Origin: Haladaptatus cibarius D43
GTDB taxonomy: Archaea > Halobacteriota > Halobacteria > Halobacteriales > Haladaptataceae
Reading direction: 5' to 3'
Length of the DNA: 64,000 nt
Assembly: GCF_000710615.1 (NCBI RefSeq)
Contig: NZ_JDTH01000011.1
Location: 1 to 64,000, forward strand
The notes under the pieces are model-generated. The model did no database searches, had not been told where the DNA came from, and saw nothing but the letters and a program-made list of their open reading frames with translations. The position numbers and the translations under genes are program-made. Below, one piece after another: positions 1 to 64,000 of this stretch; positions within the stretch are counted from its first letter, which is position 1, and the number at the start of each line of letters is the position of its first letter.

Positions 1-2101
1 CGAACGCCTCTTGGGTCGGTGCGTAGACCGTTAATACGCCGTGCGTGAGGTCATTATATTCGAGTGGAATACTCAACACCGATAGATAGTCGCGAGAGAT
101 GGCGTCCTTACTCCACTGTTCGTCGCGGAGACTGGCTGCGACGTTGGGTATCATCGTCACATCGCCAGTGGCCGCGGTTTGTCCAGCAGGCTCTGTATTA
201 GATCTAGCGACGGAGAATGTTTGACTATCTAGATATCCCTGTTCGGTTCCTGCCCAAGCACGTGGTTCGACGGTGTCTGTCGTCGGATCGACTGTCCCGA
301 TCCAGGCGAATCGAAACCGATCATCAGTGGTCAAGAGCTCACAAACTGTATAGTCAATTTCCTCTCCCGTTTCTGCTTGGACGACGGCTTGATCGATTTC
401 TCGAATTGTCTCGTTGATTCGATTCAGGGCGGTTAGTTGCTCGTTTTGTTGTTGCAGTGTCCGATCTTGTTCCCGGAGTCGTGATTCTCGCATGATGCGG
501 TCAAGGGCTGCCTCAGCGGTAGCCGCAAGCAAGTCGGCCAGTTCTCGAGTCACGTCGTCGAAGACCCCGACTTCGTTTGAGCCCGCGATGAACACACCAT
601 GATTGCCGAGTGGAATGTAGATTGCACTTCGGAGGTCAGTTGCCCGGTTTTCGAGCCGATCTGCCTCGTGCACGTCATCAAAAAACAGTACCTTGTCCTC
701 GACGAAACTGTAACTGGGAAGGGTTTTACCGTCAGCGTGCACAGTCGGGAGGGGTCCGTTCAGCATTTTCATTGTGCCTGAGTGTGCTGCAGGTCGGAGA
801 TTGTTGGCATCCGCATCGAAGAGATAGACCGCACTTGCATCCAAATTAAGGACGCCGGGTGTATCATCAACAATGTGTTGTCCAATTTCCTGTTGGGTTT
901 CCGCGTAGAGGTAATCTCGGGCCGTTTCGTGGAGGGTTGCAAGTGCCTCTTCGCGTTGCTTGCGTTTCGTGATATCCCGACAACTGAACAGAAGTGTACC
1001 ATCCTGAATCGAAACTTCCCGAATGTTAACTAAGAGCGTGTGCTCACGACCAGCCTTGTCGGTTGCAGTGCATTCGATGTTCTTGAGAACGCCGTTTTCT
1101 GCGAGTTCGTCACGGTCAAAGAGGTCTTTACCGAGGAGGTCATCGATGGTTCCACGCTCACGAATCTCCTCGGCTGTGTAACCGAAAATGAAGTGCACAT
1201 TCGGACAGACGTAGGTGTACTCTCCACTTTCGTCCGTGATGAGGACGGTATCAGTCATATTGTTGAGCGTGACGCGATGAAGTTCTTCGGATTGCCGGAG
1301 ATTCCGCTCGAGATCAACCCGTTCAGTGATGTCAACGCCCTCAATAACGATTGAGACAAGTTCCCCGCGTTCGTCCTCAACCGGACGCACGGAGAGATCA
1401 ATAACGCGCGGATTCTCGATGTGGGGTGGCTGTGGGACAACGACGTTACCGAACACACCGTCGAGTGCATTCTCCACAATTTGGTGTATTTCCGCCTCCG
1501 TTGTATCGGACTGTGACCACCACGGAAGGGTCCAGAATGACTCACCGATGATTGTATCGACGTCTTCGTCAATCATCTCTCGTGCCGTTTGGTTCACGCG
1601 GACAAGCGCGCCATCCGGATCAAGTACCCACGTTGCTGTCCGTGAATCGTTGAAGATTGCATCGAACTGTCTGGCACGATCTCGCTGCGTAGCCGTTCGT
1701 TGTATCGATCGGACTGCCTGTTCAGTTCGATCCAACAGGTCTTTTTCTAGTTGCTCAGTTGACTCTGTCACTGCGACGTAATCCGTAACTCCCGCTCGGA
1801 TTGCCTCACTGGCAATGGCTTCACTACCGGAATCAGTGCCAATAATCACAGGAAAAGTAGTAGTTTCGTTGCGAATCTCTTGAAGCAGTTCGAGTCCGGT
1901 TGTCTCGTCGAGTGTATATTCGCTGATGAGACAATCCATTTTTCGATTTCGGAATCTGATAAGAGCTTCTGCTTTGGTTTGAACTCTCTGCACAGTTGCG
2001 TCAGTCCGTGTTTCGAGCGTCGCTGCGAATTGCGTAATCCACTCACTTGTCCCGACGAGCAAAACGGTCGACGAATCAAGGATGGTAGGGAGAGTCGCCA
2101 T
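1..2101 (-). CDS. Bat-like sensor/regulator with degenerate receiver, two PAS and GAF domains (3' end outside window)
   Basis: An open frame of 700 codons reads leftwards from ATG at 2101 and runs off the window, so the C-terminus is missing. Domains in order: receiver-like fold (about 10-125), PAS (about 145-265), PAS (about 270-385), GAF (about 390-535), a short coiled coil (about 535-560) and a second GAF that is cut. This is the usual plan of haloarchaeal bacterio-opsin-activator-like proteins, which normally end in an HTH_10 domain, or of PAS/GAF histidine kinases; the missing end decides which. The receiver lacks the N-terminal acidic pair (it reads VLLVGTSEW), and the usual phospho-acceptor context SDY is SEY at residues 60-62. 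It therefore probably cannot be phosphorylated in the normal way. It lies divergent to the MFS gene. Cytosolic; input signal unknown. Confidence 0.85.
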   Translation of the reverse strand, partial: MATLPTILDSSTVLLVGTSEWITQFAATLETRTDATVQRVQTKAEALIRFRNRKMDCLISEYTLDETTGLELLQEIRNETTTFPVIIGTDSGSEAIASEAIRAGVTDYVAVTESTEQLEKDLLDRTEQAVRSIQRTATQRDRARQFDAIFNDSRTATWVLDPDGALVRVNQTAREMIDEDVDTIIGESFWTLPWWSQSDTTEAEIHQIVENALDGVFGNVVVPQPPHIENPRVIDLSVRPVEDERGELVSIVIEGVDITERVDLERNLRQSEELHRVTLNNMTDTVLITDESGEYTYVCPNVHFIFGYTAEEIRERGTIDDLLGKDLFDRDELAENGVLKNIECTATDKAGREHTLLVNIREVSIQDGTLLFSCRDITKRKQREEALATLHETARDYLYAETQQEIGQHIVDDTPGVLNLDASAVYLFDADANNLRPAAHSGTMKMLNGPLPTVHADGKTLPSYSFVEDKVLFFDDVHEADRLENRATDLRSAIYIPLGNHGVFIAGSNEVGVFDDVTRELADLLAATAEAALDRIMRESRLREQDRTLQQQNEQLTALNRINETIREIDQAVVQAETGEEIDYTVCELLTTDDRFRFAWIGTVDPTTDTVEPRAWAGTEQGYLDSQTFSVARSNTEPAGQTAATGDVTMIPNVAASLRDEQWSKDAISRDYLSVLSIPLEYNDLTHGVLTVYAPTQEAF

Positions 2102-2352
2102 TATTCGATACCCGAGAACCAGCAGAAATACGGCCTGATGCCATATCGGAGTCGTTTCCAGCTCTGGTGCTGTACAGTATTGAAATCAATGCTCATTGCT
2201 AGTTAATCATCAAACCTGCGAAGGATAAAGCTGTTTGCTATATAACCCCCAGAGACAATAAGAGCGGTACATTATATAGAAACAATACGGGAATCTCCAC
2301 AGTCGAACGTACATTCCTGATTGCGGCGTACTACCAACTACTCTTTCAATAA

Positions 2353-3585
2353 ATGACAATTCGAACCAAAAACACAAAGAAAGATGACACCACCACCAAA
2401 GAATCGGAACAGAGTAGCCAATCGACGTGGGGACTCGTCGCTGGTGCAAGTCTCATCTCGACAGGGCTGGCCGCCTATGAAATCGTTCCAGCAAGTGTTA
2501 CCCCGCTCATTCGTGACTCACTGAATATTGGCCCGACAATCGCAGGGTTTCTTGTCGGGATTATGTTCGGCACTGCGGTAATCGCAAGCCTTCCCGTCGG
2601 TGCTATCCTTGATCGGACGAACACCAGGAAAGCAATGGCATTTGCTGTCATTATATTATTCATTGCTGGGGTATGGGGGTGGATGGCTGGGCGGAGCGGT
2701 GACTATCGAGCGGTCATCGCCTCACGAGCTGTTGGCGGCGTTGCGTACGTCGTCGTTTGGAATGCAGGAATCGATATCGTTAGTCGGTCCGTTGAGGAAT
2801 CCCGGCGAGCGACCGCTGTTGGCGTGTTCACTGCTAGCGGGCCGATCGGATTCGCACTCGGACAGGGGGCAGGTCCACTCATCGCGGCGTGGTTCGGCTG
2901 GCCAGCGATTTTCCTCGCCTTCAATGGTATTGCCCTCGTTGGGTTAGTCCTATTTTGGCCGACAAGCCGTGGCCTCGGACACAGCAGCGGTGACGCGCCG
3001 TCACTGGCTGAGTTCGGTGACGTTCTTCGAAACAAAAATGTCTGGCTCGTCGGTGGACTCGGCTTTATCGGGTATTCATTGTATTTATTTGTCAATAGTT
3101 GGGGCTCTTCGTATCTGACCGAAGAGGTTGGACTGTCGTTAGCGCTTAGCGGATTGCTCGTTGCGGTGTTCCCAGCGGTTGGTATCCTTGCTAGAATGAG
3201 TAGCGGAGCGCTCTCTGATCGGCTGTTCGGCGGTCAACGACAACCGATCGTGCTCGGATCTTTCTTCATTACGGCACCACTCGTCGTCGGATTTACGCAC
3301 CTTCAGTCACTTGCTGTCCTCGTTGCGATGTTGCTTATTGCAGGCTTCGCGATTCAGCTCACGCTTGGTCTGTCGTTCACGTACGTCCGGGAACTGGTTA
3401 ATCCACGGGTCGCCGCAACAGCAGTGGCATTCCAGACAAGTGTCGGGCTCGCTGGTGCCTTCATCGCCCCAATCGCCGGTGGTGCCGTTGTCGACATCGC
3501 TGGTTTCGATACCGCGTTCCTCGTGGCAGGGGGTCTCGCAGCTCTTGGTGTCGCGTTAGCGTGGTGCGCCCCGGAACCAGCTTAA
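2353..3585 (+). CDS. MFS transporter
   Basis: A 410-residue major facilitator superfamily protein. After a polar 30-residue N-terminus there are about 12 hydrophobic segments. The loop after segment 2 carries the MFS signature region (GAILDRTNTRKAM), and a related loop (GALSDRLFGG) lies between segments 8 and 9, so both halves of the fold are present and the length is normal. MFS proteins exchange small solutes across the membrane using ion gradients; the substrate cannot be read here. The N-terminal half resembles nitrate/nitrite and sugar-phosphate type MFS proteins, but I do not assign a substrate. ATG at 2353 follows an AT-rich leader. It is divergent from the Bat-like sensor, which may regulate it (inference). 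Confidence 0.9.
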   Translation: MTIRTKNTKKDDTTTKESEQSSQSTWGLVAGASLISTGLAAYEIVPASVTPLIRDSLNIGPTIAGFLVGIMFGTAVIASLPVGAILDRTNTRKAMAFAVIILFIAGVWGWMAGRSGDYRAVIASRAVGGVAYVVVWNAGIDIVSRSVEESRRATAVGVFTASGPIGFALGQGAGPLIAAWFGWPAIFLAFNGIALVGLVLFWPTSRGLGHSSGDAPSLAEFGDVLRNKNVWLVGGLGFIGYSLYLFVNSWGSSYLTEEVGLSLALSGLLVAVFPAVGILARMSSGALSDRLFGGQRQPIVLGSFFITAPLVVGFTHLQSLAVLVAMLLIAGFAIQLTLGLSFTYVRELVNPRVAATAVAFQTSVGLAGAFIAPIAGGAVVDIAGFDTAFLVAGGLAALGVALAWCAPEPA

Positions 3586-4018
3586 CTCCGGTACAGCGGA
3601 TTGAACCTAACCCAATAATAATTTCGTCCGGACAAGCACGCCAGCGAACACATGAACTGTATATTCGATGTATTTGATGGAGGTGCGAATGGCATTCGTA
3701 TTGATAGTGTCTCCAGTGCACAGCTGGTGACGAATCTCAAGATTGATTGGTTGATGTGAGTGAACATGAGGGATTTAATACTCGTCGACTATGCATTCTC
3801 ATCCGCGACTTTTTCGGGGGTGAGCACGAGTGAGGAGCATGCTTGCCGGTCTAGTTAATGCGGTATACCTCAGGAACAAATTAGGTTGCTCGCTACACCT
3901 TTTGGATTGTTCAGCTCGGCTCAAGTCGATGATCCGCACACAGTTGTCGTTCGACAATTATTGTCCTACGACAACCGAATTTTCATTCTGGTTCTCCTCC
4001 GAGAGTAATACAGTGATC
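3586..4018. other. Intergenic stretch without a recognisable gene
   Basis: About 430 bases between the MFS gene and the YeiH remnant. No frame shows protein-like composition or a recognised motif, and no convincing hairpin or RNA was seen. Confidence 0.5.
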
Positions 4019-5037
4019 GACGCCAACCACGTCTCCGAAGCGCTCTCCCAGTGGTGAACAACCCTCGAAAGTGGCTGGCAGGCAGTTCTGTTGGGCTTGC
4101 TCGCACTCATCGTCGTCTCTCTTGGTGTTCCGATCCCCTAGTGATCGAATGAAGCGAACACTCTTCCCCGAACTCGCGTTCCTCCTCATGATTGGACTCG
4201 CCGGACGGCTCGTCGCCTCCATCATCCCAGTGAACCACCTCATCGTCACGATCGGTCTGGGGCTCGTCATCGGGAATCTGTACGGGATTCCGGACTGGGT
4301 GCGGACCGCCGTCGGTACGCATAAGCTCTGGCTCGAGGTTGACATCGTCGTCATGGGTGCGAGTGTGGCGCTTGACCGTGTTATCGCGGCCGGTTCGACG
4401 ATTCTCCTGCTCGTCGCCGCTACCGTTGCGACGACGATCATCACCGTTGAGGTTCTAGCACGGATCGTTTTCGCCATTCAGGAGGAAACCGGGTCGCTCC
4501 TCGCCGCCGGATCGGGTGTCTGTGGCGTGTCGGCTGTCGTCGCAATTGCCGAGAGCATCGCCGCTGACAATAGCCGTATCGCGTATGCCGCTGCGACCGT
4601 TCTCCTCTTCGACGCGACGCCCCTCTTCGTTTATCCCCTCGTCGGCCATACTCTCGGACTTTCTGATACTGTCTTCGGCATCTGGGCCGGCCCTACGATG
4701 TTCAGCACCGGCCCTGTCACTGCCGCTGGCTTTCCGTTCTCAAACACCGCTGGCCAGTGGGCGTTGCTCGTGAAACTCACCCGAAACGCGCTCATTGGAC
4801 TCGTCGCTATCGCTTACGCCCTCTACTACGCCCGGAAAATGGACGATACCAAAGACAATCACAGCGGACGATGGGACTGCTGAAAGCGCTGTCAGCTGGC
4901 GATTCCTCTGGGAGACGTTCCCGATCGCCTTTCTCTCCGTAATGATCGTCGTGGCCGCTCGAAATTCCTCAAAAGCAGTCTTATCACTGGAGGCCAACAC
5001 TCGGACAGTATGCTGTCGAATTGTTGTTCGAATTTGA
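4019..5037 (+). pseudogene. Decayed YeiH-family (putative sulfate exporter) membrane protein
   Basis: The central 4149-4860 frame has a run of membrane segments typical of the YeiH/UPF0324 family (VTIGLGLVIGN, GSGVCGVSAVVAIAESI, TVLLFDATPLFVYPLVGH, WAGPTMFSTGPV). The family N-terminus is in another frame and interrupted: SEALSQW is followed by a TGA at 4055-4057, then the frame continues TTLESGWQAVLLGLLALIVV and stops again near 4140. The C-terminus (SWRFLWETFPIAFLSVMIVV) is also out of frame with the centre, in the frame that ends at 5037. At least one nonsense codon and two frameshifts are needed to explain this, so the gene is not functional as one protein. A shortened protein from ATG 4149 could be made but would lack both ends. 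Confidence 0.8.
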
Positions 5038-5140
5038 AATGTTTAGAACACTAGTGACGGTGAACTGCTCTTGGTACCGCTAACGCGATATGAGTGCGAA
5101 TTTGTGGGAGATTATCCAAACAATCACACTCACCGGACGT

Positions 5141-5395
5141 CTATTCTTCCCTGTTTAATTGGTTTAATACGTCGTCTCGGACTTCATCTGCGGAATCGTA
5201 TGCTTTCTTGTCGGCTGAGCTCAGCACTTTTTCGATGGATTGTGTGCCATCCACTGATTCAACTTCGTGACCGCCGTAGGTGGAAATCAATTCATTGCTT
5301 GTCACTGGATAGTCTAATTCTTCGAGGCGCTCATCAAAATCGCCAAGTTCACCGCCTTCTGCTCGCTCCTCAATCGGGGATCGATCATCACTCAT
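5141..5395 (-). CDS. DUF5789 family protein
   Basis: An 84-residue acidic protein matching the haloarchaeal DUF5789 pattern: a charged N-terminus, a segment of the type LDERLEELDYPVTSNELI, a glycine turn (STYGGHEVE), then SADEVRDDVLNQL near the end. The family is abundant in haloarchaea, usually several copies per genome, and has no known biochemical role. There are no membrane segments or signal peptide, so it is cytosolic. It stands alone, with 112 bases to the HTH_10 gene upstream on the same strand. Assignment is from memory of the family pattern. Confidence 0.85.
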   Translation of the reverse strand: MSDDRSPIEERAEGGELGDFDERLEELDYPVTSNELISTYGGHEVESVDGTQSIEKVLSSADKKAYDSADEVRDDVLNQLNREE

Positions 5396-5507
5396 ACGAC
5401 TATGTTAGAGTCGCGAACCGGAATAAGATGGTGGCTGATTCATCGGATAAGTGGCAGCGAAAATTAAGAAAATATAAGAGAGCGTGACATGGTGCAATGA
5501 GCGTGAA

Positions 5508-6188
5508 TTACTTTTTATCTGGGTCGTTGGCTCCCTGCCCGAGGATAAGTGCGTTTTCGACGAGACTGCCATGCCCGCGCCGTAAGCGTTCGGAAACCGC
5601 TTGATGTGAGACCCCTAATTCGTCAGCGAGATCGTTGGCTGTTGCGTTGCGAGGGACGTTATAATAACCAGCTTCGTAGGCAAGCGTTAGTGTGTCTTGT
5701 TGCTCATCAGTGAGTCCAAACCGTCCTTGCCGACTCTCCTCTAACTGATAAATGTTCAGAATATCGAGTGTCAAACCATTTTTATCGCAATAGTCGTAGG
5801 TTCGTGACAGTCCGTCTTGATCCGAAAAGATGATGCGAAGGTGCCACTCGCGACCATCACCCATCGCGGCAAGAACTGTCCCCTCTTCTCGTACGATAAT
5901 TTGAATCAACGTTTCGATTTGGTCGATCCATTCCATTTGATAGAGCCATTCGTCCCCCACGTCTGCGAGGAGTTCGATGGTTTCGACACTCGGATCCTCT
6001 TTGAGAATAGTTTCAACTTCATTGCGTGTGTTTTCGTCACTCCGTACCCAGACAAACGGCATGAGACGGTCATCACCATGAGCAACAACCCGCTCAATTT
6101 CGCAGGCGAGTCCACCGAGTTCCGAGAACGACTGGCTGAGTGCGAATTCTACTGCAGGAATCTCGACTTCAGCAACAGTAGCAACCAT
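5508..6188 (-). CDS. HTH_10 (Bat-type) transcriptional regulator
   Basis: A 226-residue protein with the haloarchaeal Bat layout. Residues 1-155 form a bacterio-opsin-activator GAF/HTH-associated domain (segments FVWVRSDEN, RLIFSD-like sheet). Residues about 160-215 form HTH_10: LTDEQQDTLTLAYEAGYYNV, then a helix-turn-helix with ELGVSHQAVSERLRRG. HTH_10 proteins are cytosolic DNA-binding regulators that often respond to light, oxygen or metabolites. The N-terminal domain here has no recognised cofactor motif. No clear target is adjacent: the gene sits between a DUF5789 gene and a lipoprotein gene on the same strand, each more than 100 bases away. Confidence 0.9.
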   Translation of the reverse strand: MVATVAEVEIPAVEFALSQSFSELGGLACEIERVVAHGDDRLMPFVWVRSDENTRNEVETILKEDPSVETIELLADVGDEWLYQMEWIDQIETLIQIIVREEGTVLAAMGDGREWHLRIIFSDQDGLSRTYDYCDKNGLTLDILNIYQLEESRQGRFGLTDEQQDTLTLAYEAGYYNVPRNATANDLADELGVSHQAVSERLRRGHGSLVENALILGQGANDPDKK

Positions 6189-6390
6189 ACTCGCTCAAAT
6201 CATTCACACCACAATAGATTCGTCGATACAGCGGAGATTCAACGAATACACAGCCAAATCAGTGTCCATACTACATGTGTTCCACCCAGTGGTCTGATTG
6301 CGTTTAGAACAGAATTCGAAGTTGGATTACTTGAGACCAACAAAACCGAGATATTACGAGTCGCTCTTGGATCTGCCTTTCAGGGTTGGT

Positions 6391-6786
6391 TTACAGAATC
6401 TTATCTCCACTTGTGGTTACATTCAACTTCTCGATCGTCGTCGAGTTAACGGAATTACTTGCGACAAGCGTCACGTTCTGATGGGCCGGAAGTGAAAGGA
6501 TGACCGTTGTCTGGCCGGAGTCCACACTCGTCGTCTGGAATGTTCGTCCATTTTCTTTAATGACAGTAATCGTTGTCACATTTTTCGCCTCGTCACTAGG
6601 TCGCAACGTAGCCTCTGTTCGGACGCCTGAACCACTCCATGGCTCGGTTGCCGAGACTTGTTTGAACACGGTTGAATCGCTTGTATCTGCTGTAACAACC
6701 GGATCAACTGTAACACAACCACTGAGTGAGAGAGTGAATACCAATATCGTGGCCACACAAATGCGCGTGTAGGAACTCCCGGACAT
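6391..6786 (-). CDS. Putative lipoprotein, unknown function
   Basis: A 131-residue protein with a signal peptide and a lipobox (LSLSGC, Cys about residue 24), so it is likely exported and lipid-anchored on the outer face of the membrane. The mature part is Ser/Thr-rich with alternating beta-strand pattern (TTITVIKENGRTF, TTVILSLPAHQNVTLVAS), suggesting a small beta-sandwich. No family is recognised. It lies upstream of and in the same direction as the HTH_10 regulator, with about 200 bases between, so an operon is not evident. Confidence 0.7.
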   Translation of the reverse strand: MSGSSYTRICVATILVFTLSLSGCVTVDPVVTADTSDSTVFKQVSATEPWSGSGVRTEATLRPSDEAKNVTTITVIKENGRTFQTTSVDSGQTTVILSLPAHQNVTLVASNSVNSTTIEKLNVTTSGDKIL

Positions 6787-6983
6787 ACAATATCCTCATA
6801 GCGAATACGAAAAAGAATTCGCCTTGCGAACGCGGTTGAGCAGTGTAATCAATAAAGAAAGTATTTCACCGAAATTTATTAATGGACGATATTTACGTTT
6901 TATTGCATTCTAGTATGGCACAATCGTGTGAATACTGGAGGTGCAAGGCCATCGACTAAATGAATGCGAATTTTGTACTTCGT

Positions 6984-7181
6984 ATGGTCACTAGTAGACC
7001 GCCGAAATGGGAGTACAAGACGCTCGAACCGCCAAAAGGGCTAACCAAACGAGAAACGATTGACCCGACAGCAGAACTCAACAGACTTGGGGACGAGGGA
7101 TGGGAACTCACCGACACGCTCGATTACGATAAAGGAGGGACGAAACTCCTCCTATTTAAGCGCCCAGTGTACGATGACTGA
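6984..7181 (+). CDS. DUF4177 domain protein (module 1)
   Basis: A small protein (65 residues from ATG 6984) with the DUF4177 pattern: KWEYKTLEPP at the start, then LNRLGDEGWELTDTL and a closing strand GGTKLLLFKRP. DUF4177 proteins are small soluble beta-alpha-beta proteins of unknown role. ATG 6984 was chosen because it aligns residue for residue with the start of the paralogue at 9298-9552, with eight residues before the shared Trp. ATG 6960 would add eight residues. The end overlaps the start of the membrane-protein gene by 8 bases, which implies translational coupling. A near-identical arrangement is repeated at 8252-9552 on the other strand. Confidence 0.8.
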   Translation: MVTSRPPKWEYKTLEPPKGLTKRETIDPTAELNRLGDEGWELTDTLDYDKGGTKLLLFKRPVYDD

Positions 7182-8175
7182 AACTGATCTCTCGACGCCG
7201 AATACGCTTCGTGAACGCACAGACGTGAACAAGTATCTGTTCTGGATGCTTCTCAGTGCCAACCGATGGTTCATCGTCGGCGGACTAGCAGCCGTGGTCT
7301 TCATCGCATTCGTGAGCTTCGGCATTCTCAAACCGGTTTCGTTACAAGCAACCATGGAGACGAGCGACATGGTTGAGACAGTATTCTCGGGACTGGTCGG
7401 TGCAATCATCACCAGTACTACGCTTGTCGTCTCAATCAATCAGTTGGTGCTCTCCCAAGAGATTGGGTCGCTCGGCACACAACGAAGCCGAATGGACGTG
7501 ACGATGGACTTCTACCAGAATACGGACGAACTACTCGGAACGACCAAGCCTGCTGATCCGGCAGCGTTACTCTACGCACTCATTGAGACGAGTGCGCAAC
7601 GAGCACACACACTTCGAGAAACTATCTCCGAGAACGAAAATACAGATCTTCGTGCGAACATATTCGCGTACGTCGAAGATCTTGAAGAGAACGCTGAGAC
7701 AGCAAAAGAAGAACTCGACGGCGCCGATTTCGGTTCGTTCACTGTTGTTTCACCAGCGTTGGACTTCAATTACGCGCGAAAGATGCACGACATTCGGCGT
7801 CTCGGTCAACAGTATCGGGAGGATCTCAATCAAGAAGAATACGGAGCGGTCAGAGAGATGCTAGAAGCCGTCACGATGTTCGGTCCCGTTCGGGAGTACA
7901 TCAAAGTATTGTACCTCCAGTGGGCACTCGTAAAACTATCACGAGCAATTCTGTATGCGTCGATTCCGGCGCTCATCATCGCGGGCGGCATCGTTGTCTT
8001 CGTTGATCCGACAACGTTTCCAGGAACGTTCTTAGGAGTTAACAACATCCTCTGGGTCGTCAGCGCTGGCTTCACAATCGCTATTTCACCGTTCTTGGTG
8101 TTTATCGCCTACGTTCTTCGACTCGCGACGCTCGCAAAACAGACACTCACGGTCGGCCCGCTCGTACTCAGTTAA
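7174..8175 (+). CDS. Four-helix integral membrane protein of unknown function (module 1)
   Basis: 333 residues from ATG 7174, which lies inside the end of the DUF4177 gene. Two membrane segments lie near the N-terminus (about residues 28-55 and 65-95, including GLVGAIITSTTLVVSINQLV), then a long soluble helical domain of about 150 residues, rich in Glu and Arg, and two more membrane segments near the C-terminus. The motif QLVLSQEIGSLGTQR just after helix 2 is conserved in the paralogue (QLVLSQENGPLGEQR). This topology, with a cytoplasmic or external helical domain framed by two hairpins, resembles bestrophin-like or stator-like proteins only in outline; no family is assigned. The pairing with DUF4177 suggests a two-component membrane complex (inference). 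Confidence 0.8.
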   Translation: MTETDLSTPNTLRERTDVNKYLFWMLLSANRWFIVGGLAAVVFIAFVSFGILKPVSLQATMETSDMVETVFSGLVGAIITSTTLVVSINQLVLSQEIGSLGTQRSRMDVTMDFYQNTDELLGTTKPADPAALLYALIETSAQRAHTLRETISENENTDLRANIFAYVEDLEENAETAKEELDGADFGSFTVVSPALDFNYARKMHDIRRLGQQYREDLNQEEYGAVREMLEAVTMFGPVREYIKVLYLQWALVKLSRAILYASIPALIIAGGIVVFVDPTTFPGTFLGVNNILWVVSAGFTIAISPFLVFIAYVLRLATLAKQTLTVGPLVLS

Positions 8176-8251
8176 ACGACTGGAGTTCACCCGAACTCCC
8201 ATACCGGGGGTAGAATCGAATTCGACGACTGACGGATCGATTCGCAATCGA

Positions 8252-9301
8252 CTACCGTTGTGAATCCCGGAGAATCAGCGGTTCGATCGCGAGGGTTCGC
8301 TTTGCGATAGTGACGATACGTAATACGTACGACGTGAACAGTAAGAACGGAAGCAATGTCACTGTGAATGCAGCACCAATCACTACGGTCATGTGTGCAA
8401 TCCCAAACGTCGTACCGGGGAGTGTGCTCCCTTCGACAGTCATAAGCATGACGCCCGCCACAACCAGTGCCGGAATTGCAGCGTAGAGAATCATCTGAGA
8501 GAGACTCACCAGTGCCCACTCGAAGTACAGCGTTTTCACGTGTTCCCTCGCTGGGCCAAACAGCGAGAGTGCTGTTTTCAGTTCGTTGAGGCGGGTGTTT
8601 TCCGGTTCACCAAGATCCTCTTCGTGTTCGTGTGCGAGGCGTTCGACTTGGTAGATCTTCCAGCCGTAGTTGTAGTTGAGGGCAGCAAAGAGGACGTCGA
8701 AGCTACCGAATTTTGCACCTTCAAGTTGCTCCCGAACCGTCTCGGAGTTTCCGATGACGCTCTCGGTGAACTCGTTGACCTCCCACTGCAGTTGATCGCT
8801 ATCGATGTCGCTCAAGCCGTCGCGCACTGCGTTCGCCCGTTGTTCGGCCACGTCGACGAGTTCCCGGAGAAACGCGGATGGATCAGCCGGACTCGGCGCA
8901 CCAATCAGTTCCTCGGCGTAATCGCGGAAGTCCATCGAGTTCTCCATTCGCTCCCGTTGTTCACCGAGCGGTCCATTCTCTTGGGAGAGCACTAACTGCC
9001 CGATCGTTACAACGAGCGTGACACCAGTGATGATCGCGCCGAGCATCGCGGAGAACATCGTCTCGATCGAGTCCCCCGACCGGAGTTGCGGAACCAGTGC
9101 TGGCGGCAGAATCGTCACAGCGACGACGAACAGTACAAACACTGCGAGTGCTAACACAGCAGTGACGGACAACCGATTTGCGGCGAGCAGCAGCCAGATT
9201 TTCAATCGGCTTTCGTTCGCCCGTTCACGCATCGTGTTCGCCGTACTGACGTCAATATCCGTATCGACGTTCGGTCCCGGACTGTCGGCTTCGGTGCTCA
9301 T
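8252..9301 (-). CDS. Four-helix integral membrane protein of unknown function (module 2, paralogue)
   Basis: 349 residues and clearly homologous to the product of 7174-8175 over the full length. Shared stretches include NTMRERA, the pair SGDSIETMFSAMLGAIITG, the motif QLVLSQENGPLGEQR, MDFRDYAEELIG and the C-terminal hairpin (LLPFLLFTSYVLRIVTIAKR). It has the same four-helix topology and a slightly longer acidic N-terminus. The start ATG at 9301 overlaps the DUF4177 stop by four bases (ATGA), so translation is coupled. It converges tail to tail with module 1, with 76 bases between the stop codons. Function unknown. Confidence 0.8.
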   Translation of the reverse strand: MSTEADSPGPNVDTDIDVSTANTMRERANESRLKIWLLLAANRLSVTAVLALAVFVLFVVAVTILPPALVPQLRSGDSIETMFSAMLGAIITGVTLVVTIGQLVLSQENGPLGEQRERMENSMDFRDYAEELIGAPSPADPSAFLRELVDVAEQRANAVRDGLSDIDSDQLQWEVNEFTESVIGNSETVREQLEGAKFGSFDVLFAALNYNYGWKIYQVERLAHEHEEDLGEPENTRLNELKTALSLFGPAREHVKTLYFEWALVSLSQMILYAAIPALVVAGVMLMTVEGSTLPGTTFGIAHMTVVIGAAFTVTLLPFLLFTSYVLRIVTIAKRTLAIEPLILRDSQR

Positions 9302-9552
9302 GGGAGCTCTCCTCTGTTGGCGTCGTCGGCTTCATCCATTTCGTTGCCATTGTCGGTACTTGAGCCGACGAGACGCTCGAAGACTAGATACTTAGTTCCA
9401 CCACCGGTGTAGTCGATTGTATTGACTAGCCGCCATCCTTCTACGGCGAGTTCGTTCAGCTCTGTTTTCGGGTCTTCGGACTCTTTTTTCGTTTCTCCAC
9501 GCGGTACTCTAAGCGTCTCGTACTCCCAGCGGTCGATCTCTGTCTCACTCAT
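9298..9552 (-). CDS. DUF4177 domain protein (module 2)
   Basis: 84 residues from ATG 9552; two in-frame TTG codons lie just upstream. DUF4177 features: RWEYETLRVP, LNELAVEGWRLVNTIDYTGG, TKYLVFERLVG, then a 20-residue acidic, Asn/Asp-rich tail that the module 1 paralogue lacks. It is the first gene of a two-gene unit with the membrane protein at 8252-9301. Soluble; biochemical role unknown. Confidence 0.8.
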   Translation of the reverse strand: MSETEIDRWEYETLRVPRGETKKESEDPKTELNELAVEGWRLVNTIDYTGGGTKYLVFERLVGSSTDNGNEMDEADDANRGELP

Positions 9553-9653
9553 CAACAACCTCTTCGCTTTGTCAATGAATAATAGTGTTCCTTATTGGCG
9601 CCGCGCGTGTTGCGCTCAATCGAAACTGTTGTCACACCGCTATTTGTTTTCGA

Positions 9654-9893
9654 ATGGACATCCAGGCGTACCTCGCCGGAAAGCACAAACTCGGCAATTG
9701 GGTGAGCTACGTGCGCACTTCTGATGACAAACGCGAGGTACTCGTCGGTTCGGATCCGCCCGGTGACACGGACGGCATGGTGCTCTCGTAGGAGAACGTC
9801 TTCGAGATGGATTACGATACTCGAGGTGACGCTTTAATCGACATCGAATCCAAAGTGGTGACAACCCTTATGAACGCTCACAGTGACCAATAA
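9654..9893 (+). pseudogene. Small conserved-looking ORF interrupted by an amber codon
   Basis: From ATG 9654 the frame reads 45 residues (beginning MDIQAYLAGKHKLGNWVSYV), meets TAG at 9789-9791, and then stays open for 33 more codons (ENVFEMDYDTRGDALIDIE...) to TAA at 9891-9893, two bases before the CBS-domain gene. Codon use looks coding on both sides of the TAG. The simplest reading is a 79-residue gene killed by one nonsense mutation; a sequencing error is possible. Family not recognised. The 3' half abuts the CBS gene in operon style. Confidence 0.5.
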
Positions 9894-9895
9894 AC

Positions 9896-10300
9896 ATGGA
9901 TGATGTTTTCGTCGGACAGCTCATGTCTACCGACCTCCATACCGTTTCACCGGAAACGCTCGTCGAAGAGGCAGCACAGAATATGCTCATCAACAATATC
10001 GGCTCGGTCGTCGTCGTCAGGAGCGATAACCAACTCGCAGGGATACTGACCACCACCGATTTCGTCAGTGTCGTTGCCGAACGACAACCGAAGGACGAGA
10101 CGCCTGTCAAAACCTACATGACGACCGATGTGATTACCGCGACGGCACAGGATTCCGTTCGTGACGTCGCAGACGCCATGGTTGAACACGGATTCCATCA
10201 CATGCCAGTTGTGGACGAGACGGAGGGAGTTATCGGGATGATCTCGACGACGGATCTCGCAGCATACCTGTCACACGTCCAGACACCGAGTCCGTCATAA
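9896..10300 (+). CDS. CBS-domain pair protein
   Basis: 134 residues made almost entirely of two CBS motifs (about 5-60 and 70-130). Signatures are MSTDLHTVSPETLVEEAAQ, GSVVVV, LAGILTTTDF in the first and MTTDVITATAQDSVRDVAD, HMPVVDETEGVIGMISTTDL in the second. CBS pairs bind adenine nucleotides such as AMP, ATP or SAM and act as energy sensors. Stand-alone versions are common in haloarchaea and usually have unassigned partners. Cytosolic. The start at 9896 lies two bases after the TAA of the interrupted upstream ORF. Confidence 0.9.
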   Translation: MDDVFVGQLMSTDLHTVSPETLVEEAAQNMLINNIGSVVVVRSDNQLAGILTTTDFVSVVAERQPKDETPVKTYMTTDVITATAQDSVRDVADAMVEHGFHHMPVVDETEGVIGMISTTDLAAYLSHVQTPSPS

Positions 10301-10480
10301 GCGATCTACAAGACGTTCGTAAGAGCAGGGTTTGGTTTATCTGTCATTTATCCGAATTCCATAGACACTGTGGTGCTTTTCGAGATACCAAAGGCAGTCA
10401 GATACTTAGAAATCTCCATCACAAAGCAAGTTCAATACTATCTATTAATTTTCCTCTCTAACACTGTTTGGTAACCGTAT

Positions 10481-10750
10481 ATGATTCCGCACACGATTTG
10501 GTCAAAAGTCGGGGGCGTCGGCAAAACCACGCTTTCGGTTAACCTCGCGGCGGCACACGCGAAACGAGGACAACAAGTCCTTGGTATCGATATGGATCCG
10601 CAGGAAGGTGGCCTCACTCACAACTTCGGCGCTGGAGAGAATCGGGCGGATGCAAACGTGAATAATCTCGTCCGGCACATGGTCGAACAGAACCTCACGC
10701 GCTCGCTGCCGAGATGGAACTCGACGGAAATCGTTAACTGCGGATGGTAG
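10481..10750 (+). pseudogene. Truncated ParA-family ATPase
   Basis: 89 codons cover only the N-terminal third of a ParA ATPase. The deviant Walker A motif is present ([19 protein letters not shown]), as is a [13 protein letters not shown] stretch equivalent to the Walker A' region. The frame then stops at 10748 with no Walker B or C-terminal half. Full-length haloarchaeal ParA (see 54778-55653) is about 290 residues; the two align well over this segment, including NLVRHMV against NIVRHMI. It is a remnant of a partition operon from another replicon or a rearrangement. A truncated peptide would not be expected to work. Confidence 0.8.
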
Positions 10751-11269
10751 ACCGGAGTAGCGTCAGGAGCAGAGTTGATATGCCAATAGAGACAGATGTT
10801 GCAGTCAAGTCCGACCGTCGAACAACGCGTCCTCGAATTAGTCGCAATGCTCTCTCGCTGTGACAGCCATCTCTGTCCTCCGAACCGCGTCTCTTCCTCG
10901 CGATGATAAACCGGTCTCAATCGTCAAGGGAGTTGAACAGAGGTACCCGATCCTCCGTCGATTCGATGTCACGGAGATGTCACCCCGACACCCGAGGATC
11001 AATGACAGCAACTCAAAGACCAGCATATCTCCGGAGAGATCAGTGACGCTAAATTTGAGCGGGAGATGGAGCAACCGATGAACGATGCTACATCGAGGAG
11101 AAGTCACAGTTCGGAACCGAAACGACAATCGAATCGATGACTAAAGACTCTGTAGTGGCCGGTTCTGGTGCTCTCTGGTGGATATTTATCCGGTCTGGCA
11201 GACACTTATTTCACTGGATAAACTGGTCGGTTTTTCGACAATTGGTTGCTGTCGAGACAGCCAACCGTG
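10751..11269 (+). other. Degenerate stretch after the ParA fragment, possible SHOCT remnant
   Basis: No intact gene. A short open segment near 11013-11070 reads QQLKDQHISGEISDAKFERE, which has the look of a SHOCT-type C-terminal helix pair. It is preceded by an in-frame TGA and has no start. The rest shows no recognisable protein. Confidence 0.3.
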
Positions 11270-11563
11270 TTATTCGCCCGCCGATGCCGGTTCGCCATCT
11301 TCCATCCGCCATTCGAGTTCAACTTCGAACTCGGCCTCGTCGTCGGTAACCTCGTACTCGACTTCCAGTTCGAAGTGCTCTGGAACCGCGACCGTGAAAC
11401 CGTGGTCTCCTTCGATGTCGATTGTCCCGTTCTCCACACCATCGGCGATTTCACGGAGAATTCCCGCACCGTCTGCCCGACTCATCACTTGCTCACCTTC
11501 ACGTTCCGTCTCATCATCTGCCGATTCCGCTTCGGTCTTGGCTTCTTCGTCGTCGTTTCCCAT
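11270..11563 (-). CDS. amphi-Trp domain protein
   Basis: 97 residues. A charged N-terminal third (Glu/Asp/Lys) precedes an amphi-Trp domain: GILREIADGVENGTIDIEGD, then strands FTVAVPEHFELEVEYEV and FEVELEWRMEDG. Amphi-Trp is a short haloarchaeal domain with alternating hydrophobic residues and a conserved Trp near the end, here in LEWRM. Its function is unknown. Soluble and very acidic. It is an isolated gene between stretches of degenerate DNA. Confidence 0.85.
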   Translation of the reverse strand: MGNDDEEAKTEAESADDETEREGEQVMSRADGAGILREIADGVENGTIDIEGDHGFTVAVPEHFELEVEYEVTDDEAEFEVELEWRMEDGEPASAGE

Positions 11564-12155
11564 ACCGAACCTACAACGGCTGTCGATAAAATATCTCGGG
11601 CTTCATATCCGCACAGTTTGATCGGTGGCAACCCAGGTTGGATCGGTGAGTTCGAGTGCGATTCGGTATACTCGCTCGTCAGCGATCAGTTCGATAATAT
11701 CGTCTCGATAGCAGCGCGAAGCGAAGACACAAAAGACACGGGACGGTCGTAATCACTCTCAAAGGACTGTACCGCAAGAGCTTTGCACAGCGAATCAACA
11801 GCGTTGACCAGTTACAACCACAAACAATCGAACATCTCTGTCAAGGAGGCGAAAAAGAGCCGACACAAGCAGTACTTGGGGACCACCTGCAGAGAGGCAC
11901 AGTTTCATCAGTTCCAGGGCCAGCGAATGACGTAGAGATTGTTGGGTCTCTTTGCTCGGGTGAATTAGTCGAACGCCCGCAGCCAAAATTACTAGTATCT
12001 AATTGTATAAGGAGGGTGGAAAGTGTCTGACTAATCGAACCCTCTACACTTATCACGCCGTTCCGGAATATGGATGACAGAATGATGAGGTTGAAAATAT
12101 TGAACTTCCATCCGGGCAAACGACGATTCGAGTTGATTTCTAGTTTACCATTTTC
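11564..12155. other. Unassigned stretch with a start-less open frame
   Basis: About 590 bases. On the plus strand roughly 11727-12028 is open and reads protein-like (for example SFAQRINSVDQLQPQTIEHL and VLGDHLQRGTVSSVPGPAND) but has no start codon and no recognised family. It may be the 3' part of a broken gene. Nothing else is supported. Confidence 0.3.
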
Positions 12156-12401
12156 AACATGAAGCCCGTGTTCCGCCTCCGTCCCGCACCACACTGGCCC
12201 GTCGATGAGGGCACCGACGCTGAAGTTGTGAACCGCCCTCGCCGTTGCGACGAGGTGTTTCGTTTGCCCGTCGTAGACGAATCCATCTCGTTCATCGAGT
12301 TGGGCGATGTAGCCGCCGTATCGGGTGTCGATACAGTCGGGGTAGTAGAAGGTCAACACGCGGTGCATCTGCTGTTTGAGTACCCACGGATTGCGATAGT
12401 T
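12156..12401 (-). pseudogene. N-terminal fragment of an AGE-family (N-acylglucosamine 2-epimerase) protein
   Basis: About 82 codons match the start of AGE-family sugar epimerases/isomerases: YRNPWVLKQQMHRVLTFYYP, GGYIAQLDERDGFVYD, TKHLVATARAVHNFSVGA and the AEHGLHVEN motif near the first helix pair. AGE enzymes are (alpha/alpha)6 barrels of about 400 residues, so over 75% is missing. The frame continues beyond the homology in both directions without recognisable sequence, so the open reading frame itself is accidental. Confidence 0.65.
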
Positions 12402-12861
12402 CGATGATGTCAAATTCTCTAGTTCATGTCGTGAACGCGGTGTTTTGGATGGTCGTTTCGGCCTGTCGAGCAAAATTTTGTCCGTCGGCACACGCTTCCG
12501 CTCGCGCCGACGGACTGCAACGAGCACCCCGACTTTTCGAACTCATGACTTCCTGAACGCAAGAAGTATCTGCATATACTGGCCAACTGGCAAAGTAGGG
12601 TGACGTGTGAACCTCACGCTTGTGGATGAAAAAGCCAACTCCACCGTCGGGAAACCGGGTGAGGGCGGGTAGACGATGTTTCAGTTTTCTCGCTTCACGG
12701 AATCGTATCAACACCAGTACCACACTGATTGGTACTGTTCGTCTCGGTTCTCGGCCTCTGGCTCGTTATCGGTGGGGGGAGTCACAATAGGTGACCGTCT
12801 ACTCGAACGGCTGTAAGTAGCAACATATCCAGAAAAATCGGTGATTTGGCGGAAGACCGGT
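12402..12861. other. Intergenic stretch, nothing recognised
   Basis: About 460 bases between the AGE fragment and the small membrane-protein gene. Open frames are short and show no protein-like motif. Confidence 0.4.
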
Positions 12862-13224
12862 TCAGATACCCGGAATTCCGAGCGCACTGGAGGCGACGAT
12901 GTCCACCAGCGCGAGAACGTACAGCACGATTGCGGCGGCGAACCACGCAACCAGACCGATAATGGCTGCCGTCCCCCATCCCCCGGGATATCGCCAGTTG
13001 ATGACGCCGACCCACACGACGAGCGCCAGAAGCGCACCGAGGATGGGTATCCATCCGACGAAGAAGCTGATGATTCCCCACACTATCGACCCGATGAGTG
13101 CGGTAACGATAGCGCGAGAGAAGTTCCCCGAACGGTCGGTCGCCACTCGCGCCCCGACGTAGATGCCGAATCCACCGACGAGTAAGCTAACGGCGAAGAT
13201 GATAATCGTATCGACAATGCCCAT
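12862..13224 (-). CDS. Small integral membrane protein, haloarchaeal, unknown function
   Basis: 120 residues with four predicted membrane helices: about 5-27 (TIIIFAVSLLVGGFGIYVGA), 38-60 (IVTALIGSIVWGIISFFVGW), 60-75 and 88-112 (IIGLVAWFAAAIVLYVLALV). Helix 2 is followed by a WIPILGALLAL motif seen in several haloarchaeal small membrane proteins. No known activity. The start is ATG 13224. It stands alone. Confidence 0.75.
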   Translation of the reverse strand: MGIVDTIIIFAVSLLVGGFGIYVGARVATDRSGNFSRAIVTALIGSIVWGIISFFVGWIPILGALLALVVWVGVINWRYPGGWGTAAIIGLVAWFAAAIVLYVLALVDIVASSALGIPGI

Positions 13225-13891
13225 GCTATCTGCCTCCCCCGATTGGTGGCCATGCGCTCGTACTGCTGTGCCTTTCGTATCGTTTCACTGTATTCCCCCA
13301 GTCGAGAGAACGCCATTGATGAAAATGTGTCTGTCGGGCATTTTGTTCTCGACTGGGATATTCTAACAGAACTAGAGGAGTTCGTCGCGCATGCAGTCAA
13401 ACGTGGTCACGCTCGTGTTCGGTTCGGAGCGCGTCGAGTTCGTCGTCTCGGTCGTAGAACATTCGTACGATAATGATTACTACGACAATGAGTTAGCTAT
13501 CCACTGACCACTGTTCTCTCAAACTTGACTGCCGCTTCTGGTGAGCCGAGAGCGATAGTTCGTTAGATATCTATCCGTCAGAATACCGTTTAGCAGCAGT
13601 ACTTCTCATACGGCTTCAATGGAAAGTGAAAATCGCGCTTTGGTCGCTCGTTCTTCGACTACGAATGAGAAGCAGAAGTGAACGGTGTGTTCCGTTTCTA
13701 GCTGTCTACCTCATGACCGTAGTCCGACTGTCCACTGGTCGGATAACGGTATCTCTCAACAGCGGCCCAAAGGACAATTGAGGGGTCGAAAATTTCATAT
13801 TTTTGTCACTTACTTCGTCAAGTCAACAAAACACCTTTACAAAACCCACACTAATGGGTTGCAACGAGAGCCGAACGCTCAATACAGCACT
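13225..13891. other. Long intergenic region upstream of the proteasome gene
   Basis: About 670 bases without a supported gene. The last 100 bases are AT-rich and likely hold the promoter of the proteasome gene. The remainder shows no recognisable coding signal. Confidence 0.4.
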
Positions 13892-14626
13892 ATGCAAGGA
13901 CAAAATCAACAGCAGGCATACGATCGTGGTACGTCAATTTTCTCCCCGGACGGCAGACTCTACCAAGTTGAATACGCTCGCGAAGCGGTCAAACGGGGTA
14001 GTGCTTGTGTCGGCATTCGAACGACTGATGGTGTGGTGCTCGCAGCCGAAATCAACACCCGATCAGCGCTGATGGAATCATCGTCGGTCGAAAAGCTCCA
14101 TAAGACGGACGAGCATATTGGGCTTGCATCTGCCGGCCATGCTGCTGACGCTCGTCAACTAGTCGACAAAGCACGTCAGCATGCACAAGTTGAACAATGG
14201 CGTTATGATCAACCAATTAGTGTCGATACGCTCACCACCGCAGTCTGCGATGATATTCAAGAATATACCCAAAAAGGCGGCACACGGCCATTTGGGGTCG
14301 GACTTCTTGTTGGTGGAATCGACGAAGGTGAACCACGACTCTTCGAAGTAACTCCGGCAGGAACAGCGTCCGAATGGAGGGCCACTGCAATTGGTGCGAA
14401 GAGCGATGACCTGCAATCCGCTCTCGAAGAGCAGTATAGGGCCAATCTATCGCTTGATGATGGCATTCACGCAGTTCTTCGGGCTATTGAAAGCGTGAAA
14501 GACGACGAGTTCTCAGCAACGGATGTCAGTGTTGCAACCATCGACACGGATTCAACCCAGTACGAGATGGTAAATGAGGAAACAGTTGCAGAACACCTTG
14601 GTGATATTTCGACGCTCGATGAGTGA
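13892..14626 (+). CDS. psmA: Proteasome alpha subunit (paralogue)
   Basis: 244 residues from ATG 13892, chosen because it gives the standard alpha-subunit start: an alpha N-terminal helix with TSIFSPDGRLYQVEYAREAV and then RGSACVGI. The alpha subunit forms the outer heptameric rings of the 20S core, gates substrate entry and docks PAN/AAA ATPases; it has no catalytic Thr. Later motifs such as HIGLASAGHAADARQLVDKA and RPFGVGLLVGG fit the family. Haloarchaea carry more than one alpha subunit. This copy stands alone among remnants, with no psmB or PAN nearby, suggesting an alternative alpha used under particular conditions (inference). Confidence 0.93.
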   Translation: MQGQNQQQAYDRGTSIFSPDGRLYQVEYAREAVKRGSACVGIRTTDGVVLAAEINTRSALMESSSVEKLHKTDEHIGLASAGHAADARQLVDKARQHAQVEQWRYDQPISVDTLTTAVCDDIQEYTQKGGTRPFGVGLLVGGIDEGEPRLFEVTPAGTASEWRATAIGAKSDDLQSALEEQYRANLSLDDGIHAVLRAIESVKDDEFSATDVSVATIDTDSTQYEMVNEETVAEHLGDISTLDE

Positions 14627-14814
14627 ACGCAGGTAGTAGATCACTCCGGAAACACAACTTCCGTCAAACCTTTTCCCATGCGTTTTTGGACAGTATGTAA
14701 GAAAAGATTCTCACAGATTGTTCACCGTTAGTACGAGCTGCTAACTAGCGAAAATCTTCCTCGTATCTACCTCTTGTCACGAGAACTACGTAAACAGAAT
14801 TCGGTTAGTGCTCA

Positions 14815-15234
14815 TTGTCCACCGCAACACGTCGTCTCACCGACGAGAGTAAAGCGGAGTTTTTGAAAGCGGAGTGGACTGTGACCCCCGAGGCGGATCG
14901 TGTCGGCTATCACATGGAGGGAATCGATCTTGAATTTATCGAGCGGGAACAGCCCTTCGGTGCGGGAACCGACCCTTCGAATGTCGTCGATCTGGACTAT
15001 CCAGTTGGATCGATACAAGTCCCAGAACAGCCAATCGTTCTGATGCGAGATGCCGTGACTGGTGGGGGCTATGCGACGATTGAAACCGTTATCATCCCCG
15101 ATCGAGACCGCCTTGCACAGCATCGAACTCATCAATCGTTTTCCTTCGAAGCTGTGACCATCGACGAGGCACTAGCCGCCCGAGCAGAACACACCGAGCG
15201 ACTCGGTGCAATCCAATCTACATTCACCGAATGA
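14815..15234 (+). pseudogene. C-terminal fragment of PxpC/KipA-type biotin-dependent carboxyltransferase
   Basis: 139 codons from a TTG. Sequence from about residue 15 matches the last third of PxpC/KipA (5-oxoprolinase subunit C, allophanate hydrolase subunit 2 family): VGYHMEGIDLEF, YPVGSIQVPEQPIVLMRDA, TGGGYATIETVIIPDRDRLAQ, FEAVTIDEALAAR. The family is about 300 residues, so the N-terminal half is absent and the partner PxpB is not present. It is followed 100 bases on by a broken biotin carrier gene, consistent with a decayed 5-oxoproline (pyroglutamate) use operon. Confidence 0.75.
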
Positions 15235-15334
15235 TACAACTATCGAATGAAATTCGTTCACTACATGCCACCGGACGATGCTTATACAAGCGTATCCGGA
15301 GTATCGATACCGCAGAGACAATGCAGGTCGGATC

Positions 15335-15585
15335 ATGACTGAAAAAATCAAAGTCCAATCCCGATGCCCGGCGTGTTTTATCGCCGACCAGACCCAAACG
15401 AAGAGCTATTCGCCACGGAGGGAGATTCCGTCGAAGAGGGAGACGTTATCGGTCTCGTTGGCGTAATGAAGAACTTCCACGACATCACAGCTGAACAGCC
15501 AGGAACGATCACCCAATATTTCGTGGATAACGAAGCGGAAGTCGATGCGGGGGAGGATCTAGTCGAGATCGAGATTAGCGAGTGA
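15335..15585 (+). pseudogene. Biotin carboxyl carrier protein with a one-base frameshift
   Basis: The frame ending at 15585 reads MPGVFYRRPDPNEELFATEG, then EEGDVIGLVGVMKNFHDITA and TITQYFVDNEAEVDAGEDLV, a complete biotinyl/lipoyl domain with the biotin Lys in VMKN. The expected start, ATG at 15335 reading MTEKIKVQS, is in a different frame. One missing base at about 15362 (TCCCGATG, where TCCCCGATG would restore the phase) separates it from MPGVF. The carrier is thus intact except for one deletion. It accompanies the PxpC fragment. A sequencing error remains possible; translation from ATG 15364 would still give most of the domain. Confidence 0.7.
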
Positions 15586-16022
15586 GGAGTGGTGTATAAA
15601 CGAGATGCTGTGGCCGCCGCTTCGAACCATTCAGAAATACACCTCGACGGCCATATCTGGGCTTTGAATAACACTGGTGCAGGGGAAATTACTCAAGTAA
15701 AAAAGCGATTAGCCATGAGAATCTTGATCGCTACGGCTTATTGTCGCGAGAAACACTTAAATGAGGGTCGGTGACCATTGTCCGTCAGAACACGTATTTC
15801 CCGACCACAATCGAACGTCCTGTTGTCGCTTTCCACTCCTTTCCGACGACCAGTGATTGTGTCGAGGGAAGCCAAAGTATATAAGCCGGGTTCGGAATGT
15901 GCGAAATGGTAAACGGTATGCGATCGTTGAGGTATGTTTTCGGAGGGAGCCAAACCTATTATAAATATGTAAAATACTCAGTTTAAAATACGGATGCGAT
16001 AAATGAATGATTGGAGTTCGGA
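15586..16022. promoter_or_regulatory. Leader of the phosphodiester glycosidase gene; no gene
   Basis: About 440 bases without a supported gene. Two TATA-like sites read towards the next gene: TATATAAG near 15878 and TTATAAATATG at 15959-15969, the latter 54 bases before ATG 16023. Base composition changes at this point from AT-rich to the GC-rich island that follows. Confidence 0.4.
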
Positions 16023-19000
16023 ATGCCAAAACGAAACACTTCAAAAACCAGACGGGACTATCTCAAAGGACTCGCCACGACGATAACTGCGGGTCTCGCA
16101 ACGACCACTACGACCGCCAGCGCGGCGGATGCAAGCCGATTCACCAGCGACCTTGGAGAAATCCGGGACGCCACGCTCGCCGCTAGCAGCGATGACGCCA
16201 TCATCGTGCAAAAGCGCTCGACGCGAGTCGCTCCCGGCATCACGCTCGATGCCTCCGTCCGCCTCACCGAACGCGGTTGGTTGGACTGCGACGTCCTCAC
16301 CGTAACGATGGATGGTGAGACCGGCGTGACGCTCCTCTCTTCAGGCGTCACGGAGCGCGATACCGTACCAAACCTTGCCGAGGAGTCGAACGCAGTCGCG
16401 GGTGTCAACGGCGATTTCTTCTACATCGGCGAATCGGACGCACCGGTCGGTGCCGAAATCGGCGACGGCAACCTCCGCTCGGGGCCGGCGACCGGCCGAG
16501 AACACACCGTCGCAGTCGGTGACGACGGCCTCGCTCGCCTGGCTCGCGTTATCCTTGACGGAGCAGTTCGATTCCACGGAACCAGCTATTCACTGAATTC
16601 ACTGAACCAACCAGATATCCCGGCGGACGGACTCGGACTGTACACCTCCCTTTGGGGAGACGCCGAACGCACCGGAGAGGCCGAAGTCGTCGTCCGGAAC
16701 GGAGTCGTCACGTCGACTTCGACCTCGCCCGGGAGCGCCACGATTCCCAACGATGGTTCCGTCCTCGTCGGCCGCGGCACTAGCGCTGACGCGCTGTCGA
16801 CCCTTTCAACCGGTGACGCGGTTTCGGTTTCTTACGGACCGCAAACCGACGCCGATGCGTCGCTACAGGCTGCAGTCGGCGGTTCGACCGTGCTGCTTCG
16901 CGACGGCGAAATTCCCAGCGGACTGGACGACGGTCGGCTCGAACCACGAACCGCGGTGGGCGTCTCGGAGGACGGTTTGACGCTCTATCTGCTCGTCGTC
17001 GACGGTCGCCAGCGAGACAGTCGCGGCGCATCCCTCAAAGAACTCGCGGAGGCTATGCGCGACCTCGGCGCAACCGACGCGCTCAACTTCGATGGCGGCG
17101 GTTCCTCGACGCTCGTCGCCCGGAACTCAGGCGAGGAATCCGTAAGCGTTCGAAACGACCCGTCGGATGGTGCGCCGCGTCCGGTGTCGAATGGGCTCGG
17201 GCTGACAACCGCGGAAGGGAGCGGAAGACTCGACGGATTCGACGTAACGCCGATGCTCGACGGTGAGAACACCCATCGCGTCTTCCCCGAGCTCTCCCGG
17301 CAGTTCGTGGCGAACGCACACGACGAGACGTACGCGCCAGTCGAAGCGATGCCTCGCCACTGGCGCACGATTCCGCGCTACTTCGGCCGGTTCGACGCCG
17401 ACGGTCTCTTTACGGGTCGACGCCGCGGCAGTGGGAAGGCAATCGCGCGAAAGCGAGGGAACAGCGGAACGACCGAGGTTCGAGTTCTCGACGACTTAGA
17501 CCGCATCGAACCCGACCAGACGCGAATCGGGTTGGCAGCCGGCGACACCCGGTCGTTCGCCGTCCTCGGCTTCGACGCCCGGGGCTACACCGCGCCGATA
17601 GCGCCACGGGATGTCACGCTCGACTACGATGATTCGCTCGTCAGTATCGAAGCCACTGACGAGGGTACGTTCACCGTCACGCCCACCGGCGGGAACGGCT
17701 CGACGCTTATCACCGTCTCCGTCCTTGACGAGGAGACCTACCTCCCGGTGTCTGTCGGCCTCACAACGAAGACCATTTCGAAGTTCGAAGATCCGACGAA
17801 GTGGTACTTCGCTCGGTATCCCAGCGCTGTCGAGGGATCCATGTCGTTCGTGAAGGGCCGCAGTGGAACGGGACTACGACTGGACTACGACTTCACGACG
17901 ACGACGGCGACCCGGGCCGCCTACGCCAGAACCGAATCGCCGATCGACCTCCCCGGCGAGCCACAGCGCGTCGGCGTCTGGATCGACGGCGACGGGAAGG
18001 GTGCGTGGATCCGTGGTGTTCTCACCGACGCAGCGGGCGTCACACACAAAATCGATTTTACCTACAGCCTCGACTGGACCGGATGGCAATATATCGAGGG
18101 AACCGTTCCCGCTGGCGTCGAGTACCCGCTCCAGTTCTCGTACTTTTACGCCGTCGAAGCGTCGGAAGCCCAACAGTACGAGGGGAGTCTCGTCTTCGAC
18201 GACCTCACCGTGAAGGTCACGCCACCGGTTTCGCGGCCCGAAAAGGCGGTTACTCCCGACCCACTCGTCGTCGAGGACGACGAACTCTCCGAGGATCGCT
18301 GGACCTTCGCTGTGATGGCCGACAGTCAGTTCGTCGCGGACGACCCTGACAGCCTCGCGGTGAACCTCGCTCGTCGCACCCTCCGTGAAATCGTCGCCGC
18401 CGACCCCGATTTTCTCGTCATCGCGGGCGACTTCGTAGACACCGGCTATCGCGAAGACTACGCCCTCGCCAACCGCATCCTCCGGGAGGAAGTCGGCGAC
18501 GCACTCCCGGTCTACTACCTCCCCGGTAACCACGAACGCACAGGCCCCGGCGACCTCTCGAACTTCAAAGCCGCCTTCGGCGACACTCGGTACACGTTCG
18601 ACCATGAAGGCACCCGCTTTTTCCTGTTGGACTCTTCGACAGGGTCGTTCCGCACGAGTGACTTCCAACAACTGTCCGACCTCCAGCGTGGTCTCAATGA
18701 TGCCGCCGACGCTGACGCCATCGAGAACGTCGTCGTCGTCGCACACCACCCACCGCGCGACCCGCTCGTCGGCGACAACAGTCAACTCGGCGACCGGATG
18801 GAAGCCGAACTCATCGAAGAGTGGCTAACGGCGTTCCGCGAACAGTCCGACGGCAAAGGCGCGGTGTACGTCGCTGGACACGCTGGCACGGTCGAGTTCA
18901 GCCGCGTCGAAGGCGTTCCGTACGTGGTTCTCGGAACGACCGGGAAGTATCCGTACGGCTCGCCGGACGACGGCGGCTTCCGCGAGTGGACATTGTTCGG

Positions 19001-19439
19001 TGTCGACCCGACGCCGAACCGGAGTCGGTCGCCCGCCGAGCGAACCGACTGGCTCCGTGCCGAAGTTCGTCCCCTCCTCACGGACGTGACGTTTGACACT
19101 CCGCAGTCACTGAGGGTCGGCGAATCACTCACCGTCTCTCCAACCGGCGTGCAGGACGCTGGCCTCACCTTCCCACTTCGTTACCCGGCGACCGTCCGCT
19201 GGTCCGGGAGCCAGAATCTCCACATCGCAGACAACGAGTGGTACCACCGCTTCGCGCGCGAGGACGATAACGACGAGCAGGAGGCGAACCGCAGCCGCTG
19301 GCACGGCCGCGACTACGCCGCCGCGTTCGACCCGGAAACGCGGCAACTCATCGCACTTGACACCGGAACCGTCACGCTCCGCGCTTCCTCCAACGGGGTG
19401 AGCGGCGAGACGACGATAACGATAACCGACGGGAACTGA
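16023..19439 (+). CDS. Secreted phosphodiester glycosidase - metallophosphatase fusion
   Basis: 1138 residues from ATG 16023 (a TTG at 16011 is also in frame). The N-terminus is a Tat signal (KTRRDYLKGLATTITAG, then an Ala-rich cleavage region), so it is exported folded. Residues about 40-370 form a phosphodiester glycosidase (NAGPA) domain, with GVNGDFFY and ALNFDGGGSSTLVAR motifs. The middle (about 420-740) holds Ig-like and carbohydrate-binding-like beta domains. Residues about 755-1010 form a calcineurin-type metallophosphatase with its metal motifs: DSQF, GDFVDT, GNHE, HHPP and GHAG. A C-terminal beta domain follows. The NAGPA family removes GlcNAc from GlcNAc-1-phospho-6-sugar diesters. 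Together with the downstream amino-sugar genes this suggests attack on phosphodiester-linked cell-surface glycans (inference). A hairpin terminator follows the stop. Confidence 0.88.
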   Translation: MPKRNTSKTRRDYLKGLATTITAGLATTTTTASAADASRFTSDLGEIRDATLAASSDDAIIVQKRSTRVAPGITLDASVRLTERGWLDCDVLTVTMDGETGVTLLSSGVTERDTVPNLAEESNAVAGVNGDFFYIGESDAPVGAEIGDGNLRSGPATGREHTVAVGDDGLARLARVILDGAVRFHGTSYSLNSLNQPDIPADGLGLYTSLWGDAERTGEAEVVVRNGVVTSTSTSPGSATIPNDGSVLVGRGTSADALSTLSTGDAVSVSYGPQTDADASLQAAVGGSTVLLRDGEIPSGLDDGRLEPRTAVGVSEDGLTLYLLVVDGRQRDSRGASLKELAEAMRDLGATDALNFDGGGSSTLVARNSGEESVSVRNDPSDGAPRPVSNGLGLTTAEGSGRLDGFDVTPMLDGENTHRVFPELSRQFVANAHDETYAPVEAMPRHWRTIPRYFGRFDADGLFTGRRRGSGKAIARKRGNSGTTEVRVLDDLDRIEPDQTRIGLAAGDTRSFAVLGFDARGYTAPIAPRDVTLDYDDSLVSIEATDEGTFTVTPTGGNGSTLITVSVLDEETYLPVSVGLTTKTISKFEDPTKWYFARYPSAVEGSMSFVKGRSGTGLRLDYDFTTTTATRAAYARTESPIDLPGEPQRVGVWIDGDGKGAWIRGVLTDAAGVTHKIDFTYSLDWTGWQYIEGTVPAGVEYPLQFSYFYAVEASEAQQYEGSLVFDDLTVKVTPPVSRPEKAVTPDPLVVEDDELSEDRWTFAVMADSQFVADDPDSLAVNLARRTLREIVAADPDFLVIAGDFVDTGYREDYALANRILREEVGDALPVYYLPGNHERTGPGDLSNFKAAFGDTRYTFDHEGTRFFLLDSSTGSFRTSDFQQLSDLQRGLNDAADADAIENVVVVAHHPPRDPLVGDNSQLGDRMEAELIEEWLTAFREQSDGKGAVYVAGHAGTVEFSRVEGVPYVVLGTTGKYPYGSPDDGGFREWTLFGVDPTPNRSRSPAERTDWLRAEVRPLLTDVTFDTPQSLRVGESLTVSPTGVQDAGLTFPLRYPATVRWSGSQNLHIADNEWYHRFAREDDNDEQEANRSRWHGRDYAAAFDPETRQLIALDTGTVTLRASSNGVSGETTITITDGN

Positions 19440-19440
19440 A

Positions 19441-19476
19441 CCCGGAAGGCCGTTCCGGGGTAACTGCTTTTCTCCC
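19441..19476 (+). terminator. Hairpin plus T-run terminator after the phosphodiester glycosidase gene
   Basis: A 7-bp perfect stem (CCCGGAA / TTCCGGG) with a 5-base loop starts one base after the stop codon and is followed by a CTTTTCTC run. Archaea terminate mainly on T-runs, so the hairpin may be secondary. Confidence 0.55.
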
Positions 19477-19806
19477 GAACGCTTCACAGGAGAGTCCAAA
19501 CGGCGGAGCGCAATGACTCCCGCGGGGACGGTAGTAGGGGTGGACGAGTTCCGAAACGTCACCCATCGTCAGAGGCGTGGTCACTCTGCTATCGCCATGG
19601 CTCTCAGCGAACGGTCGTCTTCCTCGCTGTCGTGGGTTTCCTCGGCTACGAGGGGTTGGTTTTATATTTCGGTGGTCTGATTACTCGCCTGATGACTGGA
19701 CGCATGCTACCCGGAGCCGTTAGAACGGACAGTCCGTCGTTCCCTCGCCATCCCACTGACGAGCAAACGACGACGTCGAACGACCACGCACCGCCGGAGG
19801 AAACCG
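19477..19806. other. Intergenic stretch before ridA, nothing recognised
   Basis: About 330 bases. A 62-codon open frame at 19632-19820 overlaps the RidA start and has no recognisable motif, so I do not call it. Confidence 0.4.
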
Positions 19807-20196
19807 ATGGAAGAGATTAGCACCGACGCCGCACCGCCGAGCATCGGCCCGTTTTCGCAGGGAATTCGCGACGGGAACCGCATCTACGTCTCGGGACAGG
19901 GGCCAGTTGACCCCGAATCCGGCGATATCGTCGGCGACACCATCGAAGAGCAGACCGCTCGAACGCTCGAAAACATCGAGGCGGTTCTCGCGGCGGCGAA
20001 CCGCTCGCTTGACGACGTGGTGAAGGCGACTGTCTTCGTACAGGACATGGACGACTACGACGCCATCAACGACGTGTACGCCGACTACGTGTCCTCACCG
20101 TACCCCGCTCGGAGTGCGGTCCAAGTCGAGGATCTCCCCATCGACATCGGCGTCGAAATCGAAGTCGTCGCAAGCGCACGTGGGGCCGAGGAGTGA
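19807..20196 (+). CDS. ridA: RidA family enamine/imine deaminase
   Basis: 129 residues spanning the whole YjgF/YER057c/UK114 (RidA) family. Motifs are PPSIGPFSQGIRDGN, IYVSGQGPVDP, TLENIEAVLAAANRSLDDVV, KATVFVQDMDDY, and a C-terminal YPARSAVQVEDLPIDIGVEI carrying the catalytic Arg. RidA hydrolyses reactive 2-aminoacrylate-type enamines released by PLP-dependent ammonia lyases and is a homotrimer. A SelA-fold PLP enzyme lies two genes downstream (21322-22533), which fits that role. The next gene starts eight bases after this stop, so the two are probably co-transcribed. Preceded by the site GGAGGAAACCG before ATG. Confidence 0.93.
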   Translation: MEEISTDAAPPSIGPFSQGIRDGNRIYVSGQGPVDPESGDIVGDTIEEQTARTLENIEAVLAAANRSLDDVVKATVFVQDMDDYDAINDVYADYVSSPYPARSAVQVEDLPIDIGVEIEVVASARGAEE

Positions 20197-20203
20197 CGGG
20201 ACG

Positions 20204-21271
20204 ATGAGAGCCGTCGCGGTTCGGCGCGGCGAGACGACCCCCCGGGTCATCGACGTGCCGAGGCCGACCCCCGAGTCCGGCGAGGCGTTGGTACGGACGC
20301 TTCGCGTCGGCATCGATGGTACCGACCACGAAGTCGTCGGCGGAACCCACGGCGGCTTTCCAGACGGGGCGGAACATCAAATACTCGGCCACGAAGCGGT
20401 CGGAATCGTCGAGAACCCGAACGGGACGCGGTTCGACGCGGGTGACCTCGTCGTTCCGACGGTTCGGCGACCAACGGGGGACGGAAACGGGTACTTCGAA
20501 CGGGACGAACCCGACATGGCCCCCGACGGCGCGTACGTCGAACGCGGCATCGTCGGCGCGCACGGTTACATGGCCGACTACTTCACCAGCCACGAACGAT
20601 ACCTCGTCGGCGTCCCGGACGACTTTGCGACTCACGGCTTTCTGACCGAACCGGTCAGCAACAGCGAGAAAGCGTTCGAGCACGCCTACGCCAGCAGGTC
20701 AGCGTTCGAGTGGAGCCCCGAATCCGCGCTCGTTCTCGGCAACGGGCCGCTCGGTCTCCTGACCCTCTCGATGCTGGTCGAACGCGACGACTTCGACCGA
20801 TGCTACTGCCTCGGTCGCCGCGACCGTCCCGACCCGACCATCGAGATAATCGAGCGCCTCGGCGCGACCTACGTCGATTCACGCGAGACGCCGCTTCCGG
20901 ACGTTCCGGACGCACACGAATCGATGGACTTCATTTATGAAGCGACTGGACATGCACCCCACGCGTTCGAGACAGTCCACGCGCTCGCGCCGAACGGCGT
21001 CGGCGCGCTCCTCGGCATCCCCGGAGACGAGTCGTTCGAGGTCGAAGGCGGCCGAATTCATCGGGAGATGGTTCTCGAAAACAAGGCACTGCTCGGCAGC
21101 GTTAACTCGAACATCGGGCAGTACAAAGCGGCCAAGGAAACGCTGTCGGCGTTCCCCGACTGGTTTACCGACGACCTCATCACAGGCGTCTACGACCCCG
21201 GCGAGGTCGAACGGGCGTTCGAAACGGGCGACGACGTCATCAAAACCGTCGTCGAATTCGACACGGTGTAG
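20204..21271 (+). CDS. Glucose 1-dehydrogenase-like zinc-dependent medium-chain dehydrogenase
   Basis: 355 residues, the usual length of haloarchaeal glucose dehydrogenase. An N-terminal catalytic domain holds GIDGTDHEV (zinc Asp), LGHEAVGIVE (His-Glu) and LTEPVSNSEKAFE (Glu). A Rossmann domain begins ALVLGNGPLGLLTLSM. Family members oxidise aldoses at C1 to lactones with NAD(P). The start ATG 20204 lies eight bases after ridA. The substrate here could be glucose or an amino sugar from the island; sequence alone does not decide. Confidence 0.85.
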   Translation: MRAVAVRRGETTPRVIDVPRPTPESGEALVRTLRVGIDGTDHEVVGGTHGGFPDGAEHQILGHEAVGIVENPNGTRFDAGDLVVPTVRRPTGDGNGYFERDEPDMAPDGAYVERGIVGAHGYMADYFTSHERYLVGVPDDFATHGFLTEPVSNSEKAFEHAYASRSAFEWSPESALVLGNGPLGLLTLSMLVERDDFDRCYCLGRRDRPDPTIEIIERLGATYVDSRETPLPDVPDAHESMDFIYEATGHAPHAFETVHALAPNGVGALLGIPGDESFEVEGGRIHREMVLENKALLGSVNSNIGQYKAAKETLSAFPDWFTDDLITGVYDPGEVERAFETGDDVIKTVVEFDTV

Positions 21272-21321
21272 ACACACCGCGTCTGGCATCGATTCACCGA
21301 TTCGTTCCCGCCCTCTCTTCG

Positions 21322-22533
21322 TCACTGTTCGACTTGTGCGACGATGCGTTCGACGGCGTACTCGGCCTCCTCGTCGGTGAGACACATCGGGTTGACCGTG
21401 AATTTGCCCGCGGGGAGCGCGTCCGCGCCGACGAACACGCGGGGCTCCTCGCGGCGGAGTCCGCCGACAACGTCGGTCGCCGAGATGCCTGCGGTGTCTG
21501 CGTCCACCGAAACTACTACTTCCGGGGCGACGGCTGTTTTGTCGTCGGCCGTGAGCGACGTGTCGAACCCTGCGACCGCTTCGAGGTCGGTGGCGATTCG
21601 CCGCGAACGTCCGAGCCACTCCTCGACGAGCGCGTCGTGGTCTTCTTCGACGAACAGTTCGAGCGCGCGAATCAGTCCGACGAGTTCCTCCTTGCCGACC
21701 TTCATCGGGCGGCCGATTCCCTGTCGGGGGACGCCCCCGAGGCGGTCGGGGTCCACGAGTTCTCGCGCGGGTTCCCACACCTGCTCGGCGGCGTGCATGT
21801 CGAGGTGCTGGGCGGCCACCGATTCGATGAGGTCGTCCCGACCGGCGAGGATTCCCGTGGTCTGCGGGCCGCGAATCGCCTTCCCACCGCTGAACGCGAC
21901 GAGGTCCGCACCGGCGTCCACGAACGCCTCGAAGTTGCTCGTCGGCGGGAGTTCGGCGGCGGCATCCACGATGACTGGAACGCCGTGATCGTGGGCGATT
22001 TCGCACACCACCTCAAGGGGCGGTTCCGTGTAGGACTTTTCGATGTAGGCGACCGCCGCGGTGTCCTCTCCGATGGCGTCCCCGATTTCCCACGGTTCGA
22101 CGTTCCGCGACCCGGTGCCGAGGTGCTTGTCGTTCGTCCCGACGTCAACGATGCGCGCGCCGACCGCGCGGAGCGCGTGGTCGTACCCGGTGCGGTGGGT
22201 GCGCGGAACGACGATTTCGTCGGCGACACCGTCGGTGTCTGGGAGCCGCGTCATCGTTCCGAGGTCGTCACCCGCGATGCAGGCGGCCGCTCCGAGCGCG
22301 AGCGCGCTCGACGCGCCGGACGCGACGTAGCCCGCTTCGGCGCCAGTCACGTCCGCTATCAGTTCACTTGCTCTCGCCTGCAAATCGGAGAGGCGAACGA
22401 ACGACCCGGACGCGCGAGCCATCGCTTCGACCGCTTCCGGGCGAATACGACTGCCACCGATGCGGGTCTTCGTGCCGGTCGCGTTGACGACGTGTGGGAC
22501 GCCTAACTCCTCGTAGATAGTCTGGGTTGGCAT
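21322..22533 (-). CDS. SelA-fold PLP-dependent enzyme (aminosugar-acid or amino-acid lyase-like)
   Basis: 403 residues of the fold-type I PLP family that includes SelA and D-glucosaminate-6-phosphate ammonia lyase (DgaE). Signatures are VVNATGTKTRIGGSRI at the N-terminus, TGAEAGYVASGASSALALG, an Asp in VPVIVDAAAELPP, and the PLP Lys in VAFSGGKAIRGPQTTGILAG. It is not a true selenocysteine synthase, because the window has no SelB or tRNA-Sec context and the short SelA-like group is mostly catabolic. In an amino-sugar island an ammonia lyase acting on an aminosugar acid is plausible (inference). RidA nearby would handle enamine by-products. Divergent from the TIM-barrel gene at 22643, with 109 bases between. 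Confidence 0.8.
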   Translation of the reverse strand: MPTQTIYEELGVPHVVNATGTKTRIGGSRIRPEAVEAMARASGSFVRLSDLQARASELIADVTGAEAGYVASGASSALALGAAACIAGDDLGTMTRLPDTDGVADEIVVPRTHRTGYDHALRAVGARIVDVGTNDKHLGTGSRNVEPWEIGDAIGEDTAAVAYIEKSYTEPPLEVVCEIAHDHGVPVIVDAAAELPPTSNFEAFVDAGADLVAFSGGKAIRGPQTTGILAGRDDLIESVAAQHLDMHAAEQVWEPARELVDPDRLGGVPRQGIGRPMKVGKEELVGLIRALELFVEEDHDALVEEWLGRSRRIATDLEAVAGFDTSLTADDKTAVAPEVVVSVDADTAGISATDVVGGLRREEPRVFVGADALPAGKFTVNPMCLTDEEAEYAVERIVAQVEQ

Positions 22534-22642
22534 ACCAATTCTCGCGCACTCCGAGAGTAAAATAGGTTCGACGTTCGTCTCCCATTTGGTTCGTGTCGCT
22601 CATTTGTTTCACATCGATTACCGATACGTTCATGGGCACTGA

Positions 22643-23668
22643 ATGGACATCGATAACACGTCACGAACCATGTCCGACATCGAAACCGGTACCAGTTACT
22701 TCGGCGTACAGGATCCAGAACATGCGATAAGGGATTTGAACCGGTTCCGCGAGGCAGGTCTCGACGCCGTCCTCCACACGTTCAGCGAACGCGACCGGGC
22801 GTTCTACCGCGAGACGATGGCGGATATCGTCACCGCGAGCCACGATAGAGGACTGACGACCTACGTCAACCCGTGGGCGGTCGGCGGCGTCTTCGGCGGC
22901 GAGGAGTTCTCACGGTTCGTCGCCCGCAACCCCGACTCCCGACAGGTGCTCAACACGGGCGAGCGCGTCCCCGCCGCCTGCTTCAACGACCCGGCGTTTC
23001 GGAAGTTCATGCGCGAATGGACGCGGGACGCCGCCGGACTCGGCGCGGACGTACTCTTCTGGGACGAACCACATTGGCACAACGTCCACTGGTACGGCGA
23101 CGACCACCCCGACGACGTGTGGTGCTGTCGGTGCGACCACTGCCGGGAGCGGTACCGCGCCCGCTACGACGAACCGATGCCGGTGACCGAAACCGACCGA
23201 GTCTCGACGGTTCGCGAGCGGTCGATGGTCGAGTTCCTCGACGAGATGATGGCAGTGGCCCACGATGAAGGTGCGGAGAACGCGGTCTGTCTGCTCCCGA
23301 GTCAGTCCGCCGACCACGGAACGCGCGACTGGGCGCAGGTGGCTGAAAGCGAGTATCTCGACGTGCTGGCGACCGACCCGTACTGGGCGCACGCCCAAGA
23401 CGTCGATGCGGGCGAGTACGTCGCCCGGTTCGGCGAGCGACTGGTCTCGGTCGCCGACGACCACGACCTCCGGAGTCAGCTCTGGGTACAAGGATTCGGT
23501 CTCGAAGGCGAGTCGGCCACGGACGACGTTCGAACCGCGACTCGAACCGCACTCGACCTTGCCGACAGCGTCTTCATGTGGGGATACGATGGCTGCCGAA
23601 CCATCTCCGAAATCGCCTGCGAGGAACCGATGGCCGTCTGGAATGCCTACCTGGACGAGCTTCCCTGA
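22643..23668 (+). CDS. Orphan TIM-barrel, glycoside-hydrolase-like protein with a Cys cluster
   Basis: 341 residues, soluble, no signal peptide. The pattern of a (beta/alpha)8 barrel is visible: GLDAVLHTFSE, GLTTYVNPWAVGGVFGG, GLGADVLFWDEPHWHN, LLPSQSADHG, DVLATDPYW, LWVQGFGLEG, FMWGYDGCRTI. The WDEPH stretch has the carboxylate expected at the end of a catalytic strand. A Cys-rich loop WCCRCDHCRERY resembles metal-binding loops of some glycoside hydrolase-like barrels. The gene at 39617 is a distant relative with QCFCSACRER at the same place. No named family is recognised. Alternative starts are ATG 22643 or ATG 22670. Probably a cytosolic sugar-processing enzyme of the island. Confidence 0.7.
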   Translation: MDIDNTSRTMSDIETGTSYFGVQDPEHAIRDLNRFREAGLDAVLHTFSERDRAFYRETMADIVTASHDRGLTTYVNPWAVGGVFGGEEFSRFVARNPDSRQVLNTGERVPAACFNDPAFRKFMREWTRDAAGLGADVLFWDEPHWHNVHWYGDDHPDDVWCCRCDHCRERYRARYDEPMPVTETDRVSTVRERSMVEFLDEMMAVAHDEGAENAVCLLPSQSADHGTRDWAQVAESEYLDVLATDPYWAHAQDVDAGEYVARFGERLVSVADDHDLRSQLWVQGFGLEGESATDDVRTATRTALDLADSVFMWGYDGCRTISEIACEEPMAVWNAYLDELP

Positions 23669-23674
23669 TTCGTT

Positions 23675-24403
23675 CTACGTGACGCGGTCGATGACGCGGT
23701 TCCAGAGGGTCGGAAGTCGGTCCCACGAGAGCAACCCCTCCGGCGCCCAGTGGGGTGCACAGTCGGTCGCGTATGCGAACGAACTGCCGTCGCCGTAATC
23801 GCCAACTGTAAGGAACGGGTCGCCCCGAACCGTCGCCCAGACGTCCGCACCCGGTTTCGCCGTTGTTCGGTTGTATCCCAGAACGTGTGGCCACTCCTCG
23901 GGAAGGTCGGCACCCGGTACGCCCGCGTTCCGAGGGACAGCCCCGTCGGGCGTCTCCACGCGGTCGTCACCAGTTTCGATTTCGACTGGCAGCACGTCCG
24001 CCAGTGCGGTCGTTCCGTAGCGGGCTTGTCCTCCCTTTCCTGCGAAACTCATGTAGCCACCGACCATACCGAGCGCGCCGCCCTCTCTGACCCACTCGGC
24101 AAGCACCGCACAACGGTCTGCGTCCGTTTCGCCGTCGGCGACCTGGCGGGTTATCTGGAGCGTGTCTGCGCCCACGTCACTGAGAATCACGAGGTCGTAC
24201 TCCGACAGAGCTTCGTTGGTTCTCGGGAACGACTCGGCCGCGACGTGACACGGCTGGTAGGTCACCGACGCGCCGATCGATTCGAGCGTGTCGATGAACC
24301 GATCGGCGACTTCGCCGTATTGGCTGTCCCGAAGGACGTTTTTACCCTTGATTTCGAACTGTACTGTCACCCACGACTCACCGGCGAGGAGGACGTTCGT
24401 CAT
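23675..24403 (-). CDS. Glutamine amidotransferase-like protein, DUF1355 family
   Basis: 242 residues matching the GATase1-like family (DUF1355, PF07090): VLLAGESWVTVQFEIKG at the start, YDLVILSDVGADTL, the turn REGGALGMVGGYMSFAG and VTVGDY-type strands near the end. The nucleophile Cys of true amidotransferases is not evident: the elbow reads GMVGGYMSF. An amidotransferase activity is therefore doubtful. The family commonly sits with uncharacterised carbohydrate genes. It is convergent with the TIM-barrel gene upstream on the other strand, six bases apart at their ends. Confidence 0.75.
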   Translation of the reverse strand: MTNVLLAGESWVTVQFEIKGKNVLRDSQYGEVADRFIDTLESIGASVTYQPCHVAAESFPRTNEALSEYDLVILSDVGADTLQITRQVADGETDADRCAVLAEWVREGGALGMVGGYMSFAGKGGQARYGTTALADVLPVEIETGDDRVETPDGAVPRNAGVPGADLPEEWPHVLGYNRTTAKPGADVWATVRGDPFLTVGDYGDGSSFAYATDCAPHWAPEGLLSWDRLPTLWNRVIDRVT

Positions 24404-24480
24404 CGGTTGGGACTCACACGCACATCGGTTAACTGTATCGTTCGCCTGTCAATATCGGACGACGCCCCCAGAGTAAACGA

Positions 24481-24500
24481 CACGGGTCGGGTGACCCGTG
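24481..24500 (-). terminator. Perfect 8-bp hairpin between two co-directional genes
   Basis: CACGGGTC-GGGT-GACCCGTG, a perfect 8-bp stem with a 4-base loop, lies four bases beyond the PIG-L stop codon and upstream of the DUF1355 gene. A short ATTTTAAAA tract flanks it. Likely a terminator or RNA-stabilising hairpin for the PIG-L transcript. Confidence 0.5.
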
Positions 24501-24504
24501 GATT

Positions 24505-25329
24505 TTAAAACGGGAACAACCGCTCGGCCACCTCGTCGGTGAGCGGTCGGCCGTATTCGCTCGCTTCGAATGCCTCTGCGTACTCGACGGTTTCGGCGTC
24601 CTCGCCGTACCGCTCGACGAGGCAATCTCGGTAACGGTCGGCGACGTCTGTCAACGCCTCGACGTGCGGTAATCCACCATCACGTAGCCACTCGAATCGT
24701 GCGTCGGGGTCGTCGGGAACGTTTTCAAGGTCGTCTTCGACGAACGGGAGCCACTCGTACATCTGTGATTCGTGACAGTCCAGCATCTCGAACTTCCGCT
24801 CGACCACGTCGTCGATATCCACAACCACGTCAGGCGAGAACGGGTACGGTCGGTCGAACGTATCGCTCAGGTACGCAAATACAGGATTTTCGTCGAGCGC
24901 CGGCGTCGTCGGACAGATGTTCGGAACGGCCACGAGGTAGGCGGCGTCCCGCACGAGCTGGGCGGTGTATCTGTGGTCCGGATGGTAGTCGTTCGGCCGG
25001 TGAGTCAACACGAGGTCGGGTCGGAACTCGCGGACGAGTTCGATGAGGCGCTCGCGGTGTTCCAGCGACGGCTGTAACCGACCGTCGGGAATGTCAAACT
25101 GCTCGAACTCGACGCCAGCGACGTCCGCGGACGCCACGGCCTCCGAACGGCGACGTTGAACCAACGTCTGGCCCGCGAGTTCGTGATGGCCAGCAGCACC
25201 GTTCGTCATTGAAACGAATAGCACGTCGTGACCGCGGTCGGCGTACTTACAGGCGACGCCGCCTGCCTTGAGGTCACAGTCGTCGGGATGTGCGCCGACG
25301 ACGAGAACGCGGAGTGTCTCGGTTGGCAT
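24505..25329 (-). CDS. PIG-L / LmbE family deacetylase
   Basis: 274 residues. The zinc and catalytic motif AHPDD is at residues 13-17, with HRPNDYHPDHRYTAQLV supplying the second zinc His. Family members (PIG-L, MshB, BshB) remove the N-acetyl group from GlcNAc-containing substrates. The length is normal and there is no signal peptide, so it acts in the cytosol. In this island a GlcNAc or MurNAc derivative is the natural candidate substrate (inference). Divergent from the enolase-superfamily gene at 25450, and probably read separately from the DUF1355 gene because of the hairpin between them. Confidence 0.88.
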   Translation of the reverse strand: MPTETLRVLVVGAHPDDCDLKAGGVACKYADRGHDVLFVSMTNGAAGHHELAGQTLVQRRRSEAVASADVAGVEFEQFDIPDGRLQPSLEHRERLIELVREFRPDLVLTHRPNDYHPDHRYTAQLVRDAAYLVAVPNICPTTPALDENPVFAYLSDTFDRPYPFSPDVVVDIDDVVERKFEMLDCHESQMYEWLPFVEDDLENVPDDPDARFEWLRDGGLPHVEALTDVADRYRDCLVERYGEDAETVEYAEAFEASEYGRPLTDEVAERLFPF

Positions 25330-25449
25330 CAGTTTTCAGCACACGAGATGCGGACATAAACGCTCCGAACGGAGTACGCGATGACGGGCACGCCACCTTT
25401 CTTCGGTTTGCGTGAGGAACTATTTGTAGGTGGAGAACAAGGGAACCAT

Positions 25450-26565
25450 ATGTCTGTCACGGACGTGACTGCCATCCCGATAGAGATGGGAGTCAAACCA
25501 CTCGAAGAAGACCTCGGTCTCGCACCATATGTGAGCAACCACGACGAGGTCGAGTCAGTCACCCGAATGCTCGTCAGAGTTGACACCGACGAGGACGTGA
25601 CCGGTTGGGGCGAGATGCTCGTCGGCATGAAATCCGCCGCAGTGACGAAAGCGGTCATCGACGACGTCATCGCTCCGGAACTCGTCGGCCGTGATGTCGG
25701 TGAGATACGCGATTTTGTCGATTCGTTCTACTACCCATACGTGAAAGTTCGGCCGTTTCTCGGCGCCGTCGAAACCGCACTCTGGGACGCACTCGGGAAG
25801 CAAGTCGGCCTCCCGGTTCATCAACTCCTCGGCGGAAAGACCCGCGACAGCGTGCCGATCGCAACCTGTCTCGGGATTCTCGGCCCCGAGGAGTCTCGCA
25901 TCTACGCTCGACGCGCCGTCGAACACGGCTTTTCGACGCTCAAGACGAAGGCGGGCCCCGACTGGCGCGAGGACGTGGCGCGAATCCGCGCGATGCACGA
26001 GGAAGTCGACGGTCAGTTGGAGTTCAGACTCGACCCCAATCAGGGGTGGTCGTTCGAGGACGCGGTTCGGGTCGCCACCCGACTCGAAGAGGAGGGAATC
26101 CTCCTCCAGTATCTCGAACAGCCCGTTCGCATCGACACCTACGGAACCTACGCCTCGCTTCGCAATCGCGTCCGGACGCCGGTTGCGGTAAACGAGGACA
26201 CCTACTTTCCGTGCAACCTCCGATTCCTTTTGCAGGCCGACGCCATCGACGTGGCCGTCGTGGATCTCGTCCCCGCCGGGGGTATCCTCGCCGTCCGCGA
26301 GCAGGTCGCCATGGCCGCCAACGCCGGTGTCTCGGTGTCACATCACTGTGGGTTCGACCTCGGTGTCAAGACAGCGGCGATGCTCCACACCGTCGCAAGC
26401 ACACCCGGCATCAATCTGCCGCCGGACAGCGTCTACTACGGGTGGGATGACTACGTCATCGACGACCCATTCGAGGTCGAAGACGGTGCGCTGCCGGTTC
26501 CCGACGGTCCGGGCCTCGGCGTCACCGTCAACGAGGAACAAATCGAGCGGTACCGAACCGACTGA
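25450..26565 (+). CDS. Mandelate racemase / muconate lactonizing enzyme family protein (enolase superfamily)
   Basis: 371 residues from ATG 25450; an upstream in-frame ATG at 25381 is unlikely because family homology begins at SVTDVTAIPIEM. It has an N-terminal capping domain and then a barrel. The KxK motif is KTK at 165-167. Metal ligands are D195 (FRLDPNQGW), E223 (YLEQPV) and E249 or D250 (AVNED). The second-face Lys of dipeptide epimerases is missing: the strand reads VVDLVPAGG. A His pair follows at 298-299 (SVSHHCGFD). It is therefore a divergent member, either a dehydratase/racemase of a sugar acid or an unusual epimerase. Bacterial muropeptide operons carry an L-Ala-D/L-Glu epimerase of this superfamily, but the missing Lys argues against that exact activity. 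Confidence 0.85.
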   Translation: MSVTDVTAIPIEMGVKPLEEDLGLAPYVSNHDEVESVTRMLVRVDTDEDVTGWGEMLVGMKSAAVTKAVIDDVIAPELVGRDVGEIRDFVDSFYYPYVKVRPFLGAVETALWDALGKQVGLPVHQLLGGKTRDSVPIATCLGILGPEESRIYARRAVEHGFSTLKTKAGPDWREDVARIRAMHEEVDGQLEFRLDPNQGWSFEDAVRVATRLEEEGILLQYLEQPVRIDTYGTYASLRNRVRTPVAVNEDTYFPCNLRFLLQADAIDVAVVDLVPAGGILAVREQVAMAANAGVSVSHHCGFDLGVKTAAMLHTVASTPGINLPPDSVYYGWDDYVIDDPFEVEDGALPVPDGPGLGVTVNEEQIERYRTD

Positions 26566-26675
26566 GTTTTCATCGGATGTCCGACGGCGGCGAAGCTCTC
26601 ACCGACCGTCGAAGCGAGGTGACGAGGAAGCTGTCGACATCATAGAGAAGCGTTTGGCGTCGGACGAAGAGCGTC

Positions 26676-27821
26676 TTAATCGCCCTCGGCGCGTCCGCTC
26701 TCGCTGCCCGCGTCTCGTTCGTCCATCACCTTGCCTTCGTCGAGCGGGTCGCTGTGCCAGTACTCGTGGTTCGGATCCGCGCGGAAACAGGCGGTTCGTC
26801 GCCCCTCGGCATCGTGGTCGGTGAGTTCTGGACATTCCTGCGTGCAGACTTCGCGCGCTTCGAGACAGCGCGTGTGGAACCGGCACCCCGACGGCGGGTC
26901 GGTCGGTTCCGGAATGGTGAGCGACCGAACCGGTGGTGTCGAGACGCCCGACGAGCGGTCTCGGAGATCCGAGGTCGCCCACAACAGCACCTTCGTGTAG
27001 GGGTGCTGGGGGTTGTGAATGATCTGTTCGGGCGTTCCAATCTCGACGAGTTCGCCGAGGTACATGATGCCGATACGGCCGCCCGCCTGTTCTGTGAGGT
27101 GTTTCGCGTTTGCGAGGTCGTGGGAGATGAACAGATAGGACGTGTCGAACTGCTGTTGTAGTTCGAGCATCAACTCCATCATCTCCGCTCGCAGTGACAC
27201 GTCGAGCGCGCTGATGGCCTCGTCCGCGAGGATGAGGTCTGGATTCATCAACAGTGACCGGATGAGCGCCACACGCTGTTGTTCGCCGCCCGATAGTTGG
27301 TGGGGGTACCTCCCTGCGTAGTCCTGTGCCGGTTTCATCCCGACGTATTCGAGGAGTCCGTAAATGCGGGCACGGCGGTCTGCCTCGCTCATCTCCGGTT
27401 GCCATTTCTCCAGCGGCGCCGAGAGCGTCGATTCGATGGTGTAGTTCGGATTCAGTGAGCTACCGGGGTCTTGATGAATCATCTGGAGCGACCGCCGAAC
27501 CTCTTTCCAGTCGCGTGCACCGTCCGATCCACGTCTACTAAGCAGACCGTTCGACCCCTTGGACTCCCAAATGTCGTCGCCGCGGTACAGCACGCGACCG
27601 TCGGTCGGTCGCTGTACGCCGATGGCCGCCTTCCCAAGCGTGGTCTTTCCGCAGCCTGACTCTCCGACCAGCGCGACGACATCGTTCTCGTAAATGTCGA
27701 GGCTCACATCGTCAACCGCGTGGACGGTGTCAGACCCGGCGAGACCGAACAACCGTTCTTTTTCGAAGTGGACGCTCACGTTCTGGAGCGACAGAAGCGG
27801 CTCGCCGTGGGCGTTGCTCAT
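26676..27821 (-). CDS. Peptide-type ABC transporter ATP-binding protein (DppF/OppF-like)
   Basis: 381 residues from ATG 27821, which overlaps the stop of the upstream ATPase by four bases. Walker A is GESGCGKTTLGKA, the signature LSGGEQQRVALIRSLL, Walker B LILADEAISALD (an unusual Ala after DE in place of Pro). A C-terminal oligopeptide-transporter extension follows with the typical Cys cluster (GCRFHTRC, then VCTQECPEL). It powers uptake with 27818-28924 and the two permeases. Last gene of the five-gene operon 31391 to 26676. Confidence 0.92.
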   Translation of the reverse strand: MSNAHGEPLLSLQNVSVHFEKERLFGLAGSDTVHAVDDVSLDIYENDVVALVGESGCGKTTLGKAAIGVQRPTDGRVLYRGDDIWESKGSNGLLSRRGSDGARDWKEVRRSLQMIHQDPGSSLNPNYTIESTLSAPLEKWQPEMSEADRRARIYGLLEYVGMKPAQDYAGRYPHQLSGGEQQRVALIRSLLMNPDLILADEAISALDVSLRAEMMELMLELQQQFDTSYLFISHDLANAKHLTEQAGGRIGIMYLGELVEIGTPEQIIHNPQHPYTKVLLWATSDLRDRSSGVSTPPVRSLTIPEPTDPPSGCRFHTRCLEAREVCTQECPELTDHDAEGRRTACFRADPNHEYWHSDPLDEGKVMDERDAGSESGRAEGD

Positions 27822-28924
27822 CGTGACAACCCCCCCTTTGGGCCGTCGTACCCGTGGTCTGGTGTTCCTTCGGACGTCTCCGACGACAGCGGTATCTCCG
27901 AGCGGGCGTCCTCCCAGTGGAAGCAAGCGGCTTCGTGGTCACCGCTTACGTCGTGGAAGTACGGGTCGTCCGTCTTGCATGTCTCGTCCGCGAGCGGACA
28001 CCGGGGATTGAACGAACAGCCGTCGGGGAGCGAGACGGGGTCGGGACTCGCACCCTCGATACCCTGGATGTCCATCGCGCGGTCGGAGATATTCGGGACA
28101 GCGTTGAGCAGTGCGCGAGTGTAGGGGTGGGCGGCGTGTTCGACCAGCTCGTCAGTCGGACCGAGTTCGACGAGGTCGAACGCGTACATCACCGCAAGTC
28201 GGTCGGCGAGGTCGGCGACCAGCGGCAGGTCGTGGGTGACGAACACCATCGTCAGGTCGTACTTCTCCTGTAGGTCTTCCAGCATACTGATAATGGATCG
28301 CTGCATCAACAGGTCGAGTGCGGCGGTCGGTTCGTCCATGACGACGACGTTCGGTTGGAGGACGAGTCCGAGCGCGATGAGTGCACGCTGTTTCATCCCG
28401 CCGGACAGTTCGTGAGGGTGCGAGCGAAGCACCTGTTCGGTCGGCAAGTAGAGGTCGGTGAGCAACTCGCGGGCGTGTTCCATACCGGCCGCCACGTCCG
28501 CGTCGTGTGCCCGGAGCGTCTCCTCGAAGTGGTCGCCGATGACCATCGTCGGATTGAACGCGCTTTGTGCACCTTGAATGACGAACGAAATCTCGTTCCA
28601 CCGTAGCTCCGTCAGCTCGGCTCGGGAGAGTGACAGCACGTCCACCGACGGCCCGTCCGGCGGATGGTAGCGTATTTCGCCACTCACTTGCCCCGGCGAG
28701 ACGACGGCGTCTAGCATCGCCGAGGCGAGCATCGACTTCCCGGATCCGCTCTCGCCGACAACGCCGAGAACCTCCCCTCGTCGAACGTCGAGGTCAACGC
28801 CGCGGAGAACGCGGGAGTCCCCGCGATCCATGCTGAACGAGACGCTCGCGTCCCGAACTTCCAAGACGACGTCCTCGCCACTTCGAGTCGTGTCCGCGCT
28901 GGCGGGTCGTTGGCTGGTTACCAT
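27818..28924 (-). CDS. Peptide-type ABC transporter ATP-binding protein (DppD/OppD-like)
   Basis: 368 residues. Walker A is GESGSGKSMLASA, Q-loop region FVIQGAQSAFNP, signature LSGGMKQRALIALGL, Walker B VVMDEPTAALD, switch His in FVTHDLP. The C-terminal OppD/DppD extension has GCSFNPRCPLADETC. It pairs with the DppF-like ATPase, the starts and stops overlapping by four bases. The subfamily imports peptides, nickel-type chelates and, in several archaea, oligosaccharides. Context here points to cell-wall fragments (inference). Confidence 0.92.
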   Translation of the reverse strand: MVTSQRPASADTTRSGEDVVLEVRDASVSFSMDRGDSRVLRGVDLDVRRGEVLGVVGESGSGKSMLASAMLDAVVSPGQVSGEIRYHPPDGPSVDVLSLSRAELTELRWNEISFVIQGAQSAFNPTMVIGDHFEETLRAHDADVAAGMEHARELLTDLYLPTEQVLRSHPHELSGGMKQRALIALGLVLQPNVVVMDEPTAALDLLMQRSIISMLEDLQEKYDLTMVFVTHDLPLVADLADRLAVMYAFDLVELGPTDELVEHAAHPYTRALLNAVPNISDRAMDIQGIEGASPDPVSLPDGCSFNPRCPLADETCKTDDPYFHDVSGDHEAACFHWEDARSEIPLSSETSEGTPDHGYDGPKGGLSR

Positions 28925-29072
28925 CGAATCACCTCCCGTAGACTGGATGTGTCCGGCGGGCGCGAGTCGGTCGGCCGGTGAACTCGTCGGTCGGCGTGGC
29001 GCTTCGTCGGTGTCGATGAAGTGTCGAATGCGAGCATAGTTTTGTGCGTGGTGTGTCGTCGCATGGATACTC

Positions 29073-29315
29073 TTAGTGGTAGTTTATGAGACGGAGACCG
29101 AGGTGGCCGAGAATGGCGTAGAGAAACGCGCTCACGCCCCAGATGGCGAACATTCCAGCCAGAACACCGTTGGTCACGAGCGGGACGTACTCGGAGAGGA
29201 ACACGGCGAGCAGGCAGCAGACGACGCCGATGGCCGTGACGAACGCGAGGAACGACTGCCGGACGGCCAGCAGAACCGAGACGGCGTTGCCGCCGGACGA
29301 CTGACCGGTGCTCAT
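29073..29315 (-). CDS. Small two- or three-helix membrane protein inside the ABC operon
   Basis: 80 residues, with helices at about 14-38 (VLLAVRQSFLAFVTAIGVVC) and 40-75 (a pair around NGVLAGMFAIWGVSAFLYAI). The start overlaps the stop of the upstream permease by four bases, so it is translationally coupled. About 150 bases separate it from the first ATPase. Peptide ABC operons do not normally carry such a subunit. It could be an accessory of the permease. No family recognised. Confidence 0.75.
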   Translation of the reverse strand: MSTGQSSGGNAVSVLLAVRQSFLAFVTAIGVVCCLLAVFLSEYVPLVTNGVLAGMFAIWGVSAFLYAILGHLGLRLINYH

Positions 29316-30379
29316 CGGCTCTCACCCCCACTAGTGCTCTCGTGGCGAGCGCGCAGTCGCACGTTGAACACCCGGTCGAGTCCCTGGGCGAGCAGGATGA
29401 ATCCGAGGGAGATGAAGACGATGAGCGCCATCGGCACGAGCAGCCAGTGGAGTTGATCCGGGTTCGTCAGGTCCGCTTTGCTGTAGGCGTTGTTCATCAT
29501 CACGCCCCAGTTCAACTGTGACACTGGGAGGATTCCGAGGAAGTACAGACCGACCGACTCGAAGATTATTTTCCGTGAACTGTTCGCGAAATTCACGGAG
29601 ATGTACGGCATCAGGTTCGAGATGACGTCCCGTCGGAGGATATGTCTCTCGGACAGCCCCATGATGCGCGAGGCTTCGGTGAACGACTCTTCCCGAACAC
29701 TCAGCACCTGCGAACGGACGGTTCGGGCCAGCGTCGGCCAGTTGTCGATGCCGAGGATGAGTCCGACCACGAACGGACTTTCGGGCTGGTAGATGGTCGC
29801 CAGCACGATGACCAACGCCAGACCCGGAATCGTGAGGACGACGTCGGTCAGCGTCATCAGCGCTTGGTCGGTGCGCCCACCGCGGTAGCCCGCGACGGTT
29901 CCGATGGTGGTTCCGAGACAGACCGAGAGCAGTGCGCCTGCCGTGATCATCTGTAGCATCGCGGGCGTCGCGTGCACGACCTGCTTGAATATCGATTCGC
30001 CCATCACGCTGGTTCCGAGCGGATGGTTCCAACTACTGAACGGCGCTGCGAAAATCGGCCCTTCCATCACGGTCGGTTCGGGGATGAGGTAGACGCCGAC
30101 GGTTCCGATAAACACGAACGCGACCAGAATCGCGGAGCCGACGAGTCCGCGCCAGTCGTTCAGTAGCACCGCCGAAGGCGCGTAAATGCGCCGTTCGAAC
30201 GTTCGATAGGCTTTCTCGCGTGCGGTCGGTTCGGGGACGTTCGACGTCTGGGTGAATATCGTTTCGTTGACGGCGGCGGTACCACCGGAGCGGTTGCTCG
30301 TGCCGCCGTCGGCGCGAACGTTCGAATCGGCCTGCTCAGTGGTATCGGAATCAGGTGCCGTGTCGTCAGTAGGATTCAC
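29312..30379 (-). CDS. Peptide-type ABC transporter permease (DppC/OppC-like)
   Basis: 355 residues from GTG 30379, chosen because GGAGG sits seven bases upstream; a further GTG at 30400 would add seven residues. It has a long acidic, disordered N-terminus (about 1-85), then six membrane helices. The EAA-type loop is conserved (REESFTEASRIMGLSERHILRRD). It starts inside the 3' end of the DppB-like gene, overlapping by 14 bases. Together they form the membrane channel of the importer. Confidence 0.88.
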   Translation of the reverse strand: MNPTDDTAPDSDTTEQADSNVRADGGTSNRSGGTAAVNETIFTQTSNVPEPTAREKAYRTFERRIYAPSAVLLNDWRGLVGSAILVAFVFIGTVGVYLIPEPTVMEGPIFAAPFSSWNHPLGTSVMGESIFKQVVHATPAMLQMITAGALLSVCLGTTIGTVAGYRGGRTDQALMTLTDVVLTIPGLALVIVLATIYQPESPFVVGLILGIDNWPTLARTVRSQVLSVREESFTEASRIMGLSERHILRRDVISNLMPYISVNFANSSRKIIFESVGLYFLGILPVSQLNWGVMMNNAYSKADLTNPDQLHWLLVPMALIVFISLGFILLAQGLDRVFNVRLRARHESTSGGESR

Positions 30380-31391
30380 GGTTGCTCCCTCCTTTGACAC
30401 GGGGGTCGATGACGCCGTAGGTGAGGTCAGCGATGAGGATTCCGAGGAGCGTTATCGCGGTGAAGAAGATAAACGCCCCCATGATGAGTGGGTAATCACG
30501 GTTCATCAACGCATTGAACGTCACCATTCCCATCGCCGGGTAGTTGAATATCGTTTCGAGGATGATGCCGCTCCCGAAGATGCCCGCCACGCCCATCATG
30601 ATGCTCGTATAGATGGGCAACAAGGCGTTTCGGCCGACGTACCGAATCGCGATTCGGCCTTGGCTGATGCCGCGCAGTTGTGCGACACGGATGTATCCTT
30701 CCCCCATCTCGCGGATGCAGTTGCCGCGGAACGCAAGCGCACCCCCGAAACCGGCGATGAACGCCGAGAAAATCGGGAGTGCGGCATGTTTGACGACGCC
30801 GACGATGAACGGCAGATTGAGGCCGGGCGTCGTCGATGGATCCATTCGTCCGCCGCTCGGGAACCACCCCAGGTTGAACGAGAAGACGATGAGGGTGAGA
30901 ATCGCGACGACGTAGTAGGGGATGGTGCTGTTGGCGATAGAGATGAACGTCATCCCGGTGTCGAACTTGCCACCCTCGTTGTACGCCATAACCGCGCCGA
31001 ACAGCAGGCTGATGGTCGTCCCGAATGCGAGACCGTAGATGCTGATGAATAGAGACCACGGCATCGCCTCGAAGAGGATGTCGAACACGGGTCGATTCTT
31101 GAATATCGACCGGCCGAAATCCTGGTAGACGACGATGTTGTAGAGGTACTCGTAGTAGGAGACGTACCACGGAACCGACGGGTCGATACCGGTGTACGTC
31201 TCGACCATCGCGTTGATATTCTCCATCTGGGCGGGCGACGGAGACTGGCCCTGTTCGAGCATCTGTTGCATCAGGCTGACCTTCACCATCTCGACCGGGC
31301 CGAACGGCAACAGCCGGTAGAGCGCGAACGTTACGGTCAATGCGATGAAAAACACCAGCACTGATTGGCCGATCCGCTTCACGTAATACAT
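30366..31391 (-). CDS. Peptide-type ABC transporter permease (DppB/OppB-like)
   Basis: 341 residues from ATG 31391 (MYYVKRIGQSVLVFFIALTV), the usual DppB start; the open frame extends upstream without family homology. Six membrane helices follow. The EAA loop around GYIRVAQLRGISQGRIAIRY contacts the ATPases. First gene of the operon dppB-dppC-small protein-dppD-dppF. A TATA-like AAATAAAAC lies 35 bases upstream of the start, on the same strand. Confidence 0.9.
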   Translation of the reverse strand: MYYVKRIGQSVLVFFIALTVTFALYRLLPFGPVEMVKVSLMQQMLEQGQSPSPAQMENINAMVETYTGIDPSVPWYVSYYEYLYNIVVYQDFGRSIFKNRPVFDILFEAMPWSLFISIYGLAFGTTISLLFGAVMAYNEGGKFDTGMTFISIANSTIPYYVVAILTLIVFSFNLGWFPSGGRMDPSTTPGLNLPFIVGVVKHAALPIFSAFIAGFGGALAFRGNCIREMGEGYIRVAQLRGISQGRIAIRYVGRNALLPIYTSIMMGVAGIFGSGIILETIFNYPAMGMVTFNALMNRDYPLIMGAFIFFTAITLLGILIADLTYGVIDPRVKGGSNRESY

Positions 31392-31516
31392 CGTGCTATT
31401 GTGCTTTTCTTTCTGCCACCTAAATAAAACTATGGGAGCACTTGGCACGGAAATACGACCCGCACAAGCACTCGGACGTTCACAACGTTCATTACGCCTG
31501 CCGAAAACGTCCCGAT

Positions 31517-31690
31517 ATGTCACTCGTTGCACGGCTCCTCGACTTCGTCAGTAGTGACGACGAGGCTGCCTACCAGTGTATCCGGTGCGGGAGGACGTTC
31601 GAACGCGACCACTACGAGTGCCCGGACTGCGGCGTCCCGCACGTGGTGGTTTCTGTTCCCGACGACGAGGGGTCGGGGCGAAATACTTAA
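31517..31690 (+). CDS. Small zinc-ribbon protein
   Basis: 57 residues from ATG 31517. A two-CxxC zinc ribbon is clear: YQCIRCGRTFERDHYECPDC. Haloarchaea encode many such 50-60 residue proteins; roles range from RNA or DNA binding to unknown. It is divergent from the dppB-like gene, with about 125 bases between, and precedes another small gene by 31 bases. Confidence 0.75.
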   Translation: MSLVARLLDFVSSDDEAAYQCIRCGRTFERDHYECPDCGVPHVVVSVPDDEGSGRNT

Positions 31691-31721
31691 TTTCTGTCGG
31701 GAAAGTGTCTCGGATGATAGG

Positions 31722-31943
31722 ATGTCTCACTCACCGTCGTTCTTCGATTACGTCTGTTCGAACGCCGATAAGTTCGCCATGCTGCTCGTGTTCGAGTGCG
31801 TCGCGGGAGCGCTCTCGCTCGCGCTGTTTCTCGGATCCGAACCTGGTACCGCCACGCACGTCGTCGGCGTCCTCAACGTCCTCGGCGCCGGGGTTCTCGC
31901 CGTGGCGACGGCGGCGATTCTGCTGAAGTGCTATCGAACCTGA
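31722..31943 (+). CDS. Small two-helix membrane protein
   Basis: 73 residues from ATG 31722, with two hydrophobic helices: about 18-40 (KFAMLLVFECVAGALSLALF) and 46-70 (VVGVLNVLGAGVLAVATAAI). No family recognised. It is convergent with the ABC binding-protein gene. Upstream in-frame codons exist, but homology-like composition begins at this ATG. Confidence 0.6.
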   Translation: MSHSPSFFDYVCSNADKFAMLLVFECVAGALSLALFLGSEPGTATHVVGVLNVLGAGVLAVATAAILLKCYRT

Positions 31944-31948
31944 CCCTG

Positions 31949-31958
31949 CCAAAAAACG
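31949..31958 (-). terminator. T-run terminator after the ABC binding-protein gene
   Basis: On the minus strand a run of six T (CCGTTTTTTGG) lies about 20 bases beyond the stop codon of the substrate-binding protein, as expected for archaeal termination. Confidence 0.5.
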
Positions 31959-31975
31959 GTTCCGAAGTATCGTCG

Positions 31976-33940
31976 CTACTTCGTCTTCGCACTGATGTGG
32001 CCTTTCGCGAAGTACTCCATCGAGTTCGCGAAGTGTTCCTGTTTGGTCGCCTCGGCGTTCGAATGGCCGTCCACTTTGTCGGTGGGAAAGTCGAACTTGT
32101 CCGTGTTGCCCCAGAACGCTCTCGTCTCGTCGTAGAAGCCGATATGTGGTACCTGCCAGTTCGTGTACCACATGAGCTTCTTTGCGAACTTCTTGACCTC
32201 GTCCTCGGACTGGGTCTGCGACATGATGTTCCCCCACTTGACCGGGAACAGCGTCTGTTTCGACCCGCCGTTGCCCACCGTGCCGACTTGCTTCGGGAAC
32301 TTCGGTCGGATGGGGTGGTTGAGCTTGTTGCTCCGCGGTTTCTCGAGTTCGGGTGCCGTGCGGTTCACTTTACAGCCGCCGCCATCCTTCTTCGAGGTGG
32401 CCGCTATCTCGTCGTACTTGCCGATGCCGCTCACGCCGACCGTGGTATACGCGTTCGCGGGATGGTCAGTCCCCGAGAACCAGTTGACCATGTCGAAATC
32501 GTGGGTGTCGGTCCAGCGTTTCCAGAACCCACTGGACGACGGGATGATGAGTTTGTTCTTGAATCCGAACTTGTCGAGTTTCGGGCTCACGTAGTTCCCG
32601 ATGGTTTCATAGATGTTCCACGGCGGTGTCAAGTAGGTGAGTCCATTGACCCTGTTACCGTTCGGCCCCGCCCAGACGCCGCCGCTCTTCGAGTAGCCGT
32701 CGTTTTCGAGCACCTGTTTGGCTTTCTCAGGCCTCGATTTCGACCCGTAGTTGATGAGCCGGTTCTGGAAACTCTCGCCCACCCATTGGTTGGCCGCCTT
32801 CGTGGACATTCCGGTGACGGTCGGTCGGGGTTTGTAGTTTAGCCCCTGCGTAGTCTTGATGACTTTGACCAGCTCTTCGTAGTCCAACAGGTACGCGATT
32901 GCGCGACGCACCGAGCGACGTGCGAGATGCTCGTTGTTCCAGTTCATCGATAGCTTCACGATGCTGGAGGTGCCGAAACGGTTGAACACCTCGACCCGGT
33001 CGTTGGACTGGGCCTGCGTGATGGTTTTGTCGCCCATGTCCAGCTTCCCGGTGTTGAGCGCCTGTATTGCCTTCTGTTTCTCGGAGATGAGGTGCCAGTT
33101 GAACGTCTTCAGGTTCGTCCACCCGGCGCGCGGATGGTCTTCGTACTTCTCGTGAACCGCCTTCGTCGGCGAGAGCTGGGTCGGTTTCCACATCCCGCAC
33201 CCGAGCCCCTTCTCGGTGAGGTCTTCCAGCGTTATCGTGTGCTCTTGCAGTTCCTTGGTCACCCTCTTGATGGCGTTTTCGCCGCCCGCGTCCTCGTACT
33301 TCTGGAGCCACGACTTGAAGTAGTCGTGTTTGACGACCGGCGAGAGGTACGCCGATTTTTGCAGCGACGGGTTTGCGGGCCCGGAGAGAACGTTTTTCAG
33401 GGTGTATTCATCCACGACTTCCCAGCTGTCGTCAGTCTGGTCAGGCCCCATGTTGACCCGGTAGTCGTCGATGCGTTGGGCGGTGTGGAGGTCCTGTGCG
33501 GTGACCGGCGTCCCGTCCCACCACGTGTAGTTCTCCTTGAGTTTGAGGTGGACTTCACAGCCGCCACCTTTGAGTTCGATGGTGTCCGCGAGCCAGTATA
33601 TCGGTTTTCCGTTCGCGTTCGGGTACACCGGCGACTCCCACCAGATGTAGTCCATCCAGAATTCGGTGTTTTTGGTGTCCGTGAATGGGTTGATGTTCGC
33701 TTGACTCGGTTGCCAACTGACTGGCGCGCGAATGTTGAGTTCGGTCGTCACAGGGGAGCCCTCCCCGCCGGTGTTCTCACCCGACGGATTGTTACTCAGC
33801 GTCACGTCTTCGTCCGGGTTGTTACCTCCGCAGCCGGCCAACCCGGAAATTGCTGCGCTACTGCCGAGCGCGAGCCATTGTCTCCGTGTTAGCCCGTTGC
33901 TATCCGCGTCGCCACCGGAACCGTGGTTAGCGTTAACCAT
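31976..33940 (-). CDS. ABC transporter substrate-binding lipoprotein, peptide/SBP_bac_5 family
   Basis: 654 residues. A Tat motif and lipobox occur together (TRRQWLALGSSAAISGLAGC), so it is exported folded and lipid-anchored. The rest is a family 5 extracellular binding protein: LKLKENYTWWDGTPVTAQDL near residue 130, then the long two-lobe fold, at the usual length of haloarchaeal members. It captures the substrate for the permease operon 31391-26676, with which it shares direction, although two small plus-strand genes lie between. The promoter region TAAATACTACTAAAATATTT lies just upstream. Confidence 0.9.
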   Translation of the reverse strand: MVNANHGSGGDADSNGLTRRQWLALGSSAAISGLAGCGGNNPDEDVTLSNNPSGENTGGEGSPVTTELNIRAPVSWQPSQANINPFTDTKNTEFWMDYIWWESPVYPNANGKPIYWLADTIELKGGGCEVHLKLKENYTWWDGTPVTAQDLHTAQRIDDYRVNMGPDQTDDSWEVVDEYTLKNVLSGPANPSLQKSAYLSPVVKHDYFKSWLQKYEDAGGENAIKRVTKELQEHTITLEDLTEKGLGCGMWKPTQLSPTKAVHEKYEDHPRAGWTNLKTFNWHLISEKQKAIQALNTGKLDMGDKTITQAQSNDRVEVFNRFGTSSIVKLSMNWNNEHLARRSVRRAIAYLLDYEELVKVIKTTQGLNYKPRPTVTGMSTKAANQWVGESFQNRLINYGSKSRPEKAKQVLENDGYSKSGGVWAGPNGNRVNGLTYLTPPWNIYETIGNYVSPKLDKFGFKNKLIIPSSSGFWKRWTDTHDFDMVNWFSGTDHPANAYTTVGVSGIGKYDEIAATSKKDGGGCKVNRTAPELEKPRSNKLNHPIRPKFPKQVGTVGNGGSKQTLFPVKWGNIMSQTQSEDEVKKFAKKLMWYTNWQVPHIGFYDETRAFWGNTDKFDFPTDKVDGHSNAEATKQEHFANSMEYFAKGHISAKTK

Positions 33941-34043
33941 GCTCTACTCAAGTATAATGTAAATACTACTAAAATATTTCGGTGTCCCTACTGAACCAAC
34001 TGGAGCGCAAGATAATTGCCACGCTGGTGGAAACAGAAAGAGC

Positions 34044-34871
34044 ATGAACCCCAGTGCATGCGACCGGAGTGGAGACATCGCTATCGTCACGGGAGCCAGC
34101 AACGGTATCGGACGCGCCATCGCGCAGCAACTCGCGGCCGCGAACGCCACCGTGGTCGTCGCCGACGTGGACGAAAACGGCGGCGAGCGAACCGTCGCGG
34201 CCATCGAAGACGACGGCGGCACCGCCGAATTCGTCCGCACCGACGTGAGCGACGCGACCGACGTTTCGACGTTGGTCGAGGCGACGATGGATGCTCACGG
34301 GAGCGTGGACGCCCTCGTGAACAACGCCGGTGGCTCGTTCGACGACGGTAATCCCGACCGAGTGACCGAAGAGACGTGGAACCGAATCATCGACGTGAAC
34401 CTCAAAGGTCAGTTCCTCTGCGCTCGGGAGACGCTCCCGGCGATGGTCGAGTCCGGCGGCGGGTCGATGGTTCACGTGTCGTCGGTCAACGCTCGGATAG
34501 GAATCGGCCTCGCCGCCTACTCCATGTCGAAAAACGGCGTCCTCGCGCTCTCCCGAATCATCGCGACGCAGTACGGCCGCCACGGCGTCCGCTCGAACGC
34601 GGTCTGCCCGGGGAGCATCATAACTGATGCGTCGAGCGAGAAGTTGACCACCGAGGGGCCGGTTCGGGAGGAGTGGCTCGACCAGTATCCGGTCGGTCGG
34701 TTCGGTCGTCCCGAAGACGTCGCCGCCGCCGTCTCGTTTCTGACGTCGGAGATGGCGTCGTTCATCACGGGAACCGAACTCGTCATCGACGGCGGCCTCA
34801 CGGCCGGTCTCGACCAGCGACTCGAAACGATGATGTACGATATCGACGAGCCAGCAGCGCGCGATTACTGA
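34044..34871 (+). CDS. Short-chain dehydrogenase/reductase (SDR)
   Basis: 275 residues, classical SDR. Cofactor motif TGASNGIGRA (about 13-22), NNAG motif (LVNNAGGS), catalytic Ser in HVSSVNA, YSMSK (Tyr/Lys) and the C-terminal FITGTELVIDGGLTAG. The acidic residue after beta-2 (VVADVDENGG) indicates NAD(H) preference. Substrate unknown; an alcohol or keto group on a sugar is likely from context. First gene of a plus-strand run that continues with GNAT and AnmK. Confidence 0.9.
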   Translation: MNPSACDRSGDIAIVTGASNGIGRAIAQQLAAANATVVVADVDENGGERTVAAIEDDGGTAEFVRTDVSDATDVSTLVEATMDAHGSVDALVNNAGGSFDDGNPDRVTEETWNRIIDVNLKGQFLCARETLPAMVESGGGSMVHVSSVNARIGIGLAAYSMSKNGVLALSRIIATQYGRHGVRSNAVCPGSIITDASSEKLTTEGPVREEWLDQYPVGRFGRPEDVAAAVSFLTSEMASFITGTELVIDGGLTAGLDQRLETMMYDIDEPAARDY

Positions 34872-34944
34872 CGACGCCGCACCGAACCGCCGAACGCCCG
34901 CTCGAAGTCGGTCTATAAGTAGTGGTGTGAGAAACAGTGTGTCG

Positions 34945-35919
34945 ATGAACTTCGAGGTTCGCCGACTCACCGACCACGGCGCAGTCTGTGCCGGTATCGA
35001 CTGCTGGAATCGAACGTATCCGGATTTTTCGCTTCCGAACCGATTGGTGGCCCAGAACATCTTCGCCCCCTTCGACGGTCTCGACGTGACGGCATGGGGA
35101 GCGTTCTCGGAAAACACGCTCGTCGGCGTCGTGGTCGGAAAACGACTCGTGGAGCAGATTCCCGACTACGACGGTTCCGAACAGGGATGGGTGAGCCTGT
35201 TCGCCGTCGATTCGACGGTCGAAGACGCTGCCGTCGCGGACGAACTGGTCGAAACGGTCGAACGAACCATGGCCAACCGAGGCGTCTCGAACCTTCGCGT
35301 CGGCGGCGATCCCGGCCAGTTCCTCCCCGGACTTCCCACCGCGTTCACCGACCTCCGTGAGACGCTCACCAACCACGGCTTCGAATCACGCGGCACCGTC
35401 CACGACCTACGGGGCGACATCGCGGCATTCGACGCCCCAGAGCGCATCACCCGGGTCGGCGAGTCCTGGCCCAACCTGACCGTCGAGCGGGTCGGCGCGG
35501 ACGTTGACCCACTCTATTCGTTCCTCGCCGACCAGTTCCCCGGTCGGTGGCGGTACGAGGCCGAGAACGTCTGTCGAGTTCCGGGCGGTGGCGACGACTA
35601 CTGGCTGCTTCGTCACGACGGCGAGTCGGTCGGGTTCGCTCGGACGAACACGCCGGACGGCGGATACCGCGGCGCGAACGTCAACTGGGCGGCCCGCCTC
35701 AACGGTGCGACCTGCGGTATCGGCCCCCTCGGCGTCCACGAATCCTATCGCGGTCGTAGCTGGGGGCTTTGGATGATCGCCTCCATCGTCGAACGCTACC
35801 GCGACGCCGGATACGAACGGATGAGCATCGACTGGACGGGACTGCTGGAGTACTATCGGAAACTCGGCTTCGAGCCATGGATCGAGTACGAGACGCTCAC
35901 GAAGGAGTTAGAGACATGA
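34945..35919 (+). CDS. Tandem GNAT-family N-acetyltransferase
   Basis: 324 residues from ATG 34945 (a GTG at 34927 is also in frame). The second GNAT unit is clear: GPLGVHESYRGRSWGLWMIA is motif A (acetyl-CoA pyrophosphate binding) and LLEYYRKLGFEPWIEYE is the C-terminal strand. The first half (about 1-160) has a weaker GNAT pattern, with AVDSTVEDAAVADELVETVE. The stop overlaps the AnmK start by four bases (ATGA), a strong sign that both are made together. Acetylation of a de-acetylated amino sugar or peptide amine is a reasonable guess (inference). Confidence 0.82.
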   Translation: MNFEVRRLTDHGAVCAGIDCWNRTYPDFSLPNRLVAQNIFAPFDGLDVTAWGAFSENTLVGVVVGKRLVEQIPDYDGSEQGWVSLFAVDSTVEDAAVADELVETVERTMANRGVSNLRVGGDPGQFLPGLPTAFTDLRETLTNHGFESRGTVHDLRGDIAAFDAPERITRVGESWPNLTVERVGADVDPLYSFLADQFPGRWRYEAENVCRVPGGGDDYWLLRHDGESVGFARTNTPDGGYRGANVNWAARLNGATCGIGPLGVHESYRGRSWGLWMIASIVERYRDAGYERMSIDWTGLLEYYRKLGFEPWIEYETLTKELET

Positions 35920-37130
35920 ACAACGATGACACTGAGGACGTCGGAGTTGACGCTCACCCGAACGAGCGCGTCGTCATCGGTCTCATGTCGGGGACGTCGC
36001 TCGACGGCGTGGACGCCGCTTGCTGTCGAATCCGGCGAGACGGTGACGGTCCACGCGGTTACGACGTGGCCGTTGAGTCGTTCGTCACGCATCCATACGA
36101 CGCCGCATTCCGAGAGCGCATCGCGGCCGTCTGCGGCGAGTCCGGAACCGTCGCGGAAGTGTGTGAGTTGAACGTCGCCCTCGGCGCGGTGTTCGCTGCC
36201 GCCGCCGAGGACGCTGCCGATGCCGCCGACCGCGCGGTCGCGGACATCGACCTCATCGGCTCGCACGGCCAAACCGTCCGACACGTTCCGGAACCGCAGT
36301 CACTCCCCGTCGATGACGGCCGGTTGCGCTCGACGCTGCAAATCGGTGACGGCAGCGTCATCGCCGAACGAACCGGCGTGCCGACGGTGGCGGATTTCCG
36401 AACGGCAGATATCGCGGCCGGCGGACACGGTGCGCCGCTCGTTCCGTTCGCCGACGTGGCGTTGCTCGCTGCCACCGACCGGTTTCGAGTCGCTCAGAAC
36501 GTCGGCGGTATCGCCAACTGCACGGCCCTCCCCCCGGATTCGAACCGCGGGGATGTGCGCGCCTTCGACACGGGACCGGGGAACATGGTCATCGATGGCG
36601 CCGTGGAACTGCTCACCGACGGCGAACGAACGTACGACAAGGACGGTCACCTCGCTCGTGCGGGAACCATCGAAGAAACCGTACTCAACGAATGCCTGCG
36701 TGGGGAGTACTTCCGCGCCGAACCGCCGAAATCGACCGGGCGCGAGCGGTTCGGTCGTGCGTACGCTCGTGATTTTCTGGCGGCGTGTCGTGCGCGAAAC
36801 TGCGGCGACGAAGACGTGGTCGCCACCGCAACCGCGCTGACGGCACACTCGATAGCGGACGCCTACCGGCGGTTCCTCCCGCGGATGCCCGACGAAGTCG
36901 TTATCTCCGGCGGCGGTGCGTACAACCCGACGCTGGTCGAGATGCTCGACGACGCGGTGGACGCCGACGTTCGAACCGTCGAAGAGTACGGTATCGGTGC
37001 CGACGCCAAGGAGGCGGTAGCGTTTGCGCTGCTCGCCGCCGCCGCGATGGATGGCGTTCCGAACAACGTTCCCAGCGCCACCGGCGCGTCCCGCCCCATC
37101 GTCATGGGGAAACGCTGTCCCCCGACCTGA
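35916..37130 (+). CDS. anmK: Anhydro-N-acetylmuramic acid kinase
   Basis: 404 residues. The family motifs are all present: GLMSGTSLDGVDAA (residues about 22-35, ATP-binding start), IGSHGQTVRH, VADFRTADIAAGGHGAPLVP, AQNVGGIANCT, FDTGPGNMVIDG and TYDKDGHLA. AnmK opens the 1,6-anhydro ring of anhMurNAc and phosphorylates it to MurNAc-6-phosphate, and is a marker of peptidoglycan recycling in bacteria. Archaea of this class have no murein, so the substrate must come from outside or be a related anhydro sugar. The start at ATG 35916 is coupled to the GNAT gene. A T-run terminator follows. Confidence 0.93.
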   Translation: MNNDDTEDVGVDAHPNERVVIGLMSGTSLDGVDAACCRIRRDGDGPRGYDVAVESFVTHPYDAAFRERIAAVCGESGTVAEVCELNVALGAVFAAAAEDAADAADRAVADIDLIGSHGQTVRHVPEPQSLPVDDGRLRSTLQIGDGSVIAERTGVPTVADFRTADIAAGGHGAPLVPFADVALLAATDRFRVAQNVGGIANCTALPPDSNRGDVRAFDTGPGNMVIDGAVELLTDGERTYDKDGHLARAGTIEETVLNECLRGEYFRAEPPKSTGRERFGRAYARDFLAACRARNCGDEDVVATATALTAHSIADAYRRFLPRMPDEVVISGGGAYNPTLVEMLDDAVDADVRTVEEYGIGADAKEAVAFALLAAAAMDGVPNNVPSATGASRPIVMGKRCPPT

Positions 37131-37131
37131 G

Positions 37132-37145
37132 TTCTCTTTTTTATT
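37132..37145 (+). terminator. T-rich terminator after anmK
   Basis: TTCTCTTTTTTATT directly after the stop codon, a typical archaeal T-run terminator closing the SDR-GNAT-AnmK unit. Confidence 0.55.
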
Positions 37146-37638
37146 CCGCCGAACTGCCGTGGCTGTCCCTGGCAACCGTAGGGAGCGACTCACCGGTCGA
37201 GCGCCCGCTGATGTGGGTTTACTGGTCGTTTCGAACTGGTCGAAATTATTTTTCTGCTCTGTGTCACCGCTAGCCACACCAAATCGGTGCGAGGGCGAGT
37301 CTATAGCCCGCTCGGATTAGCATTACACAACTAGTTTTGTAATACCTGTTGTTGGGTACAGTACCGTTCTGTCATCGAGCGAGATGCCTCAAAACAGACG
37401 TTCACGGACGTTCCGAAGCCGTTTCGGCTAGGTCGAAACGGGTGGTTGCTCGTGAGCAGACGCTAGACCGCATCGTCAACCTAATTCGCGGTCGTATCTT
37501 GCATCAAATACGTTTCGAGCCTCTCGAACAAAACTGGAGCGATGCCGCTCCACTAGCCACGGCTTATCATAAACAGAAATTTGACGCTCAACTCGACGAC
37601 GCCGGGGCGGCACAGCGACGGGACAGAGAAAGGCGACG
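37146..37638. other. Intergenic stretch between anmK and the HAD gene, nothing recognised
   Basis: About 490 bases. Several short open frames have no protein-like pattern. Base composition is lower in GC than the genes on both sides. Confidence 0.4.
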
Positions 37639-38325
37639 CTACGCGGACGGGTCAGAAACGACACCGGATAGATCGTGGAGGTCTGCGAGCGACGACACTT
37701 CGTGCGTGGGGGCTTCGGGGAGGGCGTAGCCCTCACGATGCGACCGACGGATGAATACTGAGTCGAGTCCGGCACTGTGTGCGGCGACGACGTCGCAGGC
37801 GCTGTCACCGATGTACAGGCCGTTCGCCCCGTCGAGGTCGGCCATCGCTCGTTCGAGGTAGTAGGTGGCCGGTTTGGTTCGTCGGAATCCGTCCACCGTC
37901 GGGATTCGTCCGTACACTGCGTCGAAGGAGTCTTCGAAGCCGAAACGCGTCAAGAGGTATTCGACGGTCGCATGCTGGTTGCTGCTGACGACGCCCATAT
38001 CGTGGGTGTCGGCGAGTTTGGAAAGAACGCGACAATCGTCGTACAGGCGACGCTCGCCGCTGTCCATCATGGCACACTGGAGGCGCGACGCGTTGCGCTC
38101 GCGCTTCGGCCAGAACGTCTCGAATTCGATGTCGTGTTCGGCACACGCTCGTCGCATGTCCTCGACCGTCGCGCCCGAGATGAACGCGTCGAGGTCGGCG
38201 TCCGCGGGCTCGACGCCGAACTCCTCGAAGGTGCTCGCGACTGCTCGCCGATAGACTTCGGGGTGTTCAGGGGGGAAGTCCAGCAACACGCCGTCCATGT
38301 CGAATAAGAGCGCGTCGTACGTCAT
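37639..38325 (-). CDS. HAD-family phosphatase (phosphoglycolate-phosphatase-like)
   Basis: 228 residues. HAD motif I is LFDMDGVLLD with both catalytic Asp, motif II VVSSNQH, the Lys of motif III in FRRTKPATYYLERA, and motif IV YIGDSACDVVAA. A helical cap lies between motifs I and II (about 18-85), typical of the phosphoglycolate/beta-phosphoglucomutase group. It releases phosphate from small metabolites. In this island a sugar phosphate such as MurNAc-6-P or GlcNAc-6-P is a candidate (inference). Divergent from the beta-lactamase-fold gene, 87 bases apart. Confidence 0.88.
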   Translation of the reverse strand: MTYDALLFDMDGVLLDFPPEHPEVYRRAVASTFEEFGVEPADADLDAFISGATVEDMRRACAEHDIEFETFWPKRERNASRLQCAMMDSGERRLYDDCRVLSKLADTHDMGVVSSNQHATVEYLLTRFGFEDSFDAVYGRIPTVDGFRRTKPATYYLERAMADLDGANGLYIGDSACDVVAAHSAGLDSVFIRRSHREGYALPEAPTHEVSSLADLHDLSGVVSDPSA

Positions 38326-38412
38326 TGCTACGTCGTAGCGACGGACGCAGTAATAGGTTATCGGTTGCGACAGTCCGAGCAGTTAAGAGGGTTCACCCGC
38401 CACTTCGGCAGG

Positions 38413-39462
38413 ATGACGAACTCGATGCAAAAAACGGACGACACACTCGACGCGTTTCTGACGCGGGGTCTCGATGAGACCGTCTATCCCGGTGCCGTAG
38501 CCGCGGTCGGCACCGCCGACGGTATCGACCGAGTCGCCACCACCGGCCGGAGAGACCCCGAGCGCGACGACGCGATGACCCGTACCACGGTCTTCGACGC
38601 CGCCTCGCTTACGAAACCGGTCGTAACGGCGACGACTGCGCTCTCACTCGTCGAATCGGGCGTCGTCGCCCTCTCGGACGAACTTCGTCGCTACTTCCCC
38701 GAATTAGAAGGCCACCGACGCGGCGAGATTCGATTGCTCGAACTGCTCACGCACAGTTCGGGCCTGCAACCGTACGCCTTCTCGAAATCGTGGGAGTCGC
38801 CAGCCGACGTGTTTGACGGCCTCCGCGACCGCTCGCTTCTCGAAGCCGAACCCGGTACCCGATACGAGTACAGTTGTCTCAACTTCGTTTATCTGGCCGA
38901 GGCACTCAGACGCGCCACCGACCGGTCGCTCGCCGATCTCGCCGAGACCCACGTCTTTGACCCGGTCGGGATGGACGCTTCGTGCCTCGGGCCGACCGAC
39001 GAGGCGAATCTCGCGGCGACCTACTGTCACGACCATCGAGACCGCACGTTGCGGGGCGAGGTTCACGACCCGCTGGGGTGGGCGATGGACGGCCACAGCG
39101 GGAACGCCGGCCTGTTCACGACGGTTGACGACCTCGCGGCGTTCGCACGAAGCTACCTCGTCGCGGACGGAACAATCCTCTCGGCGGCAACCGTCGAGCG
39201 GTTGCAAGACGACTGGCTGCCGGACTGCGCCGACCGCCACAGCCTCGGCTGGCGACTCGCCGATGGAACCTATCCCGCTCCGAACTGGTCGCGTCGTGGA
39301 CTCGGCCACACCGGCTACACCGGTACGTCGCTGTGGCTTGACCACGACCGCGACCGGTTCGCCGTGCTCCTCACCAATCAAGTCTACAACGGGAAGGACA
39401 CAGGACTCATCCGATTTCGCGAGCGGTTCCACGCGATGGTCGCCGCCGGACGCTTCGATTGA
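38413..39462 (+). CDS. Beta-lactamase-fold serine hydrolase (AmiE/YbbE-like)
   Basis: 349 residues from ATG 38413 (ATG 38425 also possible). Class C beta-lactamase/PBP4* fold motifs: SLTK (Ser nucleophile and Lys) in FDAASLTKPVVTA, YSCLN where the Tyr motif YxN is expected (the Asn position is Cys), and HTG in GHTGYTGTSLW. No signal peptide, so cytosolic. In Bacillus an enzyme of this fold, AmiE, sits beside NagZ and NamZ and removes the peptide from MurNAc. The gene order here makes the same role likely, though esterase activity is possible. Confidence 0.85.
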   Translation: MTNSMQKTDDTLDAFLTRGLDETVYPGAVAAVGTADGIDRVATTGRRDPERDDAMTRTTVFDAASLTKPVVTATTALSLVESGVVALSDELRRYFPELEGHRRGEIRLLELLTHSSGLQPYAFSKSWESPADVFDGLRDRSLLEAEPGTRYEYSCLNFVYLAEALRRATDRSLADLAETHVFDPVGMDASCLGPTDEANLAATYCHDHRDRTLRGEVHDPLGWAMDGHSGNAGLFTTVDDLAAFARSYLVADGTILSAATVERLQDDWLPDCADRHSLGWRLADGTYPAPNWSRRGLGHTGYTGTSLWLDHDRDRFAVLLTNQVYNGKDTGLIRFRERFHAMVAAGRFD

Positions 39463-39616
39463 CGGCGACCGTACTCCGTCCGTGGTTACGTCTCCGTCTG
39501 GTCACTTACACAGACTGATTCATCACCGAAACCGCTGGTGAGAAATCGAGCGCGTTTCGACCGAACATTCGCCACGACCGGGCAATATTTATTACGAGCC
39601 GCGTATCTTGGGAGAT

Positions 39617-40792
39617 ATGGTCGCAGTCTGGAGCTATCCGTGGCAATTGCTCTCACAAGACCCTGCCGAGACGCGGCAGGAGTTCGACGAGTTGGGCGTG
39701 ACGAGCGTCACTGTCGCCGCGCATTATCACTCCATTCGAACGCTTGACCCGCGTTCGGACGACGGTCTGTTCGAATCGTACGAAGGTGGTTGCTACTTCG
39801 ACCCTGACCGAGACGCGTTCACCGACACGCGAATCGATCCGCCAGTGAACGAAGTCGCCGGTTACGACGACCCGTTCGGGGCAGTCGTTGAGACGCTTCG
39901 AGAGGGGGGAATCGACGTGAACGCGTGGCTGGTTTGTTTTCACAACTCGAAGCTCGGGGGAAACAACCCCGAGTTCGGCGTTCAGAGCGCGTTTGGCGAC
40001 GCACACGACCACGCGTTCTGTCCGTCCCACGACGACGTCTCAGCGTATTTCGAGGGCGTCGTGCGCTCGCTCGCCGACTACGATATCGAAGTCATCAATC
40101 TCGAATCGCTCGGATTTCCGAGCGTCTTCCACGGCCACGGCGCGACGTTCGGTCACGCGAAAAACCACGTCGTCACCAACGCCGCAGAGGAGATACTCGT
40201 CTCGCAGTGTTTCTGTTCGGCGTGTCGGGAGCGAGCGGCGAACCACCCCGTGGATTTCGAGCGGGCCAAAGATGTCGTCCGAGACGTTGTCCGAAACGTG
40301 CTAAGCGAACCGACGCCGCAGGTTCGCTCGCTCGAACGCCTCACCGAAACCCACCCCGTTTTGGCGGAGTTGTTCGATTTCCGAGCGTCAGTCATCGACG
40401 AATTTCTGGCGGGCGTGGCGGCCGCCAGCGGCGACGTCGAACTCACCTACTCCGCGTCGGACGGTCTCGGCCGTGACCCGAACGACGGGTGGCCCGCTGG
40501 CGTCGTCCTCGACCGGGTTCGAACCTATTTAGACCGTATCGTGGCGCTCTGTTACACCGACGACCCCGATGTCGCCCGCCGACGCGTCCGACGCTATCGG
40601 GACGCGGTCGAGATACCCGTCGATGCCGGAGTTACCCTCGACCCCGGCATGGTCGAGTCCGAGTCGGAGTGGAAAACGGTCGTCAACAACGTCCGCGAAC
40701 TCGCCGACGACGTGCACATCTACAATCATTCTCTGATGAGCAAGGGCCACCGCGAGTGGTTCGACGTGACCACCCCCCACGCCCAGCAGTGA
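39617..40792 (+). CDS. Orphan TIM-barrel, glycoside-hydrolase-like protein with a Cys cluster
   Basis: 391 residues from ATG 39617, with a TATTTATTA promoter-like box 30 bases upstream. Barrel-like pattern: VTSVTVAAHYHSIRT, GIDVNAWLVCFHNSKLG, EVINLESLGFPSVFHGH, VELTYSASDGLG, IPVDAGVTLDPG, DVHIYNHSLM. The INLES stretch supplies a possible catalytic Glu. The Cys loop QCFCSACRERA matches in position the WCCRCDHCRER loop of 22643-23668, suggesting a shared family. No named family recognised. It sits directly upstream of namZ and nagZ, so a sugar-processing role in that pathway is likely (inference). Confidence 0.72.
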   Translation: MVAVWSYPWQLLSQDPAETRQEFDELGVTSVTVAAHYHSIRTLDPRSDDGLFESYEGGCYFDPDRDAFTDTRIDPPVNEVAGYDDPFGAVVETLREGGIDVNAWLVCFHNSKLGGNNPEFGVQSAFGDAHDHAFCPSHDDVSAYFEGVVRSLADYDIEVINLESLGFPSVFHGHGATFGHAKNHVVTNAAEEILVSQCFCSACRERAANHPVDFERAKDVVRDVVRNVLSEPTPQVRSLERLTETHPVLAELFDFRASVIDEFLAGVAAASGDVELTYSASDGLGRDPNDGWPAGVVLDRVRTYLDRIVALCYTDDPDVARRRVRRYRDAVEIPVDAGVTLDPGMVESESEWKTVVNNVRELADDVHIYNHSLMSKGHREWFDVTTPHAQQ

Positions 40793-40922
40793 TGAAACCC
40801 TGACTGAGAGTCCGACCGAAATCATACAATTGCGTTCGAATCGTGGCGTGATGACGTGGCCGTTCGCCGCGAATGGCATAGTCACACAATATTTTTTAAA
40901 CCCTCAATACGTTGCCAAAGAT

Positions 40923-42089
40923 ATGGTTCGACTGGGCGTAGAACGATTACTGGACGAGCGGGCCGACGTGGTCGAGGGCGACCGACTTGGTCTCATCACG
41001 AACCCGTCGGGGACTGACAGCAATCTCACCCCGACTATCGACCTGCTCAACGACCGCGACGCATTCGACCTCCGGAAGCTGTTCGGACCGGAACACGGTA
41101 TCAGGGGCGATGTGCAGGCAGGCGTAAAAGTCGACGACAGCACCGATGACCGAACCGGACTTCCGGTCAAGAGCCTCTACGGCGAACAGCGGAGACTCAG
41201 ACCCGAGATGCTCGCGGACATCGACACCGTCGTCTACGACATGCAGGACGTGGGTTGTCGGTTCTACACGCTCATCTACACGCTGGCGTACGCCCTCGAA
41301 GGGACTGCCGAGGCCGACAAACGCATCGTCGTCCTCGACCGCCCGAATCCCATCTCGCCGCTACCGGTTACCGGCAACCGAATCGGCGAGGAGAACTCCT
41401 CGTTCGTCGGCGGCTACGAACTCCCCATCGTCCACGGGTTGACCATCGGCGAGTTGGCGACGTACCTCAACGAGGAATTCGATATCGGTGCGCGTCTCGA
41501 TGTCGTCGAGATGCGCGACTGGTCGCGGTCGGACTGGTTCTCGGACACCGGCCTCCCGTGGGTGTACCCGTCACCGAACATGCCGACCCCGGGAACGGCG
41601 ACGCTGTACCCCGGTATGTGTTTCTTCGAAGGTACGAACCTCTCGGAAGGCCGCGGAACGACCAAACCGTTCGAACTCGTCGGTGCGCCGTGGATCGATG
41701 CCGACGCGTGGGCGACGGAGCTGTCGGAACAGGGACTTGACGGGGTCGCGTTCCGTCCAGCGTACTTCTCGCCGACATTCTCGAAACACGAACGAGAGAA
41801 CGTCACCGGCGTGCAAGTCCACGTCCTTGACCGCGACACCGTCAACCCCGTGACGGTCGGCCTCACGGTTCTGGCGTCCGCGTTCATGGCCGACGACCGG
41901 TGCGAGTGGATAGAGTACGACGACGGTTTCTTCGTCGATAAACTGGCGGGGGGGAGCTATCTCCGCGAGACGATAGACGACGCAGACACCGCGAGCGAGC
42001 CGCGGGACATCGCAGCGGAGATTACAGAGCACTGGGAAGACGACCTTGCCGAGTTCGCCGACGTGCGAGGGAATTATCGTCGATACTGA
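40923..42089 (+). CDS. namZ: DUF1343 / GH171 exo-beta-N-acetylmuramidase (NamZ-like)
   Basis: 388 residues from ATG 40923; the open frame extends upstream without homology. DUF1343 motifs: LITNPSGTD, FGPEHGIRGDVQAG (residues 54-67), DMQDVGCRFYT (106-116), VYPSPNMPTP (214-223) and EGTNLSEGRGTTKPFE (236-251). The Bacillus family member YbbC/NamZ releases MurNAc from the non-reducing end of peptidoglycan chains. No signal peptide, so it would act on imported fragments. nagZ follows after a 4-base gap. A TATA-like ATATTTTTTAAA lies about 30 bases before the start. Confidence 0.9.
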   Translation: MVRLGVERLLDERADVVEGDRLGLITNPSGTDSNLTPTIDLLNDRDAFDLRKLFGPEHGIRGDVQAGVKVDDSTDDRTGLPVKSLYGEQRRLRPEMLADIDTVVYDMQDVGCRFYTLIYTLAYALEGTAEADKRIVVLDRPNPISPLPVTGNRIGEENSSFVGGYELPIVHGLTIGELATYLNEEFDIGARLDVVEMRDWSRSDWFSDTGLPWVYPSPNMPTPGTATLYPGMCFFEGTNLSEGRGTTKPFELVGAPWIDADAWATELSEQGLDGVAFRPAYFSPTFSKHERENVTGVQVHVLDRDTVNPVTVGLTVLASAFMADDRCEWIEYDDGFFVDKLAGGSYLRETIDDADTASEPRDIAAEITEHWEDDLAEFADVRGNYRRY

Positions 42090-42093
42090 CCAG

Positions 42094-43686
42094 ATGGCTG
42101 AAAACACATCACTTCCCGGCGTCGAATCGGCCGTTTCGTCGCTGTCGCTCGACGAAAAGGTCGGCCAACTGTTCGTCGCGGGATTCGACGGAAGCACGCC
42201 GACGGCCGAAATCGAGGCACTTATCGCCGATCGCTGGCTCGGTGGCGTCATCTACTTCAGTCGGAACGTCGAGTCACCGGAACAACTACGGACGCTCTCG
42301 CGGACGCTACACGGGGTCGTCCCGGACGGCGCGCCGCCGCTGTTCGTGAGTATCGACCAAGAAGGCGGTCGCGTCGCACGACTCTCGTGGGGAACCGAAC
42401 AGCCGAGCATGATGTCGTTCGGCGCGGCCGACGACCCCGCGCTCGCCGCGCGTGCTGGCGACGCCGTCGGCTGCGAACTGCGTGCGCTGGGCATCGATAT
42501 GAACCTCGCACCGGTTCTCGACGTGAACAACAACCCCGACAACCCCGTCATCGGCGTCAGGTCGTTCGGCGAACGTCCTGACCGCGTCGCGGAACTGGGG
42601 GCCGCGTTCGCCGACGGGTTACAGGATGCAAGTGTCGTCGCCTGCGGGAAGCACTTCCCGGGCCACGGCGACACCGTGGTCGATTCGCACCTTGACATGC
42701 CCGTCATCGACCACGACCGCGACCGCCTCGACCGCGTCGAGCTCCGCCCCTTCCGCCGCGCCATTGAGGCCGGTATCGACGCCATCATGACGACCCACGT
42801 TGCGTTCCCGGCCATTGCGGACGACGAGCGCCCGGCAACGCTCTCGCATCGGGTCGTCACCGGACTCCTCCGCGAGGAACTGGGATTCGACGGACTCGTC
42901 GTCACGGACTGCATGGAGATGAGCGCCATCGCCGACGGCGTCGGGACGGTTGAAGGGTGCGTGCAGGCGGTTGAAGCGGGCTGTGACCTGATTTGTGTCT
43001 CACACACCCCATCGAAACAGCGCGCGGCCATCGACGCGGTCGGAGACGCCGTCACGTCGGGGCGCATCGAAGAGTCGCGCATCGACCGATCGGTGCGGCG
43101 AATCCTCCGCGCGAAGCGGACGTACGACGCGGGAACGGTTGGCGACGAGGCACAGTGGGACGCCGCCGCCGCGGACTGCCGCACCGTCGCGCGAACCGTC
43201 GCCGAGCGCGGCGTCACGCTTGTTCGCGACGATGCCAACAACCTCCCGCTCTCGGGCGAACCAGTCTCGGTCTACGAGTTCGATGGTGGCCGCGGGTCGC
43301 TCGCCGAGGAGACGCGGGACGCCGACGGTGCGCTCGCGGACGCACTTGCGGAAGCAGGCGTGACGGTAGACGCATCGGTTCTTGCTTCCGGCGAAACACT
43401 GACGTTTGAGTCTAGAGCGTCAAACGGTTCGACGGTCGTGCGCACGTCCGACGCCGCCGCGAATCCAGAGCAAGCGGCCGCGGTTCGCAACCTCGCGGCC
43501 GATACGGACGTGGTCGTCGTCGCAACCAGCAACCCCTACAACCTCGCCGCGTTCCCCGGCGTCAAGACATACCTGACGACGTACGACAGCACGCCCCTTT
43601 CGCTCGTCGCTGTCGCCGACGTTCTCGTCGGCAACAGGGAGCCAACCGGTCGGCTTCCGGTCACGATTCCCGATCAAGAGACGTAA
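42094..43686 (+). CDS. nagZ: Glycoside hydrolase family 3 beta-N-acetylglucosaminidase (NagZ-like)
   Basis: 530 residues from ATG 42094. It carries the NagZ-specific acid/base loop KHFPGHGDT (residues 186-194), which separates NagZ from other GH3 enzymes, the nucleophile Asp in VVTDCMEMSA (about 272) and SIDQEGGRVARL (86-97). A C-terminal (alpha/beta) domain of about 190 residues resembles that of Gram-positive NagZ. No signal peptide, so it acts in the cytosol on GlcNAc-MurNAc or GlcNAc-anhMurNAc. It follows namZ by four bases, forming an alternating exo-hydrolase pair: one removes MurNAc, the other GlcNAc. Confidence 0.93.
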   Translation: MAENTSLPGVESAVSSLSLDEKVGQLFVAGFDGSTPTAEIEALIADRWLGGVIYFSRNVESPEQLRTLSRTLHGVVPDGAPPLFVSIDQEGGRVARLSWGTEQPSMMSFGAADDPALAARAGDAVGCELRALGIDMNLAPVLDVNNNPDNPVIGVRSFGERPDRVAELGAAFADGLQDASVVACGKHFPGHGDTVVDSHLDMPVIDHDRDRLDRVELRPFRRAIEAGIDAIMTTHVAFPAIADDERPATLSHRVVTGLLREELGFDGLVVTDCMEMSAIADGVGTVEGCVQAVEAGCDLICVSHTPSKQRAAIDAVGDAVTSGRIEESRIDRSVRRILRAKRTYDAGTVGDEAQWDAAAADCRTVARTVAERGVTLVRDDANNLPLSGEPVSVYEFDGGRGSLAEETRDADGALADALAEAGVTVDASVLASGETLTFESRASNGSTVVRTSDAAANPEQAAAVRNLAADTDVVVVATSNPYNLAAFPGVKTYLTTYDSTPLSLVAVADVLVGNREPTGRLPVTIPDQET

Positions 43687-43696
43687 GTAGCCCGCC

Positions 43697-44497
43697 CTAC
43701 CGCGCCTGCTCGGAAACCGAGCGGAGCACGTCGGCCAGTTCGTCACCCAATCGGTCGAACAGTTCCTCGCCTTTCGCCGCACTTGCCAGCGACGGGTCGC
43801 CGATTGCGCCCGACGCGGAGTATTCTTCGAACTCGCGGTATATCGAGAGCGCGCCGCCGACGAGGAGGTCTTGTGTTCCGCGCTCGTACGGTTCGTCTAA
43901 GTATTCGGCGTCGGCGTCGTCCATCGTCACGAACTCCGCGTGGAGGTGCAACATGAGCGAGGTTTCGAACTCGCCACCGTGAGCCATGCCACCCACGTCG
44001 CTCTCACGAATCTCGTCGATGAACGAGTCGGCGAGTTGGAAGTACGTCAGGCCGGTCACCTCCACCTCGGGGTTGGACTTGCCGACCGTGCTCACGACGT
44101 TGTCGATGACCGAGGCATTGCCTCCGTGACCGTTGACGAAACAGATGCCGTCGAATCCGTTTTCGAGCGCGGTGTCGGCAACGTCCTCCAAGAGTGCGAG
44201 GAGGTGTTCCAGTTCGAGCGTCATCGTCCCGCCGAGCGACGTATGATGTGGCGAGAATCCCGACCAAATCGGCGGCGTCACGAGAAGTGGTACGTCGTCC
44301 GCGACGCGTTCGGCACCGAGGTGGGAGACGGCATCGGCCAGTAGCGTGTCGGTTGCGACGGGGAGATGGTGGCCGTGTTGTTCGACGCTGCCGACCGGGA
44401 CGACAACGACCGATCCGTCGGCGGTTCCGGTGTCGCGAATTTCGCGTCGAGTCTTCGTCGCCCACGCGACAGACGAGGAACGTCCTGTTGGAAGCAT
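43697..44497 (-). CDS. Creatininase family protein
   Basis: 266 residues from ATG 44497. Metal ligands and motifs of the creatininase/FAPy-deformylase family: VPVGSVEQHGHHLPVATDTLL, GFSPHHTSLGGTMTL, FVNGHGGNASVIDN and a Glu in HGGEFETSLML. Members are metal amidohydrolases acting on small amides and lactams. The true substrate here is unknown. It converges with nagZ (10 bases between stops) and is divergent from the GH18 gene. A peptide- or amide-bond step in the island is possible. Confidence 0.85.
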   Translation of the reverse strand: MLPTGRSSSVAWATKTRREIRDTGTADGSVVVVPVGSVEQHGHHLPVATDTLLADAVSHLGAERVADDVPLLVTPPIWSGFSPHHTSLGGTMTLELEHLLALLEDVADTALENGFDGICFVNGHGGNASVIDNVVSTVGKSNPEVEVTGLTYFQLADSFIDEIRESDVGGMAHGGEFETSLMLHLHAEFVTMDDADAEYLDEPYERGTQDLLVGGALSIYREFEEYSASGAIGDPSLASAAKGEELFDRLGDELADVLRSVSEQAR

Positions 44498-44618
44498 GGA
44501 AGAGATTGTTCGCGTCGAATGTATATTTATTTGGGTTCCGGTCGAAACGAACCGCTGTCCGACGAAGTCGAGCGAACGCACGTCTCGATTTCACGAACCG
44601 AATACCGTCAGCATCGAC

Positions 44619-44626
44619 CTTTATAT
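44619..44626 (+). promoter_or_regulatory. TATA-like promoter of the GH18 gene
   Basis: CTTTATAT in an AT-rich leader, 56 bases before ATG 44682, at a suitable distance for a start site about 25 bases downstream and a short 5' leader. Confidence 0.4.
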
Positions 44627-44681
44627 CACATATACGATATACATGCAAATTTATTAACTATGCACGTTATTGAATGATTTG

Positions 44682-45848
44682 ATGTCGAAAAAAGAAGTAA
44701 GCGGAGAGAGGCGTAAATTCATAAAAAGGACTGGTGCGCTGGCAACGCTTCCAATCGTCGGTGACGTCGCCGGAGCGCGGCGCGGCAGGCACCGCTCGTC
44801 GGACAAGCGCGTCGTCGGATACTATCCCTCGTGGACGACCGAGTATGGTCCGCGAGACGTGCCCTACGACACGGTCACGCACCTGAACTACGCCTTCCTC
44901 GAACCGACCTCGGAGGGTGAAGTCAAACTCGCAGTCACCGGAGACGCCGCGCCCGAACTCTTAGAAAAGTTCCGAACGGTAACGTACGAGCAACCGGACA
45001 CATCGTTCATGTTTTCCGTGCAGGCCGGATGGTACTCCGGTCGGTTCTCCGATGCCGCCCTCACGGCCGAGCGACGGGCACGATTCGCCCGAACCGCCAT
45101 CGAACTCGTGCGAAAGTACAATTTCGATGGTATCGACATCGATTGGGAGTATCCCGACGGGACGATTCGAGAGAGCGACCCGCACAACTTGGTACTCCTC
45201 CTGCGCGAAATCCGACGGCAACTCGACGAAGCAGAGCGAGCGGACTGCCAGCGGTACGAATTGAGCATGGCGGCATCGGCCAACCCGTCGACCATCGACT
45301 CACAGAAAGTCGGCGCGTTCAGCGACGACGTGGACTTCCTGAACGTGATGTGCTACGACCTCCACGGAACGTGGAACGAGCGCACCCATTTCAACGCGCC
45401 CTTGTATCCCGTGCCGGACGCGCCGAACGCGACACCGTCGCTCACCGCCGACCACGCGATGCACCACTGGGCAAGCAAACCAATAGCGAAGGAGAAACTC
45501 CACTTCGGGCTTCCGTTCTACGGACGCACCTTTGAGAACGTGCAAAACGAACACCCCAGCGACCACGGACTGTTTCAACCGTTCGAAGGCGGGAGCGCCA
45601 TGGAGTACGGTGAAATCATGGAGAACGTCCGGCACGGTTCCGATTACGAGTACCACTGGCACCCAGAAGCAAGGGTACCGTGGCTGTACTCGGCGGAAGA
45701 AGGTACGTTCATCTCCTACGACGACCGTCACTCCGTCAGGGAGAAGACGAAGTACGCCGTGGACAACGACTTCGGCGGGATGATGTGCTGGGAACTCTCA
45801 CAAGACCCCGACAACGTCCTGCTGGAGACGATAGATAGACACATCTGA
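44682..45848 (+). CDS. Secreted GH18 glycoside hydrolase (chitinase/muramidase-like)
   Basis: 388 residues from ATG 44682 (a TTG at 44670 is in frame). An N-terminal Tat-like signal (ERRKFIKRTGALATLPIV) implies export. The GH18 catalytic motif DGIDIDWEYP, with Glu as proton donor, is intact. Other family features are VVGYYPSW, FSVQAGWYSG, NVMCYDLHGTWN, GLPFYGRTF and GGMMCWELSQD. GH18 enzymes cleave beta-1,4-linked GlcNAc chains by substrate-assisted catalysis, including chitin and, in some members, peptidoglycan glycan. It is the natural extracellular cutter for the island. No chitin-binding domain is attached. Confidence 0.92.
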   Translation: MSKKEVSGERRKFIKRTGALATLPIVGDVAGARRGRHRSSDKRVVGYYPSWTTEYGPRDVPYDTVTHLNYAFLEPTSEGEVKLAVTGDAAPELLEKFRTVTYEQPDTSFMFSVQAGWYSGRFSDAALTAERRARFARTAIELVRKYNFDGIDIDWEYPDGTIRESDPHNLVLLLREIRRQLDEAERADCQRYELSMAASANPSTIDSQKVGAFSDDVDFLNVMCYDLHGTWNERTHFNAPLYPVPDAPNATPSLTADHAMHHWASKPIAKEKLHFGLPFYGRTFENVQNEHPSDHGLFQPFEGGSAMEYGEIMENVRHGSDYEYHWHPEARVPWLYSAEEGTFISYDDRHSVREKTKYAVDNDFGGMMCWELSQDPDNVLLETIDRHI

Positions 45849-45909
45849 CGTCACTGACGGGGGGGATTTCACTGGTTGCGAGGCCGTTACTGAACCACCC
45901 CGGAATCCC

Positions 45910-46671
45910 CTACGCGTGTGCCAGTTTCAACTCGATGATGTTCTTCGCTCGCAGGAGTTCCTCCAGATGTTTCTCGTCGGGGTCAGCACTGATACGACTC
46001 GACGGGCCGGAGACGCTTATCGCTCCGATAACCTGACCGTTCTCGTTCTTGATGGCGACCGCGACACAGCGGACGCCGCGCACACGCTCCTCGCTGTCGA
46101 CGGCGAATCCGGTCTCTCGAATCGTCTCCAGTTCCGTCGCGAGTACCTCACGGTCGGTGATGGTTTTCGCGGTCCGAGCGGGAAGCCCCCGCTGTTCGAA
46201 GATCGCTTCGACTCGACTCTCGGGCAGGTACGCGAGAATGGCCTTTCCGAGAGCGGTCGCGTGGAGAGCGACGTGTTTTCCGGGATGGGTGTCGAGCGGA
46301 ATGGACGTGTCCGCTTGCGCGTCGTAAATGTAGACACCGCGCCCGTCCTCTTCGACGAGGAGGCTCGCCGATTCGTCGGTTTCGGCGGCTATCTCGTCGA
46401 TTTCGGGTTCGGCTACCTCGAAGATTTTGCGCCGAGACCGGGCGTACTCGCCGATTTCGAGGAACCGAAGGCTGACGCGGTAGATGTTGTTGTCTCTAAC
46501 GACGTAACCTCGCTCGACGAGCGTTCGAAGGTGGTTGTAGACCGTGCTATCGGGGAGATCGAGATGAGCGGAAATCTCCGTGAGACGGGCTCCGTCGAGT
46601 TCGCGGAGGGTTTCGATGATGTCGAACGACCGCGCGGTCGTCCGAACCGGGGTGTTCGACTCGCCAGTCAT
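45910..46671 (-). CDS. IclR-family transcriptional regulator
   Basis: 253 residues from ATG 46671. The N-terminal winged helix (about 5-70) has DGARLTEISAHLDLPDSTVY and LVERGYVVRDNNIYRVS. The C-terminal ligand-binding domain (about 80-253) has HATALGKAILAYLPE and RGVRCVAVAIKNENGQVIGAI. IclR regulators bind a small effector from the pathway they control, so this is the best candidate regulator of the island. It is convergent with the GH18 gene. Two TGATCA palindromes lie upstream of its start. Confidence 0.92.
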   Translation of the reverse strand: MTGESNTPVRTTARSFDIIETLRELDGARLTEISAHLDLPDSTVYNHLRTLVERGYVVRDNNIYRVSLRFLEIGEYARSRRKIFEVAEPEIDEIAAETDESASLLVEEDGRGVYIYDAQADTSIPLDTHPGKHVALHATALGKAILAYLPESRVEAIFEQRGLPARTAKTITDREVLATELETIRETGFAVDSEERVRGVRCVAVAIKNENGQVIGAISVSGPSSRISADPDEKHLEELLRAKNIIELKLAHA

Positions 46672-46681
46672 TTGCTTTCTT

Positions 46682-46767
46682 TGATCATATTTCCAGCGTG
46701 AGGTAATATATTTTCCTTTGGAGGTAGCAGAGATGCCACGAATAGAGTATATAATTTTTATGATCAT
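46682..46767. promoter_or_regulatory. Two TGATCA palindromes upstream of the IclR gene
   Basis: TGATCA at 46682-46687 (context TTTGATCATATTT) and ATGATCAT at 46760-46767, both in AT-rich DNA directly upstream of the iclR-type start at 46671. The repeated dyad suggests an autoregulatory operator, but six-base sites also occur by chance. Confidence 0.35.
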
Positions 46768-47463
46768 TTCGTTCGTCGTCTCGACTACGGGTTCTGTCGT
46801 CGGAGTTCGATGTAATTTCTGACAGAATAATAGTGGTAGGCCTATACAATATTGAAGGCCATAGAGGAGGTACGACTGCTCCGCGGCTAGCACTTAGACT
46901 ACAACGTACGATGGGAGTCGAGTTTCGCTCTTCGGCATGTGAAACTTCGTTTTCGGTGTCAATTATTTGGTGTGTTCGAAGCGTTTTTTCGGTGATATTC
47001 GGACGAATTGACCGATTCGGTTGAGACTAGCCAGAGATATCCAACGTTCACAGTCATCGTGTTTTTCGGTGAGTTTGTGGAGGACAATGGGCGAGAACAG
47101 TGTCACACCGTCCGAACAACGCGGTGCCGAGCAGTACCTTGGTGCCGATGGAATTGCCCCAATTATACAATAGTAACTGGGTTCAGACCGTCGAAGTGCA
47201 CTAACACTAACGCTCCAGAAGAGGGCTTGAACTCCAACGTGGAACGTACAAATGACAAATATATTTCATGATTAGGATTTTATATCGGATTCAGCGCGTT
47301 CTTCGATACTGAAGATGGAACGCTCACAACGAGAGGTCACAACCCACTACGGCAGTGTTACAAAAACGATGGCTATCGGGTAATGGAAGAGATGGCAGAG
47401 CGCATCCCCAGTGTGAGCTACAATTGAGGAAATCGCTATGCGTAGTATCTACAGTTCAGTTGC
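46768..47463. other. Intergenic AT-richer stretch, nothing recognised
   Basis: About 700 bases between the iclR-type gene and the 47464-48012 gene. No supported gene. A short open piece at 47365-47427 (GYRVMEEMAERIPSVSYN) could be the tail of a lost gene but is too short to name. Confidence 0.35.
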
Positions 47464-48012
47464 TCACGGAAGCGACTCGGTAGTTTCGAGGAGATCGTCG
47501 TCGGTACGCCACCGGTATAATCGGCCTTCGTTCTCAAAGCGGTCGAAAACGCCATCCTGCATCCAACCGAACGGGTGGTCTTCGTCTTCGTACTCCCGCT
47601 TGAGGACGTGACTCTTCGAGAAGTACTCGGTGGTGCCGACGAGCAAGCCCTGCTCGACGAGGAAGTCGCTGGGATCTTTCTCGGCAACACCCACAAGGTA
47701 TGTGACGAGATCGGCGATAAGACAGAACTTCTGGATGCTGTTGTCCCATTCGCCGCGGATATCGACCATTCGGAAGGCGTAGGCGTCTTCGCGGCGGTTC
47801 AAACGGTCGGTGACGAGGTTGAGTCGGCGGATTGGCTCGCGGTCGTAGTTGCCGAGGACGAAATACGAGCGGTCGTTCTCGTAGACGGGTGTGAGTTCGC
47901 CCAGTGTCTGGATGATATCTTCGTTGTCGGCGAGCGAGATCTCGTCCTGGTTGAGTCGGTCGGTCGCGTTCGTGAGGATTTCGTCGGGGACTGGCGACTC
48001 CTCGTCGGGCAT
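47464..48012 (-). CDS. Conserved-looking haloarchaeal protein, unknown function
   Basis: 182 residues, very acidic, soluble. Mixed alpha/beta pattern: TPVYENDRSYFVLGNYDREP, VTDRLNRREDAYAFRMVDIR, IADLVTYLVGVAEKDPSDFLVEQG and LRWRTDDDLLETTESLP-like tail. No family recognised. It is divergent from a winged-helix regulator (48140), and a palindrome lies between the two starts, suggesting that the regulator controls this gene. This arrangement recurs in plasmid-borne two-gene units, so a stress or element-maintenance role is possible (inference). Confidence 0.7.
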   Translation of the reverse strand: MPDEESPVPDEILTNATDRLNQDEISLADNEDIIQTLGELTPVYENDRSYFVLGNYDREPIRRLNLVTDRLNRREDAYAFRMVDIRGEWDNSIQKFCLIADLVTYLVGVAEKDPSDFLVEQGLLVGTTEYFSKSHVLKREYEDEDHPFGWMQDGVFDRFENEGRLYRWRTDDDLLETTESLP

Positions 48013-48092
48013 ACTCCACTGGTTTCACGGAGATCGTATAGAATTTACTGTGTAGTTTACGAGGTAAGATAGTGTTGTCTACTCTGGAGTGA

Positions 48093-48108
48093 TTTACTCT
48101 AGGGTAAA
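48093..48108. promoter_or_regulatory. Near-perfect palindromic operator between divergent genes
   Basis: TTTACTCTAGGGTAAA, a 16-bp dyad (TTTAC arms, CTAG centre, one mismatched pair), 31 bases before the winged-helix gene. Similar half-sites TTTACTG and GTTTACG lie at 48047-48061. This fits autoregulation by the adjacent winged-helix protein. Confidence 0.5.
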
Positions 48109-48139
48109 CTACTTGTCGGGCCAGCACGTAGAAACCAGT

Positions 48140-48553
48140 ATGAGTACCGACCTGAGCACGGGCGAAAGCGCGGACGCACGTGAACTGGTGCATTTCGTCA
48201 CCCAGCAGACGCGGTTCGCACTCGTCACCAATATCCTCCAGCATCCCCGCCAACTCCCCTCGATGTACGAACTCGAACAACTCAACCCGAGCGTCAGCGA
48301 AGCCACCGTCTACAAGCACATCCAGAAACTCATCGACGCTGGCATCGTGAAAGAAGTCGCGTTATCGGCCGACGAGCGTCGGCAAGGCTATCCCTGGAAG
48401 TTCTATGGGCTAACTGACGACGGTCGCGGGTTCCTCGACTCACACAACCTTCTAGAAGCTGAGGAGACGCTTCAACGGATCTACGAAACAATCAGCGACA
48501 AACCCGACAAGATGGTCAAATACGAGAATGCACCTCGGCCCAATGAGAAATAA
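48140..48553 (+). CDS. Winged-helix transcriptional regulator (PadR/ArsR-like)
   Basis: 137 residues from ATG 48140. A winged helix spans about 15-100: RFALVTNILQHPRQLPSMYE, LNPSVSEATVYKHIQKLIDA (recognition helix) and GIVKEVAL with a wing containing PWKFYGLTDDGRGFLD. The C-terminal helix (ETLQRIYETISDKPDKM) likely mediates dimerisation. It is a DNA-binding regulator, probably of the divergent gene 47464-48012 through the palindrome between them. Confidence 0.85.
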   Translation: MSTDLSTGESADARELVHFVTQQTRFALVTNILQHPRQLPSMYELEQLNPSVSEATVYKHIQKLIDAGIVKEVALSADERRQGYPWKFYGLTDDGRGFLDSHNLLEAEETLQRIYETISDKPDKMVKYENAPRPNEK

Positions 48554-48753
48554 GCTCTCACCCTACTCGCTCACAGTGACACCGTTTGTTCCATGAGGGC
48601 GTGAAGGAGGTCACTGGTCGGTAAGTCGAGGTTGCCATCGACTATTTTTTGTTTTACAGTCGCCGAATCCGATCTGTTTGAACGTAGCTAGAAGGAACGA
48701 CCCCGGTCTTGTTCGGTAGCATACTTTAGGAACACGTTACCAATTAGCAATCG

Positions 48754-50346
48754 ATGAGCTACGACGTAGTTTTCGAAAACGCACGAATCATCGACGGCAC
48801 TGGATCACCGTGGTACCGCGGCGAGGTTGCAGTAGATGATGGACAACTCGAAGCAATCGGTCGGGTTGGCGACGATGCAGAAATCGTAGTCGATGTGGAA
48901 GGGAGCGTCATTGCGCCAGGATTTATAGATATCCATACACACTCCGATTTCACGCTGCCAGCCAACCGCGATGCGCACAGCAAGGTCAGACAGGGAGTTA
49001 CGCTCGAAATTGTCGGGAACTGCGGGACAAGCGCCGCCCCGCGATACGGTTCTGCCGACCGGGCAATCGACGATTGGTTTGCGAGTAACGGACTCGCAGA
49101 AGAAGTCGATGCGAGCGATTGGGAGTCGGTCGCTGATTACTTTGAATTTCTCGAACGGGATGGCCTCTCGCTCTCCGTCGGTTCACTCGTCGGTCACGGC
49201 AACATTCGTGCCGCCGTAATCGGATACGAGGATCGTGCGCCGACGACGACGGAACTCGACGAGATGCGAACCCTCGTCGCAGAGGCCATGGAAAACGGCG
49301 CCGTTGGGCTTTCGACTGGGTTGTTCTACCCACCGGGATGCTACGCCGAAACCGACGAAGTCGTCGCACTCGCCGAAGTGGCCGCAGAGTATGGTGGAAT
49401 CTATGCGACCCACATGCGTTCGGAGAGCGACGATCTCATTGGAAGCGTCGAAGAGACCCTAGAGATCGGTCGCCGTGCGGATATCCCCGTCCAAGTTTCG
49501 CATCACAAGGCTATCGGCCCGAAAAACTGGGGGAAGGTTCGATATACCCTTCGACGGATGGAACTCGCCCGCGAACGCGACGGTATCGAAGTCCAATGCG
49601 ATCAATATCCGTACATCGCGTCGTCAACCAGTCTCGGTGCGCTCTTACCCAATTGGGCACACGACGGTGGTGACGATGCACTCATCCAGCGGCTTCTCGA
49701 CGAGGAAGAGCGTGCCCGAATTCGAGAGAATTTGGCCACGGATCGAACGAGTGACTGGGATGGTATCCTCGTGACGAACGTACAAAATCCAGAACTGCAA
49801 GAGTACCAGGGAAAGACGATTGCCGATATCGCTGACCACGATGACGACGACCGACCTCCCGCCGAGATATTGCTCGATATCGTTCTGGAGGACGAAAACC
49901 GAACGATGCACGTTAGCTTCGGGATGGACGAAGACGACGTCGAATACGTGATGGGTCACGACCTCACGATGGTCGGCAGTGATGGTTCCTCGCTTTGCCC
50001 GTGCGGCCCGTTGGGTGAAGGCGTTCCCCACCCCCGGAACTACGGCACATTTCCGCACGTGCTCGGAAAATACGTCCGAGAGAAGGAAGTCATCCCATTG
50101 GAGGAAGCCGTCCACAAGATGACCGGAATGCCCGCTGCCAGATTGGGTATTGATGACAGAGGAATTCTTAAACGGGGCGCTCGTGCCGATCTCACTGTTT
50201 TCGACCCCGAATCGATTCGTCAGCCAGGTGACTTCCTTGATCCGGCTAACTACCCCACTGGTATCGAACACGTCCTTGTCAATGGGGAATTCGTCATCAG
50301 AGACGGCGACCACACTGGAACTCGACCGGGGGAAGTAATCCGGTAG
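48754..50346 (+). CDS. N-acyl-D-amino-acid deacylase (D-aminoacylase)
   Basis: 530 residues, amidohydrolase superfamily. The metal motif HTHSD (GFIDIHTHSDFTLP), the conserved NCG (EIVGNCGTSAAP), the GLSTGLFYPPG turn, the second-site THMRSE and the late GSDGSSLCP region all match D-aminoacylases. These hydrolyse N-acyl-D-amino acids; relatives are specific for D-Glu, D-Asp or hydrophobic D-residues. Length is normal. D-amino acids are hallmark components of bacterial cell wall stem peptides, so it fits the island 3 kb upstream. It has its own promoter region and stands alone. Confidence 0.92.
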   Translation: MSYDVVFENARIIDGTGSPWYRGEVAVDDGQLEAIGRVGDDAEIVVDVEGSVIAPGFIDIHTHSDFTLPANRDAHSKVRQGVTLEIVGNCGTSAAPRYGSADRAIDDWFASNGLAEEVDASDWESVADYFEFLERDGLSLSVGSLVGHGNIRAAVIGYEDRAPTTTELDEMRTLVAEAMENGAVGLSTGLFYPPGCYAETDEVVALAEVAAEYGGIYATHMRSESDDLIGSVEETLEIGRRADIPVQVSHHKAIGPKNWGKVRYTLRRMELARERDGIEVQCDQYPYIASSTSLGALLPNWAHDGGDDALIQRLLDEEERARIRENLATDRTSDWDGILVTNVQNPELQEYQGKTIADIADHDDDDRPPAEILLDIVLEDENRTMHVSFGMDEDDVEYVMGHDLTMVGSDGSSLCPCGPLGEGVPHPRNYGTFPHVLGKYVREKEVIPLEEAVHKMTGMPAARLGIDDRGILKRGARADLTVFDPESIRQPGDFLDPANYPTGIEHVLVNGEFVIRDGDHTGTRPGEVIR

Positions 50347-50692
50347 TGACGACCTGTGTGACGGCAAAATAGACGCCAATTATTGTTTCCATCCAGCCAA
50401 AACCTCCAACGGTGTATTACAGCATTCGACGCACTCCACACAAACCTTCACGACACACGCAAAGCGTTCGATACCTTCCCAGGGACGTGAAAGTCGAGAT
50501 TATCGATGCGCTCGACGATACGTTGCTCGCCGCGGTCGCCAACTGAGGTCACGATGAACAGAAGATCGCTCGCGGTCATTAGCGAGAGCTCTCTCATGCT
50601 GCAGACCGAACCAGCATTCCTACACGGATTTCCGTCTCCGGTGACGGATACAAACATAGATACTTGTGTTCATAGACTCATAATTTGGATAG
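50347..50692. other. Intergenic stretch before the TRAM gene, nothing certain
   Basis: About 345 bases. A minus-strand frame reads a short stretch (LLFIVTSVGDRGEQRIVERI) that looks faintly coding but has no start context or family. Not called. Confidence 0.35.
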
Positions 50693-51145
50693 ATGGAAAT
50701 CCCCGACGAACTATGCTGTCTCTTTAGCAGCGAAATCGAAGCAACGGATGGGTCACACACGCTTAGAGTGCCGACCCGAGAAATTACGGATGGCCACCTC
50801 CAGCCAGACACCGCCTACCGTGTCGCGCTGCTCAAACAACCAGCGCCAGCGGATAGCACAGCGCAAAAGACACCATCCTCGACAGCATCACCAGTGACAC
50901 GAAACGAAGAGAATTCAGATCGACAGTCGAGCCCAACGACGGCCCCAGTCGAAGAAGGCGACCGCCGAACGGTCGAAATCGAAGGCGTCGGCGAACAAGG
51001 CGATGGCATCGCTCGCGTCGACCGTGGCTACGTGATTATCGTACCAGATACAGAACAACGCGACCGAGTCACCGTCGAAATCACGAACGTCACACCAAGC
51101 GTCGCCTTCGCTGAGGTCGTCGAACGAAAGGCCTACTACGAGTAG
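50693..51145 (+). CDS. TRAM-domain protein
   Basis: 150 residues. The C-terminal TRAM domain (about 90-147) reads RTVEIEGVGEQGDGIARVDR, GYVIIVPDTEQRDRVTVEIT, SVAFAEVVER. It is preceded by a Ser/Thr/Pro-rich linker and an N-terminal 50-residue segment that begins MEIPDELCCLF, common in haloarchaeal TRAM proteins. TRAM domains bind RNA, and archaeal single-TRAM proteins act like cold-shock RNA chaperones. Cytosolic. It lies upstream of the orc1 region but about 470 bases away. Confidence 0.9.
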   Translation: MEIPDELCCLFSSEIEATDGSHTLRVPTREITDGHLQPDTAYRVALLKQPAPADSTAQKTPSSTASPVTRNEENSDRQSSPTTAPVEEGDRRTVEIEGVGEQGDGIARVDRGYVIIVPDTEQRDRVTVEITNVTPSVAFAEVVERKAYYE

Positions 51146-51301
51146 TCTTCCGATTTATTCTCCCACCATTTCCAGGATTGTTCGACCACGGTTCTCGTGG
51201 CAGTCAGTGCGAAGAAACAGCCGAATACGAGAGACGAACTAAGACCAACCGTCGCCGTGTATCGAGGAATTCTCGCCTCCGCCCGCCCTACCGGACAACA
51301 A
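51146..51301. other. Spacer between the TRAM gene and the triple repeat
   Basis: No gene recognised; leads into the tandem repeats upstream of orc1. Confidence 0.35.
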
Positions 51302-51385
51302 TTCGAGGAGAGTAATATCACTCGGCAAGTTCGAGGAGGACAATATCACTCGGCAAGTTCGAGAAAAGTAATATCACTCGGCAGA
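51302..51385 (+). repeat. Three tandem 28-bp repeats upstream of orc1
   Basis: Perfect period of 28: units at 51302-51329, 51330-51357 and 51358-51385, each TTCGAG followed by a variable purine stretch and AATATCACTCGGCA(A/G). The third unit differs at a few positions. There are no spacers, so this is not a CRISPR array. Placed 230 bases before orc1, they look like iterons or initiator/operator sites. They differ from the origin boxes found downstream of orc1. Confidence 0.8.
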
Positions 51386-51611
51386 GTATCGTTCAGCCGC
51401 GAACCCCATTTCTTCAGAATGCCTCGAAGGCCCAAAGCAGCCAGCAAGTCTTGGAACTGCATAGACTCGAAGCAGTTATCGTTATTAGACTTCGGTTAGG
51501 GTTCACACCATTGTCTGTCACTTCTTCGGTAGAGGCAGTTAAATCCAGATATTCGAGCAGATAGACTTCGAGATGGGTAGTTTTTTATCTACAGTTTCAG
51601 TAGTTTTGCAC

Positions 51612-53006
51612 ATGCCAAACAATGACACAGATACATCAGATGATGCGCTCTCAGACATCTCTGAAGATACTGCGATAGACTCTCCCTCGAAAGACGACTC
51701 CAATCAGAAAACGATCCGTGAACTCCTCGAAGAAGATTCTGGAAAATCGGTCTTTGTAAATCGGAACCTTGTCGAACCGGACACCATCATCGACGAAGAA
51801 CGCATCGTTGGCCGTGACGACCAACTTCAGGCCGTCATCGCCTATCTCAAACCTGCACTCCGTGACGAGCGACCACCCAATATGCTTCTCTACGGTCCAT
51901 CTGGCACTGGAAAGTCTCTCATCGTCAACGCTGTTTGTGGACAAATCGTCGAACTTTGTGAATCACAGGACATCAACTTCGGTGTCATCAGTCTCAACTG
52001 CCAGCCGATTACCACGCTCGACCGTGCGGTCTACAAACTCGTTGAAACGGTTGCGAAAGACGTCGGTGTCGATATCGGTGTCCCAGCGACCGGAGTCTCT
52101 ACTGAACAAAAGTATGAGCGCCTCTATGATTTGATCAACACGTACTACGACTCGGTCATCTTCATCCTCGACGAAATCGATCTCCTCATCGGTCGCGAAG
52201 ATGAACCCGCGTACTCGAAGCTCCTCTATCAGCTATCTCGAGCCGGGAAAACGGATACGATTCATGGAACTGTGTCTGTCGCCGCCTTGACGAACGACCC
52301 CAAATTCATGGAGAACGTCGACGGGCGCTCAGAGAGTTCGTTCAACCCCGAAGACATCCCCTTTTCCGATTATGATGCGAATCAACTCCGTGAAATCCTC
52401 GAACATCGTCGTGACGCTTTCCGAAACGGTACCCTCAGCGATGACGTTATTCCATTGGTAGCAGCATTCGCTGCCCAGAGCCATGGTGACGCCCGCAAAG
52501 GAATCGATCTCTTCCGGAAAGCCGGAGATCTCGCCAACCGGCAAAACGACGACGTCGTCACGGAATCGCACGTCCGAGATTCACAAGACGAAGTTGATAA
52601 AGATCGAATGCTGACCCAAATCGAAGGGCTCTCGACACAAAAGAAAATCTCACTCTACGCAACTGCGGCCGTCGCAGTGCATACAGCCCACGCCACTACC
52701 TCCGTCCCGAGTCCGGTTGGCTACCAAGTCTACAAGTGGATTACCGAACTGTTGGACGCCGACCAGATGACGCGTGAGACGTATATCAAATACGTCAAAG
52801 AACTTAACACATACGGAATCGTGAACGCCGAACGGAAGAGTCGCGGCCGTGGCCAGGGAATGCACATGGAGTTTTCTTTCTCGGATAACCCTCGACCGAT
52901 TCTCGATCTGCTCGCAGAGGATTCTCGACTCACAGCGATTGCTGGCGAAACGGAACATCTAAAGACCATCGCGCAAACGAGAATGCAGAAATTCGAAAGT
53001 TCGTAA
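51612..53006 (+). CDS. orc1: Orc1/Cdc6 replication initiator
   Basis: 464 residues from ATG 51612 (the frame opens at 51573). It has an acidic, disordered N-terminus (about 1-45), then an AAA+ ATPase: Walker A LLYGPSGTGKSL, Walker B VIFILDEIDLL, sensor-type stretch SVAALTND and the arginine in SHGDARKGIDLF. A C-terminal winged helix follows (about 345-440, with PVGYQVYKWITELL and ERKSRGRGQGMHMEF) that binds origin boxes. It loads the MCM helicase at the origin. The adjacent repeats at 53032-53998 are its likely targets. Haloarchaea have many orc genes, each often tied to its own replicon or origin. Confidence 0.95.
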   Translation: MPNNDTDTSDDALSDISEDTAIDSPSKDDSNQKTIRELLEEDSGKSVFVNRNLVEPDTIIDEERIVGRDDQLQAVIAYLKPALRDERPPNMLLYGPSGTGKSLIVNAVCGQIVELCESQDINFGVISLNCQPITTLDRAVYKLVETVAKDVGVDIGVPATGVSTEQKYERLYDLINTYYDSVIFILDEIDLLIGREDEPAYSKLLYQLSRAGKTDTIHGTVSVAALTNDPKFMENVDGRSESSFNPEDIPFSDYDANQLREILEHRRDAFRNGTLSDDVIPLVAAFAAQSHGDARKGIDLFRKAGDLANRQNDDVVTESHVRDSQDEVDKDRMLTQIEGLSTQKKISLYATAAVAVHTAHATTSVPSPVGYQVYKWITELLDADQMTRETYIKYVKELNTYGIVNAERKSRGRGQGMHMEFSFSDNPRPILDLLAEDSRLTAIAGETEHLKTIAQTRMQKFESS

Positions 53007-54000
53007 TTGCCGGACAGCGAGTTGACAGCGACCCCCTTATCGAAGTGTAACCGGCAGCCACGTCGTGAGCTAACCGCTTCTGGCTTACTATCTGGCTATC
53101 GACCCCCTTATCGAAGTGTATTGACTACCTCCAACGGAACAGTGCACAATCGCCGTCTCTCCGGAGAGACGGTTGTACCCCTGCATCGAAGTGTATTGTC
53201 ACGTTAGAGGCGCTCTCAAACGCAGAATCCATACGCAAGAGATGTTAGGAGTAGAATCGAAGAAATGCAATTCGAGAAGTTTATTTGTCGAAGCGTTTTG
53301 ATTACTGGAGACGTAGTACGGCCCCGTCATCGAAGTGTAATCGAAGACAATATCAATAGCAAGCGTTAGTGTCTCTCACATCTACTACCCCCTTATCGAA
53401 GTGTAAATCCTCGGTTGTACATTGCTTGTGATACATGCGTTCTTGCTTTCAACGGATGTTACAGGTATGGATAAGATGCGTTTGACCGTTTACCCCGTTG
53501 TCGAAGTGTAACAGATGGTTCCAAAATAATGAGAAGTCAATTTTTCCCACACCAAACTTATTTTTATATTCTACCGATCTATTTCGTCAAAAACGGTTAG
53601 TCGAGGGATGACAAGCCGATACCGTCGACCAGTGGTTTCCGCTCGCAGACAACGAGTTCTCGACGTGAAGAAATAGAAATGACGATTCAAGGAAGAATAG
53701 TAGACGGTACCACCCCCACCCCATTATCGAAGTGTAACTCCTGTTTGGTGGGATTCTGATCCAAATTCACTTCTCAGCTCTCGTTACAACACTTCATACA
53801 GGGATATAATCGCGGTTTATCGTGGTTTGCGGATACTGTTTAACAAGCATCTATTTATAGGTTTCGGTTGTATAGTTAGTTGCTAAAACAGCGGTTTCTG
53901 TTATTCGCGATGCCAGACACTGCCGATTCGTTCTATGCGTTGACTTTCCCATGGTTCCAAGTGTTCGTCACTTTCGAGTTTACACTTCGATAACGGGGGG
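53007..54000. other. Candidate replication origin (oriC-like region)
   Basis: Roughly 1 kb without genes directly downstream of orc1, holding eight origin-recognition boxes. AT-rich segments at 53521-53590 (with TTTTTCCC and ATTTTTATATT) and 53800-53880 are possible duplex unwinding elements. Layout (initiator gene, boxes in one orientation, AT-rich DNA, inverted box) matches known haloarchaeal origins. Confidence 0.85.
53032..53998. repeat. Eight origin recognition boxes (ORB), consensus CCCCnTTATCGAAGTGTAA
   Basis: Direct copies on the plus strand at 53032-53050, 53103-53121, 53178-53196, 53322-53340, 53388-53406, 53493-53511 and 53719-53737, and one inverted copy at 53980-53998. The core TCGAAGTGTA is invariant; the G/C-rich 5' part varies (CCCCC, CCCCG, CCCAT). 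Orc1/Cdc6 proteins bind such boxes with polarity, and an inverted pair flanking AT-rich DNA usually marks the unwinding site, here between 53737 and 53980. Confidence 0.9.
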
Positions 54001-54361
54001 AGGGGGTTCGTCTTCTCGTCTCTTCTCAGCCTGGGACAACCAACCTTTCCTATCTCCAGACACCCTTGCTCACTCCACCGACCATCGAGAAACGTGAGCG
54101 ACCTACGTCTGTCCCAGTCGAATATGGTGTCAGCGATTGGAGGTCTAGTGACTATAGATTCTGTCGAGGCTAAATCGATCCCGCGTGTACCGTCATCATA
54201 CGTCACGTTCGTTGGTGCAGTCGTAGAACACTTTTATATTACTGGCAGTAGCGCGTAGGGGACAAAGTCCGCTCTAAATACAAGGGGCCAGTAAAATCAG
54301 ACGAGTAAACTGCCTCAGGACGCAAACCCGAAACGATTCACCAGTCACTAACATTATCTCA
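54001..54361. other. Origin-proximal stretch without a supported gene
   Basis: A minus-strand frame (53901-54206) covers part of this and the inverted origin box, has no family pattern, and is not called. An AT-rich CTTTTATATTAC near 54231 is a possible promoter. Confidence 0.35.
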
Positions 54362-54781
54362 TTAATCGAATGTCATTCCATAACCCCATTCCTCCAGATG
54401 AACCTCGGCTTCGTCGAGATGCCGAAGTCCGACCTTCATAAGGGCTTCCCGAAGGTCAGTGAGAGACACGTCGTCATCAAACCGCTCTTCGAGTTCCCGA
54501 AGCGCGTCCCGTTCTGCACTCTTAGTATCCTTTTGAAGGAACAGTGGCACTCGGTCGCGCCCATCCTGAACCCCGTCACGGCGGAACTTGTACGGTATCT
54601 GCATGGACTGTTGGCGTGTTGAGCGCTGTGAATCAGCTGTGTCGGTCGCTTCTGTCTGGTAGTCAGTAGGCGACCTGGTGTCGGTGCTGTCTGACTGGTC
54701 GGTTGTTTTTGACTCTGTCTTCGTTGAAGTAGTGTCTTCAGCGAACGGATCTTCACCAGCCCCCTCTTTCATTCCCGTCAT
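54362..54781 (-). CDS. Small partition-partner-like protein downstream of ParA
   Basis: 139 residues. The N-terminal half (about 1-65) is low-complexity, rich in Ser, Thr, Asp, Glu and Gln. The C-terminal half is a helical domain: FLQKDTKSAERDALRELEER, DVSLTDLREALMKVGLRHLD. Its start overlaps the ParA stop by four bases, so it is the second gene of the partition operon. Haloarchaeal ParA genes are commonly followed by such short acidic proteins rather than a classical ParB, and a DNA-binding adaptor role is likely. No ParB motif is seen. Confidence 0.8.
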   Translation of the reverse strand: MTGMKEGAGEDPFAEDTTSTKTESKTTDQSDSTDTRSPTDYQTEATDTADSQRSTRQQSMQIPYKFRRDGVQDGRDRVPLFLQKDTKSAERDALRELEERFDDDVSLTDLREALMKVGLRHLDEAEVHLEEWGYGMTFD

Positions 54782-55653
54782 GCGGTCACCACCTCGTGGT
54801 CAAGATCGCCCGGTTCTGGTGGGTTCGGGGCTTCGAGACCAATTTGACTCTCAAGATGGCGTGCCACTCGGTCGAATTGTGCCAGTGTTTCGAGTTCGTA
54901 GTCACGATGGCGATCACGGTGTTCGCGGACGTACGTGAACGCCGAACATTGTTGCATCCAGCACCCCTCCATCAGTGATGCTCGTTCCCCGATTATCTCT
55001 GGAATCGGGTACTCGATCCCATGGAGAATCTTCCGCTGGTCGCGCGTGTCTTTGAAGCCAATCGGGAGCGCTCCGAGAACGCCGACCTCGACATCCAGTT
55101 GGTTTTCGAGGCCAGTGACGAGCGCTTCAAGACCTTCAACGGCCGCCCGACCCTTTGCAGTAGGCTCTACAGGTATGACTAACGACCGTGTTGCGTGGAT
55201 GGCGTTGTAGAGGTGTGGTCCTTCAGTTGCTGGTGGATCGCAGATGAGCACATCATACTCGTCAGGGACTCCCGCTTCACGGAGTACGCGAAGCAGTTGC
55301 GCGTGCATTCCAAACGCCTCGCCCATTGCCTCTGCCTGATTTTTCTCGCGTTGGAGATACTCCGCGAGGTCAGAGAGCATGTTGTGTTCTGGGATAATGT
55401 CCACGCCGTCGACTGTTCGAATAAGATCGGCGAAGTCACCTTTCTGACGACGAATCATATGCCGGACGATATTATCGACGGCTTCCGTTCGTTGGTCATC
55501 GACATCGAAGAGGCGCGATAAGTCTCCGTCTTGTGGGTCAAGCGGTACCACGAGAGGCTTGAGACCCCCGCGTGCGTGCGCTACAGCGAGGTTTGCCGCA
55601 GTTGTGGTCTTCCCAACCCCGCCTGCCTCGCTGTACGTTGAGTACGCTAACAT
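54778..55653 (-). CDS. parA: ParA-family partition ATPase
   Basis: 291 residues from ATG 55653, chosen because MLAYSTYSEAGGVGKTTTAA is the usual haloarchaeal ParA start; ATG 55677 would add eight residues. Deviant Walker A GGVGKTTTAANLA, Walker A' VVPLDPQDGDLSRLF, Walker B DVLICDPPATEG. The C-terminal half has the usual RASLMEGCWMQQCSAFTYVR segment. It segregates the replicon by dynamic ATP-dependent DNA binding. The upstream region holds 13-bp iterons (55752-55829) that are probable centromere or operator sites. Confidence 0.93.
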   Translation of the reverse strand: MLAYSTYSEAGGVGKTTTAANLAVAHARGGLKPLVVPLDPQDGDLSRLFDVDDQRTEAVDNIVRHMIRRQKGDFADLIRTVDGVDIIPEHNMLSDLAEYLQREKNQAEAMGEAFGMHAQLLRVLREAGVPDEYDVLICDPPATEGPHLYNAIHATRSLVIPVEPTAKGRAAVEGLEALVTGLENQLDVEVGVLGALPIGFKDTRDQRKILHGIEYPIPEIIGERASLMEGCWMQQCSAFTYVREHRDRHRDYELETLAQFDRVARHLESQIGLEAPNPPEPGDLDHEVVTA

Positions 55654-55751
55654 ATTCCATTCATGAGAGCCATTCATCTTGAAAGTTCGTCAGACAAATT
55701 CATGATTTGTATTATTTTATGGATGCAATGAATGTAGTTTGTTCCTGGTTC

Positions 55752-55829
55752 TGCTGAACACACCTAATGAACACACCTAATGAACACGACCAGTGACTGA
55801 AACTGATGAATGGTACTGATGAATGCAAC
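55752..55829 (+). repeat. 13-bp-period iterons upstream of parA
   Basis: Six consecutive 13-mers: TGCTGAACACACC, TAATGAACACACC, TAATGAACACGAC, CAGTGACTGAAAC, TGATGAATGGTAC, TGATGAATGCAAC. Consensus is TnATGAAnnnnAC. A period of 13 is close to but not equal to a helix turn and a quarter. The position 100 bases upstream of the ParA start fits a partition centromere or autoregulatory operator. Confidence 0.75.
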
Positions 55830-55987
55830 TATGTGGCGCACCCTTGACTATACTTAATGAAGAAACTCTTGGACTTACTGAGTACACACCGTGGATTTCA
55901 TCGGTGACTGTATCGGGTGAACCCCGTTGTTGAGTCCATTCTTGGAAACAATATCTGACAAACGTGGTCTGTGACGGCCGCATTCAT

Positions 55988-56013
55988 TAATGAACACAAC
56001 TAATGAACATCTC
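55988..56013 (+). repeat. Two further 13-bp iterons
   Basis: TAATGAACACAAC and TAATGAACATCTC in tandem, matching the repeats at 55752-55829; a looser copy TAATGAAGAAACT lies at 55855-55867. Confidence 0.65.
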
Positions 56014-56035
56014 TTTGTTCGCTATCTTCCCTCCG

Positions 56036-56229
56036 TCAGTTGGCGTGAAGTTGCGATAGCTGGTTCATCACCGCATCTGTCCAAGCCTCCGATTTTTGCC
56101 ATGTCCACTCTACCGTTTCAGCGAGCGGTTGTACTACATAGCGATATTTGACATCGCCATCTGCAACGTTGCGTGGATACCGATTCACCAACTCCCGTCC
56201 GTGGAGAGCTTTTAGTCGCTTGCCGAGGT
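56036..56229 (-). pseudogene. C-terminal remnant of an unidentified protein
   Basis: About 64 codons ending at TGA 56036-56038 read LGKRLKALHGRELVNRYPRN, GDVKYRYVVQPLAETVEWTW and MNQLSQLHAN. The frame is closed on the 5' side by two adjacent stops (TGA TAA). The composition is protein-like and resembles the tail of a DNA-binding plasmid protein, but I cannot name a family. Confidence 0.4.
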
Positions 56230-56356
56230 TGCTTTATCACGTTCCAGAACGGCAACAATTGTTCAAAAATACCTCGTCAACGGGGCGATTGTTGTTCTCG
56301 TCGAATAATAACGGTACAGTTTCATTTGATCTCCTCGGTTGATTCGCGTCTGTTGT

Positions 56357-57268
56357 TTACAAGAGATGACGGCGTAGCGCTTCCGTAACTTCGTCACACT
56401 CATGATGAACCCAATGTGACGCGTCCGGAAACATCTGTACCTGACCGTCCTCACAGTAGTCGACGCTCTCTTCGGCCATCGAGGGGAGGAGTGCTATGTC
56501 GTCTTTTCCCCAACAAATCAGCGTCGGTTGGGTGACGGTATTGCGTGACGGACTGTCCGAACGACGGAACCCACGATACCAGTTGATTCTCGGTGTAATT
56601 CCAGTGTGGCGCCAGGCCGCCTTGTAGCAGGTAATCGTTTCTTCGTCGAACGTCCCAGGGTTGGACGTTATTTCGAGAGAATCAACCATATTGGCCATAT
56701 CGTTCCGAGTCAACATCCATTCGGGGAGCTTCGGCACCTGATAGAACCAGACGTACCAGCTCCGCGCGATTTGCTGGGGACTGGATCGTAACGTATCTCG
56801 ATACACTTTCGGATGGGGGACGTTGAATATCCCTAATCGATCGACCATAGAGGGGTGACGGAGTGCTAAATTCCAGGCGACGAACCCACCGAAGTCGTGC
56901 CCGACGATGTGGGCAGATTCTCGACCCTCACTGTAGATCAATTCGCGCACGTCAGCGACTAGTTCCGATTGTCGATAGGCATCGATTCCGTCGGGTGCTT
57001 CGCTCAGATTACAGCCCCGCTGGTCAGGGACGACCACACGGAAGTCGGCCTCGACGAGCGAACAGATCTGATCGCGCCAGCCGTACCAGAAATCGGGATG
57101 TCCGTGTAGGAGGACGACCAGTGGCGCGTCGGGGTCGCCAGCGGCGACGACGTGTAATTGCACGTCGTTGACGTCGCGATAGGTGGATTCAACATCGCAA
57201 TCGGTGAGTAACGATTCATCAGTGTTTATGACTGTATCTCCGGTCGTGGGTGGTTTCGTGACTGACAT
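56357..57268 (-). CDS. Alpha/beta hydrolase, epoxide-hydrolase-like
   Basis: 303 residues. Oxyanion motif LLHGHPDFWYGW, nucleophile elbow GHDFGGFVAW with Asp as nucleophile, acid in CWGKDDIALL, and catalytic His in FPDASHWVHHE. Asp nucleophile plus Phe after it (DFGG) points to soluble epoxide hydrolase rather than haloalkane dehalogenase (DWG). The cap domain (about 150-215) includes SWYVWFYQVPKLPEWML. Cytosolic. It stands alone between the partition region and an HTH_10 gene on the same strand. Confidence 0.88.
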   Translation of the reverse strand: MSVTKPPTTGDTVINTDESLLTDCDVESTYRDVNDVQLHVVAAGDPDAPLVVLLHGHPDFWYGWRDQICSLVEADFRVVVPDQRGCNLSEAPDGIDAYRQSELVADVRELIYSEGRESAHIVGHDFGGFVAWNLALRHPSMVDRLGIFNVPHPKVYRDTLRSSPQQIARSWYVWFYQVPKLPEWMLTRNDMANMVDSLEITSNPGTFDEETITCYKAAWRHTGITPRINWYRGFRRSDSPSRNTVTQPTLICWGKDDIALLPSMAEESVDYCEDGQVQMFPDASHWVHHECDEVTEALRRHLL

Positions 57269-57409
57269 CGTGTTATCCGTGTGTGGAAATACGCGGCAGC
57301 GCTGAATACGAGGACTGCCGCACCGATGTGGCTCCTTTTAAATTCTCGATCTCCAATTTGTAGTGTGTTCAGAGTTTTCCGCCGGAACGGTCAGTGACCG
57401 TGGCGGGAG

Positions 57410-58066
57410 TCAGTGAACGAGTTCGGTGAACACACGTTCTTCGGCTTTCCGAAGGTGCTCACCGACCGTTCCAGAAGAAATCCCGACTACCTCGCCAATG
57501 TCTTCGAGGGACACTTGGCGAGGTTCACTATAATATCCCAGATCAACTGCTACCTCAAGCACTTCTTTTTGCCTAGCTGTAACCATCCTGTTTAACGATG
57601 ATTTATTAGCGTTGTAATCGCCCATCTTGAGTATTTCAAACGCGAATTGTCCCTTCTCCTCAGCATATTCGTACAGTCTTCTGAATGTTTTATCAGTTCC
57701 TAACCATGTGATTTTGAGCTGGTTATCGGACGTGAAGTGAATTGGTGTCTCGATTACCAGAAACGATTTTCGTTGCAGTTCGAGGGATTGGCGAACCTCT
57801 TCTGTCGGCTCAAATTGGCTTACTGCCATCCACCGGTCATCTCCGGAAGTAAGATAACTGATGACATGTGGGGACTCCTCCATGATTTGCTCGTAGTGTT
57901 TCTTACTACCGCTCGCCTCGGCAAATAGGAGTACAGTATCATCATCAAGTAGTTCAATATGATGAATGGCCCTCCGCTCGATAGACGGGGCGTCTGTCAG
58001 TTTCTTCCCGAGTGGATGGAACGCCTTTCCTCCGTCTGGTTTAACTAATACTGTGAGATATCGCAT
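57410..58066 (-). CDS. HTH_10 (Bat-type) transcriptional regulator
   Basis: 218 residues. An N-terminal ligand-binding-like domain (about 1-150) begins MRYLTVLVKPDGGKAFHPLG and contains IHHIELLDDDTVLLFAEA. C-terminal HTH_10 (about 160-214): VTARQKEVLEVAVDLGYYSE, EDIGEVVGISSGTVGEHLRK. Such proteins, first described around bacterio-opsin, regulate nearby or distant operons. The epoxide-hydrolase-like gene lies downstream on the same strand (141 bases away) and may be its target (inference). Confidence 0.92.
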   Translation of the reverse strand: MRYLTVLVKPDGGKAFHPLGKKLTDAPSIERRAIHHIELLDDDTVLLFAEASGSKKHYEQIMEESPHVISYLTSGDDRWMAVSQFEPTEEVRQSLELQRKSFLVIETPIHFTSDNQLKITWLGTDKTFRRLYEYAEEKGQFAFEILKMGDYNANKSSLNRMVTARQKEVLEVAVDLGYYSEPRQVSLEDIGEVVGISSGTVGEHLRKAEERVFTELVH

Positions 58067-58863
58067 ACAAGAACCAGGAGTGCGCGGAGTTAAACAACCA
58101 CGGCTTATGCCACTTAAACTCCATCGCGGTGAGGCAGTGTACCTACTGAGCTACACGGGGAATTTATACCCTATCGACGATGCAACCAATGGCAGAAACG
58201 GTTGACCACCGTTCATTTCGTGAACGATGTGGTCACAGATTTCTCCCAATAACGCCATCGTCAGCCGTACTTCACACATTTCGAATGCGTTTCAATTAAC
58301 TAATTTCAGCGAATATCTGCGGTTGTGAGCGATGGCTTCTACATCACAGTCGGCAACAAAGAACTCGGCATGCTCCCCGGCAGCATGCTGGCTCTAGTGG
58401 TGGACTTGGCGATTGCCGAGTACGGAGCGTACGACTACCCCCAACAGTCGGCAGCAATCGAGAACTCGGTCGAAGTAGACGCTCCCGCCATGGGGAAGAA
58501 CGTGAATTCGATATGACTAGCGACACCACGCAGTTCAACTCGGACTCAACGCCAACTCGCCGGTCGTGACGGCGGATATACGTTGACACTGCTGAAGAAG
58601 GAGATCGGAACCGGACAATACCAGAGGTTGTGATTGATGCCTTCGATGCATATCAGTGAATCCACCCCTGTTCACACCTCCGAAACTGTGCGAGACATCA
58701 CAACCTCGGAGGATGGATTTGATGCGTGCCTTCTGTTCTCTGCGGACATCATGAAATCGATTCCTGATTCGTTGAAACAGTATCCCGATGTACTGCTTGG
58801 TCGACCTCGCGACCCACCGGCAGGCTTATCTATACATGCAACCGTCTAGTTGCATGTTGTCCC
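58067..58863. other. Degenerate intergenic region
   Basis: About 800 bases with no supported gene. Short open pieces read protein-like: MLPGSMLALVVDLAIAEYGA near 58370-58430, and RRIYVDTAEEGDRNRTIPEV near 58570-58630, separated by stops. These could be remnants of one or two genes, but I cannot name them. Confidence 0.35.
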
Positions 58864-59181
58864 ATGACCTCTAACGACGACGTATTCCGGGCCTTGGCCG
58901 ACAGCACGCGGCGGTTGATCCTAGAGGAATTGACGGACAACAGTGAACAGACGCTCTTCGAACTCTGTGCGCGCCTGACCATGGAGCACGATGTCGACAT
59001 GTCCCGACAAGGGGTGAGCAAGCACCTCGAAGTCCTTGAGGAGGCCGGTCTCGTCACCTCGACGCGTCGCGGCAGGACCAAAGTCATGGAGTTCGGTGGC
59101 GCAGACCATGTCAAGGCAGCAGCAGCCTGGATGCACCGTCTGACCGAGAACGACACCAATACGGAACCCGAGAGGAGTTAA
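58864..59181 (+). CDS. ArsR-family transcriptional regulator
   Basis: 105 residues. A winged helix of the ArsR/HxlR-like group: DVFRALADSTRRLILEELTD, then recognition-helix region MSRQGVSKHLEVLEEAGLVT and wing STRRGRTKVMEF. No metal-binding Cys pair, so not a classical metal sensor; many of these sense metabolites through a partner. It precedes the VOC gene by four bases, so they form an operon. The pair resembles Bacillus-type ArsR-VOC regulators of detoxification. Confidence 0.9.
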   Translation: MTSNDDVFRALADSTRRLILEELTDNSEQTLFELCARLTMEHDVDMSRQGVSKHLEVLEEAGLVTSTRRGRTKVMEFGGADHVKAAAAWMHRLTENDTNTEPERS

Positions 59182-59185
59182 CCAA

Positions 59186-59581
59186 ATGGAAATTACTGTA
59201 ACAAGCGTACACGTTGATGACCAGCAGAAGGCCCTGGAGTTCTACACGAACGTCCTCGGCTTCGAGAAGAAGACCGACGAACCAGTTGGTGAGGCGAGAT
59301 GGTTGACCGTGGTCGAACCGAAATCACCCGATGGCGTCGAACTGTTCCTAGAATCCATAGGGAGTCCAGAAGTAGCTGAGGAGCTCGAAGCGTACCGCGA
59401 CGCGCTCGTCACCAACGGCATCCCCTGGACGCAGTTCGGGTGTGAGAACGTGAAGGCCGAATACGAACGCCTGAGCGAGCAAGGCGTCGAGTTCACCCAA
59501 AAGCCGATGACCGCCGGGGGCGTCACGATGGCCGTCTTCGACGACACATGCGGGAACCTCATCCAGATCATCCAACAGTGA
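59186..59581 (+). CDS. VOC (glyoxalase/bleomycin-resistance) family protein
   Basis: 131 residues with the VOC beta-alpha-beta-beta-beta repeat. It starts VTSVHVDDQQKALEFYTNVL, has DEPVGEARWLTVVEPKSPDG, FLESIGSPEVAEELEAYRDA and a C-terminal FTQKPMTAGGVTMAVFDDTC with GNLIQIIQQ. Metal ligands are at the usual positions (His in SVHV, Glu in VELFLES, Gln/Glu near the end). VOC proteins include glyoxalase I, antibiotic-binding and dioxygenase members; the substrate is not readable. Co-operonic with the ArsR-type regulator upstream. Confidence 0.9.
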   Translation: MEITVTSVHVDDQQKALEFYTNVLGFEKKTDEPVGEARWLTVVEPKSPDGVELFLESIGSPEVAEELEAYRDALVTNGIPWTQFGCENVKAEYERLSEQGVEFTQKPMTAGGVTMAVFDDTCGNLIQIIQQ

Positions 59582-59669
59582 TGGATCTGGTGGACAAAGC
59601 CAACCACCAGATGCCGACTGCGACACGTACTCTTGAGTTCGGTGTGAAGTCAGTCAGTTTCGCTCTTGA

Positions 59670-61490
59670 GTGTAGCGTACCGGCAATCGATTTTTCGGGG
59701 AGAATCGACTCCGTGAGATGTACAGAGAAAGGGCCGTCCCGGCTGTTGATTATCTACCGGTAAGACGATCCGATGGAACAGCGTGGCCGCCGATTGACCG
59801 ACGCATTCGTCGCTGCTCTTGGACTCCGCGAACACCTCCGTGAAGGCACGGATTTCTGTACTGCGCTCACCGATCTTACGCTTCAGATAGAGACACTCGA
59901 AGATGGGTATCCTGAGTGGCATCCCGCTTCGTATCCATTCGTTGGCATGCTCAAGCTCTTCCTCTACCTCGAAATTACCGGGGACAGTTATCGGTCGCTC
60001 ACACGTCACCCGGAACTCACAGACGTGTTCGGTCTCAAGCGAATCCCTGACGAGTCGGTCCTCTCACGGACGTGGCGCAATCGCTTCGACGACGGTGTTC
60101 GAGGCTACATCACCGCCAGCGCACACCTCTTAGTCAAGGAAATCCACAACGAGGACCTCTCTGTTCCCGAAGTCCGGCCACTAGAAGAGGTCAAGCAGCC
60201 ATCAGAAGAGGATGCTGACTCGGCTGAGGATGCTACCGAGTTCTCTGACGAAGAAATCTACCGTACAACCCGTCTCGCTCGTGAGCATGGCTTCGGGCCG
60301 TTCGACTCCGGGAGAGCCCAGAACGCGACGTACGAGGATACACGATTCTTCGAGCTCCAAACGTTCATCGGAATGGTCAATTGTGGTACTCCACAAGGCG
60401 CAGTACGGTTCAAATTCCGTCGGGGCACAGAATACGGTCCTCACGGTGACACGCACCTCCGTGCAGTCAAGCAATTCAATCCCGAAGATCTGCTCGAAGG
60501 ATTTCAACAGGCGACAGAACGGTTGCTTTCGGTGATTCAATCAGAGTCCTCGTTTCGCCGTCCAGTCACGGTAGCGATTGATATCACGACCATTCGCTAC
60601 TTCGGTAATGTAGAGGGAATGCCGATGGTCAGCGGCACGAAAGACGGCAAAGGACGGGCATTCAAGTTCGCCACGCTCTCAATTGTTGGATGGAATATCC
60701 CACTGATTCTCGCTGTCGAACCGGTTCGTGAGAGTTCATCATGGGACGAGAACCCGCCGAACCGGATTCATCGCGTGGTCCGACGACTCGTTCGACGCGC
60801 ACAGGAGCACGTCCCCATCGAGATGGTGCTGTGCGACCGCGAATTCGACTCGATGCAGGTATCTCAGACGCTCTTGAATCTCGACGTCAACTATCTCATC
60901 CCGAAGCGAATCCACAGTACCGAACGCGAAAACATCGAGACGATGGACGAAGATGGGCAAGAAGTCGCCGTTGAATCGGCTACTGTCCATGTCGATCATG
61001 GGTCGCACGCGATGCAGTTTCTGTACGTCCCCTCAACGAAAGGAGAGGGCACAGCGGTCTTTGCGACGAACCTCTCAGTCGGTTCCAAGGAAGCTGAGAC
61101 GTTCTGCCGCCGTTACAGCCGCCGCTGGCAGATCGAGAACGGGTACAAGAGCATCAAGAACGACTTCTTGGCGAAGACATCGTCGAAGGACTATCGAGTG
61201 CGGCTGTTCTACTTCGTGTTCGCGGTGCTACTGCACAATATCTGGCGGCTTACCGATTTCCTGTTGAAGGCTGGTGTCGGTGGTGAGATGGATTACGCTC
61301 CGGTTCTGACAGCTGGCGAGTGTGTCGAGTTGGTCTGTTCAGCACTGATTCCGCCGGATTAACGCTTAACGCCGACTCGGCCCGCCCATCGTGAGTGGCG
61401 ACACTCTGCGAGAGGTCGAATTTTAGGCTGTATTCGCGTAGTCAATGGCATTTCACCGAGAAAAGTAGTCGATACACTATCAATGAGATT
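59670..61490 (+). mobile_element. IS4-type insertion sequence, ends approximate
   Basis: The transposase gene 59773-61362 with about 100 bases on each side. A weak inverted similarity is visible between 59671-59706 (AGTGTAGCG... TTTTTCGGGGAGAAT) and the complement of 61447-61487 (AGTGTATCG... TTTTCTCGGTGAAAT). Target-site duplication was not found, so the exact borders are uncertain. Confidence 0.5.
59773..61362 (+). CDS. IS4-type DDE transposase
   Basis: 529 residues, full length. DDE elements: AIDITTIRYFG (first Asp), MVLCDREFDSMQ (second Asp) and YSRRWQIENGYKSIK, which is the IS4 signature Y-(2)R-(3)E-(6)K carrying the catalytic Glu. The N-terminal third is a helical DNA-binding region with LKLFLYLEITGDSYRSLTRH, the haloarchaeal pattern of a DDE transposase with a long insertion (about 140-210, acidic). 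It is not interrupted and could be active. It sits beside the ArsR-VOC operon. Confidence 0.92.
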   Translation: MEQRGRRLTDAFVAALGLREHLREGTDFCTALTDLTLQIETLEDGYPEWHPASYPFVGMLKLFLYLEITGDSYRSLTRHPELTDVFGLKRIPDESVLSRTWRNRFDDGVRGYITASAHLLVKEIHNEDLSVPEVRPLEEVKQPSEEDADSAEDATEFSDEEIYRTTRLAREHGFGPFDSGRAQNATYEDTRFFELQTFIGMVNCGTPQGAVRFKFRRGTEYGPHGDTHLRAVKQFNPEDLLEGFQQATERLLSVIQSESSFRRPVTVAIDITTIRYFGNVEGMPMVSGTKDGKGRAFKFATLSIVGWNIPLILAVEPVRESSSWDENPPNRIHRVVRRLVRRAQEHVPIEMVLCDREFDSMQVSQTLLNLDVNYLIPKRIHSTERENIETMDEDGQEVAVESATVHVDHGSHAMQFLYVPSTKGEGTAVFATNLSVGSKEAETFCRRYSRRWQIENGYKSIKNDFLAKTSSKDYRVRLFYFVFAVLLHNIWRLTDFLLKAGVGGEMDYAPVLTAGECVELVCSALIPPD

Positions 61491-62307
61491 CACCTGAACT
61501 ACGATAGGTATGAAAATACGCGAAAATAGTCCATCCTCCGAAACTCTGCATCTTCCGGTGACTCTTTTTTATATAGCTATATGTGGTTTACCAAATCGGA
61601 TTCGTGCGTTTCAGCGGATTTTACACGGTAAATCAGCGTTTTCGACGCACGGCTATTCACTTCCACTTAACCGAGTAAGCGGAAGTAGACTCACCCCGGG
61701 AGTGCCCAACCAATCTATGCGTGGACACTACTCCCCAAAAACAAGCTCCTACTCCTCGAGGCGATACTCTGGCTCGAACATCCATCGGTAGCGCGGATGC
61801 ATTCAGGTAAAATGCATTATCCTGAGTCCCTGGAGCGCCTATACGCCTTCTGTTCGCCGACGATCAACGTGCCGGGAGCCCGACCCGTCCAATCCTCCTC
61901 GAGTATCGGCGTCTTGTCGATCGAGTTCATCAACCGATCGTATGTGAGAACCCCACTGAAACCATGGTATAATCCGATTACCAGCCACTTGTCGCCATCA
62001 TTATCCAGAATTCTCGTCACGACTCGCTCGGCATCGACCTATGATCGGCAAGCTTCGATTTCGGTTCGGAGCTCGCTGTGGAGCATATTATAGAGCGGTG
62101 TGTCACGAAGCGAACTCTAGTCTCAACAGCAGCTACAGTAACCCCTTCCGTGTCAGAGTGAAAGTGAACACCACGTAGAGAGGGTTATTGCAGGTTCTTC
62201 TGGAGTATCTATAAGACACTCTAATTAAATAGTGAATATCAATGCTAACAATTGAAATATTGCTCTCAGTGAACAGTCCATGCGACCGAGCGGAGGGACG
62301 ATAATCA
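61363..62307. other. Stretch after the transposase, with a possible broken ORF
   Basis: About 945 bases. The minus-strand frame 61817-62020 continues upstream beyond a TAG (near 62042) with protein-like sequence (NMLHSELRTEIEACRS, then VDAERVVTRILDNDGDKWLV and IGLYHGFSGVLTYDRLM), so a small gene broken by one stop is possible. No family recognised. The rest holds no supported gene. Confidence 0.35.
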
Positions 62308-63477
62308 ATGGGCCTTTTCGACCGCGGATCGGGCTCGGAGTACCGCGAGGAAGCGAAAAAGCTGGTTGCGAATGCACAGAGCGAGTCAGTGACGATGGAT
62401 ATCCTAACACAGACGAAGGGGTCTACGTTAGGGATTGTCCAGTACTTCAACGATGGCCCGCTCATCACTCATCTCGAAACGGGTGAGCAACCACATTTTA
62501 TTTACCGGTCGATGCAGCCACTGAAGACGGACGATGGTGAGAAGTTCAAATTCGGGGTCAATTATCGGAATTTCGTCGCTATCACAGACCGTCGCGTCAT
62601 ATTTGCGACTCCGTCGAAAGATGGCGATCTGATTATTCCGATCCCATATGACTCAATCACACTCGTCCGGATCGCACCGCATGGTTCGACGAGATTCTCC
62701 GGGGTCGATCGCGTTTTTGAAATCACGACCGACGAAAAGACTTACACCTTCAATTCTGATCGCAATCTCACCGACATTAATGACAACGAATTGTTGGCAA
62801 TGGCGGAGTACGTCGTCAAACAGAACGACGACATCGAGCTAGTAGATGAGGTTTCAGCGAAGGATGAAGCAATCGATGACGCCGACCCGTCTGGTGACGA
62901 GGATGTGCTCGACGAGAACGTGATTGTGCAGTTCTCTGGCGGAACACTGCGGATACCGAACCTCGAGACCGGTGGCGACCAGGAAATACACAACCCCGGT
63001 AGGCCTACCTGGACGAAAGCGGCGACAATCAAAGGGAATGATTACGAAACGAGGCTGAAAGAGGTGAAGGTCACGATCGATGAGGTGTATATCCGAGCGG
63101 GAACTCCGGAGAAAGGCATCGCACATATGATGGAAGAGCAGGAGATCACTCGACGGTACTACCAAATCGAAGCTGTCGACTACAAATCCGGGTACGATCA
63201 TGGGATGCATCTACATAGTGGTAGCTTAGTCTACCAACTCGAGTTCCCCTCGAAAAAAGTGGAGAAAGAGAAGATTATGCAGGCGATCGAGTACATCCGA
63301 GATCGTATTGAGGAGGAGCAGACTGAACATTCGCGATCGGAGGAGGATCCCGACTCAGACGAGGGGCGTGCTGATCCGCTCGAAAAATTAGAGAGACTGT
63401 CTGCCTTATACGAGAACGGCGCCCTCTCTGACGAGGAGTTTGAGACGAAGAAAGCTGAGTTACTGGAACAGATTTGA
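62308..63477 (+). CDS. PH-like (bPH_2/SHOCT) domain protein
   Basis: 389 residues. Two PH-like beta domains, about 45-160 (FKFGVNYRNFVAITDRRVIF, then IPYDSITLVRIAPHG and RVFEITTDEKTYTFNS) and about 205-330 (IVQFSGGTLRIPNLETGG, then ITRRYYQIEAVDYKSGYDHG). They are joined by an acidic linker. The C-terminal 35 residues are a SHOCT module (DPLEKLERLSALYENGALSD followed by EEFETKKAELLEQI). No membrane helix. SHOCT and PH-like pairs are common in archaea and bacteria with unknown role, sometimes near mobile-element or defence genes. Followed in the same direction by the partial gene at 63572. Confidence 0.8.
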   Translation: MGLFDRGSGSEYREEAKKLVANAQSESVTMDILTQTKGSTLGIVQYFNDGPLITHLETGEQPHFIYRSMQPLKTDDGEKFKFGVNYRNFVAITDRRVIFATPSKDGDLIIPIPYDSITLVRIAPHGSTRFSGVDRVFEITTDEKTYTFNSDRNLTDINDNELLAMAEYVVKQNDDIELVDEVSAKDEAIDDADPSGDEDVLDENVIVQFSGGTLRIPNLETGGDQEIHNPGRPTWTKAATIKGNDYETRLKEVKVTIDEVYIRAGTPEKGIAHMMEEQEITRRYYQIEAVDYKSGYDHGMHLHSGSLVYQLEFPSKKVEKEKIMQAIEYIRDRIEEEQTEHSRSEEDPDSDEGRADPLEKLERLSALYENGALSDEEFETKKAELLEQI

Positions 63478-63571
63478 TTACTGAGATCGACATACGAATG
63501 TGAGTGTATAGGAGCCAGCCACCCCTCAAGAACAAATGATATTTTACTGCTTAATTACCTTGTAGTAACTG

Positions 63572-64000
63572 ATGTCTCTAAGTGACCCGCTAGAATTACA
63601 GCAACAGATACTCAAAGCGGTCAAGTGCCTATATCCACCGAACCAATTCGAGGTCGAGCCTAGCGTCCGAGATCAGTTGGATCTGCCAGAAACAACAGGA
63701 GAGTATACAATTGGAGATATAGACCACGTAGTGCCAGCAGCGATTGAAATGAAGCGAATACACGGTCGCTACAATGCTCTAAAAATGCTCTACTATAATT
63801 TCAAGCGTATGAGAGATTTAGGAGGCTCGATTAGTGCAGAGGTGTTTCTTCTCATGGTAGAATACTGTGAGATCGATGATCTTGCTTTTGATATAGACTA
63901 TGTTAGTGGAGATGTGAAACCAAATAATCCAGCAGCTGCTGTTATACGTGGATGTGCCTTTTTTGAACAATATCTCCAAAACACTATTCCATGGAATGAT
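63572..64000 (+). CDS. Unknown protein, 3' end outside the window
   Basis: 143 codons from ATG 63572 to the window end, open throughout. Mostly helical and acidic: LELQQQILKAVKCLYPPNQF, RIHGRYNALKMLYYNFKRMR, SAEVFLLMVEYCEIDDLAFD, AAVIRGCAFFEQYLQNTIPW. No motif recognised and no membrane segment. Codon use is AT-richer than the island, similar to phage- or element-borne haloarchaeal genes. The final ALKMLYYNF to FFEQYL helices resemble helical-repeat proteins in outline only. Confidence 0.65.
   Translation, partial: MSLSDPLELQQQILKAVKCLYPPNQFEVEPSVRDQLDLPETTGEYTIGDIDHVVPAAIEMKRIHGRYNALKMLYYNFKRMRDLGGSISAEVFLLMVEYCEIDDLAFDIDYVSGDVKPNNPAAAVIRGCAFFEQYLQNTIPWND

Follow-up and report, generated by a model that had tools for sequence, protein, structure and literature searches.

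What does a secreted protein that joins a sugar-phosphodiester glycosidase to a phosphatase act on in an archaeon? This question arises from an intact 1138-aa ORF in the window that we analysed, a stretch of 64,000 nucleotides from Haladaptatus cibarius D43 (class Halobacteria). The gene (16023..19439, + strand) is open from end to end, with an ATG at 16023 and an alternative TTG start at 16011, and encodes a fusion of a NAGPA domain with a metallophosphatase. In the closest named relative, Haladaptatus litoreus, the fusion locus is shared, and the two copies are 93% identical (dN 0.032, dS 0.146) with all domains constrained. Hence, the gene is under purifying selection in both enzyme domains, and a chance ORF could be rejected on the basis of the domain scores, this orthologue, and a dN/dS of about 0.22.

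To describe the architecture, we combined domain searches with a structure model. The NAGPA (DUF2233) glycosidase domain covers aa ~124-396 (16392..17210, +), as delimited by PF09992, sequence motifs, and PDB matches. The Pfam match itself spans aa 219-394 (E 3.1e-40; 138.6 bits against a curated cut-off of 25), and the sequence features of the domain reach beyond it N-terminally to about aa 124 (AVAGVNGDFF). PDB matches of this part are 3ohg, 5h3k, 6ozd, and vertebrate NAGPA. A beta-sandwich region with Ig-like and FlaA1/CBM-like parts follows at aa ~397-742 (17211..18248, +), based on AlphaFold secondary structure and a sequence match of aa 641-702 to FlaA1 (9cyn); it is probably a binding or spacer region. 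The calcineurin-like metallophosphatase domain lies at aa ~765-976 (18315..18950, +), defined by a PF00149 match (aa 784-953, E 7.6e-12; 46.5 bits against a cut-off of 21.5), the columns of 86 homologues, and an alignment with GpdQ, and the AlphaFold model adds a C-terminal beta domain at aa ~1019-1138 (19077..19436, +). This model, built from 27 homologues, has a mean pLDDT of 85.1. Its best solved matches by Foldseek were DUF2233/NAGPA structures; GpdQ, Rv0805, and purple acid phosphatases; and the flagellar sheath FlaA1, which sequence matches place on the N-terminal, phosphatase, and middle sandwich parts, respectively.

We then aligned 86 sequences to inspect the active sites. Strong conservation is seen in the NAGPA motifs AVAGVNGDFF, PRTAxG (PRTxxG), DGRQ, and N-x-DGGGS, the later of which align with vertebrate NAGPA. 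The ligand positions of the metallophosphatase are D767, Q769 (in place of His), D803, N836, H908, H953, and G955 (the second His of motif V being lost). D767, D803, N836, H908, and H953 are kept in the fusion, and these five are conserved in 76-78 of the 86 rows; most of the rows without them have no metallophosphatase domain at all. Motif I reads D-x-Q, not D-x-H, in 71/86 rows and the second motif-V His is usually absent, so that neither this phosphatase nor most of its family carries the canonical dinuclear set (DxH, GDxxD, GNHD/E, H, GHxH). A Streptomyces-like group of homologues keeps D-A-H, but has GHARG in motif V. The D-x-Q site is therefore a conserved variant and not decay in the archaeon. 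Variation in motif I also occurs in known calcineurin-like subfamilies. Judged by the ligand set of GpdQ, one metal site of the fusion differs in two of its ligands, and full phosphatase chemistry therefore cannot be assumed. Between the sister species H. cibarius and H. litoreus, the metallophosphatase is the most constrained part of the protein (dN 0.021). Among distant Bacillota homologues, we also noted several (L092, L094, L095, L097, and L100) that keep the NAGPA motifs and have no metallophosphatase motifs at the aligned positions. Together, the Pfam domains, the conserved NAGPA motifs, the AlphaFold and Foldseek results, and purifying selection bear out the secreted NAGPA-metallophosphatase fusion claimed in the earlier note, and refine that picture with the added beta-sandwich domains and the non-canonical metallophosphatase site.

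The N-terminus carries a predicted twin-arginine (Tat-type) signal region, MPKRNTSKTRRDYLKGLATTITAGLATTTTTASAAD (16023..16130, +), recognized by eye from its RR motif. The motif reads TRRDYLKGL, and SRR or TRR is present in all six haloarchaeal orthologues, in agreement with the Tat signal of the earlier note; the haloarchaeal protein is thus likely exported by Tat. Bacillaceae homologues have Sec-like N-termini, also by eye, where the haloarchaeal copies have the Tat motif. Full-length homologues occur in halophilic Bacillaceae (45-49% identity) and in many Actinomycetota (35-43%). In Halobacteria, NAGPA is present in 2/391 genomes sampled, and four further Haladaptatus carry the fusion, which is found in five of nine Haladaptatus genomes; of about six Halocatena, one distinct genome has it (Halocatena G276 and G409 share identical coordinates and were counted as one genome). 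In a quick, midpoint-rooted tree, all haloarchaeal copies group together (support 98), with the Bacillaceae as their sister clade (support 99). Since the gene is rare in Halobacteria and its clade is sister to that of Bacillaceae, haloarchaea probably acquired it from bacteria, and the simplest reading is that a Tat signal replaced a Sec-like one on the way. The two enzymes are fused across Bacillaceae, Actinomycetota, and archaea, an argument that both act on a common substrate. That haloarchaea took up a two-enzyme exoprotein from bacteria and furnished it with a Tat signal is well supported by these data; what the protein acts on we can only infer.

The immediate surroundings of the gene bear on that substrate. 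A RidA-like gene (19807..20196, +) is the first gene of a conserved amino-sugar/muropeptide island, and the fusion lies outside that edge, as judged from the island order in three other Haladaptatus genomes (G292, G296, and G297). The island begins with genes for RidA, a glucose-dehydrogenase-like protein, a DgaE-like ammonia lyase, a 341-aa protein of no known family, a GATase1-like protein, and a PIG-L deacetylase, continues with an enolase-superfamily protein, an oligopeptide ABC transporter, SDR, GNAT, AnmK, HAD, and serine-hydrolase proteins, and ends with a 394-aa protein of no known family, NamZ, NagZ, a creatininase-like protein, and GH18 (RidA and GH18 named from sequence). AnmK, NamZ, and NagZ are found at 35769-43686 of the window, and the conserved island proteins at 22643-23668 and 39608-40792 gave no Pfam or NCBIfam family match. 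The RidA-like, GDH-like, DgaE/D-glucosaminate-6-phosphate ammonia lyase-like, and PIG-L genes at 19807-25329 suggest that GlcNAc is used by an oxidative route from glucosamine to glucosaminate. Of 292 Halobacteria genomes, 13 have NamZ and precisely these 13 have AnmK, so that the two form a strict pair phylogenetically, in organisms that have no peptidoglycan. We considered MurQ as the missing island step and rejected it, as eight haloarchaeal genomes yielded no full MurQ and only partial SIS-type matches inside ORFs of ~600-650 aa (GlmS-like by length); AnmK thus stands in these haloarchaea without a full MurQ etherase for MurNAc-6-phosphate. Elsewhere on the window contig, two ParA-like ORFs (10481-10750 and 54778-55677, one of them short) suggest a plasmid-like or rearranged replicon.

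Comparison with the other genomes showed that the fusion is not a core gene of this island, a role that synteny in other Haladaptatus and in Halocatena rules out. Except for single genes that gave no match, gene order is kept in G292, G296, and G297, with RidA at the edge and no fusion adjoining, and a further Haladaptatus (G299) has a shortened island without the fusion, in which matches to the GDH, DgaE-like, GATase, and PIG-L genes are missing. Only in the window genome and in H. litoreus does the fusion adjoin RidA, and the DNA common to these two species starts at window position 15700, some 300 bases before the fusion. In three of the five fusion-bearing Haladaptatus (G292, G293, and G297), the gene sits among unrelated genes on a contig of 2.6-2.9 Mb, a different contig carries NamZ (its length, read in two cases, is 0.56-0.6 Mb), and in Halocatena the distance to NamZ is about 190 kb. 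The fusion is therefore far from the island in four of the six fusion-bearing haloarchaeal genomes, and linkage is not conserved. With the island conserved without it as well, the proposal that the fusion feeds the island's downstream pathway found no support.

Co-occurrence gave a more mixed result. Within Halobacteria, the fusion was found only in genomes with the NamZ/AnmK island, which is present in all six distinct fusion-bearing genomes, although these represent two genera only; 11 of the 13 island genomes in the class sample have no fusion (2/13 with). Counted by genus, the fusion is in 2/77 and NamZ in 11/77, and the chance that both fusion genera overlap with NamZ is about 0.02, or about 0.13 given that one of the two includes the genome where the finding arose. 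The fusion-bearing Bacillaceae that were checked had NamZ and AnmK in 7/7 cases. Among 23 fusion-bearing bacteria, for which there is no baseline from their relatives, 15 have NamZ, 17 full AnmK, and five neither. In Arthrobacter sp. MSA 4-2 (locus L047, 1664-7145), genes for a ROK-like kinase, MurQ, AnmK, NagB, and NagA lie directly upstream of the fusion homologue, and in one Paucisalibacillus an amino-sugar PTS cluster, named from sequence, adjoins it. Clustering of all ORFs from 35 bacterial loci in 19 genera revealed no specific recurring neighbour; what recurred as a candidate for a conserved operon partner was either a shadow ORF in another frame or a member of a generic family (ABC ATPase, aldehyde dehydrogenase, NAD epimerase). 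Regulation through a PHO-box was likewise rejected, as seven Bacillaceae upstream regions gave no signal and the matches in actinobacteria were weak and scattered (mean shuffle rank 0.45). The co-occurrence and gene contexts are compatible with a role for the fusion near amino-sugar use.

The reading that we prefer, to which we give roughly even chances, is that the fusion is a scavenging enzyme of bacterial origin that is secreted and directs two catalytic domains at GlcNAc-1-phosphodiesters and phosphate. After export by Tat, the beta-sandwich domains would dock or hold the enzyme on its polymer, and the NAGPA domain would hydrolyse an alpha-GlcNAc-(or HexNAc-)1-phosphodiester at its glycosidic bond, so that the sugar is freed and the other partner retains a phosphomonoester. 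Next, the metallophosphatase domain might clear that phosphate or cut a neighbouring phosphodiester. The likely food would come from the envelopes of Gram-positive neighbours, dead or competing; candidate polymers are teichoic acids with their linkage units, sugar-1-phosphate polymers of the cell wall, and phosphorylated exopolysaccharides. GlcNAc and phosphate would be usable by the cell, and enzymes of the adjoining island could burn the GlcNAc and muropeptides. Both activities are predicted from family membership; we infer these activities, their order, the polymer, and the metabolic link to the island. This reading is consistent with the conserved metallophosphatase fold and ligands, purifying selection on both domains, retention of the fusion from Bacillaceae to Actinomycetota to archaea, the island in every fusion-bearing haloarchaeon, and the MurQ-AnmK-NagB-NagA genes just upstream in Arthrobacter. 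In addition, the related secreted phosphatase ShfP depends on its active site for function, and its authors predict a surface target such as (lipo)teichoic acid (PMC11488536). Against it stand the two canonical His ligands gone from the phosphatase site, the lack of a conserved neighbourhood or an upstream PHO-box in Bacillaceae, and the unlinked island in most of the fusion-bearing haloarchaea. Haloarchaea are also not known to make teichoic acids, and a teichoic substrate would therefore have to be exogenous. We found no biochemical data on the NAGPA-metallophosphatase fusion family in the literature accessible.

Several narrower or different roles must be weighed against this scavenging enzyme. 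The specific activity put forward in the earlier note was a dedicated cutter of the wall-teichoic-acid linkage (GlcNAc-1-P-6-MurNAc), in which NAGPA would take the linkage GlcNAc, the phosphatase would clear MurNAc-6-phosphate, and the bared glycan would feed NamZ, NagZ, and AnmK. The NAGPA family reaction matches this chemistry, and the nesting of fusion haloarchaea within island-bearing ones, the consistent NamZ and AnmK of fusion-bearing Bacillaceae, and the Arthrobacter cluster all fit; the genus-level overlap counts for less, one genus being ascertained. However, the island is conserved without the fusion, most island genomes lack it, it lies far off in most of its haloarchaeal hosts, and some bacterial hosts have neither NamZ nor AnmK. 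Furthermore, the linkage GlcNAc of intact wall teichoic acid bears ManNAc and the polymer, which an exo-acting NAGPA would first need to have stripped. In the literature searched, we found no enzymatic cleavage of GlcNAc-1-P-6-MurNAc by such proteins, and with regard to NAGPA and teichoic acid or arabinogalactan, only PMC11488536 and PMC12419801 proved usable. We consider a dedicated linkage cutter quite improbable; the data point faintly to the teichoic linkage as one candidate substrate among several, along with other sugar-1-phosphate polymers, nucleotide sugars, and other GlcNAc-1-phosphodiesters. The wider picture, in which Haladaptatus and Halocatena eat Gram-positive walls by an archaeal route built from bacterial genes, with the fusion stripping the secondary-polymer sugar-phosphate linkage from peptidoglycan so that NamZ and NagZ can proceed, is to us a similarly long shot.

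It is possible, if on the unlikely side, that the fusion is an exoenzyme for general phosphate scavenging from nucleotide sugars and other small phosphodiesters. NAGPA would split UDP-GlcNAc, a substrate on which human NAGPA has been assayed (PMC12024695), the phosphatase would take nucleotide phosphates, and the adjoining island would be coincidental. The fold relatives GpdQ and Rv0805 are broad phosphodiesterases, and the variable gene contexts, unrelated to cell-wall genes, fit as well, whereas the multiple beta-sandwich domains suggest polymer binding and the Bacillaceae upstream regions show no PHO-box enrichment. Alternatively, the protein could edit a surface polymer of its own envelope, as proposed for ShfP of B. 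subtilis, with only the NAGPA activity mattering and the phosphatase domain weakly active or a binding module. The D-x-Q of motif I and the lost motif-V His would agree with this, as would the finding that Ala substitutions in the metallophosphatase motifs of ShfP, including both motif-V His together, impair function (PMC11488536). Nevertheless, a dead domain would be expected to drift, and this one keeps its five other ligand positions in most homologues and is the most constrained between sister species; we hold own-envelope editing to be improbable. If the activity proposed for the scavenging enzyme is correct, an organism that is not known to make bacterial envelope polymers would possess an exo-enzyme open to assay, one able to uncouple GlcNAc and phosphate from them, and the idea that haloarchaea scavenge bacterial walls could be put to a direct test.

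NAGPA-phosphatase architecture is already on record, in PMC11488536 and in full-length bacterial relatives; what we add is that haloarchaea have a clade of their own, probably derived from bacteria and with a Tat-type signal, that the D-x-Q site is conserved, and that the adjoining island does not regularly include the fusion. Among the closest known proteins are unnamed bacterial NAGPA-Ig-metallophosphatase proteins of ~1130 aa (Paucisalibacillus, Ornithinibacillus, Piscibacillus, Amycolatopsis, Nocardioides, and others), with near-full-length homology, 35-49% identity, and the same domain order; they differ in the Sec-like signal of Bacillaceae, as opposed to the Tat-type one, and in extra C-terminal sequence in some actinobacterial members. 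Solved NAGPA-type proteins that match the fusion are vertebrate NAGPA, BACOVA_00430, Slr0280, and BPSS2145. Vertebrate NAGPA shares the domain fold and the motifs PRTAxG, VDG, and N-x-DGGGS, but is a single-enzyme Golgi protein, whereas the haloarchaeal protein is predicted to be secreted and is fused to a metallophosphatase. NAGPA also occurs in other multi-enzyme surface proteins of Bacillota (PMC12419801). In GpdQ and Rv0805, the metallophosphatase fold is shared, and GDxxD, GNHE/D, and HHPP of the fusion align with GpdQ, but their DxH and GHxH metal ligands correspond to DxQ and GHxG. Finally, the ShfP (YvnB)-type radiation has a secreted calcineurin-like domain with several Ig-like domains, and its extracellular phosphoesterases are sometimes fused to NAGPA (PMC11488536, 2024). 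ShfP itself has no NAGPA domain in that description and keeps NHD and both motif-V His (H1114 and H1116), where the haloarchaeal fusion has D-x-Q, NHE, and GHAG at the corresponding motifs.
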